A stretch of 59,718 nucleotides of DNA from Gammaproteobacteria bacterium. Lineage in GTDB: Bacteria > Pseudomonadota > Gammaproteobacteria > Poriferisulfidales > Poriferisulfidaceae. A program made the position numbers and the translations under genes. The notes under the pieces are model-generated. The model was not told the DNA's origin and ran no database searches. It saw only the letters and a list, made by a program, of their open reading frames with translations. Location: contig JAPONY010000038.1 of NCBI GenBank assembly GCA_026713705.1, forward strand, positions 1 through 59,718, written 5' to 3'. This document shows, in pieces, positions 1-59,718 of the stretch (the first letter of the stretch is position 1; each line of letters starts with the position of its first letter).

Positions 1-56
1 ATCGTGTCCTTGTGCACGTCCAAGCCGATATAGGCTTCATATCCGTTGTCGTCCAT
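1..56 (-). CDS. IS110-family transposase, N-terminal fragment cut by the window edge
   Basis: Read on the minus strand from the ATG at 54-56, the visible codons give MDDNGYEAYIGLDVHKDT. The IGLDVHKDT stretch is the hallmark start of IS110-family (DEDD, RuvC-like) transposases and carries the first catalytic Asp. A very good ribosome binding site (AGGAGGAC) lies just upstream at about 62-69. The rest of the gene runs off the left edge, so intactness and subgroup (IS110 or IS1111) cannot be judged. Confidence 0.8.
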   Translation of the reverse strand, partial: MDDNGYEAYIGLDVHKDT

Positions 57-300
57 CTGTCTGTCCTCCTGTGAGATCAACTCTTCCGGTCGCAGACCTC
101 CTGCTCCGGTTGCAAGGACAGATTAATCCATCATGTCTTGACTTTTTCCATGATTTCCAAAAATTGTTGTGAGTGACGTAACTGGCTGCCGCAAATTGAG
201 TCCGAAATCTATAGAATCGGTCTGGTTGTGTCGCTTGTCGTGCCAACTGGATAGACGCGGGCAGGTAAGCTACTCATTTTCAAACTGATCTATCGTTTAG
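57..300 (-). mobile_element. 5' non-coding end of the IS110 element; possible bridge RNA region
   Basis: This is the upstream non-coding stretch of the transposase at 1-56. No convincing protein is encoded. A hairpin sits just before the ribosome binding site: CCGG 86-89 pairs with CCGG 106-109, and inside it GCAG 92-95 pairs with CTGC 101-104 around a five-base loop. In IS110-group elements the end upstream of the transposase encodes the bridge RNA that specifies target and donor DNA; in the IS1111 group it lies at the other end. The element boundary is not visible to me, so the right limit is approximate, and the bridge RNA is an inference from family knowledge. Confidence 0.4.
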
Positions 301-344
301 ATTGGACCTTATTAGATGTGGGAGGAAAATCTGGGATGAAGTTT

Positions 345-3300
345 TTAGTCTTCTTCAGTTTGAATATAGACCGCCTTTTCAATCCGATTTCTCGCAGATT
401 CGCTTAGCCTTGCGATCCCGAGTGCGCGGGCAATTTTGACCGCATCACCATTTAATGACAATGCTTTACTTATAGCGCGCAATTCTTCAGAGCAAATATG
501 CTCGATTTTGCGCAAGTCTGAATTCCGATTTCGGTGGCGATGGGGGGTAACGCGATGTTTCACAGTTCCTTTTGCCCAGAAGAAAGTACCAACTACTTTT
601 TCTCGTGTTGAACCTCGGCGTTTCTTAGCCAGATCTATGATGATGTCTTTAATCTTTCCCCCTGCTCTACGAAACCCATGATGCAGGGCGATCTTCCGGA
701 CCAGGACATCCTCGTGTATCGGACCTTCAATATCAATCACGTAATCTAGCATCGCATTCAGGCGATGTTTGTAAGCATCGCTGTAGAAGGCCGCCACATC
801 AGGTTCGAATTCAATATCGCCCTTATTGAGGTCAGCCTCAATATAGTCGTGATTGTTTCCGACAAGAGGGGGATGGTCGTCTTCTTCATCAACTAGTTGC
901 GCCATTGAATCTGGTTTCTGTTTTCCGTTGTTTTCAGTGTTCGGGTGAATACCTTGTTCGTTTGAGGCATGTAATGTGGTACCCGTTTGATTCGGTTTGC
1001 CTGTTAGTGGGGGTTGCCCACTGTTTGCCGAATGTGGATCTGGAATGTCCTTGACAGATTTTTCAAGACTTTCTTCTGCTTGAGTATTTACATGTCGCTT
1101 CTCCCTTTGGCGATCAGCATCAAGGTATTTGTGCAGAGCTTGGTCTACCTTCTCAAGTGCTTTTTCTTTATGCGTCCACCAATCAGTTGACCATATGCGG
1201 AAGAGAGTCCACCCGAGGCCTTCCAATACGGATTGGCGTATTTTGTCGCGTTCCCGTGCTGTGGCAGAACTATGGTACATCGCACCGTCGCATTCGATGC
1301 CTGCAAGATAGCGCCCTCGTTGATCCGGATGGACAACACCTAGGTCGATTCGGTAGGCGGAAACACCTATTTGAGGGTGTACTTCCCAGCCCTTTACTTT
1401 CAGTTCGCGTGAAACGGCGGATTCGAAAGGCGATTCAAAGTCTCCGACAGAGCCTTGAACGGTTGATTTCAGCGCGGAGGCACCTTTTTCAGCATATTCT
1501 AAGAATTGTTTCAAATGTTTAACTGCAAGAGCTTGACTGCGTGAAAGATCAATTCGGTCTGGGGACAAGGTGGAAAAAACGATCATTTCAATACGTGCCC
1601 GCGTCATCGCAACATTCAATCGCCTTTCTCCTCCCTGCCTATTCAGAGGGCCAAAGTTCATGACCATATGGTCGTTCCGGTCTGGTCCATAAGTGATGCT
1701 GAACAATATGACGTCTCGTTCATCTCCCTGTACGGTTTCCAGATTTTTGACAAATACAGGTTCGTTTGTTTCGCTTTGGGAGAAGGACATCTCGATTTCA
1801 GGCCTTTCTAAACGAGCTTTGTCCAGTAAGTCTTCGATCAAAGTCTGTTGCTCGGAATTGAAAGTTACCACGCCGATGGAGCGTTGCCGAATGTCGGGGT
1901 TTTCGTGCGTCAAGCGTGCAATGATTTCGCCCACAATGGCTTTAGCTTCGCTTTCGTTGTGTCTCGCATCACCTCGGGCGTAGAATCCTTCGGGTCGTAC
2001 GAGACGAACCGCGTTATCTTTCACATCGGGAGCAGGAAATGTGATTAACGTATTGTCGTAGTAGCGGTCGTTAGAGAAAGAAATTAAGCTTTCTCTACGT
2101 GACCGGTAGTGCAGATTAAGGGTGCATTGCGGAATACCTGCACCCAGCATTTCGTCAAGAATACTTTCCAAATCTCCTTCTGTTTCGACCATGCCGTCAG
2201 GATCATTGTCCGCTCGTGCGAAGAAATTTGTTGGTGGCATTTGTTTTGGATCACCTGCTGTGATCACCTGCTTTCCGCGGGCGATTGCACCAACTGCATC
2301 CCAAACGGTAATTTGTGATGCTTCATCGAAAATTACTACATCAAACAGCCGTTGGTCAGGAGGTAGATATTGAGCGACTGAGAGAGGAGACATCATGAAA
2401 CAGGGAGCGAGAGTCGTCATTACCTCTGGAGCCTCACCTAGCAGCCTCCGGACCGGTTTATGCCGCATTTTCTTTTGTATCTCGTGTCGAATAATGCCCC
2501 ACTGTGAGCTCTTTTTGACTTCACCTTGCTCTGGCAGTTTGCCAGCAAGTTTGGCGGCGATGTATTGAGCCGTTAGTTTTTGGAATCTGCCGTCGGCCTC
2601 GCAGAACTTTTCAATCTGCCGTTCATGCTCGGGTGAGGAAAATGAGCGCAGCACTTCATCTTCTTCGATGATAGCTGAAGACCACCAAGTGCAGTATGCT
2701 GCTTCAAAAACCTCTTGCATGTCCCCAGGGCTGACATGGCCTTGTTCTACTGCCTCCACAAGCGGCAGAAGGTCGATGTCGACAGCTTCTAGCCGACGCC
2801 GACGCCAATCGCACCAAGCCCGAATTTCATGTTTTCGCTCGGAGATATTATTTGCGACTTTTTGCAGTTCCTCAAGGGCATGGACTTCGTTTGCAAAAAT
2901 GTCAGAAACCGATCCACCTGCCATGGCCTCAAACTGGTCACTGGCATTCTGGAGTTCTTCATATGATTCAGCAAAATCAGTCGCTACACGTCTTATATTG
3001 CCTTCCGGCGCGAGCAGATCGTTACCCTCATGTAGAAGAGTCTGGATTTGTTTTCGAATTTCGAGAAATTCATCTGGCTTCTCGGCCAGTTTGGCAACGA
3101 TGATGCGGGCACGCTCACCGAGTTGATGAAGAGATTCGGCAACAGCTGATTCAGTAGAATGCCCAGCCCATTCCTTGAAAGAAGAAAGCTGTTGATCAAG
3201 CCGATCAATTACTTCGCCATTCTCGCGGAGTTTGGAAAGAAGTTTCGCATCATGTTCGGGGTTTGGCTTCCCTTGAGCTCCTCCTGTCTGTATTTCCTTG

Positions 3301-6300
3301 ATTATGCGCCGTCGTGTTAGGAAACGTTTGGGCCACCACATGGTAGTGGTTTCCAACCAGCGTCGAGCTATTGCCTCGCCATCAAGGGATCTCCAGGCGA
3401 ATGCGTCGTATGAGCAACTGAGGGAAGCCTGTGCGTGTGCATATGCCTTCAGACGTTCAATGGCTTCCTTGAAAGCATCAATCTGATCCTGTCCGTTTGG
3501 TTCAAGAGCGTAAGCTGTTGGTTGTCGGTATGAATCGGCTAATAGAGACGTTAAGTCGATTAATGCATTAAGGCGAATGATCGATTGGTCAGAGAGGGGC
3601 AGTCCGATGACTTCGCAGAGGGTGGAGCAATTTTTTCTGGTTCTGTCCGCTAGGGTCGCTAATTTTTCAGCCTGTTCAACGATTTCCCCTTCCCACCCTG
3701 GAGTCCACTTACCTTCCTCAATGAGCTGGAAGGGGCTTGCAGATAGATCATCTATTTCTTTTGCTTGAATGGCAAGTTTTTCAACTATGCCGCGCATCTT
3801 TTCGAGGGTTGATTCGTCGTGTTGCTGAGCTGAGGGCCAAGATAACTTCAGGCGGTCGGCAAGCAATTCATCTCGGATTTTTACACCAACTGCATAGTAG
3901 GGAGTAAGCCCATTTCTGTGTTTTTTATGGAGATGGTTCACAATTAGATTCAACTGCCCTCGCAATTCCAGAAGGTTTTCAGCTTCCCGATGCCAGTCGT
4001 CTTCTGATTTCTGAGCAGAGAGTTGCCATGTGGCAGCCAGTTGTCTCAATACATCAGCTTTCTTGGCTTTATTGGAATGGAGTTCGAGGCAGAAATGGCC
4101 GAGGCCAATTTCTTTCAGTCTACGGTGAACCACTTCTAGCGCCGCGGTCTTTTCCGAGACAAAAAGAACAAGCTTCCCCTTGCCCAGCATGTGAGCAATG
4201 AGATTAGCGATAGTCTGGCTCTTTCCTGTCCCGGGCGGCCCGATAATGATGAAGTCTTTTCCCCGATCAGCTGTCGCGATTGCGGCGGCTTGGGAAGCAT
4301 CCGCTGATAGGGGCATGAACAAGTCAGATGGCTTATAGGTTTTGTCTATTTCTTGAGGTTTGATGAATTCAGTCTTGCTGTCGTATGGCTCCCTCGGTGT
4401 ATCCAGCAGGTGACGAACCACGGCGTTTTCCCGCAATGCATCGGTACGGTCCGCCAAATCTTTCCACATGAGATATTTGGCAAAAGAGAAGTGGCCTAAT
4501 GCGACATCTTCGACAACCTCAAAACCAGGCGCATCCTTTACGGCCATTCGCACTTGGAGCCAGATTCCATCGACGTCGATGCCGCTCTCATCCGTTGGCA
4601 AGTCACCATCAAGACTGGGAAGGTCAATCCTAAAGTCCTTACGCAACATCTCCAACAGGGTCGTGTTAAAGCGTGGCTCATCGTCGTGAGAGCTCATCCG
4701 AATGCCGCTGCGAACGGATTTTCTGGTGAGCGTTACAGGAAGGAGAATTAATGGAGCCCGGCAGCGTTTTGGGTCTTTTTCGTTCTTTTTCCAAAGCAGA
4801 AAACCGAGAGCTAGGTATAAAGTATTGGCGCCACCTTCTTGCAGAGCAGTTTGAGTCTTACGGTAGATTCCAACAGCACGCTTGTCTAGCTCGTCTTTGG
4901 ACAAAGACACAAGGACGCAGTTATGCTCAAGTTGCTCAAGCGCATATTCCTCTGTAATTTCTTCTCCTGTCCGCTGGCGATGAATTTCTTGATCTTGTTC
5001 CTGCGATGTGGGTGAGGGAACAGGGATGATTCGGATTTGACTTCCGGAGGCTAATTTGTCTTCCAGCCGCCCAGGTTTTGGGCAGATAATTTGTAGGGTG
5101 GTTTTTGTTGACCGGTGATTCAGTAGGCGATTGTTTAGTGTTAGATCCAACAAACGTCGCTGCCAACGCTCTAAGCGCCCTTCGGGTGTTGTAGGCTTTT
5201 CTTCTTCAAGTTCGTTGCTGGTGAAGCCGGGCAGGGGTGGAGGCTCTTCTAGTGGTAATTCCGTCACCGTCGAGACTGCTTCCTCTTCATGGGCTGTCTT
5301 TACTTTTAGGGCTAAGGGGGTGATGCGGTGTGCCCGAGCTTGGCGTATGTCAACAGCGCAAGTGAATGTTTCATCAGAGCTAGGATGAATGGCTTTTAGA
5401 CCACTAGTGCACGCTTGAGAGAATGCCACGGGGGATGACGATGTTACGTATGTTGTCTCGAACAGAAGCAACTCCTTTAAATCTATACGTTTTCTCAAGA
5501 TTTCTGCGTCTTCCACGACAATACTGGAAAATTCTTCGGGCTGAAGCCAGACGCCTGCCAGTGCATGTCCTTCGGGTAGGGCGACTACGGGATTAAGCCC
5601 TACTTGCTCTAGGGCTGATGCGAACAACATTGCGGTATCGAGGCAGGTTCCGGTTTTGTTGCTGATAATGTGATTCGGAAGACGCACTTTCTGGCCATTT
5701 TTCTCGAAACTTCGTGGAGGGGTGGCATAGGTCAGCCCAAGTTTCACGACTGCCGAATAAATAGCTGCCGCGATCTCCCATACCCGCTCGCAGCTTTGAG
5801 ACTGGTAGCCATCTATTTGGCTGGATTTTCCTGCTCGCCGGAGAACCTCACTTGCGTCATGAATGATTCTGTCGACAGATGGATCGTTCGGCATACAGAA
5901 CGCGGCCAATAATTCAGGCATAAAATCGGCCCCGCCCCATTCGTTGTAGGCCAGCAATTCCACGGGTTTTACCAACTCTGCAAGGACAACCTCATCTTTC
6001 GTGAGCAGGAACGACATACTGCCCCGAGTCGTTTCGGCGAGGTTCCGTAGAAACTCACCGCTGATTTGGATGTCTCGGTCTTGGACCGACACGGCTTCTT
6101 TCGCGCTTATGCGATCTAGGGGCCAAGACTTCTCTTCGATAAAGTGGGGATCTGATTTAAGTGTGAGGACCAGATTCTCTAGAGGCTGATCCTCGCTGGT
6201 GTTTTCGATACGGAGATCATGTAACAGCGCGTACGAACTTTGATGCGCTGCAAAATTTAGTTTTGCCGAAATTTCGGCATGAATTTTTATAGATTCGTTA

Positions 6301-6314
6301 GATTCATGACTCAT
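345..6314 (-). CDS. Giant DUF4011-SF1 helicase-nuclease protein, Hhe-like anti-phage protein
   Basis: A 1989-residue cytoplasmic protein. Domains in order: an N-terminal region with a transglutaminase-like core (GTCLD near 222-226, GHALAGVW near 249-256); DUF4011 starting near 377 (LERWQRRLLDLTLNNRLLNH); an SF1 helicase with Walker A GPPGTGKSQ near 692-700, Walker B DEASQ near 1330 and QGDERDV near 1530; a Vsr/MTES_1575-like PD-(D/E)XK nuclease with IECDGAMYH near 1675; and a DUF3320-like C-terminus near 1820-1890. The DUF4011-helicase-Vsr order matches the single-protein anti-phage system known as Hhe, so nucleic-acid unwinding coupled to cleavage of invading DNA is likely. It is followed on the same strand by another nuclease-like gene's 3' end, and lies next to a divergent second helicase-nuclease. 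Family assignment is firm; the role of the transglutaminase-like part is unknown. Confidence 0.88.
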   Translation of the reverse strand: MSHESNESIKIHAEISAKLNFAAHQSSYALLHDLRIENTSEDQPLENLVLTLKSDPHFIEEKSWPLDRISAKEAVSVQDRDIQISGEFLRNLAETTRGSMSFLLTKDEVVLAELVKPVELLAYNEWGGADFMPELLAAFCMPNDPSVDRIIHDASEVLRRAGKSSQIDGYQSQSCERVWEIAAAIYSAVVKLGLTYATPPRSFEKNGQKVRLPNHIISNKTGTCLDTAMLFASALEQVGLNPVVALPEGHALAGVWLQPEEFSSIVVEDAEILRKRIDLKELLLFETTYVTSSSPVAFSQACTSGLKAIHPSSDETFTCAVDIRQARAHRITPLALKVKTAHEEEAVSTVTELPLEEPPPLPGFTSNELEEEKPTTPEGRLERWQRRLLDLTLNNRLLNHRSTKTTLQIICPKPGRLEDKLASGSQIRIIPVPSPTSQEQDQEIHRQRTGEEITEEYALEQLEHNCVLVSLSKDELDKRAVGIYRKTQTALQEGGANTLYLALGFLLWKKNEKDPKRCRAPLILLPVTLTRKSVRSGIRMSSHDDEPRFNTTLLEMLRKDFRIDLPSLDGDLPTDESGIDVDGIWLQVRMAVKDAPGFEVVEDVALGHFSFAKYLMWKDLADRTDALRENAVVRHLLDTPREPYDSKTEFIKPQEIDKTYKPSDLFMPLSADASQAAAIATADRGKDFIIIGPPGTGKSQTIANLIAHMLGKGKLVLFVSEKTAALEVVHRRLKEIGLGHFCLELHSNKAKKADVLRQLAATWQLSAQKSEDDWHREAENLLELRGQLNLIVNHLHKKHRNGLTPYYAVGVKIRDELLADRLKLSWPSAQQHDESTLEKMRGIVEKLAIQAKEIDDLSASPFQLIEEGKWTPGWEGEIVEQAEKLATLADRTRKNCSTLCEVIGLPLSDQSIIRLNALIDLTSLLADSYRQPTAYALEPNGQDQIDAFKEAIERLKAYAHAQASLSCSYDAFAWRSLDGEAIARRWLETTTMWWPKRFLTRRRIIKEIQTGGAQGKPNPEHDAKLLSKLRENGEVIDRLDQQLSSFKEWAGHSTESAVAESLHQLGERARIIVAKLAEKPDEFLEIRKQIQTLLHEGNDLLAPEGNIRRVATDFAESYEELQNASDQFEAMAGGSVSDIFANEVHALEELQKVANNISERKHEIRAWCDWRRRRLEAVDIDLLPLVEAVEQGHVSPGDMQEVFEAAYCTWWSSAIIEEDEVLRSFSSPEHERQIEKFCEADGRFQKLTAQYIAAKLAGKLPEQGEVKKSSQWGIIRHEIQKKMRHKPVRRLLGEAPEVMTTLAPCFMMSPLSVAQYLPPDQRLFDVVIFDEASQITVWDAVGAIARGKQVITAGDPKQMPPTNFFARADNDPDGMVETEGDLESILDEMLGAGIPQCTLNLHYRSRRESLISFSNDRYYDNTLITFPAPDVKDNAVRLVRPEGFYARGDARHNESEAKAIVGEIIARLTHENPDIRQRSIGVVTFNSEQQTLIEDLLDKARLERPEIEMSFSQSETNEPVFVKNLETVQGDERDVILFSITYGPDRNDHMVMNFGPLNRQGGERRLNVAMTRARIEMIVFSTLSPDRIDLSRSQALAVKHLKQFLEYAEKGASALKSTVQGSVGDFESPFESAVSRELKVKGWEVHPQIGVSAYRIDLGVVHPDQRGRYLAGIECDGAMYHSSATARERDKIRQSVLEGLGWTLFRIWSTDWWTHKEKALEKVDQALHKYLDADRQREKRHVNTQAEESLEKSVKDIPDPHSANSGQPPLTGKPNQTGTTLHASNEQGIHPNTENNGKQKPDSMAQLVDEEDDHPPLVGNNHDYIEADLNKGDIEFEPDVAAFYSDAYKHRLNAMLDYVIDIEGPIHEDVLVRKIALHHGFRRAGGKIKDIIIDLAKKRRGSTREKVVGTFFWAKGTVKHRVTPHRHRNRNSDLRKIEHICSEELRAISKALSLNGDAVKIARALGIARLSESARNRIEKAVYIQTEED

Positions 6315-6438
6315 GGCGTAAGTGAATTGATTGAACGTCAGAAAAATGCAAGCTACCTGCTTGAGAGTTTTAGCGGGGCTGAGGATGACACGGGTGGAGA
6401 TATCATGATTTCAGGGCACTGAACGATTATTTCCCGAT

Positions 6439-7881
6439 CTATATCTGCCACGGTTTTACTGATTTGCTAGGAATGGTGGGCTTTTTGCCATTTGAATCGT
6501 TCGAATCCTCCGATAGACTCGTTGTGGGTCGTGCGGAGCTATGCGGATCAGACTTTTTTGATGGCGAAGCATCATCCTTACTTTGGACTGGATCTCGTTT
6601 CTCAATGGCAGGGGGTGGCGGTATCCAAGGCCGCAAGTGTTGCCCAATTCGTTCATAGAACTCAGGGACCACCTTTTCTAGGTCTTCAATAAAAGTTTTC
6701 CGCCTAGAGAACCGGCCGGCAAGGTCTGTAACGATTACAACTTCAAATTTTTTCAATACAGCACCAGCTCCCCCATTTTCAAGACATTTCGGATTGTCAC
6801 GAATTTCGGACAACTTTGCTTGGGTCGATTTTCTTCCTCTGAGCCAGAAAGCCCTGATGATGACATCACTTCCATCGACATTTTTCAGTTGTCGGATCAA
6901 CCAATTTATTCTGGCGCTAGTACGCTGTTTATCCTCGGGGGCTTTTAGAGCCATAGAGCATGAGATTGTCCGGCGTTGCAAGTTGACAGTGACGTCAAGA
7001 TTGCTTGCTGCATTCGGTATGTAGAAGCTAGAGTAAAGTTCTTGTAGGGTGGCCAAAGAATCACTCGCATCGCGAAGCCGGATGGAAGGGTCATTTTGAT
7101 GTTTCCGTGGAAGATTAATGCCAATATGTTTGCCCATACGGCGGCTTAATATTAGACAAATATCTCTTTCTTCCTGATGCCAACTTGCGATGGTGTTTTC
7201 AATTTCGGGCGAAGCTCTGGAGTATTGTTGTCCTTCGCGGATCCCAAGAATGAGTGGTTGCCATTCTGGATTCATTTGGTCAAAGCGCTTGATTCCAGAA
7301 TTTGGGTGTTCGAAAAAGCGCACCATCTCCCCGAGAACATATGCTTGTTCTGGGACCAATTCTTCTCTGTCTCTTAAAATCAATGACGCTTGAGTAAGTA
7401 TGCTAATCCATGAGAGATGGAAAAATTGGCACGATTTAGTGAACCTTTTGGGGATCGAATATGGAATGTGTGTTGGCAAAGATACTAATTGGTTAGACAG
7501 AGTGATTATCGCGTCGATTCCATATTCACGGGCTATTCCCGCATACCGGAGCATCTGGTCTTCATCAATTTTCGCATTACCGGTTTTTGCTTCCAAAAGT
7601 GCCGTCCATTGGCCGTTGCGCGTGGACAAGATCAAAATCCCATCAGGTCGCTCTTTGCCGTTGTTGCCAGATGCCGGAAATTCGACTTCTGTGTAACTAG
7701 ACAATTGGGATGTTTTCTTTACACGGACCGCACAGCTTAATACTTGCTCCGCGAGCGCACGTGTTACGGATAGAGTGGCGAGCAAAATAGATACGATACG
7801 CTCTTCTTTGCTTGAATCGGCAACGGTCGGAATCAGTCTGGCACGACTGGCGTTTTTCAGGATGCTATCAAGCGCGTTCAT
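6439..7881 (-). CDS. PD-(D/E)XK nuclease-like protein of unknown family
   Basis: A 480-residue protein with an ATG at 7879-7881 and no obvious Shine-Dalgarno. Near the N-terminus, RPDGILIL (Asp about 80), then ALLEAKTG (Glu 97 and Lys 99), and a following helix with DEDQMLRYAG form a PD-D...ExK arrangement typical of the restriction-endonuclease fold. A strand ending in DAIITLSNQ follows, as in these folds. The C-terminal 80 residues are polar, rich in Pro/Ser/Lys, and probably disordered. It lies 124 bases upstream of the giant Hhe-like gene on the same strand, so the two are probably co-transcribed, and it is divergent from the helicase gene at 8136. I infer a nuclease or DNA-end sensing subunit of that block; the middle of the protein is not recognised. 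Confidence 0.65.
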   Translation of the reverse strand: MNALDSILKNASRARLIPTVADSSKEERIVSILLATLSVTRALAEQVLSCAVRVKKTSQLSSYTEVEFPASGNNGKERPDGILILSTRNGQWTALLEAKTGNAKIDEDQMLRYAGIAREYGIDAIITLSNQLVSLPTHIPYSIPKRFTKSCQFFHLSWISILTQASLILRDREELVPEQAYVLGEMVRFFEHPNSGIKRFDQMNPEWQPLILGIREGQQYSRASPEIENTIASWHQEERDICLILSRRMGKHIGINLPRKHQNDPSIRLRDASDSLATLQELYSSFYIPNAASNLDVTVNLQRRTISCSMALKAPEDKQRTSARINWLIRQLKNVDGSDVIIRAFWLRGRKSTQAKLSEIRDNPKCLENGGAGAVLKKFEVVIVTDLAGRFSRRKTFIEDLEKVVPEFYERIGQHLRPWIPPPPAIEKRDPVQSKDDASPSKKSDPHSSARPTTSLSEDSNDSNGKKPTIPSKSVKPWQI

Positions 7882-8001
7882 GAATCAATGGACCCGGAGA
7901 GTCCAGATTTTAAATTTGGGGATACGGGCCCAGCCTGCGTATGACGAATTGTAGGATGTGGAAAAAACTCGGTTCTTTTTGTTAATAACTGGGCATATTA
8001 G

Positions 8002-8028
8002 TAGCAAATAATAGCAAATTAATTGACG
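8002..8028 (+). promoter_or_regulatory. Tandem TAGCAAAT repeats and -35-like box between divergent helicase-block genes
   Basis: The intergenic region 7882-8135 is AT-rich. TAGCAAAT occurs twice, at 8002-8009 and 8012-8019, one helical turn apart, immediately before TTGACG (8023-8028), a plausible -35 element for the plus-strand helicase gene. A TCGAAT at 8046-8051 gives 17-base spacing but is a poor -10. Two half-sites on one DNA face would suit a repressor. This is inference from spacing only. Confidence 0.3.
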
Positions 8029-8135
8029 ACCGTTATTGGTTCCTATCGAATACCCGAGTAAACTGCGTCGCAACTTTGGCAAGTTCCGCTCTAGTAAAGG
8101 GTTGCAATAAAAACCTCAAGACAGACAACAAGGCA

Positions 8136-11100
8136 ATGAATTTAAAAGTTGGACAGAAAGTTGATCTCACTGGAAGACTCAGCAACAGGCAGATACACCG
8201 GCCTGATAGTGGTCAGCCTTTTGTGAAAGCAACCCTCCTTGTCGAAGGCAGAGAAGAACAACTGACCGTGTTGTGGTGGGATGCGGGCCGGGCTCCGCGA
8301 GATGGCGCACGAGTTCGCATTCAGGGAACAGTCCGTATTTTCAATCAAGGCGACCCGGAGGTTCATGTAGACAAGGCCACGGTAGAGCGAAAGGACCCAC
8401 CCCAAGATGCACTAGCCGTCATTACTGGCTTTTATCTCGAATGTGTCGAGGCGGAGGCAGCCGGGTCGTTATGCCAAAAACTAGATAGTTCAGATCATAT
8501 CGAGCTCGCTGATGGTGTGAGTCCCTTGCACGGGTCAATCACTTTTCCCAATAACCAGGCAGCCCGGCGATGGTGCCAATTGCGGCAGGGGGCTCTTGGC
8601 GAAACACTCATCACTGGCTGGCCACTTGTCGTGGGCGCAGGGCCTGAATCTAGAGGCCGACATCTTGAGCTTTCTCCTCTTCTAATAACTGAAGTGGAGT
8701 TGAATTCTGTCGAGGGCAATTGGCAATTTGAGCAACTAGGTGATGGCGTGGATCTCAACCCATTTGCGCTTAGTCTATTGGGTCTTGATCGTGATGAAAG
8801 GGCGGCATTGGTTACTGCTGTTGGGAAAAGCATCGAAGTTGAGGAGGCCGTGACACCAGGGAATTGCGCGGCAGCCATTCTTGAGGTGCTTGAAGACGCA
8901 GGTGTCGAAGGGCTGAAAGAGCTGGATTCAACGATGCTTTCGTCCTTTCCGAATGCAACAGGAATACATAATGCCGGAATAATAATGGCTACTTCTGGAA
9001 GCCTAGCTAGTACACGAAAGTTGACTGATGATCTGGAAGAATTGGTCAACATGCCGCAGTTGATGGAGGAGGGTCCGGCAGGAGTGTTGCTTGGCAAGAT
9101 AACAGCCCCCGAAGTCCCGGTTCCAAATCCACACCCTACGGTGGCGTTTTCCTCGTTGAAGCAGGATGAGGCTGTTCATTCTGCAATGGAGAATGTTTTT
9201 ACGGTGGTGACTGGCCCGCCAGGCACTGGAAAATCTCAAATTCTCGTGAACGTTGTAGCAGCGGCAGTGGCTAAAAATGAAACGGTATTGCTTGCGTCGA
9301 AAAATAATAGAGCTGTGGATGTTGTCGTAGAAAGGTTGCGGATGACTTCGCCTCGCGCTGTTGTAGTTCGCGCAGGCGGGACCGACAAACGAAGTGAAGT
9401 CGCGCAGTACATTGCAGAAATATTAGCTAGGAGCCCACGCCCAGTTAATTTAGGGGACGCTCGCAGGAAATGGAAAACTATCGAGGATAGGCTTAAAGCT
9501 GTTTATCAGGCACTACATCAACGAATTCGGATTGAGGGTGAGCTTTCAGAAATTCGATTTCGACTTGATGAACGCTTGAGTCAGCTTCCGCCTCACATAA
9601 TGCTTGACATCGATTTGAATGAATTGGATTCTGTGCTAACCGATGCGCGGAATACGCTTGATGCTTTTGGCACATGGCTGGGCTTTTTTCGGCGTTGGCG
9701 TCGGCATCAGAGGCGACTGGATTGTGCGAGAGAAGCACTCGAACGTCTTGGAACTCTACTTAATCTCAACGGGCCGGAAATCAAGAAATGCTTGTTATCG
9801 GTTACTGACCGTCCCAAAAGATCACTGGAGCCACGCAGAGACTTTCATTCTGTCGAGGAGGTGGTTGGCAGCCTACGTGATGCTTTGGAATGTCGGAAGA
9901 GAATAATTGAAATTACGTCGCAACTCGCGAAACTACCTCAAAAGCATGAACTTGATGACCGTTTGAACGAACTCTCGGGAGAACGGGTTGAGGCTGGGCA
10001 GGCGCTGCTGGATGCGCGGTGGGAGGAGCTTCGCGCCGCCAACCCGGTGGCACGGACTGCCGCAAATGAATGTGCTGATTTTTTGGAGCAGGCGGCAACA
10101 AAAGGCGGAGGATTAAGGAAAGCCTTTGGCCGTATCCCCGCCGCGTTGCCAGTATTGCCCGTTTGGGCCGTTACAAACTTGTCAGCACGAACGAACTTGC
10201 CATTGAAAGCCGGATTATTCGATCTGGTGGTTATCGACGAGGCATCGCAATGTGACGCGGCATCTGCCTTGCCTATTCTCGTTCGGGGTAAGCGAGCGTT
10301 GATTATCGGCGACAGAAAGCAACTTATTCATATTACGTCACTAAGTCGAAGCCGAGAACAGGTCATTGCACGAAAGTGGGGGCTGACAGACGATCAAGTA
10401 GAAGAATTTAGCTACCGGAGGCGGAGTTGTTTCGGGCTCGCATTTTCCCGAATACAAACATCACCTATATTCTTAGATTTGCATTTTCGTTCGCACCCGG
10501 CAATTGCAGGCTTCCCGAACAAACAATTTTATGGTGGCAAGATGGAATTGTGTAGTGACGTGAAGTCCCCTGGCGGCATGCGGGCTGTGGAATGGGTTCG
10601 TGTCTCGGGGCAGAGTAGCCGAGGGCCTCGGGGACGTAGCCGAGTGAATCGGGAGGAGGCGAATAAAGTGGCGACGGGAATTGCACGGGCATTTTCAACC
10701 TATAAGGGTTTAGGGTGTTCGGTTGGAGTGGTCACTCCCTATGGCGCACAGGCCAAACTGATACACGAACAGCTGTCGAAAATGATTGCTGGCGAGGACT
10801 TGGAGTCAATAAAAATTGCGACAGCACATCGATTTCAAGGCGATGAACGGGATGTTATGTATTTCTCACCGGTCGTCGACAAAGCAATGCAAGAGCATCA
10901 AGTGCGATTTGCGGCTGACCCCAACCTTATCAATGTTGCCTTGACACGTGCCCGTTGCCGGCTTGTCATTGTAGGAGATATTGAGGCATGTATGGAACAT
11001 AAGACCGTGCTAAAGGACTTAGCGAATTACGTGGCACGGCTTGAAGCCGAAGGCTTTGACAGCCCGCTTGAACTGGATTTGTTTGAGGCGTTGTTGAAGC

Positions 11101-11351
11101 AGGGGATTGCCGCCAAAACGGGCGTCATTGTTGGTCGGCATCGGCTGGATATTGCTGTCGAACAAGACGGGGTTCGCTTGGATGTGGAATGTGATGGTGC
11201 GGCGTTTCATCGGGACCGCGAGAAAGATGCGGTGCGGGATCATGCCATTGAGGCGGAGGGATGGAAAGTCATGCGCTTCAGCGGGCGTTATCTCAGTCGT
11301 GATATGGAAGCGTGTGTCGAAGCAATTTTGAGAGAGACAACTTCTAGTTGA
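8136..11351 (+). CDS. SF1 helicase with C-terminal Vsr/MTES_1575-like nuclease
   Basis: A 1071-residue protein, using the ATG at 8136; the reading frame stays open back to a TTG at 8076 but the alignment-like start MNLKVGQKVDL is better. Residues about 1-75 look like an OB fold. Helicase motifs follow: GPPGTGKSQ near 360, DEASQCDAASALP near 697, HRFQGDERDV near 898, and NVALTRARCRLVIVGD for motifs V/VI. A coiled, charged insert of about 250 residues separates Walker A from Walker B. The C-terminus carries RLDIAV...DVECDGAAFH near 1000-1020, the DUF559/MTES_1575 nuclease signature also present in the giant protein on the other strand. Its position, divergent from a nuclease-like gene and the Hhe-like gene, argues for a joint defence role, but it could be an independent system. 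Confidence 0.85.
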   Translation: MNLKVGQKVDLTGRLSNRQIHRPDSGQPFVKATLLVEGREEQLTVLWWDAGRAPRDGARVRIQGTVRIFNQGDPEVHVDKATVERKDPPQDALAVITGFYLECVEAEAAGSLCQKLDSSDHIELADGVSPLHGSITFPNNQAARRWCQLRQGALGETLITGWPLVVGAGPESRGRHLELSPLLITEVELNSVEGNWQFEQLGDGVDLNPFALSLLGLDRDERAALVTAVGKSIEVEEAVTPGNCAAAILEVLEDAGVEGLKELDSTMLSSFPNATGIHNAGIIMATSGSLASTRKLTDDLEELVNMPQLMEEGPAGVLLGKITAPEVPVPNPHPTVAFSSLKQDEAVHSAMENVFTVVTGPPGTGKSQILVNVVAAAVAKNETVLLASKNNRAVDVVVERLRMTSPRAVVVRAGGTDKRSEVAQYIAEILARSPRPVNLGDARRKWKTIEDRLKAVYQALHQRIRIEGELSEIRFRLDERLSQLPPHIMLDIDLNELDSVLTDARNTLDAFGTWLGFFRRWRRHQRRLDCAREALERLGTLLNLNGPEIKKCLLSVTDRPKRSLEPRRDFHSVEEVVGSLRDALECRKRIIEITSQLAKLPQKHELDDRLNELSGERVEAGQALLDARWEELRAANPVARTAANECADFLEQAATKGGGLRKAFGRIPAALPVLPVWAVTNLSARTNLPLKAGLFDLVVIDEASQCDAASALPILVRGKRALIIGDRKQLIHITSLSRSREQVIARKWGLTDDQVEEFSYRRRSCFGLAFSRIQTSPIFLDLHFRSHPAIAGFPNKQFYGGKMELCSDVKSPGGMRAVEWVRVSGQSSRGPRGRSRVNREEANKVATGIARAFSTYKGLGCSVGVVTPYGAQAKLIHEQLSKMIAGEDLESIKIATAHRFQGDERDVMYFSPVVDKAMQEHQVRFAADPNLINVALTRARCRLVIVGDIEACMEHKTVLKDLANYVARLEAEGFDSPLELDLFEALLKQGIAAKTGVIVGRHRLDIAVEQDGVRLDVECDGAAFHRDREKDAVRDHAIEAEGWKVMRFSGRYLSRDMEACVEAILRETTSS

Positions 11352-11425
11352 TGACTGTGGGGTAACCTTCTTCTATGATCTACAGTTGCCTACGAACTTA
11401 ATGACGACAGCTATTCGTTATTTTC

Positions 11426-13021
11426 ATGCCTGAGCCAGTGTCAGATTTCGTGCCTTTGCGTGGCCGTGTGATCAGCGGACGCGGCACTGCCTCAAAGATC
11501 AAAACTTTCACAGCCGAAGTCATAGATTTTTTTGAGGAACCTCCAGTTCGCGGGTCACTCAATTTGGCATTGGCCAAACCAATCCGATTCGATCCGGAAC
11601 AAATCAAGTTTATGGGGGGGGAACGCGCTTTTTTCTGGGCTTGTGAAATTGAGGGAATGCGTTGTTTGATTACGCGTGCAAAGGGTCATCCACTGCACAT
11701 CATTGAAATCATCGCCCCATGCAAGCTACGAGACAAATTCCAGTTACATGACGGAGATTGGCTTGAACTGAAAGTGTCGCCGGGCACCATCAAAAATTTA
11801 TCGTGGGGCACCAAAGCGATCTGGAATATTTTTTGGCGTTTCCGGGAGCGTTGGTATGTATCAAAAATCTACCGGACATTAATTGGACCTTTCTGGCTTA
11901 TTCGTCGGCTTGCGACGCAATCTCCCCAGTACCACGCCAACCTGTGGAACCGGAAGAAACTCCGGAGCGACATTTCGGTGTGCCATATCAACTTGGCTCG
12001 CAACCCAAAGCTGCGCGGGGGTGAGCGACAGACTGAGATCCTGGCCGAAGCGCTTGCGGCCGAAGGCGTAGCCAGACAGCGTGTCGTCGTGCTGCGGCAT
12101 GGTCCCTTGGCGCATCGCTTTCATAACCATCCAGATTTGGAAATCTGTTGGGTGAGAAATCGATTGTCGGCAGTATTCGCTTGTCGAGGTGCATCTTTGC
12201 TACACGCGCATGAAGCACATGCGGCGCAGGTAGCGCATGCCGCGAGTTTATTTGGCAAAAAATACCTGATTACACGCCGGTTGACAAAACCTGTGCGCTC
12301 CAGTTCCTACAGTTCTGCCGTATATCGAAATGCGCAGACTGTCGTTGCATTGACGGAGGCGGTGGAAAAGAGCCTCCGGGATCGTTTTCCAGAGATTTCA
12401 ATCGTTCGTATTCCTGATGCCTGGAATCCAGAATACCCCGACCCGAGTGAAGTGCGGAAGATCAGAGGGAGGTTTTCGGGCAAATTCCTTGTCGGGCATG
12501 TTGCTGCGATGGATAGTTTGGAGAAAGGACACACCACATTGCTCCAGGCGGCACGGGTTCTGCAGGAGAATTCACCAAGCATCCAATTTGTTTTGTTGGG
12601 GAGTGGCCGCTTGGAGGAAGAATTCCGTCATCAGGCCGAAGGTTTGACCAATGTGAGTTTTGTGGGTTGGGTTGACGATCCCATAACATGGATTGCCGGT
12701 TTTGATCTTTTCGCGTTTCCCTCCATGGCCGAGTCACTGGGGTCCACGTTGTTGGATGTACTGCGTGCAGGTGTACCTATCGTGGCTAGCCGAGTAGGCG
12801 GAATTCCAGAGATTATCACCGAAGAGTGCGGAGTTTTGATTCCGCCTGGAGACGCGGAGGCACTGGCAGAACAATTGATGCGCCTATATCGTTCGGAGGA
12901 ATGGAGGAGGCGTTTGTCGGAAAGGGGGCTAGAGAAGGTGAAACAGTACAGCCCAGAACTGGTCGCACAGAGATATGTGGAACTTTACGGAAAACTAGGT
13001 TACCACCGAGCTGTGCACTGA
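11426..13021 (+). CDS. GT4 glycosyltransferase with N-terminal CTP-dependent riboflavin-kinase-like domain
   Basis: A 531-residue protein. Residues about 10-118 resemble the archaeal CTP-dependent riboflavin kinase (DUF120/RibK) fold: GRVISGRG, then GSLNLAL, then LHIIEIIAPCKLRDKFQLHDGDWLEL. From about 170 onward it is a GT-B family 4 glycosyltransferase: the N-terminal HxN...RGGERQ donor loop, HAHEAHAAQ, VGHVAAMDSLEKGH, VLLGSGRLEEEF, and FPSMAESLGSTLLDVLRAG. The usual E-x7-E motif reads E-x7-D here. It probably transfers a sugar in lipopolysaccharide or other surface glycan synthesis at the inner membrane face. The next gene is another glycosyltransferase 19 bases downstream. The enzymatic status of the N-terminal domain is unknown; it may bind a nucleotide or lipid instead. 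Confidence 0.8.
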   Translation: MPEPVSDFVPLRGRVISGRGTASKIKTFTAEVIDFFEEPPVRGSLNLALAKPIRFDPEQIKFMGGERAFFWACEIEGMRCLITRAKGHPLHIIEIIAPCKLRDKFQLHDGDWLELKVSPGTIKNLSWGTKAIWNIFWRFRERWYVSKIYRTLIGPFWLIRRLATQSPQYHANLWNRKKLRSDISVCHINLARNPKLRGGERQTEILAEALAAEGVARQRVVVLRHGPLAHRFHNHPDLEICWVRNRLSAVFACRGASLLHAHEAHAAQVAHAASLFGKKYLITRRLTKPVRSSSYSSAVYRNAQTVVALTEAVEKSLRDRFPEISIVRIPDAWNPEYPDPSEVRKIRGRFSGKFLVGHVAAMDSLEKGHTTLLQAARVLQENSPSIQFVLLGSGRLEEEFRHQAEGLTNVSFVGWVDDPITWIAGFDLFAFPSMAESLGSTLLDVLRAGVPIVASRVGGIPEIITEECGVLIPPGDAEALAEQLMRLYRSEEWRRRLSERGLEKVKQYSPELVAQRYVELYGKLGYHRAVH

Positions 13022-13040
13022 ATCTCAAAAGAGGAATGGC

Positions 13041-14024
13041 GTGAAAAACAAGATCTGCATAGGAGTTGCAACGCGGAGGCGACCTCAGATGTTTGCACGT
13101 CTATTGGATTCATTTGTTCACCTGAATCGACCTGATGACACATTGCTCCAGTTTGTTTTTATTGAAAACGATGATGTGCTCCATATAAATGATGTTGTGA
13201 AGAATTTCGCGGGAAAACTCGGACAAGAAGAGACAGTTTATGCAGATATTGAACCACGCTTGGGTATTCCTGTCGTACGTAACCGAATCCTCGACACGGC
13301 TTTGAATTTGCAAAGCAATTGCCTCGCCTCCATTGACGATGACGAAATCGCTGATCCCAACTGGTTAGTTGAACTTTATTCGGAGGCGCAAAACCGAAAA
13401 TTGGACATGATGGGGGGCGTGACACGTATGGAAGAATTTGACGCGAGTAATCTCCCAATCTTCCAGAAATTGGTCTACCATGACTTGCGCGCTCGACAGG
13501 AAAAGTCGGAAAGACAATCGGCTGACCGTCATGCCTCAGGCCGTGATGGTGCCATAAAGATCGCTACCGGCAACATGCTATGTCGCCTTGATTTCATTCG
13601 TCGCAACCAAATTCGATTTGATGAAACACTTCGCTTTTCTCACGGTGAAGACCACGACTTTTATCTGCAGGTAAAGGATGCAGGAGGAGCAACCGGCTAT
13701 GCTCCACGTGCGCTTGTTCACGAAATCGTCCATATGAACCGATTGTCGCCACGCTTTCAATTTAATCTAAGCAGAAATGTTGCGCGGGCATCCTACAATG
13801 TCCGCTACGCACAGAATAAGAGGCGGGCGAGCAGGGAATGGGTACGTTCCAGTTGCTTTGTCTTGGGGAAGGTAGTTTTAGGGTGTAGCCGATTGTTATG
13901 TTCTTGCTTTAATCGGGGGCGATCTTTTGTTCGGGGAATAAAAGGGATTGCGGCAGCTATTGGGCGATTAGAGGCCATGCTAGGAGCACAAGATGTTCAT
14001 TACAAACATACGGATGGGCACTAG
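13041..14024 (+). CDS. Glycosyltransferase family 2
   Basis: A 327-residue protein starting at GTG 13041, with GAGGA about eight bases upstream. The N-terminus KICIGVATRRRPQMFARLLDSF and the SIDDDEIADPNWL segment near 98-112 are the nucleotide-sugar and metal (DDD) motifs of GT-A family 2 enzymes. GEDHDFYLQVKDAG near 202-215 is the typical ED acceptor-side motif. The C-terminal 60 residues include a weak hydrophobic, basic stretch that may associate with the membrane. It follows the GT4 gene closely and is probably co-transcribed, for a surface polysaccharide or LPS core. Donor and acceptor cannot be inferred. Confidence 0.82.
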   Translation: MKNKICIGVATRRRPQMFARLLDSFVHLNRPDDTLLQFVFIENDDVLHINDVVKNFAGKLGQEETVYADIEPRLGIPVVRNRILDTALNLQSNCLASIDDDEIADPNWLVELYSEAQNRKLDMMGGVTRMEEFDASNLPIFQKLVYHDLRARQEKSERQSADRHASGRDGAIKIATGNMLCRLDFIRRNQIRFDETLRFSHGEDHDFYLQVKDAGGATGYAPRALVHEIVHMNRLSPRFQFNLSRNVARASYNVRYAQNKRRASREWVRSSCFVLGKVVLGCSRLLCSCFNRGRSFVRGIKGIAAAIGRLEAMLGAQDVHYKHTDGH

Positions 14025-14083
14025 GTAAGTTTGCGCATCGACAGGGTCATGTTGGTTTTTTGTTGCTAGGGGTTGGACTGGTT

Positions 14084-14851
14084 CTATTTTTGCGAAGAGA
14101 CTCCGGGTACTCGCATTGGGGGGTAATCTTGATGCAGTAATACGAGGTTGAGATTTGGCCAATTGACCAATATGTAACCTTGGGCAACGAGGAAAACATA
14201 AAGATCGCTCTGCAGGACCTCCTTGATCCTAGAATCCCAAGTTTCGACACAAATCACCTTGGGACGATAACGCTCAAAATCCAGTGATTGCAACACTGCG
14301 AGATTGTGCCCTTCTACATCTATACTGAGGAAGTCTATGGCGCGGCCCTTGTAGGGAGTTTGGTCGATCAAGTTTGTCAGTGTGTCCGTTTCGACCTCTA
14401 TCTCGAGCCATCCCTCTTCATCTTCTGTTCGTTCAAGTTGTTCAAGAGAATTCAGATCCGACCAAAGTCCTCTTCTCCAGTATTTTGCTGTGCCTGTCTG
14501 CTTGCTAACTGCACAGGCGATATTTGTATCTTGAGGGCGCCTCAAATTGAATGCTTCAATTTTGATTTGATCCACATCAATATTGATTCCCCGCCAGCCA
14601 CGCTTATACAGGGCATAAGTCGTGTTACTTCGGGTTGGGTGGAAACACCCAACATCTACAAAAAAACCACATTCTGGAATCAAGTGTGTGGCCGCAAGAT
14701 GTCTGAAAATCCTCTTTACGTATTCGTCCGTGTCTGAGAAATAGTATTTTTTGGTGGAATGCAATATCCTACGCAGCACATACAGTTTCCTAAATAATGA
14801 ATTGCGCTCCAACCAAACAGGAGGATTAGTACGCTTGTAATTCGGGAACAT
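14084..14851 (-). CDS. FkbM-family SAM-dependent methyltransferase
   Basis: A 255-residue protein with AGGAA just before the ATG at 14851. FFVDVGCFHP near 63-72 is the SAM-binding motif I and DFLSIDVEGHNLAVLQSLDF near 172-192 is the FkbM signature. Family members O-methylate sugars or other hydroxyls, often in surface polysaccharide clusters. It is convergent with the glycosyltransferase pair at 11426-14024, which supports a glycan-modifying role, although it is on the other strand and must be transcribed separately. Confidence 0.85.
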   Translation of the reverse strand: MFPNYKRTNPPVWLERNSLFRKLYVLRRILHSTKKYYFSDTDEYVKRIFRHLAATHLIPECGFFVDVGCFHPTRSNTTYALYKRGWRGINIDVDQIKIEAFNLRRPQDTNIACAVSKQTGTAKYWRRGLWSDLNSLEQLERTEDEEGWLEIEVETDTLTNLIDQTPYKGRAIDFLSIDVEGHNLAVLQSLDFERYRPKVICVETWDSRIKEVLQSDLYVFLVAQGYILVNWPNLNLVLLHQDYPPMRVPGVSSQK

Positions 14852-15065
14852 TTCCTATGTGCTTTTGGCAATTTTCAAAGCATTCTACTGGACGCACAGA
14901 TGACGAATTGTGGTTAGAACTCAAAATAAAACAAGCACTATTTCGCAATTTCTTTTTCATCCCGCGAGGAGATGTTGTGCAGCCATGCCACCGTGTCAGA
15001 AGATTTTCCCAAGCGTGGGCTTCGGATTTTCTGTTGTAACAGCCAAGGATTTCCTAGTTGCACAA

Positions 15066-16235
15066 TCACTCATTCCCGCCAGTTTCCTCCGTTTCGAACC
15101 TGGGAAGCGGATCGGGTAAGTAAATGCTGTGCTTTCGAACTCCGATTTCATGCTCGATCAGGAGATCTACGAGTTTTTCTCCATCAATGAGTGTGATTGG
15201 TTGAGCACGACTATCGAGAGCGGTTTCCTTCGTTTTATTAGAGAATTTCGAAGTTGTGATGAGGGTCCCCCTAATAGCACCGAAGCGGTAAAGCGAGCCG
15301 CGAAGGGCGTCGAGATCCTTGGGTGGAGTGGTCCTGCCATGTCTCTTGACCTGGATAACCTCTTTCACTGATGTAATGCCGACCTCAATGCTCGCGATTA
15401 CATCGACACCGCCATCTCCCGAGCTTGCCGTTACTTCCGCATTCTCATAACCCATCTTGTCTATAAGGAATTTCACTAGATATTCAAACTGCCGGGGGTC
15501 CATGCTGCGCAAGCGCTTCAAAAGGTCTTCCCGGGTTTTGTTCTTTTGGGGTTTCAGCCATTCATGGAATTCCGATGTTAGATCGTTACCGGCATCTTTA
15601 AACTTTCTGAGATACGTAGAACCCTCGCTGGTCAGTGAATATCTCACACCATCACGTTCTATCAGATTCCGCTCAAGGAGATTGTTGATTCGTGACCGGA
15701 GACAGGTCATGAAAGTGGAGGGGCTGCGGAAATTGGAATTGAGTTTGAGATGGTGGCCCCAATCTTCACGAATTCCGCTAACGCGTGTTGGCTCATTATT
15801 TTTAACTAAGGAAAGAAGAGCGACGAGTCCTTCTCGTTCATCAAGACATTGTTCAGTTTGACCGGGGTCATGGTTGACGAATTCTTGACCATCTTTGGTG
15901 AGTTGAAGTTTGCCTTCAGAAGCTTCACTGAGAAGCTTGTACTTTTGAATCAGGCTCCAGTGGCCATAGGTATACCGTGGGTTGACAGTCTTACCACTCT
16001 GTTCCCAGATGAGCGCAGCGAGTTCTCGGTTCTTACCTTTAAGTCGTTCAGCGATCCATTCGCCAGGATTGGTCCAGTCGACGACGTCTTGAGGCGTTCC
16101 TGTCAGATTCCAGATAGATTGATTCAATCCAGTGAGTTGTGTTCGAAACCACCCATCCCAGATTCGGAGAAGGTGGCGAACTTCGCCATATGGGGGAAAG
16201 TGAGGGACACTTATGCGCGATTCATTTTGGCTCAT
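15066..16235 (-). CDS. Mrr-like type IV restriction endonuclease
   Basis: A 389-residue protein. The C-terminal part holds the Mrr catalytic domain: MDPRQFEYLVKFLIDKMGYENAEVT near 245-270, SGDGGVDVIA with the catalytic Asp, and IQVKRH as the QxK motif near 298-303, ending in the LITTSKFSNKTKETA helix typical of these enzymes. Residues about 80-215 match the winged-helix Mrr N-terminal domain, here preceded by roughly 80 extra residues. Mrr-family enzymes cleave modified DNA. It is a stand-alone gene; the 214 bases downstream (14852-15065) contain nothing I can support. Confidence 0.85.
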   Translation of the reverse strand: MSQNESRISVPHFPPYGEVRHLLRIWDGWFRTQLTGLNQSIWNLTGTPQDVVDWTNPGEWIAERLKGKNRELAALIWEQSGKTVNPRYTYGHWSLIQKYKLLSEASEGKLQLTKDGQEFVNHDPGQTEQCLDEREGLVALLSLVKNNEPTRVSGIREDWGHHLKLNSNFRSPSTFMTCLRSRINNLLERNLIERDGVRYSLTSEGSTYLRKFKDAGNDLTSEFHEWLKPQKNKTREDLLKRLRSMDPRQFEYLVKFLIDKMGYENAEVTASSGDGGVDVIASIEVGITSVKEVIQVKRHGRTTPPKDLDALRGSLYRFGAIRGTLITTSKFSNKTKETALDSRAQPITLIDGEKLVDLLIEHEIGVRKHSIYLPDPLPRFETEETGGNE

Positions 16236-16699
16236 AGTCAGTTTTTTGAAGAGTTTGCCACTACAATTCGCAGGGAGTATATCCTACTGCTCTTGGCGGT
16301 GTCCTTGAGTGGAAACGGTTTGGGGCAAATGCCCGATAGCTACTAGTACTTGGAAATATTTCTTAATCTTCGCTGCAAGAATATCCATTTTGATTCGCCT
16401 CTCTATCGTATCGTTCAGCCAATTGTCTGGGGTCGCAGCTAAACGCTGGAATCCTGCATTTTCGGCATCGTTTGCTTTATGCGAAATTCCTTAGCAAGGT
16501 CTCGCTCTGGCTTTTCTGTAGGGTCCCATGATGTACGCCACGTGAGTTATATCACCCAGAATGGCATCCGCTGCCCAGATTAGTTGTAATTTTCGTACCG
16601 AAAGCCATTCAGAAATTTGCTGAACAGAAAGGGAATTGACGTATAAAATACTTAGAGATGCAAATGGCGTATAGATTTTCATAGTTCTATTGGTTAGCA
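16236..16699. other. Intergenic region between Mrr-like and DUF5677-like genes
   Basis: This 464-base divergent region must contain promoters for both neighbours. Short reading frames exist (for example 71 codons on the minus strand at 16491-16706), but their composition is not protein-like in any family I recognise and no ribosome binding site supports them. I see no tRNA, inverted repeats of note, or insertion-element ends. Confidence 0.4.
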
Positions 16700-17644
16700 A
16701 TGCCAAGTCGTCAGAAAAAGCCTATAGAAGAGGCATTCCTGAAAGTTTTTCAGGGTGTACGGAAGAAATTGAGCTTTACAACCTTTCCTTTAAAAGAATT
16801 GAAGGATCACCTTATAGAGGTTCTTGCGCAAGCTGCGATATCAAAGTGTGTTGCATTCAACATTGCAGCTAATCAAAAGATAAAACATACTGAAGCTGCG
16901 TTTTTCTTGATGAGCAATTTGAGGGGTATCTGCGAAGATTTAATCTGTCTGACCTACTTGTCTCGGTTAGAAAAGAAGCACGCAGTGAAGCTTATAGAAC
17001 TAAAGCAGTTTCAGAATGTCTCCAAGGGGCTGAAGGTTCAGAAGAATTTTTTTGAGGCAAATAATCCTGTGCAGCCAATTTTTAATGACCGTGAGATCAC
17101 TGGGAGAGCAGAAAGAATCATTCAGCAAAATCGCGAGGATCTTCGGGATCTCTGGCAATCAATGGGTTGTTTTAAGCAAGATGGTCCAACAACACGTGAT
17201 ATGGCCGAGAGTGTTGGCCTGACATCGACTTACGAGTTTGTTTATTTTTCAGCTTCAAATTTTGTCCATTTCAATCCTCAAGCCCTTTTCCGGATGGGTT
17301 GGGGGCCACAGGAGGGTCCATTCACGTTTTCAGTACGCCACATGGACAGCTATTACCGTAGTTTTAGTAGTTTTTACGGTGCAGTGCTGTTCATCGGTTT
17401 TCACTCATCTTTCGGTCGACATTGTTTTGAGGCTGATCTTAACGCCGAAATCAAAGAATTGATTGAATTACTTGGCCATGTGCACAGGTGGCCAGAAGTT
17501 ATAACTTTTGAGGAAATGAACCACAAACCTCCTCTATACATCCTTACTCATGCATTGAGAGAAGCCATGCGTGAAGAGGACAAGAAAATGCCGTATGGTG
17601 CTATTCTGGAAGAAGTTCAAAGTCTGAGGGCATCAACACCTTAA
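16700..17644 (+). CDS. DUF5677-like protein
   Basis: A 314-residue, mostly helical, soluble protein. The segment near 60-95 (AANQKIKHTEAAFFLMSNLRGICEDLICLTYL) and the later HFNPQALFRMGWG / SSFYGAVLFIGF segments resemble DUF5677 proteins, which form helical bundles and are often found in accessory regions beside restriction genes. The function is not established. The gene is AT-rich compared with the SulP gene that follows and sits among restriction genes, so horizontal acquisition is likely. The start ATG lacks a strong Shine-Dalgarno. Confidence 0.55.
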   Translation: MPSRQKKPIEEAFLKVFQGVRKKLSFTTFPLKELKDHLIEVLAQAAISKCVAFNIAANQKIKHTEAAFFLMSNLRGICEDLICLTYLSRLEKKHAVKLIELKQFQNVSKGLKVQKNFFEANNPVQPIFNDREITGRAERIIQQNREDLRDLWQSMGCFKQDGPTTRDMAESVGLTSTYEFVYFSASNFVHFNPQALFRMGWGPQEGPFTFSVRHMDSYYRSFSSFYGAVLFIGFHSSFGRHCFEADLNAEIKELIELLGHVHRWPEVITFEEMNHKPPLYILTHALREAMREEDKKMPYGAILEEVQSLRASTP

Positions 17645-17753
17645 ATTAGAAAAAGGCGTATTGCTATCAAGCCGAATCGAGCCCACAAAATCGCCATATG
17701 CTAAAGTAATTGCACACTTTTTGGCGGATTGATTTAACGACGGAATCACCCAC

Positions 17754-19559
17754 ATGAGGAAATTCTGGGTCAAAAACGCCAAAAAAATCCCGAGATACTT
17801 AAAAACCCGGTTCCTGCCATTCCTCGAATGGTTGCCGGAATTGCGCGCTTCTTCCGTCCTGAAGGCGGACCTCATTGCCGGCACGACCGTTGCCTTGGTA
17901 ATTGTGCCGCAATCCATGGCCTATGCCCAGTTGGCGGGCCTGCCGACCTATTACGGCTTGTATGCCTCTTTTTTGCCGGTAATCGTTTCGGCTTTGTTCG
18001 GGTCGTCCCGCCAGTTGGCGACCGGTCCGGTGGCCGTGATTTCGCTGCTGACCGCATCGGCTCTGGAGCCGATCGCGTCGTCTGGGTCGGAAGGCTACAT
18101 TGCCTACGCGATCATGCTGGCGCTGATGGTCGGTGTGTTCCAGATCGCTTTGGGGCTTCTGCGCCTGGGAGTGCTGGTGGACTTCCTGTCGCATCCGGTG
18201 GTCCTTGGCTTCACCAATGCCGCGGCTTTAATCATCGCCACGTCCCAGTTGGGCAAGTTGCTGGGGGTGGTGGCCGAGAAAAGCGACCATCATTACGAGA
18301 CGGTCTGGAATATTTTCGTTGCGGCCTCAGAATTCACGCATTGGCCGACAGTTGTCATGAGTGTCATGGCCATCGGCCTGATGTACCTGTTGCCCAGGTT
18401 CTGGCAAAAAATACCCGCTATTCTGATTGCGGCGGTCCTGACCACGGTGGTTTCCTGGGCCATCGGCTTCAAGGAGAATTTCGGCGGGGCCATTGTCGGC
18501 TCGATCCCGGAGGGTTTGCCGAGTTTCGCCCTGCCGACCGTTGATTTCAGCTATCTGCTGGATCTGGCAGGCGTCGCGATCGCCATCTCGCTGATCGGCT
18601 TCATGGAGGCATTCTCCGTTGCCAAATCCATGTCGATGAGAAAGACGCGCCAGCATCTGGACGCCAATCAGGAATTGCTGGGCCAAGGCCTAGGCAACCT
18701 GGCGGCCAGCATGTTCCAGGGCTATGCGGTTTCCGGCTCGTTTTCCCGCTCCGCGGTGAATCTGTCTGCCGGGGCGGCCACCGGCTTCTCTTCCGTCGTG
18801 ACCGGCCTGCTCGTGGCCGCAACCCTGCTGTTCTTGACGCCGATGCTGTACCACATGCCACAAGCCATGCTGGCTTCGGTCATCATCATGGCCGTCATCG
18901 GCCTGATCCGGGTCAAGCCGATTATCGACGCCTGGAAGGTTCAGAAACACGATGCCGTCGTGGCGGTCATTACATTCGTATTGACGCTGGCATTCGCGCC
19001 GCACCTGGAAAACGGAATCATCATCGGGGTTCTCTTGGCGCTCGGGCTGTTCGTCTACCGAATCATGCGCCCGAACATCAGCCTGATTTCGCGCGATCAT
19101 TCCGGCAAGTTCGCCGACGCCCGGCGAAGGATCCTGGAAACCTGCTGCAGTATCGCGATGCTGCGTTTCGACGGGCCGCTGTTTTTCGCCAATACCGGTT
19201 ATTTCAGCGACCAGGTCCTGCGGGCGGCGGCCTCGGCCGAGGGCCTGCGCTACATCATCGTGGATGCGAGCAGCATCACGGAGATCGACTCCACCGGGGA
19301 GCATATGCTGCACAGCCTTGCGCGGGAACTGGTGGATTCGAACATCACCTTCATCGTGACCCGCGCCAAGCCCGAGATCATGGAGATTTTCGAGCGCACG
19401 GGATTTGCCAGCCCGGAATGGAGCGAGTATTTCACGGCAACCCGGGAAGAGGCGCTTGATTATGCGATGAAGCAGATGAGGATTTGTGGAGACAAGCCGT
19501 GTGGCTGTACGCGGGACAAATGTCCATTGATGAACAAGCCCAAAGCGTTAGTCACATAA
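17754..19559 (+). CDS. SulP-family anion (sulfate/bicarbonate) transporter with STAS domain
   Basis: A 601-residue inner-membrane protein. The N-terminal half has the SulP signature (LIAGTTVALVIVPQSMAYAQLAGLP near 38-62, ATGPVAVISLLTA near 88-100) and 10 or more hydrophobic segments. A C-terminal cytoplasmic STAS domain follows from about 445, with IIVDASSITEIDSTGEHML near 500-520. The extreme C-terminus adds an unusual Cys-rich tail, CGDKPCGCTRDKC. Family members move sulfate, bicarbonate or other anions with protons or sodium. Sulfate export or uptake would suit a sulfur oxidiser, but the substrate cannot be read from the sequence. Transcribed alone; GC content is higher than in the flanking restriction genes. 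Confidence 0.88.
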   Translation: MRKFWVKNAKKIPRYLKTRFLPFLEWLPELRASSVLKADLIAGTTVALVIVPQSMAYAQLAGLPTYYGLYASFLPVIVSALFGSSRQLATGPVAVISLLTASALEPIASSGSEGYIAYAIMLALMVGVFQIALGLLRLGVLVDFLSHPVVLGFTNAAALIIATSQLGKLLGVVAEKSDHHYETVWNIFVAASEFTHWPTVVMSVMAIGLMYLLPRFWQKIPAILIAAVLTTVVSWAIGFKENFGGAIVGSIPEGLPSFALPTVDFSYLLDLAGVAIAISLIGFMEAFSVAKSMSMRKTRQHLDANQELLGQGLGNLAASMFQGYAVSGSFSRSAVNLSAGAATGFSSVVTGLLVAATLLFLTPMLYHMPQAMLASVIIMAVIGLIRVKPIIDAWKVQKHDAVVAVITFVLTLAFAPHLENGIIIGVLLALGLFVYRIMRPNISLISRDHSGKFADARRRILETCCSIAMLRFDGPLFFANTGYFSDQVLRAAASAEGLRYIIVDASSITEIDSTGEHMLHSLARELVDSNITFIVTRAKPEIMEIFERTGFASPEWSEYFTATREEALDYAMKQMRICGDKPCGCTRDKCPLMNKPKALVT

Positions 19560-19657
19560 AACTAGAGTTTGCTTTCAATTTGGAATCTTCTTCATCTAAA
19601 AAGTTTGTTTTTTGACAAACGCGCAGCGCATTAGTTAGACCAAATGAGAGAGAATTC

Positions 19658-21517
19658 ATGGCCATAGAAACTCAGCAGAATAGAGAGATTGACGGTAAAG
19701 GTCGCTCCATTCGCGAATTGCTGGCACATCGAAAATACCTAATCGATGATAATTATCAGCGCGAATATAAGTGGGAAAAAAAGCAAGTTATCGATTTAAT
19801 TAACGACCTATCAGCTAAATTTTTGGAGAGTTATAGAGAGAAGGACGATCGTGGTGCCGTTGCAAGGTATAGTCAATATTTTCTAGGGTCAATTATTATC
19901 ATTGATAAGAATGGGGAAAAGTATATTGTTGATGGCCAACAGCGCCTTACAACGCTAACATTGCTGCTAATTTTTCTTCGGCATCGACTTAGTGACCAAG
20001 ATCAAAAAGGACAACTTGCAGATCTTGTTTTTTCTCTGACAGACGGCACGCGTTCCTACAATCTCGATGTGCCTGAACGCAAGGAATGCATCTCAGCACT
20101 CTTCAGTGGAGAGGAATTTCCGGATGATGATGCTTCTAAGTCCGTGAGCAACATCATAGAGCGCTATGCGGATATTGAGGATCAGTTCCCTCAAGATTCC
20201 ATTAATGCTGACGCTTTGCCATATTTTGCGGATTGGTTAATTGGATACGTCCGCCTGATTGAGATAACAGCTTATTCCGATAGTGATGCCTATACCATTT
20301 TTGAAACTATGAATGATCGGGGGCTTTCGCTTACACCTATTGAAATGTTGAAAGGCTTTCTTCTTGCGAACATTGTTGAAACTGAGCATCGCGCAAGAGC
20401 GAATGATATTTGGAAAGAGCGTACACGGGCACTTACGCGAATCGACAAAGATGAGGATGCTAATGGAATCAAATCGTGGTTGCGTAGCCAGTATGCTAAA
20501 AGAATTCGCAAGCGCACGCAAGATGCCGTGCCTGAGGATTTTGATCTGATCGGCACTAAGTTTCACCGCTGGGTACGTGACAATCAGAGAGATATTTGTC
20601 TTACTACAAGCGAGGAGTTTGTGCAGTTTATTGAACGTGACTTTACTTTTTATAGCCGCTGGTATGAGCGCATACGACAAGCGGCTGAGACATACACTCC
20701 AGAGCTTAGGCACATATACTTCAACGCTCAACACAATTTCACCTTGCAATACCCTTTGCTGTTGGCGCCACTTAAAATTGACGACAATGAAAACATCGTG
20801 TTACGAAAGTTGTGTATCGTGGCGATGTGGATTGACATACTGATTCATCGGCGTATTTGGAACTGGAGGGCAATTGACTACTCAACAGTGCAATACACCA
20901 TGTTCCAAGTTATGCTTAAAATTCGTAGGAAAAGCGACAGAGCACTAGCTGAAGAACTATACAAATCTCTTAACTCAACCGATGAGACATTTGCTATCAA
21001 TGATCGAAATGCCAATTTTGGATTACATGCCCAAAACGGGCCACAGATTCATCGCTTACTTGCTCGGATGATTGATTTCCTAGAAACGGGATCAGGACAG
21101 GAATCTCGTTATACTGAATATGCTCAGCGAGGCCGCGGGAAGTACGAAATTGAACACGTCTGGGCCAATCATCCGGAATGGCACATCGAAGATTTTTCCG
21201 ATCAACACGAATTCGCTGAATATCGTGACCGTATTGGCGGTCTTCTTCTCTTGCCAAAAAGTTTTAATGCAAGTTATGGCGACTTGCCATATGTCAAAAA
21301 ACGCAAGTATTATCTTGAGCAGAATTTATTGGCGCGTAGCCTTCATGAGCAGGCGTACGAGCGTAATCCAGGATTTATGAGGTTTATCGAGAAGAATGAA
21401 CTCCCATTCCGTCCTCATGCTGAGTTTAACAAGTCAGACTTAGATATACGGCAAGATCTATATCGGAATCTGGCAGAGAAGATATGGGACCCAAATCGTT
21501 TAATTCAGGAATCGTAA
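19658..21517 (+). CDS. GmrSD-like DUF262/DUF1524 restriction protein
   Basis: A 619-residue protein. The N-terminal DUF262 (GmrS-like, ParB-related) domain shows NYQREYKW near 32-39, YFLGSIIII, and IVDGQQRLTTLTLLL near 92-106. The C-terminal DUF1524 (GmrD-like HNH) domain shows YEIEHVWANHPEW near 498-510 with the catalytic His, and the trailing NASYGDLPYVKKRKYY. This single-chain GmrSD arrangement is that of type IV restriction enzymes that cut glucosylated or otherwise modified phage DNA, related also to BrxU and SspE. It is strongly AT-rich next to the GC-richer SulP gene, consistent with transfer. The 98-base upstream gap is AT-rich and probably holds the promoter. Confidence 0.85.
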   Translation: MAIETQQNREIDGKGRSIRELLAHRKYLIDDNYQREYKWEKKQVIDLINDLSAKFLESYREKDDRGAVARYSQYFLGSIIIIDKNGEKYIVDGQQRLTTLTLLLIFLRHRLSDQDQKGQLADLVFSLTDGTRSYNLDVPERKECISALFSGEEFPDDDASKSVSNIIERYADIEDQFPQDSINADALPYFADWLIGYVRLIEITAYSDSDAYTIFETMNDRGLSLTPIEMLKGFLLANIVETEHRARANDIWKERTRALTRIDKDEDANGIKSWLRSQYAKRIRKRTQDAVPEDFDLIGTKFHRWVRDNQRDICLTTSEEFVQFIERDFTFYSRWYERIRQAAETYTPELRHIYFNAQHNFTLQYPLLLAPLKIDDNENIVLRKLCIVAMWIDILIHRRIWNWRAIDYSTVQYTMFQVMLKIRRKSDRALAEELYKSLNSTDETFAINDRNANFGLHAQNGPQIHRLLARMIDFLETGSGQESRYTEYAQRGRGKYEIEHVWANHPEWHIEDFSDQHEFAEYRDRIGGLLLLPKSFNASYGDLPYVKKRKYYLEQNLLARSLHEQAYERNPGFMRFIEKNELPFRPHAEFNKSDLDIRQDLYRNLAEKIWDPNRLIQES

Positions 21518-21707
21518 CTGTGAGGTAGGTCCGGTAGTGAATACTTGTTGCTGTAGAAGCAAAATTTTGCGTGTGTTTCTGGATAATCTTTAAGTAATCC
21601 TGATTTCAACCAGAGTCGCCAACGAGCAAGTAACATGATGGCGAATGTTATAATGGCTCTTAGACGAGCGATTCTTCGCACATATCTTTTCGGAATTCAT
21701 AAACGTC

Positions 21708-22031
21708 ATGCACGGACGCGGGTTTTTTCTGGCGATTGCTCTCGTATTGGGATCGACTCCCATCCTCGCATCCGCCGACGAAGCAGCCATTGAGCGCGGC
21801 CGCACGCTTGCGGGAACCTGCTTGGGTTGCCATGGCGTACCCAGTTACACCAACGTCTATCCGAGCTACCATGTGCCCAAGTTGGGCGGCCAGCATGCAG
21901 ATTACATCGTGGCGGCCCTGAAAGCCTACAAGTCCGGCGAGCGTGCCCACAGCACCATGCAGGCTCATTCGGTACGGCTCTCGGAAGAGCAGATCCAAGA
22001 CATTGCCGCCTATTTCTCTTCCCTCAAATGA
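21708..22031 (+). CDS. Periplasmic cytochrome c, class I (c4/c5-like)
   Basis: A 107-residue precursor: signal peptide MHGRGFFLAIALVLGSTPILASA, then GRTLAGTCLGCHGVP with the CxxCH haem-attachment motif, and an axial Met candidate in the HSTMQAHSV stretch. It is a single-haem electron carrier exported to the periplasm. The ATG of the next cytochrome overlaps its stop (ATGA), so the two are translationally coupled. A TATAAT at 21649-21654 is a plausible -10 for the pair. Confidence 0.85.
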   Translation: MHGRGFFLAIALVLGSTPILASADEAAIERGRTLAGTCLGCHGVPSYTNVYPSYHVPKLGGQHADYIVAALKAYKSGERAHSTMQAHSVRLSEEQIQDIAAYFSSLK

Positions 22032-22387
22032 ACCGCCCGTCTCGCTCTTTCCTGATTTCAGCCTTGGCCGTACTGAGCCTCGGGCTTTCCGGCCCAGTGC
22101 TGGCAGGCGACCCGGTTCGCGGTCAGGAAAAATCCTTGAGTTGCCAGGCGTGCCATGGCCCGGACGGAAACAGCCCGGTGACCATGTTCCCGATTATTGC
22201 GGGGCAGCATCAGGACTATCTGCTGCACAGCATGCGCAGCTACAAGACGGGTGAGCGGACCAACCCGATCATGACCGCCATCGTGGCGCCATTGTCGGAT
22301 CAGGACTTGGAAGATCTAGCGGCGTACTACGCGCGCCAAGAGGGTTTGTACAAGATTGACGCCGGTCTCGGCGTCGAGACTCCCTGA
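22028..22387 (+). CDS. Periplasmic cytochrome c, class I (c4-like domain)
   Basis: A 119-residue precursor starting at the ATG that overlaps the preceding stop. The signal peptide is about 25 residues (SFLISALAVLSLGLSGPVLA), then GQEKSLSCQACHGPDG with CxxCH near 38-42 and Met in the TNPIMTAIVAPLS segment as axial ligand. With its partner it resembles the two halves of a dihaem cytochrome c4 split into two genes, serving as electron carriers to a terminal oxidase. Its last 15 residues (EGLYKIDAGLGVETP) reappear in diverged form 2.2 kb downstream at 24580-24646. Confidence 0.85.
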   Translation: MNRPSRSFLISALAVLSLGLSGPVLAGDPVRGQEKSLSCQACHGPDGNSPVTMFPIIAGQHQDYLLHSMRSYKTGERTNPIMTAIVAPLSDQDLEDLAAYYARQEGLYKIDAGLGVETP

Positions 22388-22403
22388 ATCAGCCGGATTT
22401 CTC
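22337..22403 (+). repeat. Direct repeat copy A (cytochrome 3' end)
   Basis: 67 bases covering the last codons of the cytochrome gene and the end of the convergent BolA gene. The segment matches 24580-24646 with only scattered differences; the final 22 or so bases, CCCTGAATCAGCCGGATTTC and onward, are identical. The two copies enclose the bolA, higA and DUF4143 genes. Most differences within the coding part are silent (GAG/GAA, TAC/TAT, ATT/ATC, GGC/GGG). Confidence 0.8.
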
Positions 22404-22628
22404 GTGTTCGCCCGGCGTGAACGGTCGGATTGTCAAAGCATGCAGTGATCCGTCCGCGATCTGTTCCCGGACGGTAGCGTAGACCAACTGGTGGCGTTTG
22501 ACAGGCATCAGGCCTTCAAACGCATTGCTGACCACAGTCGCCTCGAACTTTCCCTCGCCACCACTGACGGTGACTTCGGCATCGGGAATGCCAGCTTGAA
22601 TCAGGTTTTCGATTTGCTGTGTGTCCAC
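22389..22628 (-). CDS. BolA/IbaG-family protein
   Basis: A 79-residue protein convergent with the cytochrome pair. The pattern IENLIQAGIPDAEVTVSGGEGKFEATVVSNAFEGL...VKRHQLVYATV fits the BolA fold, with the conserved C-terminal His of the KRHQLVY segment as the likely metal ligand. BolA proteins work with monothiol glutaredoxins in iron-sulfur cluster handling. Length is normal for the IbaG/YrbA type. No operon partner; upstream lies the HigB remnant and higA on the other strand. Confidence 0.85.
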   Translation of the reverse strand: MDTQQIENLIQAGIPDAEVTVSGGEGKFEATVVSNAFEGLMPVKRHQLVYATVREQIADGSLHALTIRPFTPGEHEKSG

Positions 22629-22670
22629 AGTGATTTATCCTTGGGAAGTGCGCACCAATTGTACTTCGTC

Positions 22671-22694
22671 GTGGGAATTGTTGATTATCACTGA
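22671..22694 (+). pseudogene. Remnant of HigB toxin C-terminus
   Basis: Just upstream of higA, the frame ending at TGA 22692-22694 reads VVGIVDYH-stop. HigB/RelE-like toxins paired with this HigA type commonly end in a very similar IVDYH. No HigB body precedes it: the sequence further upstream is the start of the BolA gene on the other strand. I read this as the last few codons of a deleted toxin gene. Confidence 0.45.
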
Positions 22695-22716
22695 TATCAT
22701 TTGAGGAGGCACTGAT

Positions 22717-23010
22717 ATGAACCGATTAGAACCTGTCCACCCAGGCGAAATCCTGAAGCTTGATTTCATGGAGCCTCTTGCATTATCTGCTGCAGCGCTT
22801 GCGCGAGCGACCGGCGTGACTCCGGCACGGATCAGCGAGATTGTTCGCGGTCGTCGTGGCATCACGGCGGAGACGGCATTGCGTCTGGCGAAGTTTTTTA
22901 ATACCGATGCCCAGAGCTGGATGAACCTTCAGAGTTGCTACGAACTTGAATGTGTGGCACGAAACCAGGCAGATGCCTTGCGTTCTATCCGTCCCCGGGA
23001 AGTGGCGTGA
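22717..23010 (+). CDS. higA: HigA-family antitoxin / XRE regulator (orphan)
   Basis: A 97-residue protein starting MNRLEPVHPGEILKLDF, the classic HigA/VapI opening. The helix-turn-helix covers about 28-55 (AARATGVTPARISEIVRGRRGITAETALRLAKFF, partly quoted). A strong Shine-Dalgarno (GAGGAGG) precedes the ATG. HigA binds its own operator and neutralises the ribosome-dependent mRNase HigB, which should be encoded just upstream; only a few C-terminal codons of it seem to survive. The gene may now act only as a DNA-binding regulator or as an antidote to HigB on other elements. Confidence 0.85.
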   Translation: MNRLEPVHPGEILKLDFMEPLALSAAALARATGVTPARISEIVRGRRGITAETALRLAKFFNTDAQSWMNLQSCYELECVARNQADALRSIRPREVA

Positions 23011-23187
23011 GAATCCTAAAGGAAAGAGCGTAGCGATTTGGATGAAGATTCGAAACTACGATTATCTGTGCCAATCATGGGCGGAAATTCTAATAGAGCG
23101 ACGGGAGTGACAGTAAATATGTTTAGTTGGCGGTAGCATTAGAGAGTTATGGGAAAGGCCAAGATCCGCGTATTTTTTCAGCGTGGC

Positions 23188-23239
23188 CTCAAATGATAAT
23201 TTGAAGTATAATCTCAAATCATCATGATAATTTGAAGTA
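23188..23239 (+). promoter_or_regulatory. Duplicated operator with embedded -10 upstream of the DUF4143 ATPase
   Basis: CTCAAAT followed by GATAATTTGAAGTA occurs at 23188-23208. The same parts recur at 23213-23219 and 23226-23239, ending two bases before the ATG. Each unit contains the imperfect palindrome TCAAATgATAATTTGA. A perfect TATAAT (23207-23212) lies between the copies. The layout suggests a promoter repressed by a protein binding the two repeats; the regulator is unknown. Confidence 0.5.
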
Positions 23240-23240
23240 C

Positions 23241-24404
23241 ATGTTCAAGAGAAACTTGGATCTCCCGCCCCCCGGAACTGAGACTTTCTTCTTGTGGGGG
23301 CCGCGCCAGACGGGCAAGAGCACACTATTGCGCCAACGCTATCCGAAGAGCCGATGGGTCGATTTGCTGAAGTCAGACGAATTTCGGCACTACGGCGACC
23401 GTCCCGAACGCTTGCGCCAGGAAATCGAGGCGGAAGGGCTGTCCGGGGATGGAACCCAGATCGTGATCGACGAGATTCAGAAAGTCCCCGCCCTGCTTGA
23501 CGAGGTGCACTGGATGATTGAGAACCGTGGACTACGTTTCGCTCTGTGCGGGTCAAGCGCCCGCAAAGTGAGGCGTGGGGCTGCCAACCTTCTCGGTGGA
23601 AGGGCGATCCGGTATGAGTTGCATGGCCTGACGGCCGACGAGATTGGAAAAGACTTCGATCTTACTCGGATGCTCAACCGCGGCTATTTGCCACGGTTGT
23701 ATGAGGCCAAGCGGCCAGCAAAATTGTTGAAAGCATACGTAGCGGATTACCTGAAAGAAGAAGTAGCGGCAGAAGGTCTGGTCCGAAACCTGCCGAGTTT
23801 CTCGGGGTTTCTTGATGCCGCAGCTCTCTGCGACGGGGAGATCATTAATTTCTCAAATATCGCCAGTGACTGCAGCGTGTCGAGCCATACGGCAAAAGCC
23901 TACTTCGGGATTTTGGAAGACACACTGCTTGGTCGTTGGTTGCCGGCTTACCGCAAACGGCAGAAACGGCGGGTGATTCGCGCGCCGAAGTTCTATTTCT
24001 CCGATGTAGGCATTGTCAATCGGTTGGCGCACAGGGGGGACATACTTCCAGGCTCAGACCTTTACGGAAAAGCGTTTGAGAACTGGGTTTTCCACGAACT
24101 ATGCGCTTTTCGTGCCTACCGAGAGTGGTATGAAAATTTGTCCTATTGGAGACTTGCGGGTGGCACAGAAGTGGATTTTGTGCTCGGCGACATGCGCATT
24201 GCGATCGAGGCCAAGGCAAGTCAAAAAATCTCGTCCGCCCATCTGCGGGGATTGCGCAGCTTGGCGGAAGATCATCCAGAGGTTAGTCGGCGTATAGTCG
24301 TCTGTCTCGACTCACGTGCATGGCGCACGGATGATGGCATCGAGATTCTCCCCGTAAAAACCTTCATTCGATATCTTTGGCACGGCGACCTCGTGGTTGG
24401 CTGA
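23241..24404 (+). CDS. AAA ATPase with DUF4143 domain
   Basis: A 387-residue protein. The ATG at 23241 is chosen over an in-frame TTG at 23232. Walker A GPRQTGKST is near 20-28 and Walker B IVIDEIQKVP near 75-84. The C-terminal DUF4143 shows YFSDVGIVNRL near 253-263 and then a PD-(D/E)XK-like segment, EVDFVLGD...IAIEAKAS. This family is widespread on mobile DNA; it is a STAND-type-like ATPase with nuclease fold and no firm role, and is sometimes reported in toxin-antitoxin-like or defence contexts. It lies between HigA and the cytochrome relic, inside the repeat-flanked segment. Confidence 0.85.
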   Translation: MFKRNLDLPPPGTETFFLWGPRQTGKSTLLRQRYPKSRWVDLLKSDEFRHYGDRPERLRQEIEAEGLSGDGTQIVIDEIQKVPALLDEVHWMIENRGLRFALCGSSARKVRRGAANLLGGRAIRYELHGLTADEIGKDFDLTRMLNRGYLPRLYEAKRPAKLLKAYVADYLKEEVAAEGLVRNLPSFSGFLDAAALCDGEIINFSNIASDCSVSSHTAKAYFGILEDTLLGRWLPAYRKRQKRRVIRAPKFYFSDVGIVNRLAHRGDILPGSDLYGKAFENWVFHELCAFRAYREWYENLSYWRLAGGTEVDFVLGDMRIAIEAKASQKISSAHLRGLRSLAEDHPEVSRRIVVCLDSRAWRTDDGIEILPVKTFIRYLWHGDLVVG

Positions 24405-24805
24405 TTTTTGCAGGGAAGATGGCGATGTTTGGAAAGTTGGGTGCCTGGATAAATCGTGCAAGAGAACAGTCTACGAAGTTTTTCAACTTTTTGAATCGTT
24501 TGGCTCTTCGCGGAAGTGTGTGGAACGACTTATCCGGCTTTTCCCTCCCGGCCTGACTCCGCGACTGTATCGCGCGGTTCAAGAAGGTTTGTATAAGATC
24601 GACGCCAGCCTCGGGGTCGAGATTCCCTGAATCAGCCGGATTTCTCTCTGTTTTCTCGCATGCCATGGCGATCGGTTAAATCCCGAGCGATTTTTGTTCG
24701 GCCGAGAATTTGTAAAGCACAGGTCCCCATGGATTGAAGATCAAATTGCTCTAATGCGGGGGTGTGTAACTAGCCCATTTAGTGTTTGCGCAAGTTTCTA
24801 GAGGG
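24405..24805. other. Gene-free region with cytochrome relic
   Basis: 401 bases without a supported intact gene. The only recognisable content is the diverged cytochrome C-terminus at 24580-24646. A frame running 24397-24630 ends in it (EGLYKIDASLGVEIP), but the upstream part has no signal peptide or CxxCH, so it is not a functional cytochrome. The remainder (24647-24805) shows nothing I can identify. Confidence 0.5.
24580..24646 (+). repeat. Direct repeat copy B (relic of a cytochrome 3' end)
   Basis: Counterpart of 22337-22403. It encodes QEGLYKIDASLGVEIP-stop followed by the same non-coding bases, but no haem motif lies upstream and no BolA gene follows. The pattern of mainly silent changes indicates divergence under coding constraint before decay. 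It therefore came from a related cytochrome gene, not from a recent copy of the neighbour. Confidence 0.75.
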
Positions 24806-24830
24806 TTGACAGAATAGACAATATAGACAA
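24806..24830 (+). promoter_or_regulatory. GACA iterons at 9-base spacing upstream of antitoxin-like gene
   Basis: TTGACA at 24806-24811 is a perfect -35 box. GACA recurs at 24808, 24817 and 24826 in TTGACAgaataGACAatataGACA (spaced by nine bases). The downstream -10 is weak (AAAAAT at 24829-24834). The repeats sit about 40 bases before the likely ATG of a helix-turn-helix protein and could be its autoregulatory operator. Inference only. Confidence 0.35.
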
Positions 24831-24869
24831 AAATGGCTCATGTTGAGTCGCCACTATACGGGAATCATC

Positions 24870-25502
24870 ATGGTACAAGTTCAAGAGCAAATGCTGACAG
24901 AAAAGCAAATGCACCAAAGACTGGATAGTGTATTCCATGATGCCACGGATGGCTTGAGTTCGGACGCCTTGGCCACGCTGGTAAAGAACCAGGAAGTTGT
25001 CTATTCGGCCTTAGTCGCATTTCTTCAAACATTTTCACGGATGCAAGCTGACGCAAGCATTGAGCAGTTATCTGATGTTCTGCATATAAAAGGAGTAAAA
25101 CTACGTAGACACAGCGCTGCAAAAGAAAAAAAGGAAATAGCACAGCGAACCATACCCATCGAAGAGGAAAATCTTCTGACTTCGAATGAATTGGCTGCAC
25201 GGGTCGGACTCAAGACCCGACAGTCTGTTCATGACTGGCTTCGCAAGGGCAAGGTCGTTGGTTGGCGAGGAGCGAAGCGCGGGCATGTGTTCCCAAGAGA
25301 GCAACTGGATGAACGTGGCAGACCACTGGAAGGGCTTGAAAAAATTGTCTCATATTTCAATGATGGCTATACGGTTTGGTCTTGGCTGACGACCCCCAGA
25401 CCCTCGCTGAACGGGGCAAAGCCACTTGCTCTATTGAGGAAAGGGGAGGTGGACCGTGTGGTGGATGCTGCTGTAGGTGATAGGCAAGGCGACTTTGCCT
25501 GA
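24870..25502 (+). CDS. Antitoxin-like DNA-binding protein (HTH plus DUF2384-like C-terminus)
   Basis: A 210-residue protein if it starts at the ATG 24870, which has GGGAA seven bases upstream; an in-frame ATG at 24840 lacks one. Residues about 1-100 are helical. A helix-turn-helix follows (LLTSNELAARVGLKTRQSVHDW and GHVFPREQLD). The C-terminus GYTVWSWLTTPRPSLNGAKPLALL...DRVVDAA resembles the toxin-binding DUF2384 domain of Xre/MbcA/ParS antitoxins. The usual RES-domain toxin is absent; the next gene, 129 bases on, is SIR2. It may be an orphan antitoxin or a regulator of the SIR2-HerA pair. Confidence 0.6.
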   Translation: MVQVQEQMLTEKQMHQRLDSVFHDATDGLSSDALATLVKNQEVVYSALVAFLQTFSRMQADASIEQLSDVLHIKGVKLRRHSAAKEKKEIAQRTIPIEEENLLTSNELAARVGLKTRQSVHDWLRKGKVVGWRGAKRGHVFPREQLDERGRPLEGLEKIVSYFNDGYTVWSWLTTPRPSLNGAKPLALLRKGEVDRVVDAAVGDRQGDFA

Positions 25503-25631
25503 GCCTAGAGGTCTCGCTTACTCAATCGCTGGATACTAAATAACCAGACTAGAACCGTTTAAATTTTCCGAAAATTAATCTTTACTGTTTCCTGAGAGTT
25601 GTACGCGAACTAACAGAGGATTCATCTCAAA

Positions 25632-26897
25632 ATGATGCAAACCACAACACACAATCCTGACCGCTACATGGCTGATTTGCGGCAAATCCTCTCACAGGGA
25701 CGTAAGCGCATTGGGTTTCTGCTCGGTGCGGGTATTCCTGCGGCAGTTAGAGTAAATGCCGAGGGGAAGCTTAGTGCTGATGGTCGGCCGATTCTTCCTG
25801 ATGTCGCCGGCTTGACCCCAAAAGTCCTTGATGAACTGGATGAGGCCGATAAAGAAATAGTAGACATTCTTTTGCCTGGAATGGGAGAGGAGCCGACTAT
25901 CGAACTAATTCTGACACGTATCCGTAGACTAGCCGAAGCGATAGGCGACATTGAAGTGCATGGTTTAGATGGTCGGGGTCATGCGGAGTTGGCGGAACGA
26001 ATCTGTGAAGCAATTGGAGAAATCGTTGGCTGCTCACTGCCTAAAGGCTCAGGCCCGTACACTCAGCTTATTTCATGGATTAGCGGGACACCCCGAGAAC
26101 ATCCAGTTGAGATATTTACTCCAAACTATGATCTGCTTTTCGAGGAAGCTTTTGAGCGTGCCCAAGTCCCTTATCACGATGGTTTTACTGGTGCACGCAG
26201 ACCGTTTTTTGATCCAGCGAGCATAGCTGACGATGAACTATCGCCACGTTGGTCTCGACTCTGGAAAATTCATGGGTCACTTGGCTGGGAGGTTGAGGAT
26301 GGAAAAATTGTGCGTACAGGCAGCCGCAAAGCCACTCATTTGATTTATCCCGATCACCACAAATACGATCAAATTAGCCGTCGGCCTTATTCGGCATTCT
26401 TCGAACGTCTTCGCACGTTCCTTATGACGCCTGATAGTCTGCTCATCTGTGCTGGTTTTTCTTTTTCGGACTCACATATAACAGCGGTTCTTGACGAAAC
26501 TTTGGCCGCTAATCCCCATACTGCTGTTATTGCGTTTGAATTTCGCGACTTAACTGAAGATACACCTTCCGCCCAGTTGGCTTTTCGCAGGTCCAGCGTT
26601 AATGTTTATGCGCGAAAGAATGCGATCATTTGTGGAACGTTGGGGCGATGGGAATTGGGAAAGGTACAAAAAGCATGGGAGCCCATCCGCAGGACCTATT
26701 GGGGGAGTGGGGGGAGTGATGCAGATGGAGGGTTTCTCTTAGGTGATTTTGCTTGGCTAGCAAACTTTCTTGCTCTTGCGCGGGCGGATGATCTGAAACC
26801 ACAATCCAGTACGCCGGATTCAGATCCAAACACCTCTGGCGCCGTAGATTCTCTCGAATCTGAAGAAGAGCCTGCTGATAGGCAAAACGGTGCTTGA
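25632..26897 (+). CDS. SIR2-like NADase, component of SIR2-HerA defence
   Basis: A 421-residue protein with a Sir2-like Rossmann domain: GFLLGAGIPAA near 28-38, FTPNYDLLFEEAF near 161-173 (the N-D pair), and WKIHGSLGW near 209-217 with the catalytic His. The C-terminal part (LLICAGFSFSDSHI) completes the fold, and the last 50 residues are low-complexity. Its stop overlaps the GTG of the following HerA-like gene. SIR2-HerA pairs form large complexes that deplete NAD+ and process DNA on phage infection, leading to growth arrest or death. The close coupling and partner make this identification strong. Confidence 0.87.
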   Translation: MMQTTTHNPDRYMADLRQILSQGRKRIGFLLGAGIPAAVRVNAEGKLSADGRPILPDVAGLTPKVLDELDEADKEIVDILLPGMGEEPTIELILTRIRRLAEAIGDIEVHGLDGRGHAELAERICEAIGEIVGCSLPKGSGPYTQLISWISGTPREHPVEIFTPNYDLLFEEAFERAQVPYHDGFTGARRPFFDPASIADDELSPRWSRLWKIHGSLGWEVEDGKIVRTGSRKATHLIYPDHHKYDQISRRPYSAFFERLRTFLMTPDSLLICAGFSFSDSHITAVLDETLAANPHTAVIAFEFRDLTEDTPSAQLAFRRSSVNVYARKNAIICGTLGRWELGKVQKAWEPIRRTYWGSGGSDADGGFLLGDFAWLANFLALARADDLKPQSSTPDSDPNTSGAVDSLESEEEPADRQNGA

Positions 26898-28734
26898 ACG
26901 GGACCCCACATTTTTGGGCACTGTCGCCTCCGTTTCTGGCTCGTCGGTCAGCATACGTTTGGCTCAATCTGTTGCTTCGGGCTTATCCATCATTGAGGGC
27001 AGAGCATATCGGATTGGCCAAGTTGGCAGCTTTGTCCGCATTCCTCAGGGCTATCAAGACCTATTTGGCGTTGTTTCTGAAGTTGGAGCAAGGGCAATGC
27101 CGGAAGATGCGCCAAGTGGAGAGACAGATACGGGGCGTTGGATGGAAGTTCAATTGGTCGGAGAATCGTTGGGTGGAATTTTCGAGCGCGGTATTAGTCA
27201 GCACCCAAATGTAGGGGATACTGTCCATATAACAACTGAAAGTAGCCTCGCTCGAATCTACGGAACAGACGATTCTGGGCAAATCACCATTGGTTCGCTT
27301 TCAAGCTCAGAAAGTATTCCGGCAAAGCTTTCGCTAGACGAACTGATAACGAGACACTCTGCTGTACTAGGCTCTACGGGTTCAGGGAAATCAACGACCA
27401 TCGCTAGTCTTTTGCAGGCGATCACCGCAGTGGCCAATGATAGTGCCGACTATCCCAGTGCGAGAGTTTTGCTGCTCGACATCCACGGAGAGTATCCAGG
27501 CGCTCTTTCAGATGTAGCCAGCATTTACTCTGTGGACCCACGACCAAATGAGCAAAAGCTCTTGATTCCATATTGGGCACTAAGTGCGGCAGACTTACTT
27601 AAATTTTTGACAGGTGGCGTTAGTGATACACAGGAGACTGCTTTTACGGACAAAATCCTTGAATTTAAACGCCAATCGCACGAGATTCAAAAATTTCCTG
27701 GTGTGGAGGCAAGTTCAATCACAGTCGATACGCCAATACCATTTAGCCTCAAGAATCTGTGGCATGATTTGATTGATTTCGAAATTTCTACCTTTGAAGA
27801 TAGTGATCGGAGCCAGCCAGCATTGGTTGAGAAAGGTGATGCGGAAGCACTGAAGAGTCCGCGGTATAAACCTCACGCGATGGGTGCGAAAGGACCGTTC
27901 CTAAATGCTGAAGCTATCGGAATTCGGAGGCAATTGAGTCTGCTCCGCTCCAAGATGCTTGATCCTCGTTATGATTTTCTTTTACGCCCAGGGCGTTGGG
28001 AGCCAGACCTTGAGGGGAGGGTCAAGTCCGATCTTGACGCTTTATTGAGCGGTTGGTTGGGTGCGGAGCACCCAATTACAATCCTTGATCTTTCCGGTGT
28101 TCCGAGTACGGTGCTTGAACTCCTCGTTGGGTCTATTCTAAAAATCGTATATGAATCGCTTTTTTGGAGTAGGGAAAAATCGGAGGGAGGGATTGAGCGC
28201 CCTCTCTTGGTTGTCATGGAAGAAGCTCATCGATACCTTTCTGCTGCGACGAACACCCTCGCTGCCGAGACCATCCAACGAATCGCTAAAGAAGGCCGCA
28301 AATACGGCATCGGTGCAATGGTCATTAGCCAACGTCCTTCTGAGGTTGATGACACCATTCTGTCCCAATGCGGGACTTTCTTGGCTCTCAGGCTTGCAAA
28401 CCCGACGGATCGCGAGCATGTTCGAGGCACGTTACCCGATGGGCTAGTTAGTCTGCTTGATATTCTGCCGGTTCTTCGCACAGGTGAGGCCATCGTAATG
28501 GGTGAAGCCGCGAAGTTGCCTATGCGTTGCCGCATCACCCTGCCTCCCGAGGAACGGCAACCGAGAAGCACCGACCCCAAAGTTAGCGAACAATGGTCGA
28601 TTCCCCGCAGGGAAGAGGGTTATAATCGTGTTGTCGCATCATGGCGTGCACAGAAGCCAAGAGCGGTTGTGGACGATCTTGATATAGAGCGTCTGCCAGT
28701 TCAAGATGAACCAGCAGGTGATTCTTCAGAATGA
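26890..28734 (+). CDS. HerA-like hexameric ATPase/translocase
   Basis: A 614-residue protein beginning at GTG 26890, eight bases inside the SIR2 gene. The N-terminal HAS-barrel-like region (about 1-130) is followed by Walker A GSTGSGKSTT near 161-170, VLLLDIHGEYPG near 195-206, and Walker B VVMEEAHRY near 438-446. Then KYGIGAMVISQRPSEVD and the LRLANPTDREHV arginine-finger region follow, all standard for HerA/DUF87 motor proteins. With the SIR2 partner it forms the SIR2-HerA anti-phage system; HerA assembles the complex and supplies ATPase or helicase activity. About 14 bases separate it from a KTSC gene that may belong to the operon. Confidence 0.88.
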   Translation: MLERDPTFLGTVASVSGSSVSIRLAQSVASGLSIIEGRAYRIGQVGSFVRIPQGYQDLFGVVSEVGARAMPEDAPSGETDTGRWMEVQLVGESLGGIFERGISQHPNVGDTVHITTESSLARIYGTDDSGQITIGSLSSSESIPAKLSLDELITRHSAVLGSTGSGKSTTIASLLQAITAVANDSADYPSARVLLLDIHGEYPGALSDVASIYSVDPRPNEQKLLIPYWALSAADLLKFLTGGVSDTQETAFTDKILEFKRQSHEIQKFPGVEASSITVDTPIPFSLKNLWHDLIDFEISTFEDSDRSQPALVEKGDAEALKSPRYKPHAMGAKGPFLNAEAIGIRRQLSLLRSKMLDPRYDFLLRPGRWEPDLEGRVKSDLDALLSGWLGAEHPITILDLSGVPSTVLELLVGSILKIVYESLFWSREKSEGGIERPLLVVMEEAHRYLSAATNTLAAETIQRIAKEGRKYGIGAMVISQRPSEVDDTILSQCGTFLALRLANPTDREHVRGTLPDGLVSLLDILPVLRTGEAIVMGEAAKLPMRCRITLPPEERQPRSTDPKVSEQWSIPRREEGYNRVVASWRAQKPRAVVDDLDIERLPVQDEPAGDSSE

Positions 28735-28747
28735 TTGAGGGAAGATA

Positions 28748-28960
28748 ATGAACAGAGGATATGCAGCATCGTCGAACCTGCAATCTGTCGGGTACGATGA
28801 ACCGTCTCAAACTCTTGAAATCGAGTTTCGAAGCGGGGGCATCTATCGCTACTTTAATGTTCCCATGAATCTGTATAGGGAATTGATGCGGGCGCCCTCG
28901 AAGGGTGGGTTCCTCCACCAATATATAAAAAACGCGTTTCCATACTCGCGCGTGGGATAG
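28748..28960 (+). CDS. KTSC-domain small protein
   Basis: A 70-residue protein with a Shine-Dalgarno (GAGGGAAG) before the ATG. The whole protein is one KTSC domain: SSNLQSVGYDEPSQTLEIEF, then GIYRYFNVP, then FLHQYIKNAFPYSRV, with S-N replacing the K-T-S-C-like opening. KTSC domains occur alone or fused in phage and accessory-region proteins; the molecular function is not known. It follows herA within about 14 bases on the same strand, so it is probably the last gene of the SIR2-HerA operon. Confidence 0.8.
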   Translation: MNRGYAASSNLQSVGYDEPSQTLEIEFRSGGIYRYFNVPMNLYRELMRAPSKGGFLHQYIKNAFPYSRVG

Positions 28961-29075
28961 CCATTGCTCTGGTTTCGGTGGAATGCGCAGGGCTTGAGGC
29001 CTTGCAATCCAAGGAATTCCGTTAGATTCCCGCTCTAAGGCAAAGCCCTAGGGGTTCACATAGGAAAAATTCATC

Positions 29076-29828
29076 ATGATTTTCAGGCAACTGTTCGAAC
29101 CGGAATCGTTCACATACACCTATCTGCTCGGCTGTCCGCAGACCGGCGAGACCGTGCTTATCGACCCGGTGGTGGAGACGGTGAACCGGGACATCGAAGT
29201 CCTGCACGAGATGGGCTTGAAACTCACTTATACCCTGGAGACGCACGTCCATGCCGATCACGTGAGCGGGGCTTTCAAGCTCAAGGCGATCACCGACAGC
29301 AAGATCGCAGGGGCTGCAATGGACGACCTGCCGTGCCGGGATATCGGGGTTCGTGAAGGCGAAGCGTTCCGTGTCGGGACTCTTGAGATCCATCCGCTGT
29401 TTACGCCGGGGCACACCGACACCCATCACGCCTTCCTGCTCCATTCCCCGAGCGGAGCCTGGCTGTTCACCGGCGATGCGCTGCTGATCGACGCCTGCGG
29501 GCGGACCGACTTCCAGATGGGGGACGCCGCCACCCTGTACCGCTCGATCCACGACAAGTTTTTCTCCCTCCCCAACGAGACCCTGGTCTATCCGGCGCAC
29601 GACTACGACGGACGCTTCGTGTCCACCGTGGGTCAGGAGAAGGCGCGAAATCCCCGCCTCAAGGACAACCGCAGCGAGGAAGACTTCGTGGAGCTGATGA
29701 ACAAGCTGGACCTGCCGTACCCGAAGAAACTCGATTTCTCGGTCCCGGCCAATGAATTGTGCGGCCGCTGCCCCGAAACCCTGCCGCCGGGGGTCCAGGC
29801 CCTGTGCAACGTGCACGACCAGGGTTGA
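29076..29828 (+). CDS. ETHE1-like persulfide dioxygenase (MBL fold)
   Basis: A 250-residue metallo-beta-lactamase-fold enzyme. HVHADHVSG near 57-65 supplies the HxHxDH set, FTPGHTDTHHAF near 109-120 the next His, FTGDALLIDACGRTDFQ near 128-145 the bridging Asp and the persulfide dioxygenase-type CGRTDFQ, and YPAHDYDG near 170-177 the last His. ETHE1-type enzymes oxidise glutathione persulfide to sulfite with one mononuclear iron. That fits a sulfur oxidiser, where sulfite feeds the APS reductase encoded further right. Stand-alone gene, convergent with the small gene at 29835. Confidence 0.87.
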   Translation: MIFRQLFEPESFTYTYLLGCPQTGETVLIDPVVETVNRDIEVLHEMGLKLTYTLETHVHADHVSGAFKLKAITDSKIAGAAMDDLPCRDIGVREGEAFRVGTLEIHPLFTPGHTDTHHAFLLHSPSGAWLFTGDALLIDACGRTDFQMGDAATLYRSIHDKFFSLPNETLVYPAHDYDGRFVSTVGQEKARNPRLKDNRSEEDFVELMNKLDLPYPKKLDFSVPANELCGRCPETLPPGVQALCNVHDQG

Positions 29829-29834
29829 ACTGGC

Positions 29835-30305
29835 TTACCAGCGAAATTTGTTCCAGCGCTGGGGATTGGCCCAGAAGCGGCTGTTCAGCCAGCTGGGCGT
29901 TTTCTTGTAGGTCTTCAGGCTAAAGTGATTCAGCCCCCAGGGCTGCCCATCCGCATCAAAAATCTCCAGGCAACGCAGCCCCAGCGCGCCCATCCGTCGG
30001 GCTTGCTCCAAGGTGTCGCCGGGATGCAGGACATATAGTTCCAGCGACAGGAAATCGCGCAGGTGCGCGATGACCGCATCCACTTGTTCCGGTTCCATCC
30101 ACGGGGTCAGGATCAGTCCGCAGGCGTGGCGCGACTCCAGGCGCGGCATCGCCAGCGTCTCGGTGCTCGACAGCGTCATGGCGACCCATTCCGGTACGGG
30201 GGAGGGCGGATGGTCGGAGATCAGCAGCACGTCCCGGTCCGGGACGGCTTCTCGAACTTTCTCCAAAAGGGAAACTGGAGTGCTTGTTGCCGGCTCAGAG
30301 GGCAT
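29835..30305 (-). CDS. Small conserved protein downstream of rnd, function unknown
   Basis: A 156-residue soluble protein. Its ATG lies inside the 3' end of rnd (11-base overlap), so it is translationally coupled to it. The sequence is alpha/beta-like (DVLLISDHPP, GLILTPWMEPEQVDAVIAHLRDF, LYVLHPGD) and ends in an aromatic and basic tail, WLNSRFWANPQRWNKFRW. It resembles the small DUF6231-type proteins in Gammaproteobacteria, a tentative match. The product may be a non-catalytic Rossmann-like protein; no catalytic motif is evident. Confidence 0.65.
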   Translation of the reverse strand: MPSEPATSTPVSLLEKVREAVPDRDVLLISDHPPSPVPEWVAMTLSSTETLAMPRLESRHACGLILTPWMEPEQVDAVIAHLRDFLSLELYVLHPGDTLEQARRMGALGLRCLEIFDADGQPWGLNHFSLKTYKKTPSWLNSRFWANPQRWNKFRW

Positions 30306-31407
30306 TGAGGGCTTCGGTCAGGGCCGGACCGACCGTCTCGCCGCGCCAACCCTGCAGCAAGATTGGATCCGGACTCTGGCGCACCAGTTCCTCCACCATG
30401 ACGCGGGGCGCGAGCAGTTCCGGCGCCACCCCGATCTCTTCGGCGACCTTGCGGACGACCCCGGCCAGGATCCGTACCTTCCTGCGCTGCTCGCCGCGCT
30501 CTTCCCGGCTCATGGACTTCAGCGACAGGGGAGGGCAATCCTCGGCCAGTTGCAAGGTTTTCCACAGTCTCTCTTGGAGCTTCCGGGAGACTCTGCCGGC
30601 CACCGCGCGTTCAAACGCCTGCCGATCCCGGAACGGTGTGCAGGCGAGATCCACCAGGACTTCATCCGATGCGACCCGGACGCGTGCCCGGTCTTGGCGT
30701 CGGGCCAGGAGTTCTCGCCAGCGCGCCAGCCCCTGCAGCACATGCAGCCGCTCGCTGGGCATATTGCCGTTGGGAATGTGGACCCGCTTCCACATCTGGT
30801 TCGGATCCGGGACCCAGGCGGATGGCGTCAGCGTCCGTTTCATCTCCTCCTGCATCCAGATCAGGCGTCCCTTGGCTTCCAGTTCTTCCGACAGTTGCTG
30901 GTAGATCGGGCCGAGGTGCACGACATCAGCCAAGGCGTACTGCAACTGAGCGGGCTTGAGCGGCCGACGGTCCCACCAGCTGCGCACTTGGGATTTGTCG
31001 AGCACGATTCCCAGCCGCTCCTCCACCATGTTGGCATAACTGATCTGGAAGCCGTGTCCGAGCAGGGCCCAGGCAATCTGGGTGTCGAACACACTTCCGG
31101 GAATCAGGTCGAAGTCATGATGCATGATCTCGACATCCTGCAAGCAGGCGTGCAGGACGCTGATCCGGTTGGATCGGCGCAGCCGTTCCACCAGAACGGA
31201 CAGGTCAAGCCCGGCCTGCATGTCGATGATGGCGTGCTCGGTGCCGTCCGAGATCTGGATCAGGCAGAGCTTCGGGTAGTAGGTATGGATGCGCAGGAAC
31301 TCGGTATCCAGCGCAAGCCAAGGCGCATCCTCGATGCGCCCAAGGAACTTGAGCAGAACTTCCTGCCGGGTGATCCATGTCCAACTGGGAGTCAGTACCC
31401 CGCCCAT
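30295..31407 (-). CDS. rnd: Ribonuclease D
   Basis: A 370-residue 3'-5' exoribonuclease of the DEDDy family. The motifs are ALDTEFLR near 32-39 (Exo I), LHACLQDVEIM near 85-95 (Exo II), and the Exo III region QLQYALADVVHL near 154-165 with the Tyr. Residues from about 205 form the HRDC domain (RLHVLQGLARWRE). RNase D trims the 3' ends of tRNA precursors and other stable RNAs. Length is normal. The downstream gene overlaps its stop, so they form a two-gene operon. Confidence 0.92.
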   Translation of the reverse strand: MGGVLTPSWTWITRQEVLLKFLGRIEDAPWLALDTEFLRIHTYYPKLCLIQISDGTEHAIIDMQAGLDLSVLVERLRRSNRISVLHACLQDVEIMHHDFDLIPGSVFDTQIAWALLGHGFQISYANMVEERLGIVLDKSQVRSWWDRRPLKPAQLQYALADVVHLGPIYQQLSEELEAKGRLIWMQEEMKRTLTPSAWVPDPNQMWKRVHIPNGNMPSERLHVLQGLARWRELLARRQDRARVRVASDEVLVDLACTPFRDRQAFERAVAGRVSRKLQERLWKTLQLAEDCPPLSLKSMSREERGEQRRKVRILAGVVRKVAEEIGVAPELLAPRVMVEELVRQSPDPILLQGWRGETVGPALTEALNAL

Positions 31408-31416
31408 GGGGGACAG

Positions 31417-31422
31417 TATAAT
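31417..31422 (+). promoter_or_regulatory. Shared -10 element between rnd and the divergent envelope genes
   Basis: The 52-base gap between rnd (minus) and the gene at 31460 (plus) contains AGTATAAT. It gives a perfect TATAAT (31417-31422) for the plus strand and TATACT for the minus strand from overlapping bases. No strong -35 is visible on either side. Confidence 0.4.
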
Positions 31423-31459
31423 GTGCTTCTGTTTCCAGGCTCTTTCCAGTACTCTATAA

Positions 31460-31759
31460 ATGCCTATTCTTCGGGCTTTTTTCCTGTTTCTCCTGCTTGT
31501 CGGCCTGCAGGGCCCGGGACAGGTTCGGGCACAGGATCAGGCAGTGGAGGACCCGGCTCAGCCCGCCTCGCACGACACCCCGGCGCCTGCCGAAGGGGAG
31601 ATTTCAGCCGAAGCACCGGCCTCGCCGGAAGGAAAGTCCCTCGTGCCGCCTGCCGACGCCTTGAGCCTGTATTCTCCGGACGCGCTGGTCGACATGCCGT
31701 ATGTCTACCCCTTGCTGCGCATGCGTCTCACCCCGGAGATGCGACGGGAGACGCCATGA
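31460..31759 (+). CDS. Small exported protein, unknown function
   Basis: A 99-residue precursor: signal peptide MPILRAFFLFLLLVGLQGPGQVRAQ with an A-x-A-like site, then an acidic, Pro/Ala-rich stretch (about 27-70) and a short C-terminal LYSPDALVDMPYVYPLLRMRL. No family recognised. Its stop overlaps the ATG of the TPR gene (ATGA), so it is translationally coupled and probably works with it in the periplasm. Confidence 0.7.
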   Translation: MPILRAFFLFLLLVGLQGPGQVRAQDQAVEDPAQPASHDTPAPAEGEISAEAPASPEGKSLVPPADALSLYSPDALVDMPYVYPLLRMRLTPEMRRETP

Positions 31760-32352
31760 AGATTCGCTGGAATTCCCGCCTTGCCAGCCACCTGGCGGTC
31801 GTCATCATCGTGATCACGCTGCTGTTCCTCGGGTGGCGGATGAGCCCGAATGTCACCTGGTTCCCGGACCTGGAGACGGAGCCGCTGTTCGAGCCCGATC
31901 AACTGCCGTCTCTTCGGGACGTCATCGACCAGCCGGAGGTGGAAGACCCGGTAAAACCCTCCCCGGTTTCTCCCGAGCAAGAATCGCCTGAAGTCGCGCC
32001 CGAGCCTGCGCCGATGTCGGAACCCGCGGCATCGCATCCGGAGGCCGTCCCGGCGCAACCCCAGCCGAAACCCCGCGATCTGGAGGCGGAAGCGCTCTAC
32101 GAATCGTGGACCCGGGCGCGGCAGCTGCTGCGGCAGCGGGATCTGGCCGGTGCCGAGCAGGCCTACCTGGACCTGACGCACCGCTGGCCGAAACATCCGG
32201 ATCTGGTCGGCGAACTTGGCAACGTCTATGTGCTGTTGGGAGAGAAGAGTTCCGCCCGAATCGCTTTCAGGCGGGCGCGGAAGTTGCTGGAGCCGATGGG
32301 CCCGTCGCTGCAACTGGAATCGGTGACGCGCTGGTTGGAACGCCACCCGTAG
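31756..32352 (+). CDS. Membrane-anchored tetratricopeptide protein
   Basis: A 198-residue protein starting at the ATG overlapping the preceding stop. A hydrophobic segment near 13-27 (HLAVVIIVITLLFLGW) anchors it. A Pro/Glu-rich linker (about 45-108) follows, then TPR-like helices from about 110 (RARQLLRQRDLAGAEQAYLDLTHRWPKHPDLVGELG, partly quoted). It is probably a periplasmic scaffold acting with the preceding small exported protein. It is convergent with mreD 23 bases away. Confidence 0.75.
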   Translation: MKIRWNSRLASHLAVVIIVITLLFLGWRMSPNVTWFPDLETEPLFEPDQLPSLRDVIDQPEVEDPVKPSPVSPEQESPEVAPEPAPMSEPAASHPEAVPAQPQPKPRDLEAEALYESWTRARQLLRQRDLAGAEQAYLDLTHRWPKHPDLVGELGNVYVLLGEKSSARIAFRRARKLLEPMGPSLQLESVTRWLERHP

Positions 32353-32375
32353 CCGAAACTCCCCCGGCTACGCCA

Positions 32376-32861
32376 TCAGATCATCGGGGTTTCCCCGACC
32401 GGGATCTTCTTCATCAGGTGATGCAGGATCGGCCAGACCAACAGGCTGGTCGGCAGGCTGGCCCAGTAAAGCAGGCCGGGGTCGATGTTGGAGAGAAAGA
32501 TCGAGAACAGGTGCAGGTAACCCATGTGCAGCACCAGCAGAAACCCGACCGGAAAGGTCTTCTGCAGGGTGCTGGAGAGTTGCAGGACCCGGTAGAACCG
32601 GAGGCACAAAAACACGATGAGACAGTAACTGAGGACATGGATGCCGATCCAACTCCCGGTGACAAGGTCGCTGAGCAGGCCGGCCGCCCAAGCCATCCCG
32701 AACCCGGCCTTCTCAGGCCGGACGGACATCCAGAAAATCAGGATCATCGCGACCCACTGCGGCTGCCACGGAGCATACGAGTCCGGGAGCGGCCAGGCCA
32801 AGAGGGTGAGGGCCGCGATCAGACTCAGCGCCTGGTAGATTCGCCACGCTTCAATCCGCAT
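32376..32861 (-). CDS. mreD: Rod shape-determining protein MreD
   Basis: A 161-residue integral membrane protein with about five hydrophobic segments and the MreD pattern (LAWPLPDSYAPWQPQWVAMILIFW near 20-43, GMAWAAGLLSDLVTGSWIG near 55-73). It is the last gene of the mreBCD set, starting inside mreC by 11 bases. MreD bridges MreC and the elongasome. The mrdA/rodA genes that often follow are absent here; a convergent accessory gene comes next. Confidence 0.9.
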   Translation of the reverse strand: MRIEAWRIYQALSLIAALTLLAWPLPDSYAPWQPQWVAMILIFWMSVRPEKAGFGMAWAAGLLSDLVTGSWIGIHVLSYCLIVFLCLRFYRVLQLSSTLQKTFPVGFLLVLHMGYLHLFSIFLSNIDPGLLYWASLPTSLLVWPILHHLMKKIPVGETPMI

Positions 32862-33669
32862 CGCCGGCCTCCTCCGCGGGCTTCCGGTGCCAGACCAGGA
32901 GAACTTCCCGGTTCCGGTGCAGCTGCGCTTCGGCCTGAACGTCTGCTTCCAGGAAATCCCGGCCGGGCTGGGCGGTGACCTGCGTGATCCGGCCGACCAG
33001 GTGCTGCTCGGGATAGGTATCGTCGAGGCCCGAGGTCAGCAGGACATCGCCAGGCTCAAGGTCGTTGTGACGCGGGACGAACCGAAGGGTCAACCCCTGT
33101 CCGTTCCCGTGTGCCAGGTAGCGGTCGTCGGTCCGCGCGTTGCGCACCAGCAGGGCGTGGCTGACGTCGGTGACCAGCAGGACCGTGGACTGGAACAGGC
33201 TCGTGCTGGAGATCTGGCCGACGACGCCGCGCTCGTCCAGCACCGGCTGGCCCACGTAGGTGCCGTCGCGGGTGCCGCGGTTGATGGTGATGGTCTGGCG
33301 GAACGCGCTGGTATTGATTTTCGTGACTTCCGCGACCAGCACCCGTTGCGAATGCGCCGGAACGTCCAGCTGCGCCAAGGTCCGCAGGCGGCGGTTTTCC
33401 GCTTCCAGCGCCCCGACGGATTGCGCCCAGAAGACATCCTCCAGCAACTGCTGCCTGAGCACCCGGTTCTCTTCGATCAATTCCTCGACCCCGCGGTAGT
33501 GGGTGTAGATCCAGTCGAAAAACTGCTGGGGCAGGCTCGAGGCCGTGACGATCGGCTGGACGACCAGGTCGACCAAGGGGGCCGCGCGGTCGACCACGGC
33601 ATAGCGGTAGTCGACGCTGACCAGCACAATGGCCAGTATCAGGCTGCTAATCAATTTTCGCCAGAGCAT
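32851..33669 (-). CDS. mreC: Rod shape-determining protein MreC
   Basis: A 272-residue periplasmic protein with an N-terminal transmembrane segment (LISSLILAIVLVSVDYRYAV). A coiled coil follows near 65-100 (EENRVLRQQLLEDVFW...LEAENRRLRTLA), then the beta-rich MreC domain (INRGTRDGTYVGQPVLDERGVVGQI near 130-155). It links MreB and MreD to the peptidoglycan synthases. It is preceded by mreB at 50 bases and overlaps mreD. Confidence 0.93.
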   Translation of the reverse strand: MLWRKLISSLILAIVLVSVDYRYAVVDRAAPLVDLVVQPIVTASSLPQQFFDWIYTHYRGVEELIEENRVLRQQLLEDVFWAQSVGALEAENRRLRTLAQLDVPAHSQRVLVAEVTKINTSAFRQTITINRGTRDGTYVGQPVLDERGVVGQISSTSLFQSTVLLVTDVSHALLVRNARTDDRYLAHGNGQGLTLRFVPRHNDLEPGDVLLTSGLDDTYPEQHLVGRITQVTAQPGRDFLEADVQAEAQLHRNREVLLVWHRKPAEEAGDAD

Positions 33670-33719
33670 GCCGAGATTGGGCTAAGGGGCTCGGTCGAAC
33701 CGTTAGGTGGATTTCCGGA

Positions 33720-34757
33720 TCACCGCGCGAAAGCGTGCGAGTCCTGCTGAAGCTCGATGTTCTCCTCTAGAACCTTGCCGCCGCCGCGTGCCACGCAGTA
33801 CAGGGGCTCGTTGGCAATGATGACGGAAACCTTGACTTCCTGCATCAGTAATTCGTCGATGCCGGTCAGCATCGCGCCGCCGCCGGTGACCACGATGCCG
33901 CGGGCCATGATGTCCGAAGCCAGGTCCGGCGGGGTCTGCTCCAGCACGGAATGGACCTTGTTCAGGATGATCTGCAGCGGTTCCTGCAAGGCATCGTTGA
34001 TCTCGTTGCTGTTGACGGTAATGCTGCGCGGGGTGCCGTCGGACAGGTCGCGGCCCCGCACCTCCATCTCTTCGACCGTCTGCGGGCGGTAGGCGCTGCC
34101 GATGGTGTGCTTGATCATCTCTGCGGTACTCTCGCCGATCAGCAGCCCGCAGTGGCGGCGCACGTGGTCGATGATGCTCTGGTTGAAGTGATCCCCGCCG
34201 GTGCGCGAGGAGTCGGAGTAAACGATGTCGTTGAGCGACAGAACCGCGACCTCCGAGGTGCCGCCGCCGATGTCCAGGATGAAGTTGCCGCAGGGCTCCT
34301 CGATGCTCAGGCCCGCGCCCAGCGCGGCCAGCAGCGGTTCCTCGTACAGGTAGACCTTGCGCGCGCCAGCGGCCTCCGCGGCGGCCCGGATCGCCCGGCG
34401 CTCCACCTGGGTGGCGCCGCAGGGCACGCAGATCAGGACTCGCGGCCCAAGGGTGAACAGCCGTCGTTGGCTGGCCTTGCGGATGAAGTACTGCAGCATC
34501 TTCTCGGCGGTCGCGAAATCGGCCACCACGCCGTCGCGCAGGGGTCGCACCACCTCGATGTTAGCGGGGGTCCGGCCGATCATGCGCTTGGCCTCGACGC
34601 CGACGGCCTCGACCTGGGGTTTGTTCAGGTCCGAATACTTGCGGATGGCCACCACCGAAGGCTCGTCCAGCACGATGCCTTCGCCGGGCACGTACACCAG
34701 GGTATTTGCCGTGCCCAAGTCAATGGACATGTCGTCGCTGAAAAGACGCCGGAACAT
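33720..34757 (-). CDS. mreB: Rod shape-determining actin MreB
   Basis: A 345-residue actin-like ATPase. The frame stays open further upstream, but [20 protein letters not shown] at 34757 is the family start and gives the usual length. Phosphate-binding motifs are [11 protein letters not shown] near 11-21 and [13 protein letters not shown] near 160-172, with [14 protein letters not shown] near 289-302. The N-terminal FRRLF is the amphipathic membrane-binding segment. It organises cell-wall elongation. First gene of mreBCD, divergent from gatCAB across 109 bases that must hold both promoters. Confidence 0.94.
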
Positions 34758-34866
34758 TAGGAACTTTCTAGGAATTGAGGAAGCCAATTTAGCATAAACT
34801 GATGTTCGGCGGCTATACTTAAGAGCGATTTTTGATCGATTCGGTTCCGAGAACCTTGCCTTATCC

Positions 34867-35160
34867 ATGGATCTGACCGCCGAGACCGTGCGCGGGATCG
34901 CGCAACTTGCCCGGCTTCGCCCCAGCCCCTCGGAAGAGGAGCGCCTGATTCAGGATCTGGACGCGGTCCTGGAGTTTTTCGCCCAGCTCAGCGAGGCAGA
35001 GGTCGAAGGCATCGAACCGATGGCGCACCCGCTCGAAGTCGACCAGCGCATGCGCGAGGACGAGGTGACCGAACCCGACCGGCGGGAAGACTACCAGGCG
35101 ATTGCCCCGGATGCACGCGAGGGCCTGTACCGGGTCCCCGCAGTACTGGACTCCGACTGA
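34867..35160 (+). CDS. gatC: Asp-tRNA(Asn)/Glu-tRNA(Gln) amidotransferase subunit C
   Basis: A 97-residue protein beginning [20 protein letters not shown], with the GatC features [25 protein letters not shown] and the C-terminal [14 protein letters not shown] that belts GatA and GatB together. Its stop overlaps the gatA start. GatC stabilises the transamidase, which makes Gln-tRNA(Gln) and/or Asn-tRNA(Asn). Confidence 0.92.
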
Positions 35161-36614
35161 TGCACGAACGGACCCTGCTGGAGCAGGCCCAGGCACTGCG
35201 GGCCGGAGAAGTGTCCAGCGTCGAACTGACGCGGTCCTACCTTGAGCGCATCAAGGCCCACGACGGGTCGATCAACAGTTTCATCACGGTGACGGAAGAG
35301 CAGGCCCTGGCACAGGCCGAGGCGGCGGACCGTGCGCATTCCGCCGGCGAAGCCGGACCGCTGACCGGCGTCCCCCTGGCACACAAGGACATCTTCTGCA
35401 CGCGCGGCGTGAAGACCAGCTGCGGCTCCCGCATGCTGGACAACTTCGTCTCGCCGTACGACGCCACGGTCGTGGAACGGCTGGGGGCGGCCGGCATGGT
35501 GATGCTCGGCAAGACCAACATGGACGAATTCGCAATGGGCTCGTCCAACGAGCCCAGCCACTACGGCCCGGTCCGCAACCCTTGGGATCTGGAGCGGGTC
35601 CCGGGCGGCTCCAGCGGCGGTTCGGCCGCGGCGGTGGCGGCACGTCTGGCCCCGGCGGCCACGGCGACGGACACCGGCGGTTCCATCCGGCAGCCGGCCA
35701 CGTTCTGCGGAGTGACCGGCCTGAAGCCGACCTACGGGCGGGTGTCGCGCTTCGGCATGGTGGCCTACGCCTCCAGCCTGGACCAAGGCGGCATGCTGGG
35801 CGTGAGCGCCGAGGATTGCGCGGCGCTGCTCGGCGCGATGGCGGGCTTCGATTCCCGCGACTCGACCAGCGTGGACCATCCCGTGCCGGACTATTCCAAG
35901 GAAATGGCACAACCGATCGACGGCCTGCGCCTGGGCCTGCCGAAGGAATTCTTCGACGACCGGCTGGATGCGCGGATCCGGGCCGCCGTGGAAGAGGCGG
36001 TCGCGGCCTGGGAGGGGCAGGGCGCCAAACCGGTCGAGATCTCGCTACCGAACCTGGAGCTCGCCACCCCGGCCTACTACGTGATCGCCTCGGCCGAATG
36101 CTCGTCGAACCTGGCCCGCTACGACGGGGTGCGCTACGGGCACCGCTGCCAGGACCCGGAAGACCTGGAGGACTTGTTCTGCCGCTCGCGCGAGGAAGGG
36201 TTCGGGGCGGAAGTGCGCCGACGCATCATGCTCGGGACGTACGCTCTGTCCGCCGGCTACCGCGATGCGTACTACGGCCGCGCGCAACGCGTACGGCAGT
36301 TGATCCGGCGGGACTTCCAGCAGGCGTTCGAAAAAGTCGACGCGATCGCGGCGCCGGTCTCGCCGGTGCTGCCGTTCAAGCTCGGCGAGAAGATGCAGGA
36401 CCCGGTGGCGATGTACCTGATCGACTGCTACACCATCCCGGTCAACCTGGCCGGCCTGCCGGGCCTGTCATTGCCGGCGCGGCCGGTGGACGGGCTGCCG
36501 ACCGGCATGCAGCTGATCGGCAACTATTTCGACGAGGCGCAGCTGCTTGGCTTCGGTGCCGCCTGGCAACGGGAGACGGACTGGCACCGGCAGGTGCCGC
36601 CGGAGTTCGCATGA
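35160..36614 (+). CDS. gatA: Asp-tRNA(Asn)/Glu-tRNA(Gln) amidotransferase subunit A
   Basis: A 484-residue amidase-signature protein. [17 protein letters not shown] near 148-164 and [11 protein letters not shown] near 169-179 hold the cis-Ser and nucleophilic Ser, with the Lys in VPLAHKDIF near 75-83. It releases ammonia from glutamine and passes it to GatB. Starts at the base overlapping the gatC stop and ends overlapping gatB (ATGA), so the trio is one translationally coupled operon. Length is normal. Confidence 0.94.
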
Positions 36615-38050
36615 GCGAGTGGGAGACGGTTATCGGGCTGGAAGTCCACACCCAGCTGTCGACCCGAAGCAAGCTGTTCTCCGCCGCCTCGACGCAGTTT
36701 GGTGCGGAACCGAACCGCCAGGCCTGCGGCATCGATCTGGCCCTGCCGGGGGTGCTGCCGGTGGTCAACCGCGAGGCCATTCGCATGGCGGTCCTGTTCG
36801 GGCTTTCGGTGGGCGCGAAGATCCGTACGCCCTGCGTGTTCGCGCGCAAGAACTACTTCTACCCGGACCTGCCGCGCGGCTACCAGATCAGCCAGTACGA
36901 ACTGCCGATCGTCGAGGGCGGCATGATCGAGATCGAACTCCAGGACGGCAGCCGACGGCAGATTGACCTGACCCGGGCGCACCTGGAGGAAGACGCGGGC
37001 AAGCTGCTGCACGAAGGCTACGCCGGAGAAAGTGCGGTGGATCTCAACCGCGCCGGCGTGCCGCTGATGGAAATCGTCTCGGAGCCGCAGATGCGCAGCC
37101 CCGAGGAGGCCTCCGCCTACATGCGCGCCGTGCACGGCATCGTCACCTTCCTGGAGATCTGCGACGGCAACATGGAACAGGGCTCGTTTCGCTGCGACGC
37201 GAACATTTCCATGCGGCGCAAGGGCGAGACGGAACTGGGCGTCAAGGTCGAACTGAAGAACATCAACTCGTTCCGCTTCGTCGAGCGCGCCCTGCGCTAC
37301 GAGCAGCAACGCCAGGTCGAAGCACTGGAGTCCGGCGAACCGATCATCCAAGAGACCCGGCAGTACGACCCGGCGGCCGACCGCACCCGCCCGATGCGGG
37401 TCAAGGAATATGCAGACGACTACCGGTATTTCCCGGACCCCGACCTGCTGCCGGTCGTCGTCGACGAGGCGATGCAGGCGGAACTGGCCGAATCGCTGCC
37501 GGAACTTCCTCAGGCACGCAAGGCCCGGCTGGTCGAGCAATACGCACTGGCCGCGGATCTCGCCGCCGTGCTGGTGCAGAGCCGGCAGTGGGCCGATTAT
37601 TTCGAGGCGGCCGTCGAGGCCGGCGCAAGCGCCTCCACCGCGGCCCGCTGGATCACCGGCGAGGTGTTCGCCCATATGCACAAGCATTCGACTGAAGAAG
37701 TCGAGCCTCCGGTGTCCGCGGATTCGCTGGCGCAACTGCTGAAGTGCATCGATTCCGGCGTCGTGTCCAACAGCGCGGCGAAAGAAGTGCTGGCCGCGAT
37801 GTGGCAGGGCGAAGGCGAAGCCGAGACGATCATCGAGGCGCGAGGTTTGCGCCAGGTCGGCGCAGGAGCCGATCTGGACCAGTGGGTCGATCAGGCCATC
37901 GAAGCGCACCCGGACGAGGCAGCGCAATACCGCGGCGGCAAGGACCGGCTGCTTGGCTTCTTCGTCGGGCAGGTGATGAAGGCGTCGGGCGGCAAAGCGG
38001 ACCCGAAGCAGGTCAGCGAACAGCTGCGTGCGAAGCTTCAGGTCGATTGA
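36611..38050 (+). CDS. gatB: Asp-tRNA(Asn)/Glu-tRNA(Gln) amidotransferase subunit B
   Basis: A 479-residue protein. [21 protein letters not shown] marks the true start at the ATG overlapping gatA's stop; the same frame continues open upstream but that is coincidental. [18 protein letters not shown] and [16 protein letters not shown] are GatB hallmarks, and the C-terminal YqeY-like tail binds tRNA. GatB activates the misacylated tRNA with ATP and transfers ammonia. Confidence 0.94.
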
Positions 38051-38065
38051 GATGGGGAAAGACTG

Positions 38066-38839
38066 ATGAAAATCACTTTTTCATCGCTATTGCTGCTGGC
38101 TTGCGGTTCGGTTGCGGCCGAAATCGTCGAGGAGCCGGTCGATTTTGAACACGATGGCGCCCAGCACAGAGGCTACATCTACTACGACAGCAGCGACTCC
38201 GCCGAACGCCCCGGCATCCTGGTGGTGCATGAGTGGTGGGGCTTGAATGCCTATGCCCGTGAGCGTGCGAGGCAGATGGCTGCCGATGGCTATGTGGCTT
38301 TCGCCATGGACATGTATGGGGCGGACAAGGTGACCGAGCATCCCGAACAGGCCAAGGAATGGATGGTGCAGACCACCAGCAATGTCGCGGACTGGCAGAA
38401 GCGCGCGCAACTGGGGGTCGAATTGCTGCGCGCCCACGAAATGACCGACGGGAAAAACATTGCCGCGATCGGCTACTGCTTCGGAGGCTCCACCGTCATG
38501 CAACTCGCCTACAGCGGCGCGGACGTCAAAGGCGTGGTTACCCTGCACGGCTCATTGCCGCCGGCTTCCGCCGATCAGGCAGAGGCAATCAAGGCCGCGA
38601 TACTGGTCGAACACGGAAATGCCGATCCCTTTATCCCGGAGGAAAGAGTCCGTCAGTTCCGCGCGGCACTGGATGCGGCCGAGGCCGACTACACGTTCAA
38701 CGGTTACGACGGCGTGCTCCACGGATTTACCAACCCGGAGGCATCGAAGTACGGCATCGAGGCCCTGAAATACGACGCCCATGCCGATCAGCAGTCGACC
38801 GAGAACATGCGGGCGTTCTTCAGGCAGATTTTTCAGTAG
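38066..38839 (+). CDS. Secreted dienelactone hydrolase-family protein
   Basis: A 257-residue alpha/beta hydrolase with a short signal peptide (MKITFSSLLLLACGSVAA). The Cys nucleophile sits in GYCFGGSTVMQ near 136-146, the Asp in HGNADPFIPEE near 187-197, and the His in YDGVLHGFTNPEA near 214-226. The VVHEWWGLN segment near 53-61 supplies the conserved Glu of the family. The substrate is unknown; the periplasmic location argues against chlorocatechol catabolism. Starts 15 bases after gatB, so it may be read through from that operon. Confidence 0.85.
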   Translation: MKITFSSLLLLACGSVAAEIVEEPVDFEHDGAQHRGYIYYDSSDSAERPGILVVHEWWGLNAYARERARQMAADGYVAFAMDMYGADKVTEHPEQAKEWMVQTTSNVADWQKRAQLGVELLRAHEMTDGKNIAAIGYCFGGSTVMQLAYSGADVKGVVTLHGSLPPASADQAEAIKAAILVEHGNADPFIPEERVRQFRAALDAAEADYTFNGYDGVLHGFTNPEASKYGIEALKYDAHADQQSTENMRAFFRQIFQ

Positions 38840-38914
38840 TCTGGTCAGAGCCTAGGGCGAATCTTGCTCTGAAAAATTCTTCAGCCTGACACCAAACACG
38901 CCTCCGATTTTCAG

Positions 38915-39475
38915 CTACCGCAGAGGTAGCCCTAGAGTCTTCAGAACCTCCCGAAGCTCGTCATCATGCCGAGCTGCACGCTGGAGGTCGCTCAGGTCAA
39001 AACGGGTATCTAACACATCAGCCGATGCAGGCTTCTTGTACTCGGGCCATTGTTTCCGAAGGGCTCGCAAGGTCTTGTCCGCTGCAACGAATTCTTGCTC
39101 ATGGCCAGCATGAAGTCGCAACAGCAATCCTTCAAGATTAGGTGTCAGATAGACCAAGCGTATGCCTCTCTGGCCTTTTAAGGCGATTTCGGGGTCCCGG
39201 TTGTTTGATCGGTCTTGCTTGATCCGGTCGGAATCGAGGAGAATCAACCCGGCAGCAAATTTCCCATGCGCGTCAGTACGTTTTCGATACTGGGCGACAG
39301 CATGATTCGCAATCGCGAGGCTATCTCCGCCGTCGCAAACGGTTATGTCGAGATGAACGATAGGGTTAGGGTGGTTGCGAAGGCGTTCAAGCCATCTCGC
39401 AAAAGACTTTTCACTTTCCCCCTCGGCACCGATGAAGAAGCGCTTTCGCTTCGGAACCGGGGGGCGGGGCGGCAT
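38915..39475 (-). CDS. RloB-like protein (Toprim/abortive-infection family)
   Basis: A 186-residue protein with a basic N-terminus, then FFIGAEGESEKSF near 13-25, GLILLDSDRIKQ near 75-86, and RLVYLTPNLEGLLLRLHAGHE near 105-125. The GEGxTE-like Glu and the D-S-D motif match the RloB/Toprim-like nuclease core, and the NLEGLL segment is characteristic. RloB genes pair with RloA-type AAA ATPases, as here (start 3 bases after the ATPase stop). It is probably the effector nuclease of an OLD-type abortive infection or restriction-linked module. Confidence 0.68.
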   Translation of the reverse strand: MPPRPPVPKRKRFFIGAEGESEKSFARWLERLRNHPNPIVHLDITVCDGGDSLAIANHAVAQYRKRTDAHGKFAAGLILLDSDRIKQDRSNNRDPEIALKGQRGIRLVYLTPNLEGLLLRLHAGHEQEFVAADKTLRALRKQWPEYKKPASADVLDTRFDLSDLQRAARHDDELREVLKTLGLPLR

Positions 39476-39478
39476 TCG

Positions 39479-40693
39479 TCAGCCGAAAGCTGGCAGTCCG
39501 CCTAAAGCGCCACTGCGATATTGTTTTTGAAGGTTCGTTCCCCGCCGCAGTCCGGAAATATCCCGCATTCCATATGCGTGGGTTGCGCCGCTCCGGTCTT
39601 TTTCGACGATGAAGATTTCTTCTTTTTCAAGTTCGTTGAGAACGGACACATTGTGGAGCGCGCAGATCAATTGTGCTTTCTTAGGGTTTGTTTCATTCTT
39701 CCGAAACCAGTTCAGGACTTCCATGGAGAGTTCAGTATGAAAATCGGCATCAAGAGAGTCCATAACCGCTAGGTGACCACTATCGAGAGCGTCGTTGAAT
39801 GAAGGGTACATGTGCACTAGGCGCCGTGTTCCGGTAGATTCTTCCTGCAGCATAACTGGTGCATTGAGCCCGTGGTGGTCGAATGTAAGAAACCACTTTC
39901 CGTTCTGTGCCGACTGGAGCTTTATGTCTTTGATACCGAGATCAAAACGCTGCAATTTGTCCGAAACCTTGTCCGTCAGATCTTTTTGCTCTCGGTAATG
40001 ATCAACTATATTCTCTGCGCCAGAGCTCCTCGGGCTATTTTCTATTCTGGCGATGTTAGTCTGAGCCTCGCTAATGTCTTCTTGAAGATTCACGAAAAAA
40101 GGCACTCCCATCCTCGCAAGGCTCGAAATAGCTGAGGCGTTTTCTGGAATAGAAGATAGGCGGTCGTCACGGGGGCGCAGGCCTATTTCCTTTTCAACAT
40201 AAATATGCTGGCCTTTTTCTCGCTCTAGAAGGCGGCGGGGACGCCTCTTTGGAAAAGAATATAGTGCTTCACGGCTGACTCTGGTAGCGTAGAGGTTGGT
40301 CTCATCCCTCTCCAACTCTAGGGTATACCGAAGCAGTGTGCTCGCAGAGTCATCGTGACCTTTTTGGGGCAATGTCTCAAAATCTATTTCAATTTTAGTG
40401 GGGCTAACTAGTGCCTCTGGCCCCAGAAATGAGGGAAAAGTGCGAATATGGCTAGACTGGTAGCCGTATGAATATATGATAAAGCGAAAGGTTTCGACTA
40501 TGGCACGCAGCAGGGTGCTTTTGCCGGATCCATTAGGGCCGACTAATGCAATTACACTAGGCAGGCGCACATCAGGCCGCGAATGGCTTGTCCGGAAACA
40601 AGGTACCTCCGGAGTCGTGCCAGGAATTCGAAAGTCAAGCTCAACGGCATCCCGGATGGACTGGAAATTGCTAATGCTGAATCTGTGAATCAT
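39479..40693 (-). CDS. RloA-like AAA ATPase (OLD/ABC-type)
   Basis: A 404-residue protein using the ATG at 40693 (an in-frame TTG at 40720 is less likely; neither has a clear Shine-Dalgarno). FSISNFQSIRDAVELDF at the N-terminus and Walker A GPNGSGKST near 51-59 are those of AAA_15/AAA_21 (COG1106-like) ATPases. The Walker B region reads VMDSLDADFHTELSMEVLNWF near 308-328, with Ser where these families usually carry the catalytic Glu. HNVSVLN and FIVEKDRSGATHAYG near the end are the switch-His and following motifs. It should act as sensor for the RloB-like partner immediately downstream. Confidence 0.78.
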   Translation of the reverse strand: MIHRFSISNFQSIRDAVELDFRIPGTTPEVPCFRTSHSRPDVRLPSVIALVGPNGSGKSTLLRAIVETFRFIIYSYGYQSSHIRTFPSFLGPEALVSPTKIEIDFETLPQKGHDDSASTLLRYTLELERDETNLYATRVSREALYSFPKRRPRRLLEREKGQHIYVEKEIGLRPRDDRLSSIPENASAISSLARMGVPFFVNLQEDISEAQTNIARIENSPRSSGAENIVDHYREQKDLTDKVSDKLQRFDLGIKDIKLQSAQNGKWFLTFDHHGLNAPVMLQEESTGTRRLVHMYPSFNDALDSGHLAVMDSLDADFHTELSMEVLNWFRKNETNPKKAQLICALHNVSVLNELEKEEIFIVEKDRSGATHAYGMRDISGLRRGTNLQKQYRSGALGGLPAFG

Positions 40694-40797
40694 AAGCAAA
40701 TCATAACATATTTTTGTCAACTGTTATATTTATTATGTAATTTATCGGGTATCTTACATGCGGAAGCAACACCATTCGATTTTACTGCTACGATTAA

Positions 40798-41640
40798 TTA
40801 GTGTGATGTCAGGCAGGCTCGCGGTAGACCGGGCAAATCAACCAAGGTCTTTGACCGCCCCCATCCCGCCCGCTCGACGATCTTCCGGCAGATGTCACCC
40901 TGATCCGCACCGTGTTCCAGTAGCAGCCGGGTACGCCGATGCGCGTGTCGGCGCGCCTGTACAGCCAGGATCCGGATCGCCTGGGTCCCCCGGGCCGGGG
41001 CGACCAATGCATGACGGGGCTCCCGACGCACGCCGGGAGATTGCAGGTGCGGGTCGTGGAGCCTGACGTAGGGCGGATTTCCGAGGATCAGGTCGAAAGT
41101 GCCGCCGGGCCACGGGTGACGCCAGTCTCCCTGTGTAAAAAGGATATTCTTCAGCCGCAGCCGCAGGGCGTTGCTTTGGGCCAGCTTGATTGCGGCACGC
41201 GACTGATCCAAAGCCAGGACCCGGCAATCAGGCCGGGCGCGGGCGAGAGCCAGAGCGAGCACGCCGCTGCCGGTGCCCCATTCGAGGATGCGCGCGCGGC
41301 GCGGCAGTTCGTGCAGGGCTTGTTCCGCAAGCAGTTCGGTTTCCGGGCGGGGAGCCAGTACCCGGGGAGTCAGCCGTAGCGCAAAATCCAGGAATTCGCA
41401 CTCGCCGCACAGGTGTGCAACCGAATGACCATCCTGTCGGCGGCGGATCAAAGATTCGCCTCGTGCCTGTTCCGCAGGGGTCAGTTCCCACTCCGGATGC
41501 GCCATGAGCCAGGCGTGGGAGCGGCGCAGGGCGTGGCTCCACAGCCATTCGGCATCGATGGCTGGGCTGTCGCTGCAGGAACTGAGTCGGGTCCGGGATT
41601 CGAGCAGCGCCTGGCGGAGGGTGGGCGGCTCAGCCGTCAC
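40798..41640 (-). CDS. prmC: Peptide chain release factor N5-glutamine methyltransferase
   Basis: A 280-residue SAM enzyme that methylates the GGQ glutamine of release factors. SAM motif [14 protein letters not shown] near 118-131, catalytic [14 protein letters not shown] near 186-199, and LLLEHGADQ near 237-245 are present. It starts inside the 3' end of prfA, its substrate gene, by 11 bases, as is usual. The stretch about 205-235 is more diverged than in typical family members but stays in frame. Confidence 0.88.
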
Positions 41641-42718
41641 CGGCCTGCTCGGCCAGTTGCATGGCCTGGTGTTCCTGCCGCAGGGGGTCGATGACCGGGT
41701 TGAGGTCGCCCTCGAGCATCTCGTGCAGGGAGTGCAAGGTCAATCCGATCCGGTGGTCGGTGACGCGGCTCTGCGGGAAGTTGTAGGTCCGGATCCGCTC
41801 CGAACGGTCGCCGCTGCCGATCAGGTCGCGGCGGAGGCTGGCTTCCTCTTCGGCACGCCGCCGCCGTTCCATGTCCAGCAGCCGTGCCCGCAGCAGGGAC
41901 ATGGCCTGCTCCCGGTTGCGGTGTTGCGAGCGTTCGTCCTGGCACTCGATCACAATCCCGGAGGGCAGGTGGGTGATGCGGACCGCGGAATCGGTCTTGT
42001 TCAGGTGCTGCCCCCCGGCCCCGGAGGCGCGGAACCGGTCGACGCGCAGGTCGTCCGTTGAAAGTTCGATTTCATCGACTTCGTCGGTTTCCGGGAACAC
42101 CGCGACGGTGGCAGCCGAGGTGTGGATCCGGCCTTGAGACTCTGTTTGCGGGACGCGCTGCACCCGGTGCACGCCGGACTCGAACTTGAGCCGGGCATAG
42201 GCGTCCCGGCCGCGCACGCGCGCCACCACTTCGCGGTAGCCGCCTTGCTCGCCCTCGTTGTGGTTCAGCGACTCGATCTGCCAGCCGTTTTGCTCGGCGT
42301 ATCGGCTGTACATCCGGAACAGGTCTCCGGCGAACAGGGCCGCTTCGTTCCCGCCGGTCCCGGCACGGATCTCCAGGAATGCGTTGCACTGGTCGTGCGG
42401 GTCGACCGGGACCAGCAGCGCTTCGATCTCCTTCTCGATCTCGCCCATTCGCTGCCGCAGGCGCACTTGCTCTTCATCGGCCAGGGCGCGCAATGCGGCG
42501 TCCGGTTCGTCCTTCAGTTCGGCAATCGAGTCCAGTTCCCGTTGGCAGGCTTGGTGATCCTGGTACCGGTCCACCAGCGGCGCGAGGCGGGCAAATTCGC
42601 TGGACAGGTTGCGGTGGAGCGTGCGGTCGGACAGCACCTCGGGGTCGGCGAGCTGCTGCTGGACCCAGGCATGGCGTTCGACCGAACGGTCGAGCCGCGC
42701 CTGAAGGGACTCCCTCAT
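41630..42718 (-). CDS. prfA: Peptide chain release factor 1
   Basis: A 362-residue protein starting MRESLQARL at 42718, overlapping the hemA stop (ATGA); the open frame upstream lies inside hemA and is not used. [23 protein letters not shown] near 230-252 holds the GGQ tripeptide, and [27 protein letters not shown] near 284-310 is the RF1 signature. It terminates translation at UAA and UAG. hemA-prfA-prmC is the standard gammaproteobacterial order. Confidence 0.94.
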
Positions 42719-43980
42719 GAGTCCGGGGAACGGGTCTTGAGCAGGGTGCGTGCCGCGTCGAGCAGGGAGTGGTCGTTGTCCTGGCCAGCCTCGTTCAGGG
42801 CTTGCGTCGGGTTGTGCGTCAGGCGGTTGCACAGCGTATGGGCGAGCCATTCCAGGGTCTCGTCGGGTCCGCGCCCGCGCTTCAGCCGCTGTTGCGCCTG
42901 CTCCAGTGTCTCGTCGCGCAGTTGCTGCGCCTGGTCGCGGTAGTCGCGGATCAGGGCGAAGGCGGATTCGCTCTGCGTGCGCCGCGCAAACTCCTCCACC
43001 TGCTGGTCGATGATGGCGCTCGCTTCCCGGCGGGCGTTCTCGCGGGATTGCAGGTTCTTCTCGACGACCTGGCGCAGGTCTTCCTGGGTGTACAGGTAGA
43101 CATCGGAGAGATGTGCGATCTGCGGCTCGATGTCGCGCGGCACGGCCAGATCCACCATGTAGATCGGCCGGTGCTTGCGCCGCCGGACGGCATCCTCGAC
43201 GATTCCCTTGCCGAGCACCGGCACCGGGCTCCCGGTGCTGCTGATGACGATGTCCGCGTCTTCCAGCGCATGCCCGATGTGGGACATCGGGATGGCATGC
43301 GCCAGCAGTTCCCGGGCGAGCTTCTGCGCGCGGTTCAGGTTGCGGTTGGCGATGGTGAGGTGACCGATCCCGGCGTCGTGCAGGTAGCGCGCCACCAGTC
43401 GTGCGGCTTCGCCCGCCCCGACCACCAGCGCCCGCCGTTCCTGCAGCTGGTCGAAGAACTGCTTGGTGAGGGCGACGGCGACATGGGCAATGGAGACCGG
43501 GTTGCGGCTGATCTCGGTCAGCGTGCGGACTTTTTTCGCCGCCGAGAAGGTGTGCTGAATCAGGCGGTGGAGTTCGCCGCCCAGGGTGCCGGCCTGTTCC
43601 GCATTGCGCGAGGCCTGCTTGAACTGCCCGAGGATCTCCGGTTCGCCGGGCACCATGGAGTCCAGCCCGCTGGCGACTTCGATGGCGTGCCGCACCGCGG
43701 CCTCGTCGGCATGCCAGTACAGTGCGTCCCGCAGGGATCCTTGGTCAATCTGGTGCCAGTGGCAGAGCCAGTCGCGGGCCTGGGCGATGTCCTCCGCGGT
43801 GTCGTGGCTGAGGTACAGCTCGGTGCGGTTGCAGGTGGACAGGATCATCGCCTCGCTGATATTTGGCAGCGAGGCCAGTTCCTTGAGGGCGGCATCCAGC
43901 GAATCCTGGGTGAACGCGATTTGCTCGCGCAAGTCCAGGCTGGCGGTCTGGTGATTGATGCCAAGAGTAGCCAATGCCAT
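42715..43980 (-). CDS. hemA: Glutamyl-tRNA reductase
   Basis: A 421-residue enzyme reducing Glu-tRNA(Glu) to glutamate-1-semialdehyde, the first step of C5 haem synthesis. [14 protein letters not shown] near 45-58 contains the catalytic Cys, [22 protein letters not shown] near 92-113 the substrate pocket, and [17 protein letters not shown] near 182-198 the NADPH-binding motif. A C-terminal dimerisation helix follows. First gene of the operon, divergent from the TPR lipoprotein gene across about 40 bases. Confidence 0.94.
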
Positions 43981-44022
43981 AATAGTTTGAAGTTCCCAAG
44001 CCCCACTGCTGCGACGGCTGTC

Positions 44023-45807
44023 TTGTTCATTTTACGCCAAAAATCCCTTTCACTATGGCTATTTTCGGCCATAGGCCGGAATTGTTCCAGGATCGCGGGG
44101 CTGGCGTTGCTGGTCGGGCTGGCGTCCGGCTGCCAGTCTTTGCCGGAGCCGGTCGAGACGGCCGAGACCCCGGTCGCGGACCTGATGTACGAACTGCTGC
44201 AGGCCGAAATGAGCGGCTTTCGCGGAGACCTGCCGGGTGCGTTCGACCACTACTACCAGGCGTCCCAACTGACGGACGACCCCCAGGTGGCCTCGCGCGC
44301 CACCGAAATCGCCTTGTGGATGAACGACCCCGAACGTATCGTGAAGGCCGCCTTGCGTTGGCGGGACCTGGTGCCCGAAAACCCGCACCCGCTGCGCGTC
44401 CTGGGCTCCATCCATGCGACCCAGGGGAACCTGCCGGCCGCGCTTGAAGCGTACGAGAAGTCCATCGAGGTGTCGCCGATCAGCTTGGAGATGGACTTGG
44501 TTGCGATCTCGAATTCCCTTTCCACCGAGACGGCCCAGCCGGTCCGGCTCGACATCCTGCGGGCGCTCGCGGAAAGCCACCCGAAAAGCGCGCATGCGCA
44601 TCTCCACGTGGCCGGCATCTCGCGCGTGGAGGGGAAAACGGACGAAGCCCTGGCGGCGGTGCGCCGCGCCTCCGAATTGCTTCCGGAATGGCCGGACGCG
44701 ATCGTGCTGCATGCCGATATCCTGCGCGAACTGGAGCGCACCGAGGAAGCGGTCGCGCTGCTGCGCAGGGCCCTGGAAAAACCGATTCAGAATGCACCGC
44801 GCCTGCGCCAGATGCTGGCGGACCTCCTCAACAGCCTGGGACGCCAGGCCGAGGCGCGGGCAGAATTCGCCCGCCTGCTGGAATCCGACCCGAGCAACCC
44901 GCACTGGCAGATGACCCTCGGCTCCCTGGCGCTCCTGGCCGGCGACTGGAAGGAATCCGAAGGCCATTTCCTCTCGCTCAGCCTCAACCCCCGCCCGTTG
45001 GTGGGCAGCCAGCCGCCGGCGTTCAACCACTCGGTCAGCGCGTACTTCCTAGGCCTGGTGGCCGAAGAGACCGGGGACGCGACGAAGGCCATGGATTACT
45101 ACTACCAGGTCGAGGAGCGGGACTATTTCGGGGTCGACGAGTATTACCAGAAAGCGCGGGTGCGGATCGCGCATCTGCTCCTGGACGCGGGACACCCGGA
45201 TCAGGCGCGCATGCATCTGAAGGTGTCGCGCGGGCGCAGCCAGCGTGAAGAGAGCGTGGTGCAGCTGTACGTCGCAGAGGGCGACCTGCTGTATGGGTTG
45301 AAGCAGTACGATGCCGGGTTCACTCTTTTGAGCCAGGCGCTGAAGGAGTTCCCCGGCCGTGCGTCGCTGCTGTACAGCCGCGCGCTGCTGGCCGAGCGGC
45401 TGGGCCGGATCGATTGGCTGGAACGGGACCTGCAGGCGGTGCTCGCGGAAGATCCGGAGAACCCGCAGGCGCTGAACGCGCTCGGCTACACTTGGGCGGA
45501 TCACAACCTCAACCTTGATCTCGCGCTGGAATATATCGAGCGGGCGCATGCACAGATTCCGGACGATGCGGCGATCATCGACAGCCTGGGCTGGGCCCAC
45601 TACCGGCTTGGCAACCTCGAGAAGGCGGAGGCATTGCTGCGACAGGCATTCTCGCTGCAGCCCGAGGGAGAGATCGTGTCGCACCTGGTCGAGGTGCTCT
45701 GGGTGCAGGGACGGCGCGAGGAGGCGCGCGAGATCTACCGTGAGGCGGTCGACCGGCTTCCAGACAATGAATTCCTGAACCAGGTCGCCCAGCGCTTCTC
45801 CTTATGA
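44023..45807 (+). CDS. Outer-membrane TPR lipoprotein, start uncertain
   Basis: About 594 residues. The lipobox GLASGC gives a lipidated Cys near residue 36 if translation begins at the TTG 44023, and about eight TPR-like repeats follow to the C-terminus (for example NPQALNALGYTWAD, IIDSLGWAHYRLGNLEKAE). No ATG lies in frame before the signal peptide; TTG 44023 is the best I can find and has no good Shine-Dalgarno. The only nearby ATG (44055) is in another frame. This family commonly sits between hemA and lolB in Gammaproteobacteria and may help outer-membrane assembly. The lolB ATG overlaps its stop. Confidence 0.82.
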   Translation: MFILRQKSLSLWLFSAIGRNCSRIAGLALLVGLASGCQSLPEPVETAETPVADLMYELLQAEMSGFRGDLPGAFDHYYQASQLTDDPQVASRATEIALWMNDPERIVKAALRWRDLVPENPHPLRVLGSIHATQGNLPAALEAYEKSIEVSPISLEMDLVAISNSLSTETAQPVRLDILRALAESHPKSAHAHLHVAGISRVEGKTDEALAAVRRASELLPEWPDAIVLHADILRELERTEEAVALLRRALEKPIQNAPRLRQMLADLLNSLGRQAEARAEFARLLESDPSNPHWQMTLGSLALLAGDWKESEGHFLSLSLNPRPLVGSQPPAFNHSVSAYFLGLVAEETGDATKAMDYYYQVEERDYFGVDEYYQKARVRIAHLLLDAGHPDQARMHLKVSRGRSQREESVVQLYVAEGDLLYGLKQYDAGFTLLSQALKEFPGRASLLYSRALLAERLGRIDWLERDLQAVLAEDPENPQALNALGYTWADHNLNLDLALEYIERAHAQIPDDAAIIDSLGWAHYRLGNLEKAEALLRQAFSLQPEGEIVSHLVEVLWVQGRREEAREIYREAVDRLPDNEFLNQVAQRFSL

Positions 45808-46409
45808 GGGGAGCAGGGCTGGGTCCGTTGGCGGCGCTTCTGCTGACGGGTTGCGCTTTGCTGGAAATGCCGGGAGAAGCCGGGGTCGGCGACTCGGGGC
45901 AGGTGCGGCTCTGGGAGGAACACCGCCGCAACGTGGCGGATCTCGACGATTGGGGGCTGCAGGGCCGCTTCGGCCTGCAGTGGGACGACGGTCAGGTCCA
46001 GGGCCGCCTGCAGTGGCGCCAGACGGGCGCCGATTTCGAACTGCGGCTGAGCGGGCCGTTCGGGTTGAACCCGGTGCATGTGAACGGCAACCTGCAGACC
46101 GGCGAGGCCACTCTGCACGACGGGGAGGAGAACATCCAGGGGCAGATCGAAGAGGTCATGCGGGAACGCTTGGGCTTTGCGCTGCCGCTGGCGGAACTGG
46201 TGAACCTCGTGCGCGGCATCCCGGTCTCCGACGCCGGCGAGGTGATGCTCGACGGGCAGGCCCGGGCCCTGCGCATCCTCCAGGGAGGGTGGGAGATCAA
46301 TTACCGCGACTACAGCTGCTGCGAGGAGCCGACCTTGCCCGGCCGGGTACGTTTCGCCCAAGAGGCGATGCGTGGCGTGCTGGTGGTCCGCGAATGGAGC
46401 CGGAATTAG
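45804..46409 (+). CDS. lolB: Outer-membrane lipoprotein LolB
   Basis: A 201-residue lipoprotein with lipobox LLLTGC (Cys 17). The core has LQGRFGLQWDDGQVQGRLQWRQTGADFELRLSGPFG near 46-80 (partly quoted), typical of LolB, which receives lipoproteins from LolA and inserts them in the outer membrane. Its start overlaps the TPR gene's stop, and ispE follows after 3 bases, giving the conserved lolB-ispE-tRNA-prs order. Confidence 0.9.
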   Translation: MRGAGLGPLAALLLTGCALLEMPGEAGVGDSGQVRLWEEHRRNVADLDDWGLQGRFGLQWDDGQVQGRLQWRQTGADFELRLSGPFGLNPVHVNGNLQTGEATLHDGEENIQGQIEEVMRERLGFALPLAELVNLVRGIPVSDAGEVMLDGQARALRILQGGWEINYRDYSCCEEPTLPGRVRFAQEAMRGVLVVREWSRN

Positions 46410-46412
46410 CCG

Positions 46413-47243
46413 ATGCGCCTGTACGCCCCGGCCAAGCTCAACCTGTTCCTGCACGTGACCGACCGTCGCGAGGATGGCTATCACGACTTGCAGACCTTGT
46501 TCCAACTGATCGACTACACGGACTGCCTGACGATCGAGTCGCGCGAGGACGGCCGTTTCGAGTATGCGGACGATGTGGATGTGGATTTCGGAGGCTCCAA
46601 CCTGTGCTTGCGGGCTGCCGAACTGGCGCGCGAGCGCCACCCCGGAGGTTGCGGCGCCTCGATCTTCCTCAACAAGAAGATTGCGGTCGGCGCGGGCCTG
46701 GGCGGGGGCAGTTCAGATGCGGCCGCCGTGCTGCACGGGCTCAACCGGCTGTGGGGTCGGCCATGGAGTATCGAGGAGTTGGCCGCGATGGGATTGGAGC
46801 TGGGGGCGGACGTGCCGCTGTTCGTGTACGGGCGCACCGCATGGGCGGAAGGGGTGGGCGAGAAGCTGACGCCGGTGGACCGCCCGGAAGGTTTTGCACT
46901 GGTTTTGCCGACCCCCTCGATGGTGAGTACGGCCGAGGTGTACCAGTCCCTGCAATTGACACAATGGAGCGCCCCCATCAAAATGGGCGAGATGGACGCG
47001 TATTGGGGGAGCAACGTGTTCGAGGAATTGCTCCGGTCGCGGTTGCCGGAGGTGGGGACACGCCTGGATTGGTTGCGCCGCTATGCGCCGGCAGCAATGA
47101 CGGGTTCGGGCGGTTCGGTCTTCGCGTGGTTCGACGATCGCGGCGAGGCCGAGTCCGTGCTGGCGCTCTGTCCGCCGGAATGGAATGGACGGGTTGCTGC
47201 GAGCCTCGCGTGCTCGCCCCTGTTGGCGCAGGAGGGGGCGTGA
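46413..47243 (+). CDS. ispE: 4-diphosphocytidyl-2-C-methyl-D-erythritol kinase
   Basis: A 276-residue GHMP kinase of the MEP isoprenoid pathway. PAKLNLFLHVTDRREDGYH near 5-23 holds the catalytic Lys region, VGAGLGGGSSDAAAVL near 93-108 the ATP loop, ELGADVPLFVYG the catalytic Asp, and MTGSGGSVFAWF near 227-238 the last GHMP motif. Seven bases downstream lies the tRNA-Gln gene, probably co-transcribed. Confidence 0.93.
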   Translation: MRLYAPAKLNLFLHVTDRREDGYHDLQTLFQLIDYTDCLTIESREDGRFEYADDVDVDFGGSNLCLRAAELARERHPGGCGASIFLNKKIAVGAGLGGGSSDAAAVLHGLNRLWGRPWSIEELAAMGLELGADVPLFVYGRTAWAEGVGEKLTPVDRPEGFALVLPTPSMVSTAEVYQSLQLTQWSAPIKMGEMDAYWGSNVFEELLRSRLPEVGTRLDWLRRYAPAAMTGSGGSVFAWFDDRGEAESVLALCPPEWNGRVAASLACSPLLAQEGA

Positions 47244-47250
47244 AGGATGT

Positions 47251-47328
47251 TGGGCCGTCGCCAAGTCAGGTTAAGGCACGGGGTTTTGATCCCCGCATTC
47301 GCAGGTTCGAATCCTGCCGGCCCAGCCA
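47251..47328 (+). tRNA. tRNA-Gln (anticodon TTG), CCA encoded
   Basis: The acceptor stem TGGGCCG (47251-47257) pairs with CGGCCCA (47318-47324), followed by the discriminator G and encoded CCA (47326-47328). The anticodon stem CGGGG/CCCCG encloses the loop TTTTGAT, giving anticodon TTG for glutamine. The T arm GCAGGTTCGAATCCTGC is canonical. It lies between ispE and prs, its usual gammaproteobacterial place. Confidence 0.96.
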
Positions 47329-47357
47329 TTTTCCCCAATTCATGGACGGGAACCTAA

Positions 47358-48314
47358 ATGAGTGACTATGACGACTTGGTGGTGTTCAGCGGAAACGCCA
47401 ACCCGGCGCTTGCGCGAAAGATCGCCCAATACCTCAGTATCCCGCTGGGCAAGGCCGACATCGGTCGCTTCAGCGACGACGAGGTGCGCGTGGAGATCAA
47501 TGAAAACGTCCGCGGCAAGGACGTGTTCATCTTGCAGCCGACCTGTCGGCCGACCAACGAGAACCTGATGGAGCTGGTGATCATCGTGGATGCGCTGCGC
47601 CGTTCCTCGGCCAACCGCATCACCGCGGTGGTGTCGTATTTCGGCTATTCGCGGCAGGACCGCCGGGCCCGCTCGGGACGCGTGCCGATCTCGGCCAAGC
47701 TGGCAGCGAACATCATCACTGCAGCCGGGGTCGACCGGGTGCTGACCATCGATCTGCACGCCGACCAGGAGCAGGGGTTCTTCGATATCCCGGTCGATAA
47801 CATCTACGCCTCGCCGATCCTGATCAAGGATATTTGGCACCGGGACGGGAGCGACAGACTGGTGACGGTGTCGCCGGACATCGGCGGGGTGGTGCGCGCC
47901 CGCGCGTTCGCCAAGCAACTCGGCAGCGAACTCGCCATCATCGACAAGCGACGCCCGAATCCCAACGAGTCGGAAGTCATGAACATCATCGGCGAGGTCG
48001 AGGGCATGTCCTGCGTGATGGTCGACGACATGGTGGACACGGCGGGAACGTTGTGCCATGCGGCCGCAGCCCTGAAGGAGCGGGGAGCCACGCGGGTGGT
48101 CGCCTATGTCACGCACCCGGTGCTGTCGGGCCGGGCCATTGAGAACTTGACGGATTCGACGCTGGACGAACTGGTCGTCACGGACACCATCCCGTTGAGC
48201 GAGGAGGCCGAGGGCTGCGACCGGATCCGGGTGCTCAGCGTATCCGAGCTGCTGGCGGAGTCGATTTCCCGCATTCATCGGAACGAATCGATCAGCACGC
48301 TGTTTATTGAGTGA
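47358..48314 (+). CDS. prs: Ribose-phosphate pyrophosphokinase
   Basis: A 318-residue enzyme making PRPP from ribose 5-phosphate and [20 protein letters not shown] near 9-25, [25 protein letters not shown] near 94-118, [17 protein letters not shown] near 133-149, and the PRPP-binding [13 protein letters not shown] near 217-229 are all standard. rplY and pth normally follow in many relatives; here accessory genes follow instead. Confidence 0.94.
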
Positions 48315-48327
48315 GGGCGCGTCGGGT

Positions 48328-48357
48328 CGGTACCGGGCTTTTCCTTCAGCGGTACCG
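48328..48357 (+). repeat. Inverted repeat CGGTACCG x2 after prs
   Basis: CGGTACCG occurs at 48328-48335 and 48350-48357; each copy is itself palindromic and together they can form an 8-bp stem with a 14-base loop. There is no T-run after the second copy, which lies next to the Shine-Dalgarno of the following gene, so it is not a simple intrinsic terminator. Confidence 0.4.
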
Positions 48358-48371
48358 GAGGCGGAGCGATC

Positions 48372-48851
48372 ATGAACAATCGGGAGAAGAAAAGGACGCT
48401 CAAGCTGGCGAAAATGATTCGCGAGCTCCCTGAAGACCAGTACGACCAGTCGGTCATGGGCCTGGACTGGAAAAGCCCAGGTGACATTTTCTTCCATGCG
48501 GCGCGGATTTTCGGGGACCACCGGAGAATTCGGGACATGGACCAGGACGACATTGTGCGGGAGGCGCTCAGGGTCATGGGCTGGGACCGTTTTTTCTCGC
48601 TGGAGCCGCTGTACTATCCCTTTCCCTTCGGCGATCGGAAGCCGACCCGGGAGGAGGCGGCCCGGATGCTGGAATTGCTGGTCGCAAGTGGAGGTTGCCA
48701 TTGGATTCGAGAAGAGGATTTTCCGACGGAAGAAGAGTTGAAAGACCCGAAAAAGTTAAGCGAGGAGTTGAGCCTTCAGCGAGCCCAGCAGATTCTGGAG
48801 GCGGGGCAGGAATTGCTGAGGGACCCGGGGAAAGATGACGCGATCCACTGA
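48372..48851 (+). CDS. Hypothetical protein, 159 aa
   Basis: A soluble, highly charged, mostly helical protein with a good Shine-Dalgarno (GGAGGCGGAG) before the ATG. No signal peptide or membrane segment. The order is an N-terminal lysine-rich helix, the motif LPEDQYDQSVMGLDWKSPGDIFFHAARIFGDHRRI near 20-54 (partly quoted), and a C-terminal acidic helix. I recognise no family. It sits between prs and the R-M genes, at the left border of the accessory block. Confidence 0.6.
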   Translation: MNNREKKRTLKLAKMIRELPEDQYDQSVMGLDWKSPGDIFFHAARIFGDHRRIRDMDQDDIVREALRVMGWDRFFSLEPLYYPFPFGDRKPTREEAARMLELLVASGGCHWIREEDFPTEEELKDPKKLSEELSLQRAQQILEAGQELLRDPGKDDAIH

Positions 48852-48968
48852 CACCGTAACCGGCGCAGAAACAAGCCAAATAGGGAGTGGTAGTATTAGC
48901 GGCAGGATAGGATGGCAAACCTATCCCCAAAACTTCGCGGATCCGATTGCATTCAGGGAGGATCTAAC

Positions 48969-51170
48969 ATGGAGGTCTCTTCGCGGATGCGGAGCGAATC
49001 CAAGCAACTCGAATTGCTCGGCGGCAGGTCGACAAATGTTCTGATTTCTCCGACTGGTGGCCAACGAGCCATTGAAGACGAAGACTTCCCATTTGAGAAG
49101 TTAAGCCAGATTGCGGAGGCAGAGAGCTGGCGCAAAGAGATCAACCGACCTACTTACCACATCCATAAATGGTGGGCGCACCGGCTGGGTTCGGTCTTCC
49201 GGGCCATTGCGATTGCCGCATTCGCGCCGGCGGGGTCGGATGTCCTTGACCTTTTCTACCGACGTACGCGGATTCCAGGGCAGATCGTTTTCGACCCTTT
49301 CATGGGAAGCGGAACGACCGTTGGCGAGGTAGCCAAACTAGGAGGCAGGGCGATTGGACGGGATATCAATCCCGTTGCTCATTTCTTGGTGCAAAATGCC
49401 TTGGCGTCTCACGACCGGCAAGCCATTCTGGCTACGTTCCGGGCGATAGACGAAGATGTAGGCAATTTGATTCGACACCACTACAAAACCATCCTCTCCG
49501 ATGGGACTTCAGTAGACGTACTGGGCTTTTTCTGGGTCAAGACGCTGGTCTGCCCGGAATGTTCCGAAGATGTTGATCTGTTCTCCTCGTATGTCTTCGC
49601 TCGGCACGCTTATCCGAGTCGCCATCCAACGGCTCGGGCGGTTTGCCCGCAGTGTGGTGGCGTCAATCAGGTGCGCTACGATTCTAAGGAAGAGGAATGC
49701 GGAACCTGCGGCGAATCTTTCAACCCCCAGGCCGGTCCGGCTCAAGGGAAGAATGCCCGATGCTCGTCCTGTCAGCATGTATTTCCAATCGTGCAGCGGG
49801 TCCGAGAAAGTGAGGCCCCCCCTCGCCACAGACTCTACGCGAAGTTGGTTCTGATGCCGGATGGAACCAAGCAGTATCTCCCCGCGACCGAAGAAGACCA
49901 GGCCCGGTATCAGGCAGCAGAAGAGGAACTGGACAGAAGAGGAAATCCGTTTCCCGTCGTCGAAATCAAGGCGGGCTACAACACCAATCAGGCCCTTGGC
50001 TACAACTACCGGCATTGGCACAACATGTTCAATGCTCGTCAGCTCTTGTGCCTGTCCATCCTTGCGGACCGAATTCGGGCCATCGAAAACCCCGACCTGA
50101 AGAGTCTTTTTACCTGCCTTTTTTCGGGGGCACTGGAATTCAACAATCAGTTCGCTTCGTATAAGGGCGAAGGGACAGGCGCGGTCCGGCACATGTTCGC
50201 TCACCACATCCTGAAACCCGAACGGACTCCTTTGGAAGCCAACCTGTGGGGCACGCCCAAGAGTTCAGGATCGTTCTCCACGATGTTCGAGGGTAGGATC
50301 CGACGAGCCCTGGACTATGCCGAGGACCCATTCGAGATCAGTCCACCAGAGGGTGGAAGGAAGTCCGTCAAGGTCTTCGGGCTGTCGGAACGCCTAGGCT
50401 GCGATCTTGCCGAGGGTTACCGGGATTTCGAGAGCGGAAAGCCGGTGTATCTATCCTGCGGGGATTCGAGCTGTACGGATTTGCCCGACCAGTCCGTCGA
50501 TGCGGTCATCACGGACCCGCCGTTTTTCGACAATGTCCATTACTCGCAATTGGCGGATTTCTTCCATGTCTGGCAACGGCATATCTTGGGGACGGTCGGG
50601 CAGAGGGAAAGCGAGACGACCCGTGCCGACGGTGAGGTTCAGAATGGTGATGCGGCAGCATTCACGTCGCGGTTGGAGAGTGTCTGGCAGGAAACCCGCC
50701 GCGTCCTAAAAGACGGCGGCCTGCTGGTTTTCACCTATCATCATTCCCGGCCCGACGGTTGGCGAGCAGTTCTTGAGGCTCTTATGGACACCGGCTTCGT
50801 CATTACGGCGACCCATCCCGTCAAGGCGGAAATGTCGGTTGCCATGCCCAAACATCAGGCGAAAGAACCGATTGATCTTGATATCATCATCGTGTGCAGG
50901 AAGCGCCTTGCTTCGGCTAGGCCGCAGCAGGTCGTCGATTGGCTGAAGGCGGCCGAACACCAAGTCGCAAGGTTGAAGACGGCGGGAAGGGGGCTTAGCC
51001 GTAATGATGTGCTTGTTATCCTAATGGCTCAATTTCTGCGCTATCTTTCATACGGGGATTCGGCACAGGAATCCATACGGCTTCTTGACGAAAGCATGGA
51101 TGAGGTCAATCGACAGGTTGGATGCCTGCACGGAACAGAGCAATTGGAAGTCAGAGGGAAGGCGGCATAA
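48969..51170 (+). CDS. Zn-ribbon adenine-specific-type DNA methyltransferase (COG1743-like)
   Basis: A 733-residue protein starting at the ATG 48969, preceded by GGGAGGA; the frame is open to 48912. ESWRKEINRPTYHIHKWWAHR near 55-75 is typical of COG1743 methylases. The SAM motif DPFMGSGTTVGEV is near 109-121. Four CxxC pairs (CPEC about 195, CPQC about 226, CGTC about 246, CSSC about 265) form zinc ribbons within a large insert that likely recognises the target. The catalytic ITDPPFFDNV is near 513-522. The motif order I...TRD...IV is alpha-type. A small endonuclease follows after two bases, so the pair should be a restriction-modification system. Target sequence unknown. Confidence 0.85.
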   Translation: MEVSSRMRSESKQLELLGGRSTNVLISPTGGQRAIEDEDFPFEKLSQIAEAESWRKEINRPTYHIHKWWAHRLGSVFRAIAIAAFAPAGSDVLDLFYRRTRIPGQIVFDPFMGSGTTVGEVAKLGGRAIGRDINPVAHFLVQNALASHDRQAILATFRAIDEDVGNLIRHHYKTILSDGTSVDVLGFFWVKTLVCPECSEDVDLFSSYVFARHAYPSRHPTARAVCPQCGGVNQVRYDSKEEECGTCGESFNPQAGPAQGKNARCSSCQHVFPIVQRVRESEAPPRHRLYAKLVLMPDGTKQYLPATEEDQARYQAAEEELDRRGNPFPVVEIKAGYNTNQALGYNYRHWHNMFNARQLLCLSILADRIRAIENPDLKSLFTCLFSGALEFNNQFASYKGEGTGAVRHMFAHHILKPERTPLEANLWGTPKSSGSFSTMFEGRIRRALDYAEDPFEISPPEGGRKSVKVFGLSERLGCDLAEGYRDFESGKPVYLSCGDSSCTDLPDQSVDAVITDPPFFDNVHYSQLADFFHVWQRHILGTVGQRESETTRADGEVQNGDAAAFTSRLESVWQETRRVLKDGGLLVFTYHHSRPDGWRAVLEALMDTGFVITATHPVKAEMSVAMPKHQAKEPIDLDIIIVCRKRLASARPQQVVDWLKAAEHQVARLKTAGRGLSRNDVLVILMAQFLRYLSYGDSAQESIRLLDESMDEVNRQVGCLHGTEQLEVRGKAA

Positions 51171-51172
51171 CC

Positions 51173-51904
51173 GTGTCAAAGGCGCTGGTCATTTTTGAAG
51201 CTTGCGTTCAGGCTATTCGGGTGGGCACATTGATTGAACGGGAGGGACAGAAGGACAAGGAATTCCATTTCCAGAACTGGTTCGCGAGTCGTCTGGACGA
51301 GCTCGGGCTCCACTACGATTCGCCGGGAAGGAACACATATCCCGACTTCTGTCTGGTCAACTCGGCCGAGGGTTTCGAACTGAAAGGATTGGCCTATCCG
51401 GGCCGATCAGCCAACTACGACTGCAACAGCCAAGTTCCCCGAGGCGAACACAATGGACGGCAGATCTTCTATGTCTTTGGACGCTATCCGAAAGAGCCGG
51501 ATGGCGACCGCTACCCGGTGCTCGACTTCGTCATGTGCCATGGAGAGTTCCTGAATGCTGATAGTACCTATGTGCACAAGAACGAAAGTTTTAAGGGATT
51601 CGGGAGCTACGGTGATATTCTGGTGCGAGACCGGAAGATGTACGTGGCTCCGACACCATTTGCCCTAGTGGAAGGTACAGCCCACCAGCGGACTCTTATC
51701 GTTCCTGCCGAGCATGCCATTGATGGCCCATTTGTCTGTGTTGGTGAAGTGGTCAGGAGGGAAGCGAATGAAATTGTGGTGGCTTACCAATTCGACTTGC
51801 GCAGCAACGAGATCTCTACGGCCACTGTTCTCAACCCCAATGCAGGTAAGGAGCATACTTTTTCTGTTTACCGCTTGCAAGGCGACCCGACTGAGCCTGT
51901 CTGA
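51173..51904 (+). CDS. Putative type II restriction endonuclease (PD-(D/E)XK)
   Basis: A 243-residue protein, taking the GTG at 51173 just after the methylase stop, with GAAGG upstream; the frame is open to an ATG at 51122 inside the methylase. TYPDFCLVN near 55-63 and GFELKGLAYPG near 67-77 give the catalytic D...E-x-K set. The rest (CNSQVPRGEHNGRQIFYVFGRYP) looks like the alpha/beta core. It is paired with the methylase and presumably cleaves the same unmethylated site. I know no close named homolog. Confidence 0.75.
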   Translation: MSKALVIFEACVQAIRVGTLIEREGQKDKEFHFQNWFASRLDELGLHYDSPGRNTYPDFCLVNSAEGFELKGLAYPGRSANYDCNSQVPRGEHNGRQIFYVFGRYPKEPDGDRYPVLDFVMCHGEFLNADSTYVHKNESFKGFGSYGDILVRDRKMYVAPTPFALVEGTAHQRTLIVPAEHAIDGPFVCVGEVVRREANEIVVAYQFDLRSNEISTATVLNPNAGKEHTFSVYRLQGDPTEPV

Positions 51905-51990
51905 TGCAAACAGCGAGTAACCGATTTTGAAAACCTCAGGTTAGTTTGCAGTTACTAATTGAAACCAGGAAGACAGTTGCGCGGGTGGGA

Positions 51991-52007
51991 GGGCACTGAC
52001 AGTGCCC
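51991..52007. repeat. Perfect palindrome GGGCACTG-A-CAGTGCCC
   Basis: Eight-base arms around a single central A, located just before the -10-like TATAAT at 52023-52028 and the structured region at 52030. A dyad this close to a promoter suits a repressor or regulator site. It has no T-run, so it is not a terminator. Confidence 0.6.
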
Positions 52008-52029
52008 AAAGAGGAATCGGTATATAATT

Positions 52030-52129
52030 GGAGTCCCGGTTGGCTGCTTCTGGTTCACCCTTGGGTGAATCACGTCACCGCCGATCTAACCGCTTCCCGC
52101 GGTTAGATATAGCGCCGACCGGGACCTCC
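52030..52129 (+). ncRNA. Candidate structured RNA: three-way junction between the R-M genes and vapBC
   Basis: Part of a 431-base gap (51905-52335) without protein genes. P1: 52033-52044 pairs with 52114-52125 (12 bp, one G-U), extended outward by 52030-52032 with 52127-52129 around a bulged C. P2: 52052-52059 pairs with 52064-52071 (8 bp, one G-U, loop CTTG). P3: 52084-52093 pairs perfectly with 52099-52108 (10 bp, five-base loop). Joining strands are 7, 12 and 5 bases. A TATAAT (52023-52028) lies just upstream. Smaller hairpins continue at about 52160-52202; 52203-52335 holds nothing I recognise. I know no RNA family that it matches. A short mobile palindromic repeat with 15-base ends is the main alternative. 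Confidence 0.45.
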
Positions 52130-52335
52130 CAGTTTCTAATATTGAAGGCCGAGGTTTCTCGTCCGAGCGGACGTCCAGGAACCTTACATGGCATGGTTCT
52201 TCCGAAAAAACTCTCGGGGGTTATGCCATTTCCAAAACCTGAAAAACAGAACCAAGCGTAACTTGAGCCTATGCTAGCGGTGCTTTTCCCCTGCCATAAT
52301 AGACATATAAAAATATCTATGATATGGTTTTCCAT

Positions 52336-52575
52336 ATGAAAACGACTCTCAATATAGACGAAACCGTCATGCGGCAACTGAAAGAGGAAGCCGCACGACG
52401 GGGCACAACCATGTCCGCCCTCGTGGAGGCGGGACTCAGGCGTATCCTCGCGGCACCTTCGCTCCTTAAAACCGAATCGAATACTCCACGGCAACTCCCG
52501 ACGTGGGATAGCGGAGGGTTCCGGATCGATGTTGCTAACCGTGAAGAACTCTATCGGCTACTGGACGAGGAATAA
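52336..52575 (+). CDS. vapB: VapB-type ribbon-helix-helix antitoxin
   Basis: A 79-residue protein; I take the ATG at 52336 (MKTTLNIDETVMRQLKEEAARRGTTMSALVEAGLRRIL) over the in-frame ATG at 52324. MKTTLNID...MSALVEAGLR is the ribbon-helix-helix DNA-binding fold. The acidic C-terminus (IDVANREELYRLLDEE) should wrap the PIN toxin encoded immediately next. It would autoregulate the operon. Neither ATG has a strong Shine-Dalgarno. Confidence 0.85.
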   Translation: MKTTLNIDETVMRQLKEEAARRGTTMSALVEAGLRRILAAPSLLKTESNTPRQLPTWDSGGFRIDVANREELYRLLDEE

Positions 52576-53010
52576 GTGTTAGTCTTCGACACCAACATCT
52601 TGATCTATGCGGCCGACAGGAAGTCGCCATTTCATGACGCATGTCACGCTGGCGTTTTGCAAGCATGCGAGGACCCTGCACCAGCCTTTCTCACCTGGAA
52701 CGTATGCTACGAATTCATGCGGGTGACGACGCACGCACGTGCGTCCAGGTCTCCTTGGACCTTGCGAGAAGCTTGGGGGTTTCTCAGGTCTTTGCTGGAA
52801 TCGCCTGGGTTCGACCTGTTGCTGGCGACATCTCGGCATGAAACGGTGCTGGCACAAACCATAGAGGAATTGCCCGACGTGCATGGAAATCTTTGTCATG
52901 ACCTGAACACTGCGGTGTTAATGCGAGAGCATGGTGTCAGCCAGATCTGCACCCGAGACACCGACTTTCACCGGTTCCCGTTTCTTACCGTGATCGACCC
53001 CTTGCGATAA
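52576..53010 (+). CDS. vapC: VapC-type PIN-domain ribonuclease toxin
   Basis: A 144-residue protein starting at the GTG directly after the vapB stop, with GAGGAATAA ahead of it. FDTNILIYA near 4-12 gives the first Asp, CYEFMRV near 44-50 the Glu, HDLNTAVLMREHG near 107-119 and CTRDTDFHRFPFLTVIDP near 123-140 the remaining acidic residues of the PIN active site. VapC toxins cleave tRNA or rRNA when VapB is degraded. It marks the right edge of the accessory block before the apr genes. Confidence 0.9.
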   Translation: MLVFDTNILIYAADRKSPFHDACHAGVLQACEDPAPAFLTWNVCYEFMRVTTHARASRSPWTLREAWGFLRSLLESPGFDLLLATSRHETVLAQTIEELPDVHGNLCHDLNTAVLMREHGVSQICTRDTDFHRFPFLTVIDPLR

Positions 53011-53109
53011 GAATGCATCTGTCGATGCAGATGCGGCAATCGTCAAGCAGGGCGTGTTCCCATATGTACTTGAGCCTGCGCAGGTTGAAGTCGGGTTAAA
53101 AAAGTTTTG

Positions 53110-53115
53110 TATAAT
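53110..53115 (+). promoter_or_regulatory. -10 element of the aprMBA operon
   Basis: TATAAT preceded by TTTTG, 41 bases before the aprM ATG, in the AT-rich gap 53011-53156. TTGAAG at about 53085 is a -35 candidate, though the spacing of about 19 is long. Fits a promoter for the APS reductase genes. Confidence 0.5.
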
Positions 53116-53156
53116 GCGCCACTCAACCCCCATCAAAATAACGCAGGATCCAAAAT

Positions 53157-53930
53157 ATGTTCACCAGCAATCCCTTTGCTGAGCTTTCGGCGTACATCCC
53201 TAACGCCGTGACAGAGACCTTCATTGTCGTCATGTTTGCTCTGGTCGTGGTGGGAACGTTGTTTGACGTAATACATAAAAAAAGTGCCAAGTACTTCTTT
53301 GAAGATTGGCAGAAATCGAAGACTAAAGGAACCAATCAAGTCGGGGGCGGACAAGTCATGTCCATGGCGGTACAGACTCTGGCAAGCGAGGTCTTGACGT
53401 CATCGGAATTCTGCTCCGCTCGGAGACGAATCGCCCACCTGCTGACGATGTACGGCTTTGTCGGATATATCGTCGCAACCACCGTCATGGTGTTTTGCTA
53501 TTCAACCTCAGATGGTCCCGCCATCTGGCCGATGATGTGGCACATCGGGGCGCTGATGGTTTGTGTCGGCGGCTACTGGTTCTGGTTCTTCATTCGGGCC
53601 GATGTTTCGGCCGAAGGCAATGCGATCTTTAGTGTTTCGCAAGCCGACCTGTTCGTTCTTTCGCTGCTTGCGAGCACGACATGGGCCCTGGTCTGGTCAT
53701 GGTTGGGGACATCGATCATTGGATGGGTGGCTTTCGGGTTATACGTGTTTTCGACCGCCGTACTGTTCGGATCCATCCCCTGGTCCAAGTTCGCGCACAT
53801 GTTCTTCAAGCCCTCTGCCGCGTTGCAGAAAAGGGTGGCGGAAGCGGCCGGCTCGAGAAGCAATTTGCCGGCACCGGCGGACAAGCCTGAAACATTGGGT
53901 TCGGCGCGCGGAGCGCCGACGAATTATTAA
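53157..53930 (+). CDS. aprM: AprM, membrane protein associated with APS reductase
   Basis: A 257-residue inner-membrane protein with about four to five hydrophobic segments (ETFIVVMFALVVVGTLFDVI near 20-40, YGFVGYIVATTVMVFCY, MMWHIGALMVCVGGYWFWFF, LFVLSLLASTTWALVWSWLGTSIIGWVAFGLYVF, partly quoted). Its place directly before aprB and aprA, in the aprM-aprB-aprA order, is that of sulfur-oxidising bacteria of the reverse-operating type. AprM is taken to anchor APS reductase and pass electrons to the quinone pool in place of QmoABC. No haem-binding motif is obvious. The C-terminal 50 residues are cytoplasmic and low-complexity. Confidence 0.82.
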   Translation: MFTSNPFAELSAYIPNAVTETFIVVMFALVVVGTLFDVIHKKSAKYFFEDWQKSKTKGTNQVGGGQVMSMAVQTLASEVLTSSEFCSARRRIAHLLTMYGFVGYIVATTVMVFCYSTSDGPAIWPMMWHIGALMVCVGGYWFWFFIRADVSAEGNAIFSVSQADLFVLSLLASTTWALVWSWLGTSIIGWVAFGLYVFSTAVLFGSIPWSKFAHMFFKPSAALQKRVAEAAGSRSNLPAPADKPETLGSARGAPTNY

Positions 53931-54013
53931 CACGCCTAGTCTGTTTTTGATTAGGCCATTAATCTTCAAATAAGGAACAATTGTTCACTTAACTATAGGA
54001 GAGGACGGAAAGC

Positions 54014-54469
54014 ATGCCTACTTTCGTTTATATGACTCGCTGTGATGGTTGCGGCCACTGCGTCGATATCTGTCCCTCGGACATCATGCACATCGATAAG
54101 ACCTATCGACGCGCCTACAACATTGAGCCCAACATGTGCTGGGAGTGTTACTCCTGCGTGAAGGCTTGCCCGCAAAATGCGATCGATGCGCGCGGCTATG
54201 CCGACTTCGCACCGCTTGGCCACAGCGTCCGAGTGCTTCGCGAAGAGGAAAAGGGCACGATTTCCTGGAAGATCCTGTTCCAAGATGGTCGGGAAAAGAA
54301 TTTCGAGTCGCCGATTCGGACCACTGAATGGGGCACCATTCCGTCGCCGGCTGAGCTGGATGTGCCCAGCGCAGAAGCGATGAAATCTCAAGAGCTCGCA
54401 CACGAACCGGATGCGCTCAATATCGATGGCGGGCTGCCTACGTTGAAAGCGGCCTCACAAAATAATTAA
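54014..54469 (+). CDS. aprB: Adenylylsulfate reductase beta subunit
   Basis: A 151-residue iron-sulfur protein. CDGCGHCVDICP near 10-21 and CWECYSCVKACP near 42-53 bind two [4Fe-4S] clusters that carry electrons between the FAD of AprA and the membrane. The C-terminal tail (about 90-151) clamps onto AprA. The intact set of eight Cys shows a functional protein. It sits between aprM (83 bases upstream) and aprA (10 bases downstream), with a Shine-Dalgarno (GGAGAGGA) before the ATG. Confidence 0.94.
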   Translation: MPTFVYMTRCDGCGHCVDICPSDIMHIDKTYRRAYNIEPNMCWECYSCVKACPQNAIDARGYADFAPLGHSVRVLREEEKGTISWKILFQDGREKNFESPIRTTEWGTIPSPAELDVPSAEAMKSQELAHEPDALNIDGGLPTLKAASQNN

Positions 54470-54479
54470 GGAGTAACTA

Positions 54480-56324
54480 ATGGGACTGTTCAATCGAAGA
54501 AAAACGGTTGTCGTTGATTCCGATATCCTCGTCATTGGTGGCGGCATGGCCGGCTGTGGTGCGACCTACGAGTCCAGGTACTGGGGACGCGACCTGAAAG
54601 TGGTCTGCGTCGAAAAAGCAAACATCGAGCGCAGTGGCGCGGTTGCGCAGGGCCTTTACGCGATCAACTGCTACATGGGCATGCAGTGGGGCGAGAATCA
54701 GCCGGAAGATCATGTCCGCTACGCGCGCAACGACCTCATGGGGCTGGTGCGAGAGGATCTGGGCTACGACATCGCGCGACACGTTGACGCCACCGTACAC
54801 AAGTTTGAAGAGTGGGGCCTCCCCATGATGCGGGACCCGGAAACGGGGCGTTATCAGCGCGAAGGCAAGTGGCAGATCATGATTCACGGCGAAAGCTACA
54901 AGCCGATCGTCGCCGAAGCCGCCCGCAAGGCCGCGAACGAGGTCTACAACCGGATCATGGTGACTCACCTGCTGATGGACGAGTCGAAACCCAACCGAGT
55001 GGCCGGTGCCGTCGGCTTCAATGTCCGTACCGGGGATTTCTATGTATTCCGGGCCAAGGCCGTGATTGTTTGTGCCGGTGGCGCATCGCATATCTACAAG
55101 CCCCGCTCCGTGGGAGAAGGCATGGGACGCACTTGGTATGCTCCGTGGAGCAGTGCCTCAGCCTATGCCCTGCCGATTCTCGCCGGTGCCAAGATGACAC
55201 AGATGGAGAATCGGATTGTCCTTGCCCGGTTCAAGGATGGCTATGGCCCTGTCGGCGCCTACTTCCTGCACCTCAAGACTTACACTCAGAACGGATATGG
55301 TGAAGAGTACGAGTCCAAGTGGTACGAGCACACGAAGGAGATGGTCGGAGAATACATCGATCACCATCCGACCCCGACCTGTCTGCGCAACCACGCATTT
55401 CTTGAAGAAGTGAAGGCAGGCAGAGGTCCCATTCGCATGGTGACCAAGGAGGCCTTCCAGGACCCGCACAAGGAAACCGTGGGCTGGGAGAACTTCCTCG
55501 GCATGACCATCGGTCAGGCGGTTGTTTGGGCAGCGCAAAACATTGATCCCAAGCATATCAACCCGGAACTGACGACTTCCGAGCCCTATGTCATGGGGTC
55601 TCATGCCACCTGCTCGGGAGCCTGGGCCAGTGGCCCCGAAGATGTGGCGCCCTCTGATTATCAGTGGGGCTACAACCGAATGATGACCGTTGACGGACTG
55701 TTCGGTGCGGGCGACACGATTGGTGGCAGTGCGCACAAGTTCTCATCGGGATCCTACACCGAGGGTCGGATCGCAGCCAAGGCGGCGGTTAATTACATCA
55801 ACGACCTGAAAAATGAAAAGCTTCAAGTCAGTGAAAAGCAATGTCAGGATCTGAAGGAAACCGTCTTCAAGCCCATGGAAAACTACGAGGTAGGCCGTAA
55901 CGAGATCGTGGCGGGGACCGTCTCGCCGAGTTACATCCTGCCGATCCATGGCCTTCAGCGTCTTGAAAAGATCATGGACGAATATGTCGGTGGGATCGGT
56001 ACGAACTACATGACGAACGAGCCCTTGCTCACCCGTGGCCTGGAGCTGCTGGATATGCTGAAGACGGATCTCGACAATATCGGGGCCGAAGACCTTCACC
56101 AGCTGCAAAGAACATGGGAGCTGCATCACCGGTTCCTGGCTTCGCAGTCCGTCACGCACCATACGATGTTCCGCAAGGAAACACGTTGGCCCGGCTACTA
56201 CTACCGTGGCGATTTCCCGAAACTCGACGATCAGGACTGGCATTGCCTCACCCTGTCCCGCTATGATCGGGAATCCGATGAGTGGGAAATGGAGAAGGCT
56301 CCGGTTCACCACATCATCGACTAA
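54480..56324 (+). CDS. aprA: Adenylylsulfate reductase alpha subunit
   Basis: A 614-residue FAD enzyme of the fumarate-reductase/succinate-dehydrogenase type. DSDILVIGGGMAGCGATYE near 13-31 is the dinucleotide-binding motif and RSGAVAQGLYAINCYM near 52-67 the family signature. GRTWYAPWSSASAYALPILAGA, FLGMTIGQAV and the later GLFGAGDTIGGSAHKFSSGSYTEGR (partly quoted) complete the FAD site. In sulfur oxidisers it turns sulfite plus AMP into APS, later converted to sulfate with ATP formation. Length is normal. The presence of aprM argues for the oxidative direction. Confidence 0.95.
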   Translation: MGLFNRRKTVVVDSDILVIGGGMAGCGATYESRYWGRDLKVVCVEKANIERSGAVAQGLYAINCYMGMQWGENQPEDHVRYARNDLMGLVREDLGYDIARHVDATVHKFEEWGLPMMRDPETGRYQREGKWQIMIHGESYKPIVAEAARKAANEVYNRIMVTHLLMDESKPNRVAGAVGFNVRTGDFYVFRAKAVIVCAGGASHIYKPRSVGEGMGRTWYAPWSSASAYALPILAGAKMTQMENRIVLARFKDGYGPVGAYFLHLKTYTQNGYGEEYESKWYEHTKEMVGEYIDHHPTPTCLRNHAFLEEVKAGRGPIRMVTKEAFQDPHKETVGWENFLGMTIGQAVVWAAQNIDPKHINPELTTSEPYVMGSHATCSGAWASGPEDVAPSDYQWGYNRMMTVDGLFGAGDTIGGSAHKFSSGSYTEGRIAAKAAVNYINDLKNEKLQVSEKQCQDLKETVFKPMENYEVGRNEIVAGTVSPSYILPIHGLQRLEKIMDEYVGGIGTNYMTNEPLLTRGLELLDMLKTDLDNIGAEDLHQLQRTWELHHRFLASQSVTHHTMFRKETRWPGYYYRGDFPKLDDQDWHCLTLSRYDRESDEWEMEKAPVHHIID

Positions 56325-56336
56325 GCACACCAGTCA

Positions 56337-56383
56337 AGCCCGGCAGGGTATCTCCCTGCTCGGGCTGTGGCCGGACCGGCCAC
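56337..56383 (+). terminator. Twin hairpins after aprA
   Basis: The first hairpin pairs AGCCCG..CAGGG (56337-56348) with CCCTG..CGGGCT (56354-56366). The second is a perfect dyad, GTGGCCGG-A-CCGGCCAC, at 56367-56383. No uridine run follows directly (GATAACC), so termination may need Rho or the hairpins may protect the apr mRNA 3' end. Confidence 0.5.
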
Positions 56384-56494
56384 GATAACCATTCATTTAA
56401 TAGAAAGGGAGGTCGAAGAATCGGCGGTCTCCAACCCTGCTCAATGACAGGAATATTAACCCGCCGAAACAGGCTTCCGAGTTTTCCCTTGTGC

Positions 56495-56500
56495 TATAAT
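56495..56500 (+). promoter_or_regulatory. -10 element for the str operon
   Basis: A perfect TATAAT 84 bases before the rpsL ATG and just upstream of the leader hairpin. The -35 region (about 56471-56476, AGGCTT, spacing 18) is poor. It fits transcription of rpsL-rpsG-fusA-tuf. Confidence 0.55.
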
Positions 56501-56518
56501 TCGCCGCCAGATTTGGTG

Positions 56519-56554
56519 GGCCAGCCTCCGACCACGGATGCTGGCCTGTTTTTA
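56519..56554 (+). terminator. Intrinsic-terminator-like hairpin in the rpsL leader (possible attenuator)
   Basis: GGCCAGC (56519-56525) pairs with GCTGGCC (56540-56546), with an inner CCG/CGG pair, and TGTTTTTAT follows at once. The shape is that of a Rho-independent terminator. It lies between the TATAAT at 56495-56500 and the rpsL start at 56584, not after a gene, so it would attenuate the str operon unless another promoter downstream is used. Confidence 0.6.
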
Positions 56555-56583
56555 TAAATGAACGCCAATTCATTGATGAGACT

Positions 56584-56964
56584 ATGGCAACAATCAACCA
56601 GTTGGTGCGCAAGCCGCGCAAACGTCCTACGAGCAAAAGCAACGTGCCGGCGCTCGCCCGTTGCCCGCAACGACGCGGGGTCTGTACTCGTGTCTATACC
56701 ACTACTCCAAAGAAGCCTAATTCCGCACTCCGCAAGGTCGCCCGCGTCCGTCTGACCAACGGTTTCGAAGTCACCAGCTACATCGGTGGCGAAGGGCACA
56801 ACCTCCAAGAACATTCCGTCGTCCTGATCCGGGGTGGCCGCGTCAAGGATCTGCCGGGCGTGCGCTACCACACGGTGCGCGGCAGCCTCGACACCCAAGG
56901 GGTGGCGGACCGTCGGCAAGGCCGTTCCAAGTACGGAACCAAGCGGCCCAAAGTCGGCGGCTAA
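56584..56964 (+). CDS. rpsL: 30S ribosomal protein S12
   Basis: A 126-residue protein with the universal S12 segments: [35 protein letters not shown] near 24-58 (partly quoted) and [36 protein letters not shown] (partly quoted). PKKPNSA carries the Lys of the decoding-centre loop, the site of streptomycin resistance changes. First gene of the str operon. Confidence 0.96.
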
Positions 56965-57459
<495 letters not shown>

Positions 57460-57463
57460 GACC

Positions 57464-59560
57464 ATGGCCCGCCAGACTCCCCTGCAGCGGTACCGGAACA
57501 TCGGCATCATGGCGCACATCGATGCCGGCAAGACCACGACGACCGAGCGCATCCTGTACTACACCGGCATCTCGCACAAGATCGGCGAGGTGCACGACGG
57601 GGCGGCCGTGATGGACTGGATGGAACAGGAACAGGAGCGGGGCATCACCATCACGTCGGCCGCGACCACCTGCTTCTGGAGCGGCATGGCGCGCGACATG
57701 GACACGCACCGCATCAACATCATCGACACGCCTGGCCACGTGGACTTCACGATCGAGGTCGAGCGTTCGCTGCGAGTGCTGGACGGCACCTGCGCGGTGT
57801 TCTGCGCGGTCGGCGGCGTTGAGCCGCAGTCCGAGACGGTCTGGCGGCAGGCGAATCGCTATGGCGTGCCGCGCTTGGCGTTCGTCAACAAGATGGATCG
57901 TGCCGGCGCGGACTTCGAGCGCGTGGTGGACCAGATCAAAGATCGGCTACGGGCGGTTCCAGTCCCGGTACAACTGCCGATCGGGGCTTCGGAGGATTTT
58001 GTCGGGGTGGTCGACCTGATCGAGCAGAAGGCGATCTACTGGAGCGAAGGCGACATGGGCGCGAACTTCGAACTTAAGGACATTCCGGAAGAGATGGCTG
58101 CAGCGTGCCACGAAGCGCGCGAGCACATGATCGAGGCAGCCGGCGAAGGCGACGACGAACTGATGGAGAAGTACCTGGAGGCGGGCGAGCTGTCTCCGGA
58201 TGAGATCCGCAAGGGGCTGCGCCTGCGTACGCTGCGCAACGAAATCGTTCCGGTGCTGTGTGGTTCCGCTTTCAAGAACAAGGGCGTCCAGGCGATGCTG
58301 GACGCGGTGGTGCACTACCTGCCGTCGCCGCTGGAAGTCCCGCCGATCAAGGGGCACTTGGACAATGGCGAAGAAGGCAACCGAACATCGGATGACGAGG
58401 CGCCGTTTTCCGCATTGGCGTTCAAGGTGGCCACGGATCCATTCGTCGGCACATTGACGTTCTTCCGCGTGTATTCCGGTGTCCTGAACTCCGGCGATGC
58501 CCTCTACAATCCGCGCAAGCACGGCAAGGACCGCATCGGGCGCATCCTGCAGATGCACTCCAACCACCGCGAAGAGATCAAGGAAGTACGGGCGGGCGAC
58601 ATCGCGGCGGCCGTGGGCCTCAAGAACGTGGTCACCGGCGACACGCTGTGTGCGGTCAACTCCCCGATCACGCTGGAACGCATGGAATTCCCGGAACCGG
58701 TGATCTCCGTGGCGGTGGAACCCAAGACCAAGGTCGACCAGGAGAAGATGGGCGTGGCGCTGCAGAAGCTGGCGCAGGAAGACCCGTCGTTCCGGGTGGC
58801 GACCGACGAGGAATCCGGGCAGACCATCATCTCGGGGATGGGGGAACTGCACCTTGAGATCATCGTCGACCGGATGCGCCGGGAATTCAGCGTCGAGGCC
58901 AACGTGGGCGCGCCGCAAGTCAACTATCGCGAAACCATCCGCAGGCCGATCCAACAGGAAGGCCGGTTCGTCCGCCAGACCGGCGGCCGCGGCCAGTACG
59001 GCCATGTCTGGTTGAAGATCGAGCCGCAGGAGCCGGGCGCAGGCTATGTCTTCGAAAGCAAGATCGTCGGCGGCGTGGTGCCCAAGGAATACATCCCGGC
59101 GGTCGGCAAGGGCGTCAAGGAACAAATGCAGAACGGCGTCGTCGCCGGCTACCCGGTGGTGGATGTCCGGGTCACCCTGTACGACGGGTCCTACCATGAA
59201 GTGGATTCTTCCGAGACCGCCTTCAAGGTGGCGGGCTCGATGGCATTCCGCGAAGGTGCCCAGAATGCCGACCCGGTGTTGCTTGAGCCGATGATGAAGG
59301 TTGAAGTGGTGACGCCGGAAGACTACATGGGCGACGTAGTCGGCGACCTCAATCGCCGTCGCGGCATTGTCGGCGGCATGGAAGATTCGCCCAGCGGCAA
59401 GGTGATTCGCGCCGAAGTGCCGCTCAAAGAGATGTTCGGTTATGCGACCGACCTACGCGGCGCGACCCAGGGTCGGGCCACCTACACCATGGAATTTGCG
59501 AAATACGCTGAAGTCCCCGGCAGCCTCGCCGAGGACGTGATTTCGCGCAGCCAAGCTTAA
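57464..59560 (+). CDS. fusA: Elongation factor G
   Basis: A 698-residue translational GTPase that drives ribosome translocation. GTP motifs are [15 protein letters not shown] near 17-31 (G1), [11 protein letters not shown] (G2), [21 protein letters not shown] near 89-109 (G3), [10 protein letters not shown] near 143-152 (G4), and SAFK near 270 (G5). Domains II-V follow, ending [16 protein letters not shown]. It starts four bases after rpsG. Confidence 0.96.
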
Positions 59561-59578
59561 CGACTAGGAGACGAAAAG

Positions 59579-59718
59579 ATGGCCAAGGAGAAATTCGAAC
59601 GGACGAAGCCGCACGTGAACGTGGGGACGATCGGGCACGTGGACCATGGCAAGACGACGCTGACGGCGGCGCTGACGAAGGTGATGGCGGAGACGCACGG
59701 CGGCGAGGTGCGGGATTA
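59579..59718 (+). CDS. tuf: Elongation factor Tu, N-terminal fragment cut by the window edge
   Basis: 46 residues are visible: [28 protein letters not shown] and onward, the EF-Tu start with the P loop GHVDHGKT. It carries aminoacyl-tRNA to the ribosome. The Shine-Dalgarno TAGGAG lies just before the ATG. It continues past the right edge and is in the normal str-operon place after fusA. Confidence 0.95.

Follow-up and report, generated by a model that had tools for sequence, protein, structure and literature searches.

The three-gene locus and its AT-rich surroundings

The stretch of DNA analysed here in its whole length (59,718 nucleotides; hereafter, the window) carries, close to its first position, a giant gene, a middle gene, called MID in the following, and a gene for a UPF1-like SF1 helicase with a Vsr-type nuclease (Table 1). 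The three open reading frames are intact at the places given in the initial annotation, which had been made from the letters alone, and they lie, as described there, in an AT-rich block: the trio has a G+C content of 49%, and the window stays at 49% up to 28.7 kb and reaches 61% past that point. The island can be read from position 1, which is the contig end, and its first 28.7 kb contain more defence genes, encoding an Mrr-type PDC-S02 protein, a GmrSD-type protein and a SIR2-HerA type pair. Unrelated defence genes standing side by side are the expected state of an AT-rich defence island. Farther along the window, a RloB-like gene adjoins the gene of an AbiL/AAA_21-type ATPase (38915-40720), in an AT-rich patch with GC-rich surroundings.

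MID and the giant gene are on the same strand and 124 bp apart, so that they could be co-transcribed; a terminator-like hairpin lies in the gap. The helicase gene is divergent from MID. An inverted repeat of 16 nt (88%; 7901-7916 and 8139-8154) lies at both ends of the promoter region from which MID and the helicase gene diverge, and may be due to chance.

Table 1. Features of the three-gene locus and of the surrounding island, with their positions in the window.
Feature	Position	Strand	Basis
Giant ProA/PDC-S37 gene	345..6314	-	1989 aa; NF058533 and PADLOC PDC-S37 matches
DUF3320 (winged-helix) region of ProA	645..791	-	Pfam PF11784, 60 bits
MTES_1575 (Vsr-type) nuclease of ProA, residues 1630-1727	1134..1427	-	Pfam PF18741, 125 bits
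DUF4011 of ProA, residues 387-557	4644..5156	-	Pfam PF13195, 172 bits
Transglutaminase-like Cys (C224, TCLD) and His (H250, GHA) motifs of ProA	5565..5645	-	Alignment
Terminator-like hairpin, MID/ProA gap	6348..6363	-	Consensus scan alone
MID gene	6439..7881	-	480 aa; PD-(D/E)XK nuclease by residues and predicted fold
Second (C-terminal) domain of MID, residues 170-433	6583..7374	-	AF2 model of the domain alone, pLDDT 91.7
Nuclease domain of MID, about residues 1-170	7372..7881	-	Alignment, AF2, Foldseek
UPF1-like SF1 helicase gene with Vsr-type nuclease	8076..11351	+	1091 aa; Pfam AAA_11/AAA_12, MTES_1575/DUF559
MTES_1575/DUF559 nuclease of SF1 helicase	11076..11330	+	Pfam, 48 and 38 bits
Mrr-type PDC-S02 protein	15066-16235		Same island as the trio
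GmrSD-type protein	19658-21517		Same island as the trio
SIR2-HerA type defence pair	25632-28734		PADLOC, 483 and 536 bits

The giant protein and ProA

Judged by its sequence, the giant protein is an intact member of the anti-phage protein ProA (PADLOC candidate PDC-S37). It matches the NCBIfam equivalog model NF058533 over residues 20-1952 with 2181.9 bits, for a cut-off of 1500, and its best PADLOC model is PDC-S37, with 1265 bits. It had initially been taken for Hhe, an identity that is ruled out by its NCBIfam score of 856.8 bits against NF042953, for a cut-off of 2000. The giant has DUF4011, helicase and nuclease segments in common with Hhe, and the two can be aligned piecewise only; with the ProA proteins of NF058533/PDC-S37, it has the same domain order and the same conserved motifs, and nothing essential differs.

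The domain set of this ProA is complete, the TCLD, GHA, GPPGTGKS, DEASQ and IECDG motifs being intact in an alignment with 16 relatives, and TCLD and the His are kept in all 17 aligned sequences. The transglutaminase-like region has no Pfam match, and its name is taken from a description of MTES_1575-type giant proteins, which comprise a transglutaminase-like region, an SF-I helicase, a Vsr-type REase and a winged helix overlapping DUF3320, a HEPN region being also named for them (PMC3710099). The window giant has this MTES_1575-type architecture. Its nuclease motif IECDGAMYH (residues 1673-1681, positions 1272-1298) is conserved among relatives. The nuclease had been placed at the C-terminus; it is indeed present, but not at the very end, as the DUF3320 winged-helix region (residues 1842-1890) comes after it.

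ProA-class matches were found in 36 of the 299 sampled genomes of the phylum and in 86 plasmid records, and the nearest sampled relative is 58% identical. In the open-licence literature, no paper naming ProA, PDC-S37 or links between TerD and nucleases was found. The anti-phage function and the substrate of the trio proteins are inferred. ProA is self-contained, with its transglutaminase-like region, DUF4011, UPF1-type helicase, Vsr nuclease and winged helix; the helicase would probably recognise invading DNA or replication intermediates and the nuclease would cut.

The divergent SF1 helicase-nuclease

The relatives of the helicase in the PDB are Upf1, Sen1 and Smubp-2. Its start is probably ATG 8136 rather than TTG 8076, since the former is directly ahead of the predicted OB-fold. 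Near its end, it carries VECDGAAFH (residues 1037-1045 of 1091 aa, positions 11184-11210), and the claim that the giant and the helicase have the same nuclease type holds, as MTES_1575 passes the Pfam cut-off of 38 in both (125 and 48 bits). The two proteins are 27% identical, which rules out a recent duplication as their origin. Furthermore, a Vsr-like nuclease tail is found in several of the helicase relatives compared; as such tails are common in this helicase class, their presence in both window helicases is expected and is no sign of joint function.

Compared with the UPF1-like defence helicases (PADLOC MkoC/MkoA; TIGR00376), the SF1 core is alike, but the window helicase fits these models partly only and is without recurring partners here. 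Its nearest relatives (about 30-36% identity) have different gene surroundings, of which several are defence-like, and neither ProA nor MID is among their neighbours. The SF1 helicase-nuclease is rare and distinct from ProA, although broadly of its kind. No helicase relatives were found in the viral scan and no MID in phage records, so that neither looks like a phage gene. Downstream of four helicase relatives (L013, L050, L178 and L179) are apparent membrane proteins and further large genes, with DUF2357 annotated in L013; these neighbourhoods could perhaps represent one recurring multi-gene system.

Domains and fold of MID

By its residues and predicted fold, MID is a true PD-(D/E)XK nuclease, in agreement with the nuclease-like protein initially noticed between the two helicase-nucleases. 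Residues D80, E97, K99, Q109 and Y113 are invariant in an alignment of 54 relatives, D80, E97 and K99 supporting the D...ExK assignment. The AlphaFold (AF2) model, for which two plasmid-derived alignment rows were left out, has a pLDDT of 89.6 and a restriction-endonuclease-like fold. Its top PDB matches with Foldseek are the restriction endonucleases EcoT38I, MspJI, PaqCI, McrC and BamHI (probability 0.96-0.99), these matches being marginal by E-value (best 1.9e-3) and low in TM-score, and both BFVD matches at E <= 0.001 carry names of this kind (PD-(D/E)XK nuclease; restriction endonuclease).

The nuclease domain thus has its catalytic motif and best fold matches in common with PD-(D/E)XK restriction endonucleases, but no family is above threshold. 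MID is matched by no NCBIfam model and by no PADLOC family, and the MID profile found nothing when run against PDB sequences. In Pfam, VRR_NUC is below threshold for MID, and the only weak matches recurring in the family are VRR_NUC, Mrr_cat and PDDEXK_4. We therefore call MID uncatalogued, in the sense of absent from Pfam, NCBIfam and PADLOC 2023. The C-terminal domain, which is confidently predicted when modelled by itself (pLDDT 91.7), has no PDB fold match at E <= 0.001.

MID would act as a single-gene nuclease, its N-terminal PD-(D/E)XK domain cutting DNA. The second domain might sense or recruit, together, in Actinobacteria, with an additional N-terminal TerD domain (see below).

Distribution and neighbours of MID

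At least 221 MID relatives were found in a scan of 84,980 species genomes, the closest of which (64%, locus L069) lies among metabolic genes, and a viral scan gave two loci only. In the phylum sample, the distribution is patchy, with MID in 10 of 299 genomes (9 besides the window's own). The best 80 of the 221 genome loci and the two viral contigs were read together with as much as 10 kb on either side, contig ends permitting. MID is mostly a single gene, in very varied and often housekeeping contexts; defence-like genes near other MID loci include SIR2, KwaA, ShosA and E1/JAB. At E <= 1e-15, 28 PADLOC families are matched among 90 proteins directly beside MID vs 18 among 90 proteins at 6-10 kb. 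The enrichment of defence families beside MID over more distant genes is modest, and a defence role of MID is hence likely rather than shown. MID is a probable stand-alone nuclease of defence islands.

MID at a variable site of the same genus

MID is found with 68% identity in another genome of the same genus, G302, which has neither ProA nor a helicase relative at the thresholds used. There, MID (48% G+C; L177:1842-3851) is the sole cargo between lpd (65%) and thrS (63%). Of the two G302 stretches covering this site, one has some masked letters (N) to the left of lpd, which do not reach into the lpd-thrS interval. When this locus is compared with those of G000 (L173), G299 (L174), G300 (L175) and G301 (L176), a common homology boundary is seen 42 bp upstream of thrS in these four further species of the genus, one of which is represented by the genome of the window itself. 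The cargo before thrS differs in each species: (i) a D12 methyltransferase and a type II REase, (ii) a REase and GmrSD, (iii) a REase and GIY-YIG, or (iv) DndB/HEPN. The site upstream of thrS is thus a defence hotspot in the genus. As MID is the lone cargo at this variable site, it is exchanged there as one unit, an argument for its working without either ProA or the helicase.

Recurrence of the three genes

The initial annotation had proposed that the trio may form a larger composite system. When its recurrence was checked, the three genes were together at none of the loci read in other genomes and their homologs were found apart, the very outcome that the annotation had named as a refutation of the composite. 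Among the best 80 of 221 genome loci and the two viral contigs, a helicase relative is never beside MID, and a gene of the ProA/Hhe class, a distant relative, is beside MID at one of the 82 loci only, in Roseivivax (L137). This L137 giant is split into two ORFs and is on the same strand as MID, upstream instead of downstream of it. In its C-terminal part, this split giant (L137:5007-9806) appears to have regions resembling TerB and BRCT.

Besides the window's own, 9 of the 299 genomes in the phylum sample bear MID, and in these neither ProA nor a helicase relative is near it. The 17 ProA loci are likewise without MID and without a separate helicase relative; in two of them, the sequence upstream of ProA is shorter than 1 kb. 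Genomes with MID also have ProA no more often than expected by chance (2 of 9 vs 35 of 298; hypergeometric p = 0.29, not significant). The co-occurrence data from these MID loci, genomes and ProA loci rule out the three-gene composite as a recurrent arrangement.

Three probably independent modules

Our results make it very probable that three independent defence modules have come to adjoin one another in an AT-rich defence island. This reading builds on what was directly observed, that is domains, intact catalytic residues, independent distribution and the occurrence of MID alone at the defence hotspot of a sister species. It retains one part of the alternative offered in the initial annotation, two systems sharing a site: the site is shared, but by three units and not two, and the giant among them is ProA and not Hhe.

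A true composite, in which MID and the SF1 helicase-nuclease would be accessory subunits of a ProA-centred system assembled in this lineage only, would account for the adjacency of the genes, their common low G+C content and their layout, with MID and ProA co-directional and the helicase divergent, and could draw on L137 as one other locus where MID adjoins a ProA/Hhe-class gene. We nevertheless consider it very improbable, as relatives of each gene occur without the other two, the sister species carries MID alone and at another site, the gap from MID to ProA contains a terminator-like hairpin, and the single ProA chain holds all its catalytic parts. It is also improbable that MID and ProA form an operon of two genes in the window, to which the divergent helicase gene would be unrelated. 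The common strand and the short gap are what such an operon would present, and Roseivivax L137 also has both families adjacent on one strand; however, the order is reversed there, the giant is split and more distant, this is the case at a single one of 82 loci, and none of the 17 ProA loci has MID beside it.

That MID could be no defence protein but a solitary nuclease of housekeeping or of a mobile element, such as a repair or homing-type enzyme, would fit a single gene with very varied, often housekeeping contexts and a modest enrichment of defence neighbours. We regard this as possible but unlikely, in view of its patchy occurrence in the phylum, its place in the defence hotspot of the same genus, the SIR2, KwaA, ShosA and E1/JAB genes among its neighbours elsewhere, and its fusion with TerD.

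With three independent modules as the preferred reading, a tempting three-gene system is removed and MID, a single gene, becomes the sharper lead. It stands for a compact family of nucleases that occurs in at least 221 species and is missing from the libraries searched, and its second domain is confidently modelled and has no PDB counterpart. One proposal, which we hold as evenly balanced, is that MID would be the founding member of a hitherto undescribed family of anti-phage nucleases acting as single genes, with a sensor fold of a new type; the family would be spread over Pseudomonadota and other phyla and, in Actinobacteria, would be coupled to the Ter stress-response module through the TerD fusion. 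The actinobacterial plasmid relatives of MID that were scanned, from Rhodococcus and Streptomyces, have a TerD domain ahead of the nuclease; it is absent, according to Pfam, from the window MID. Three relatives on actinobacterial plasmids are annotated as TerD family (L011:9176-11272, L012:9218-11260 and L180:7122-9269), TerD being N-terminal in L011 and L012. In two Rhodococcus plasmids, the same pair of genes for hypothetical proteins (1101 and 1242 bp) precedes the MID relative.
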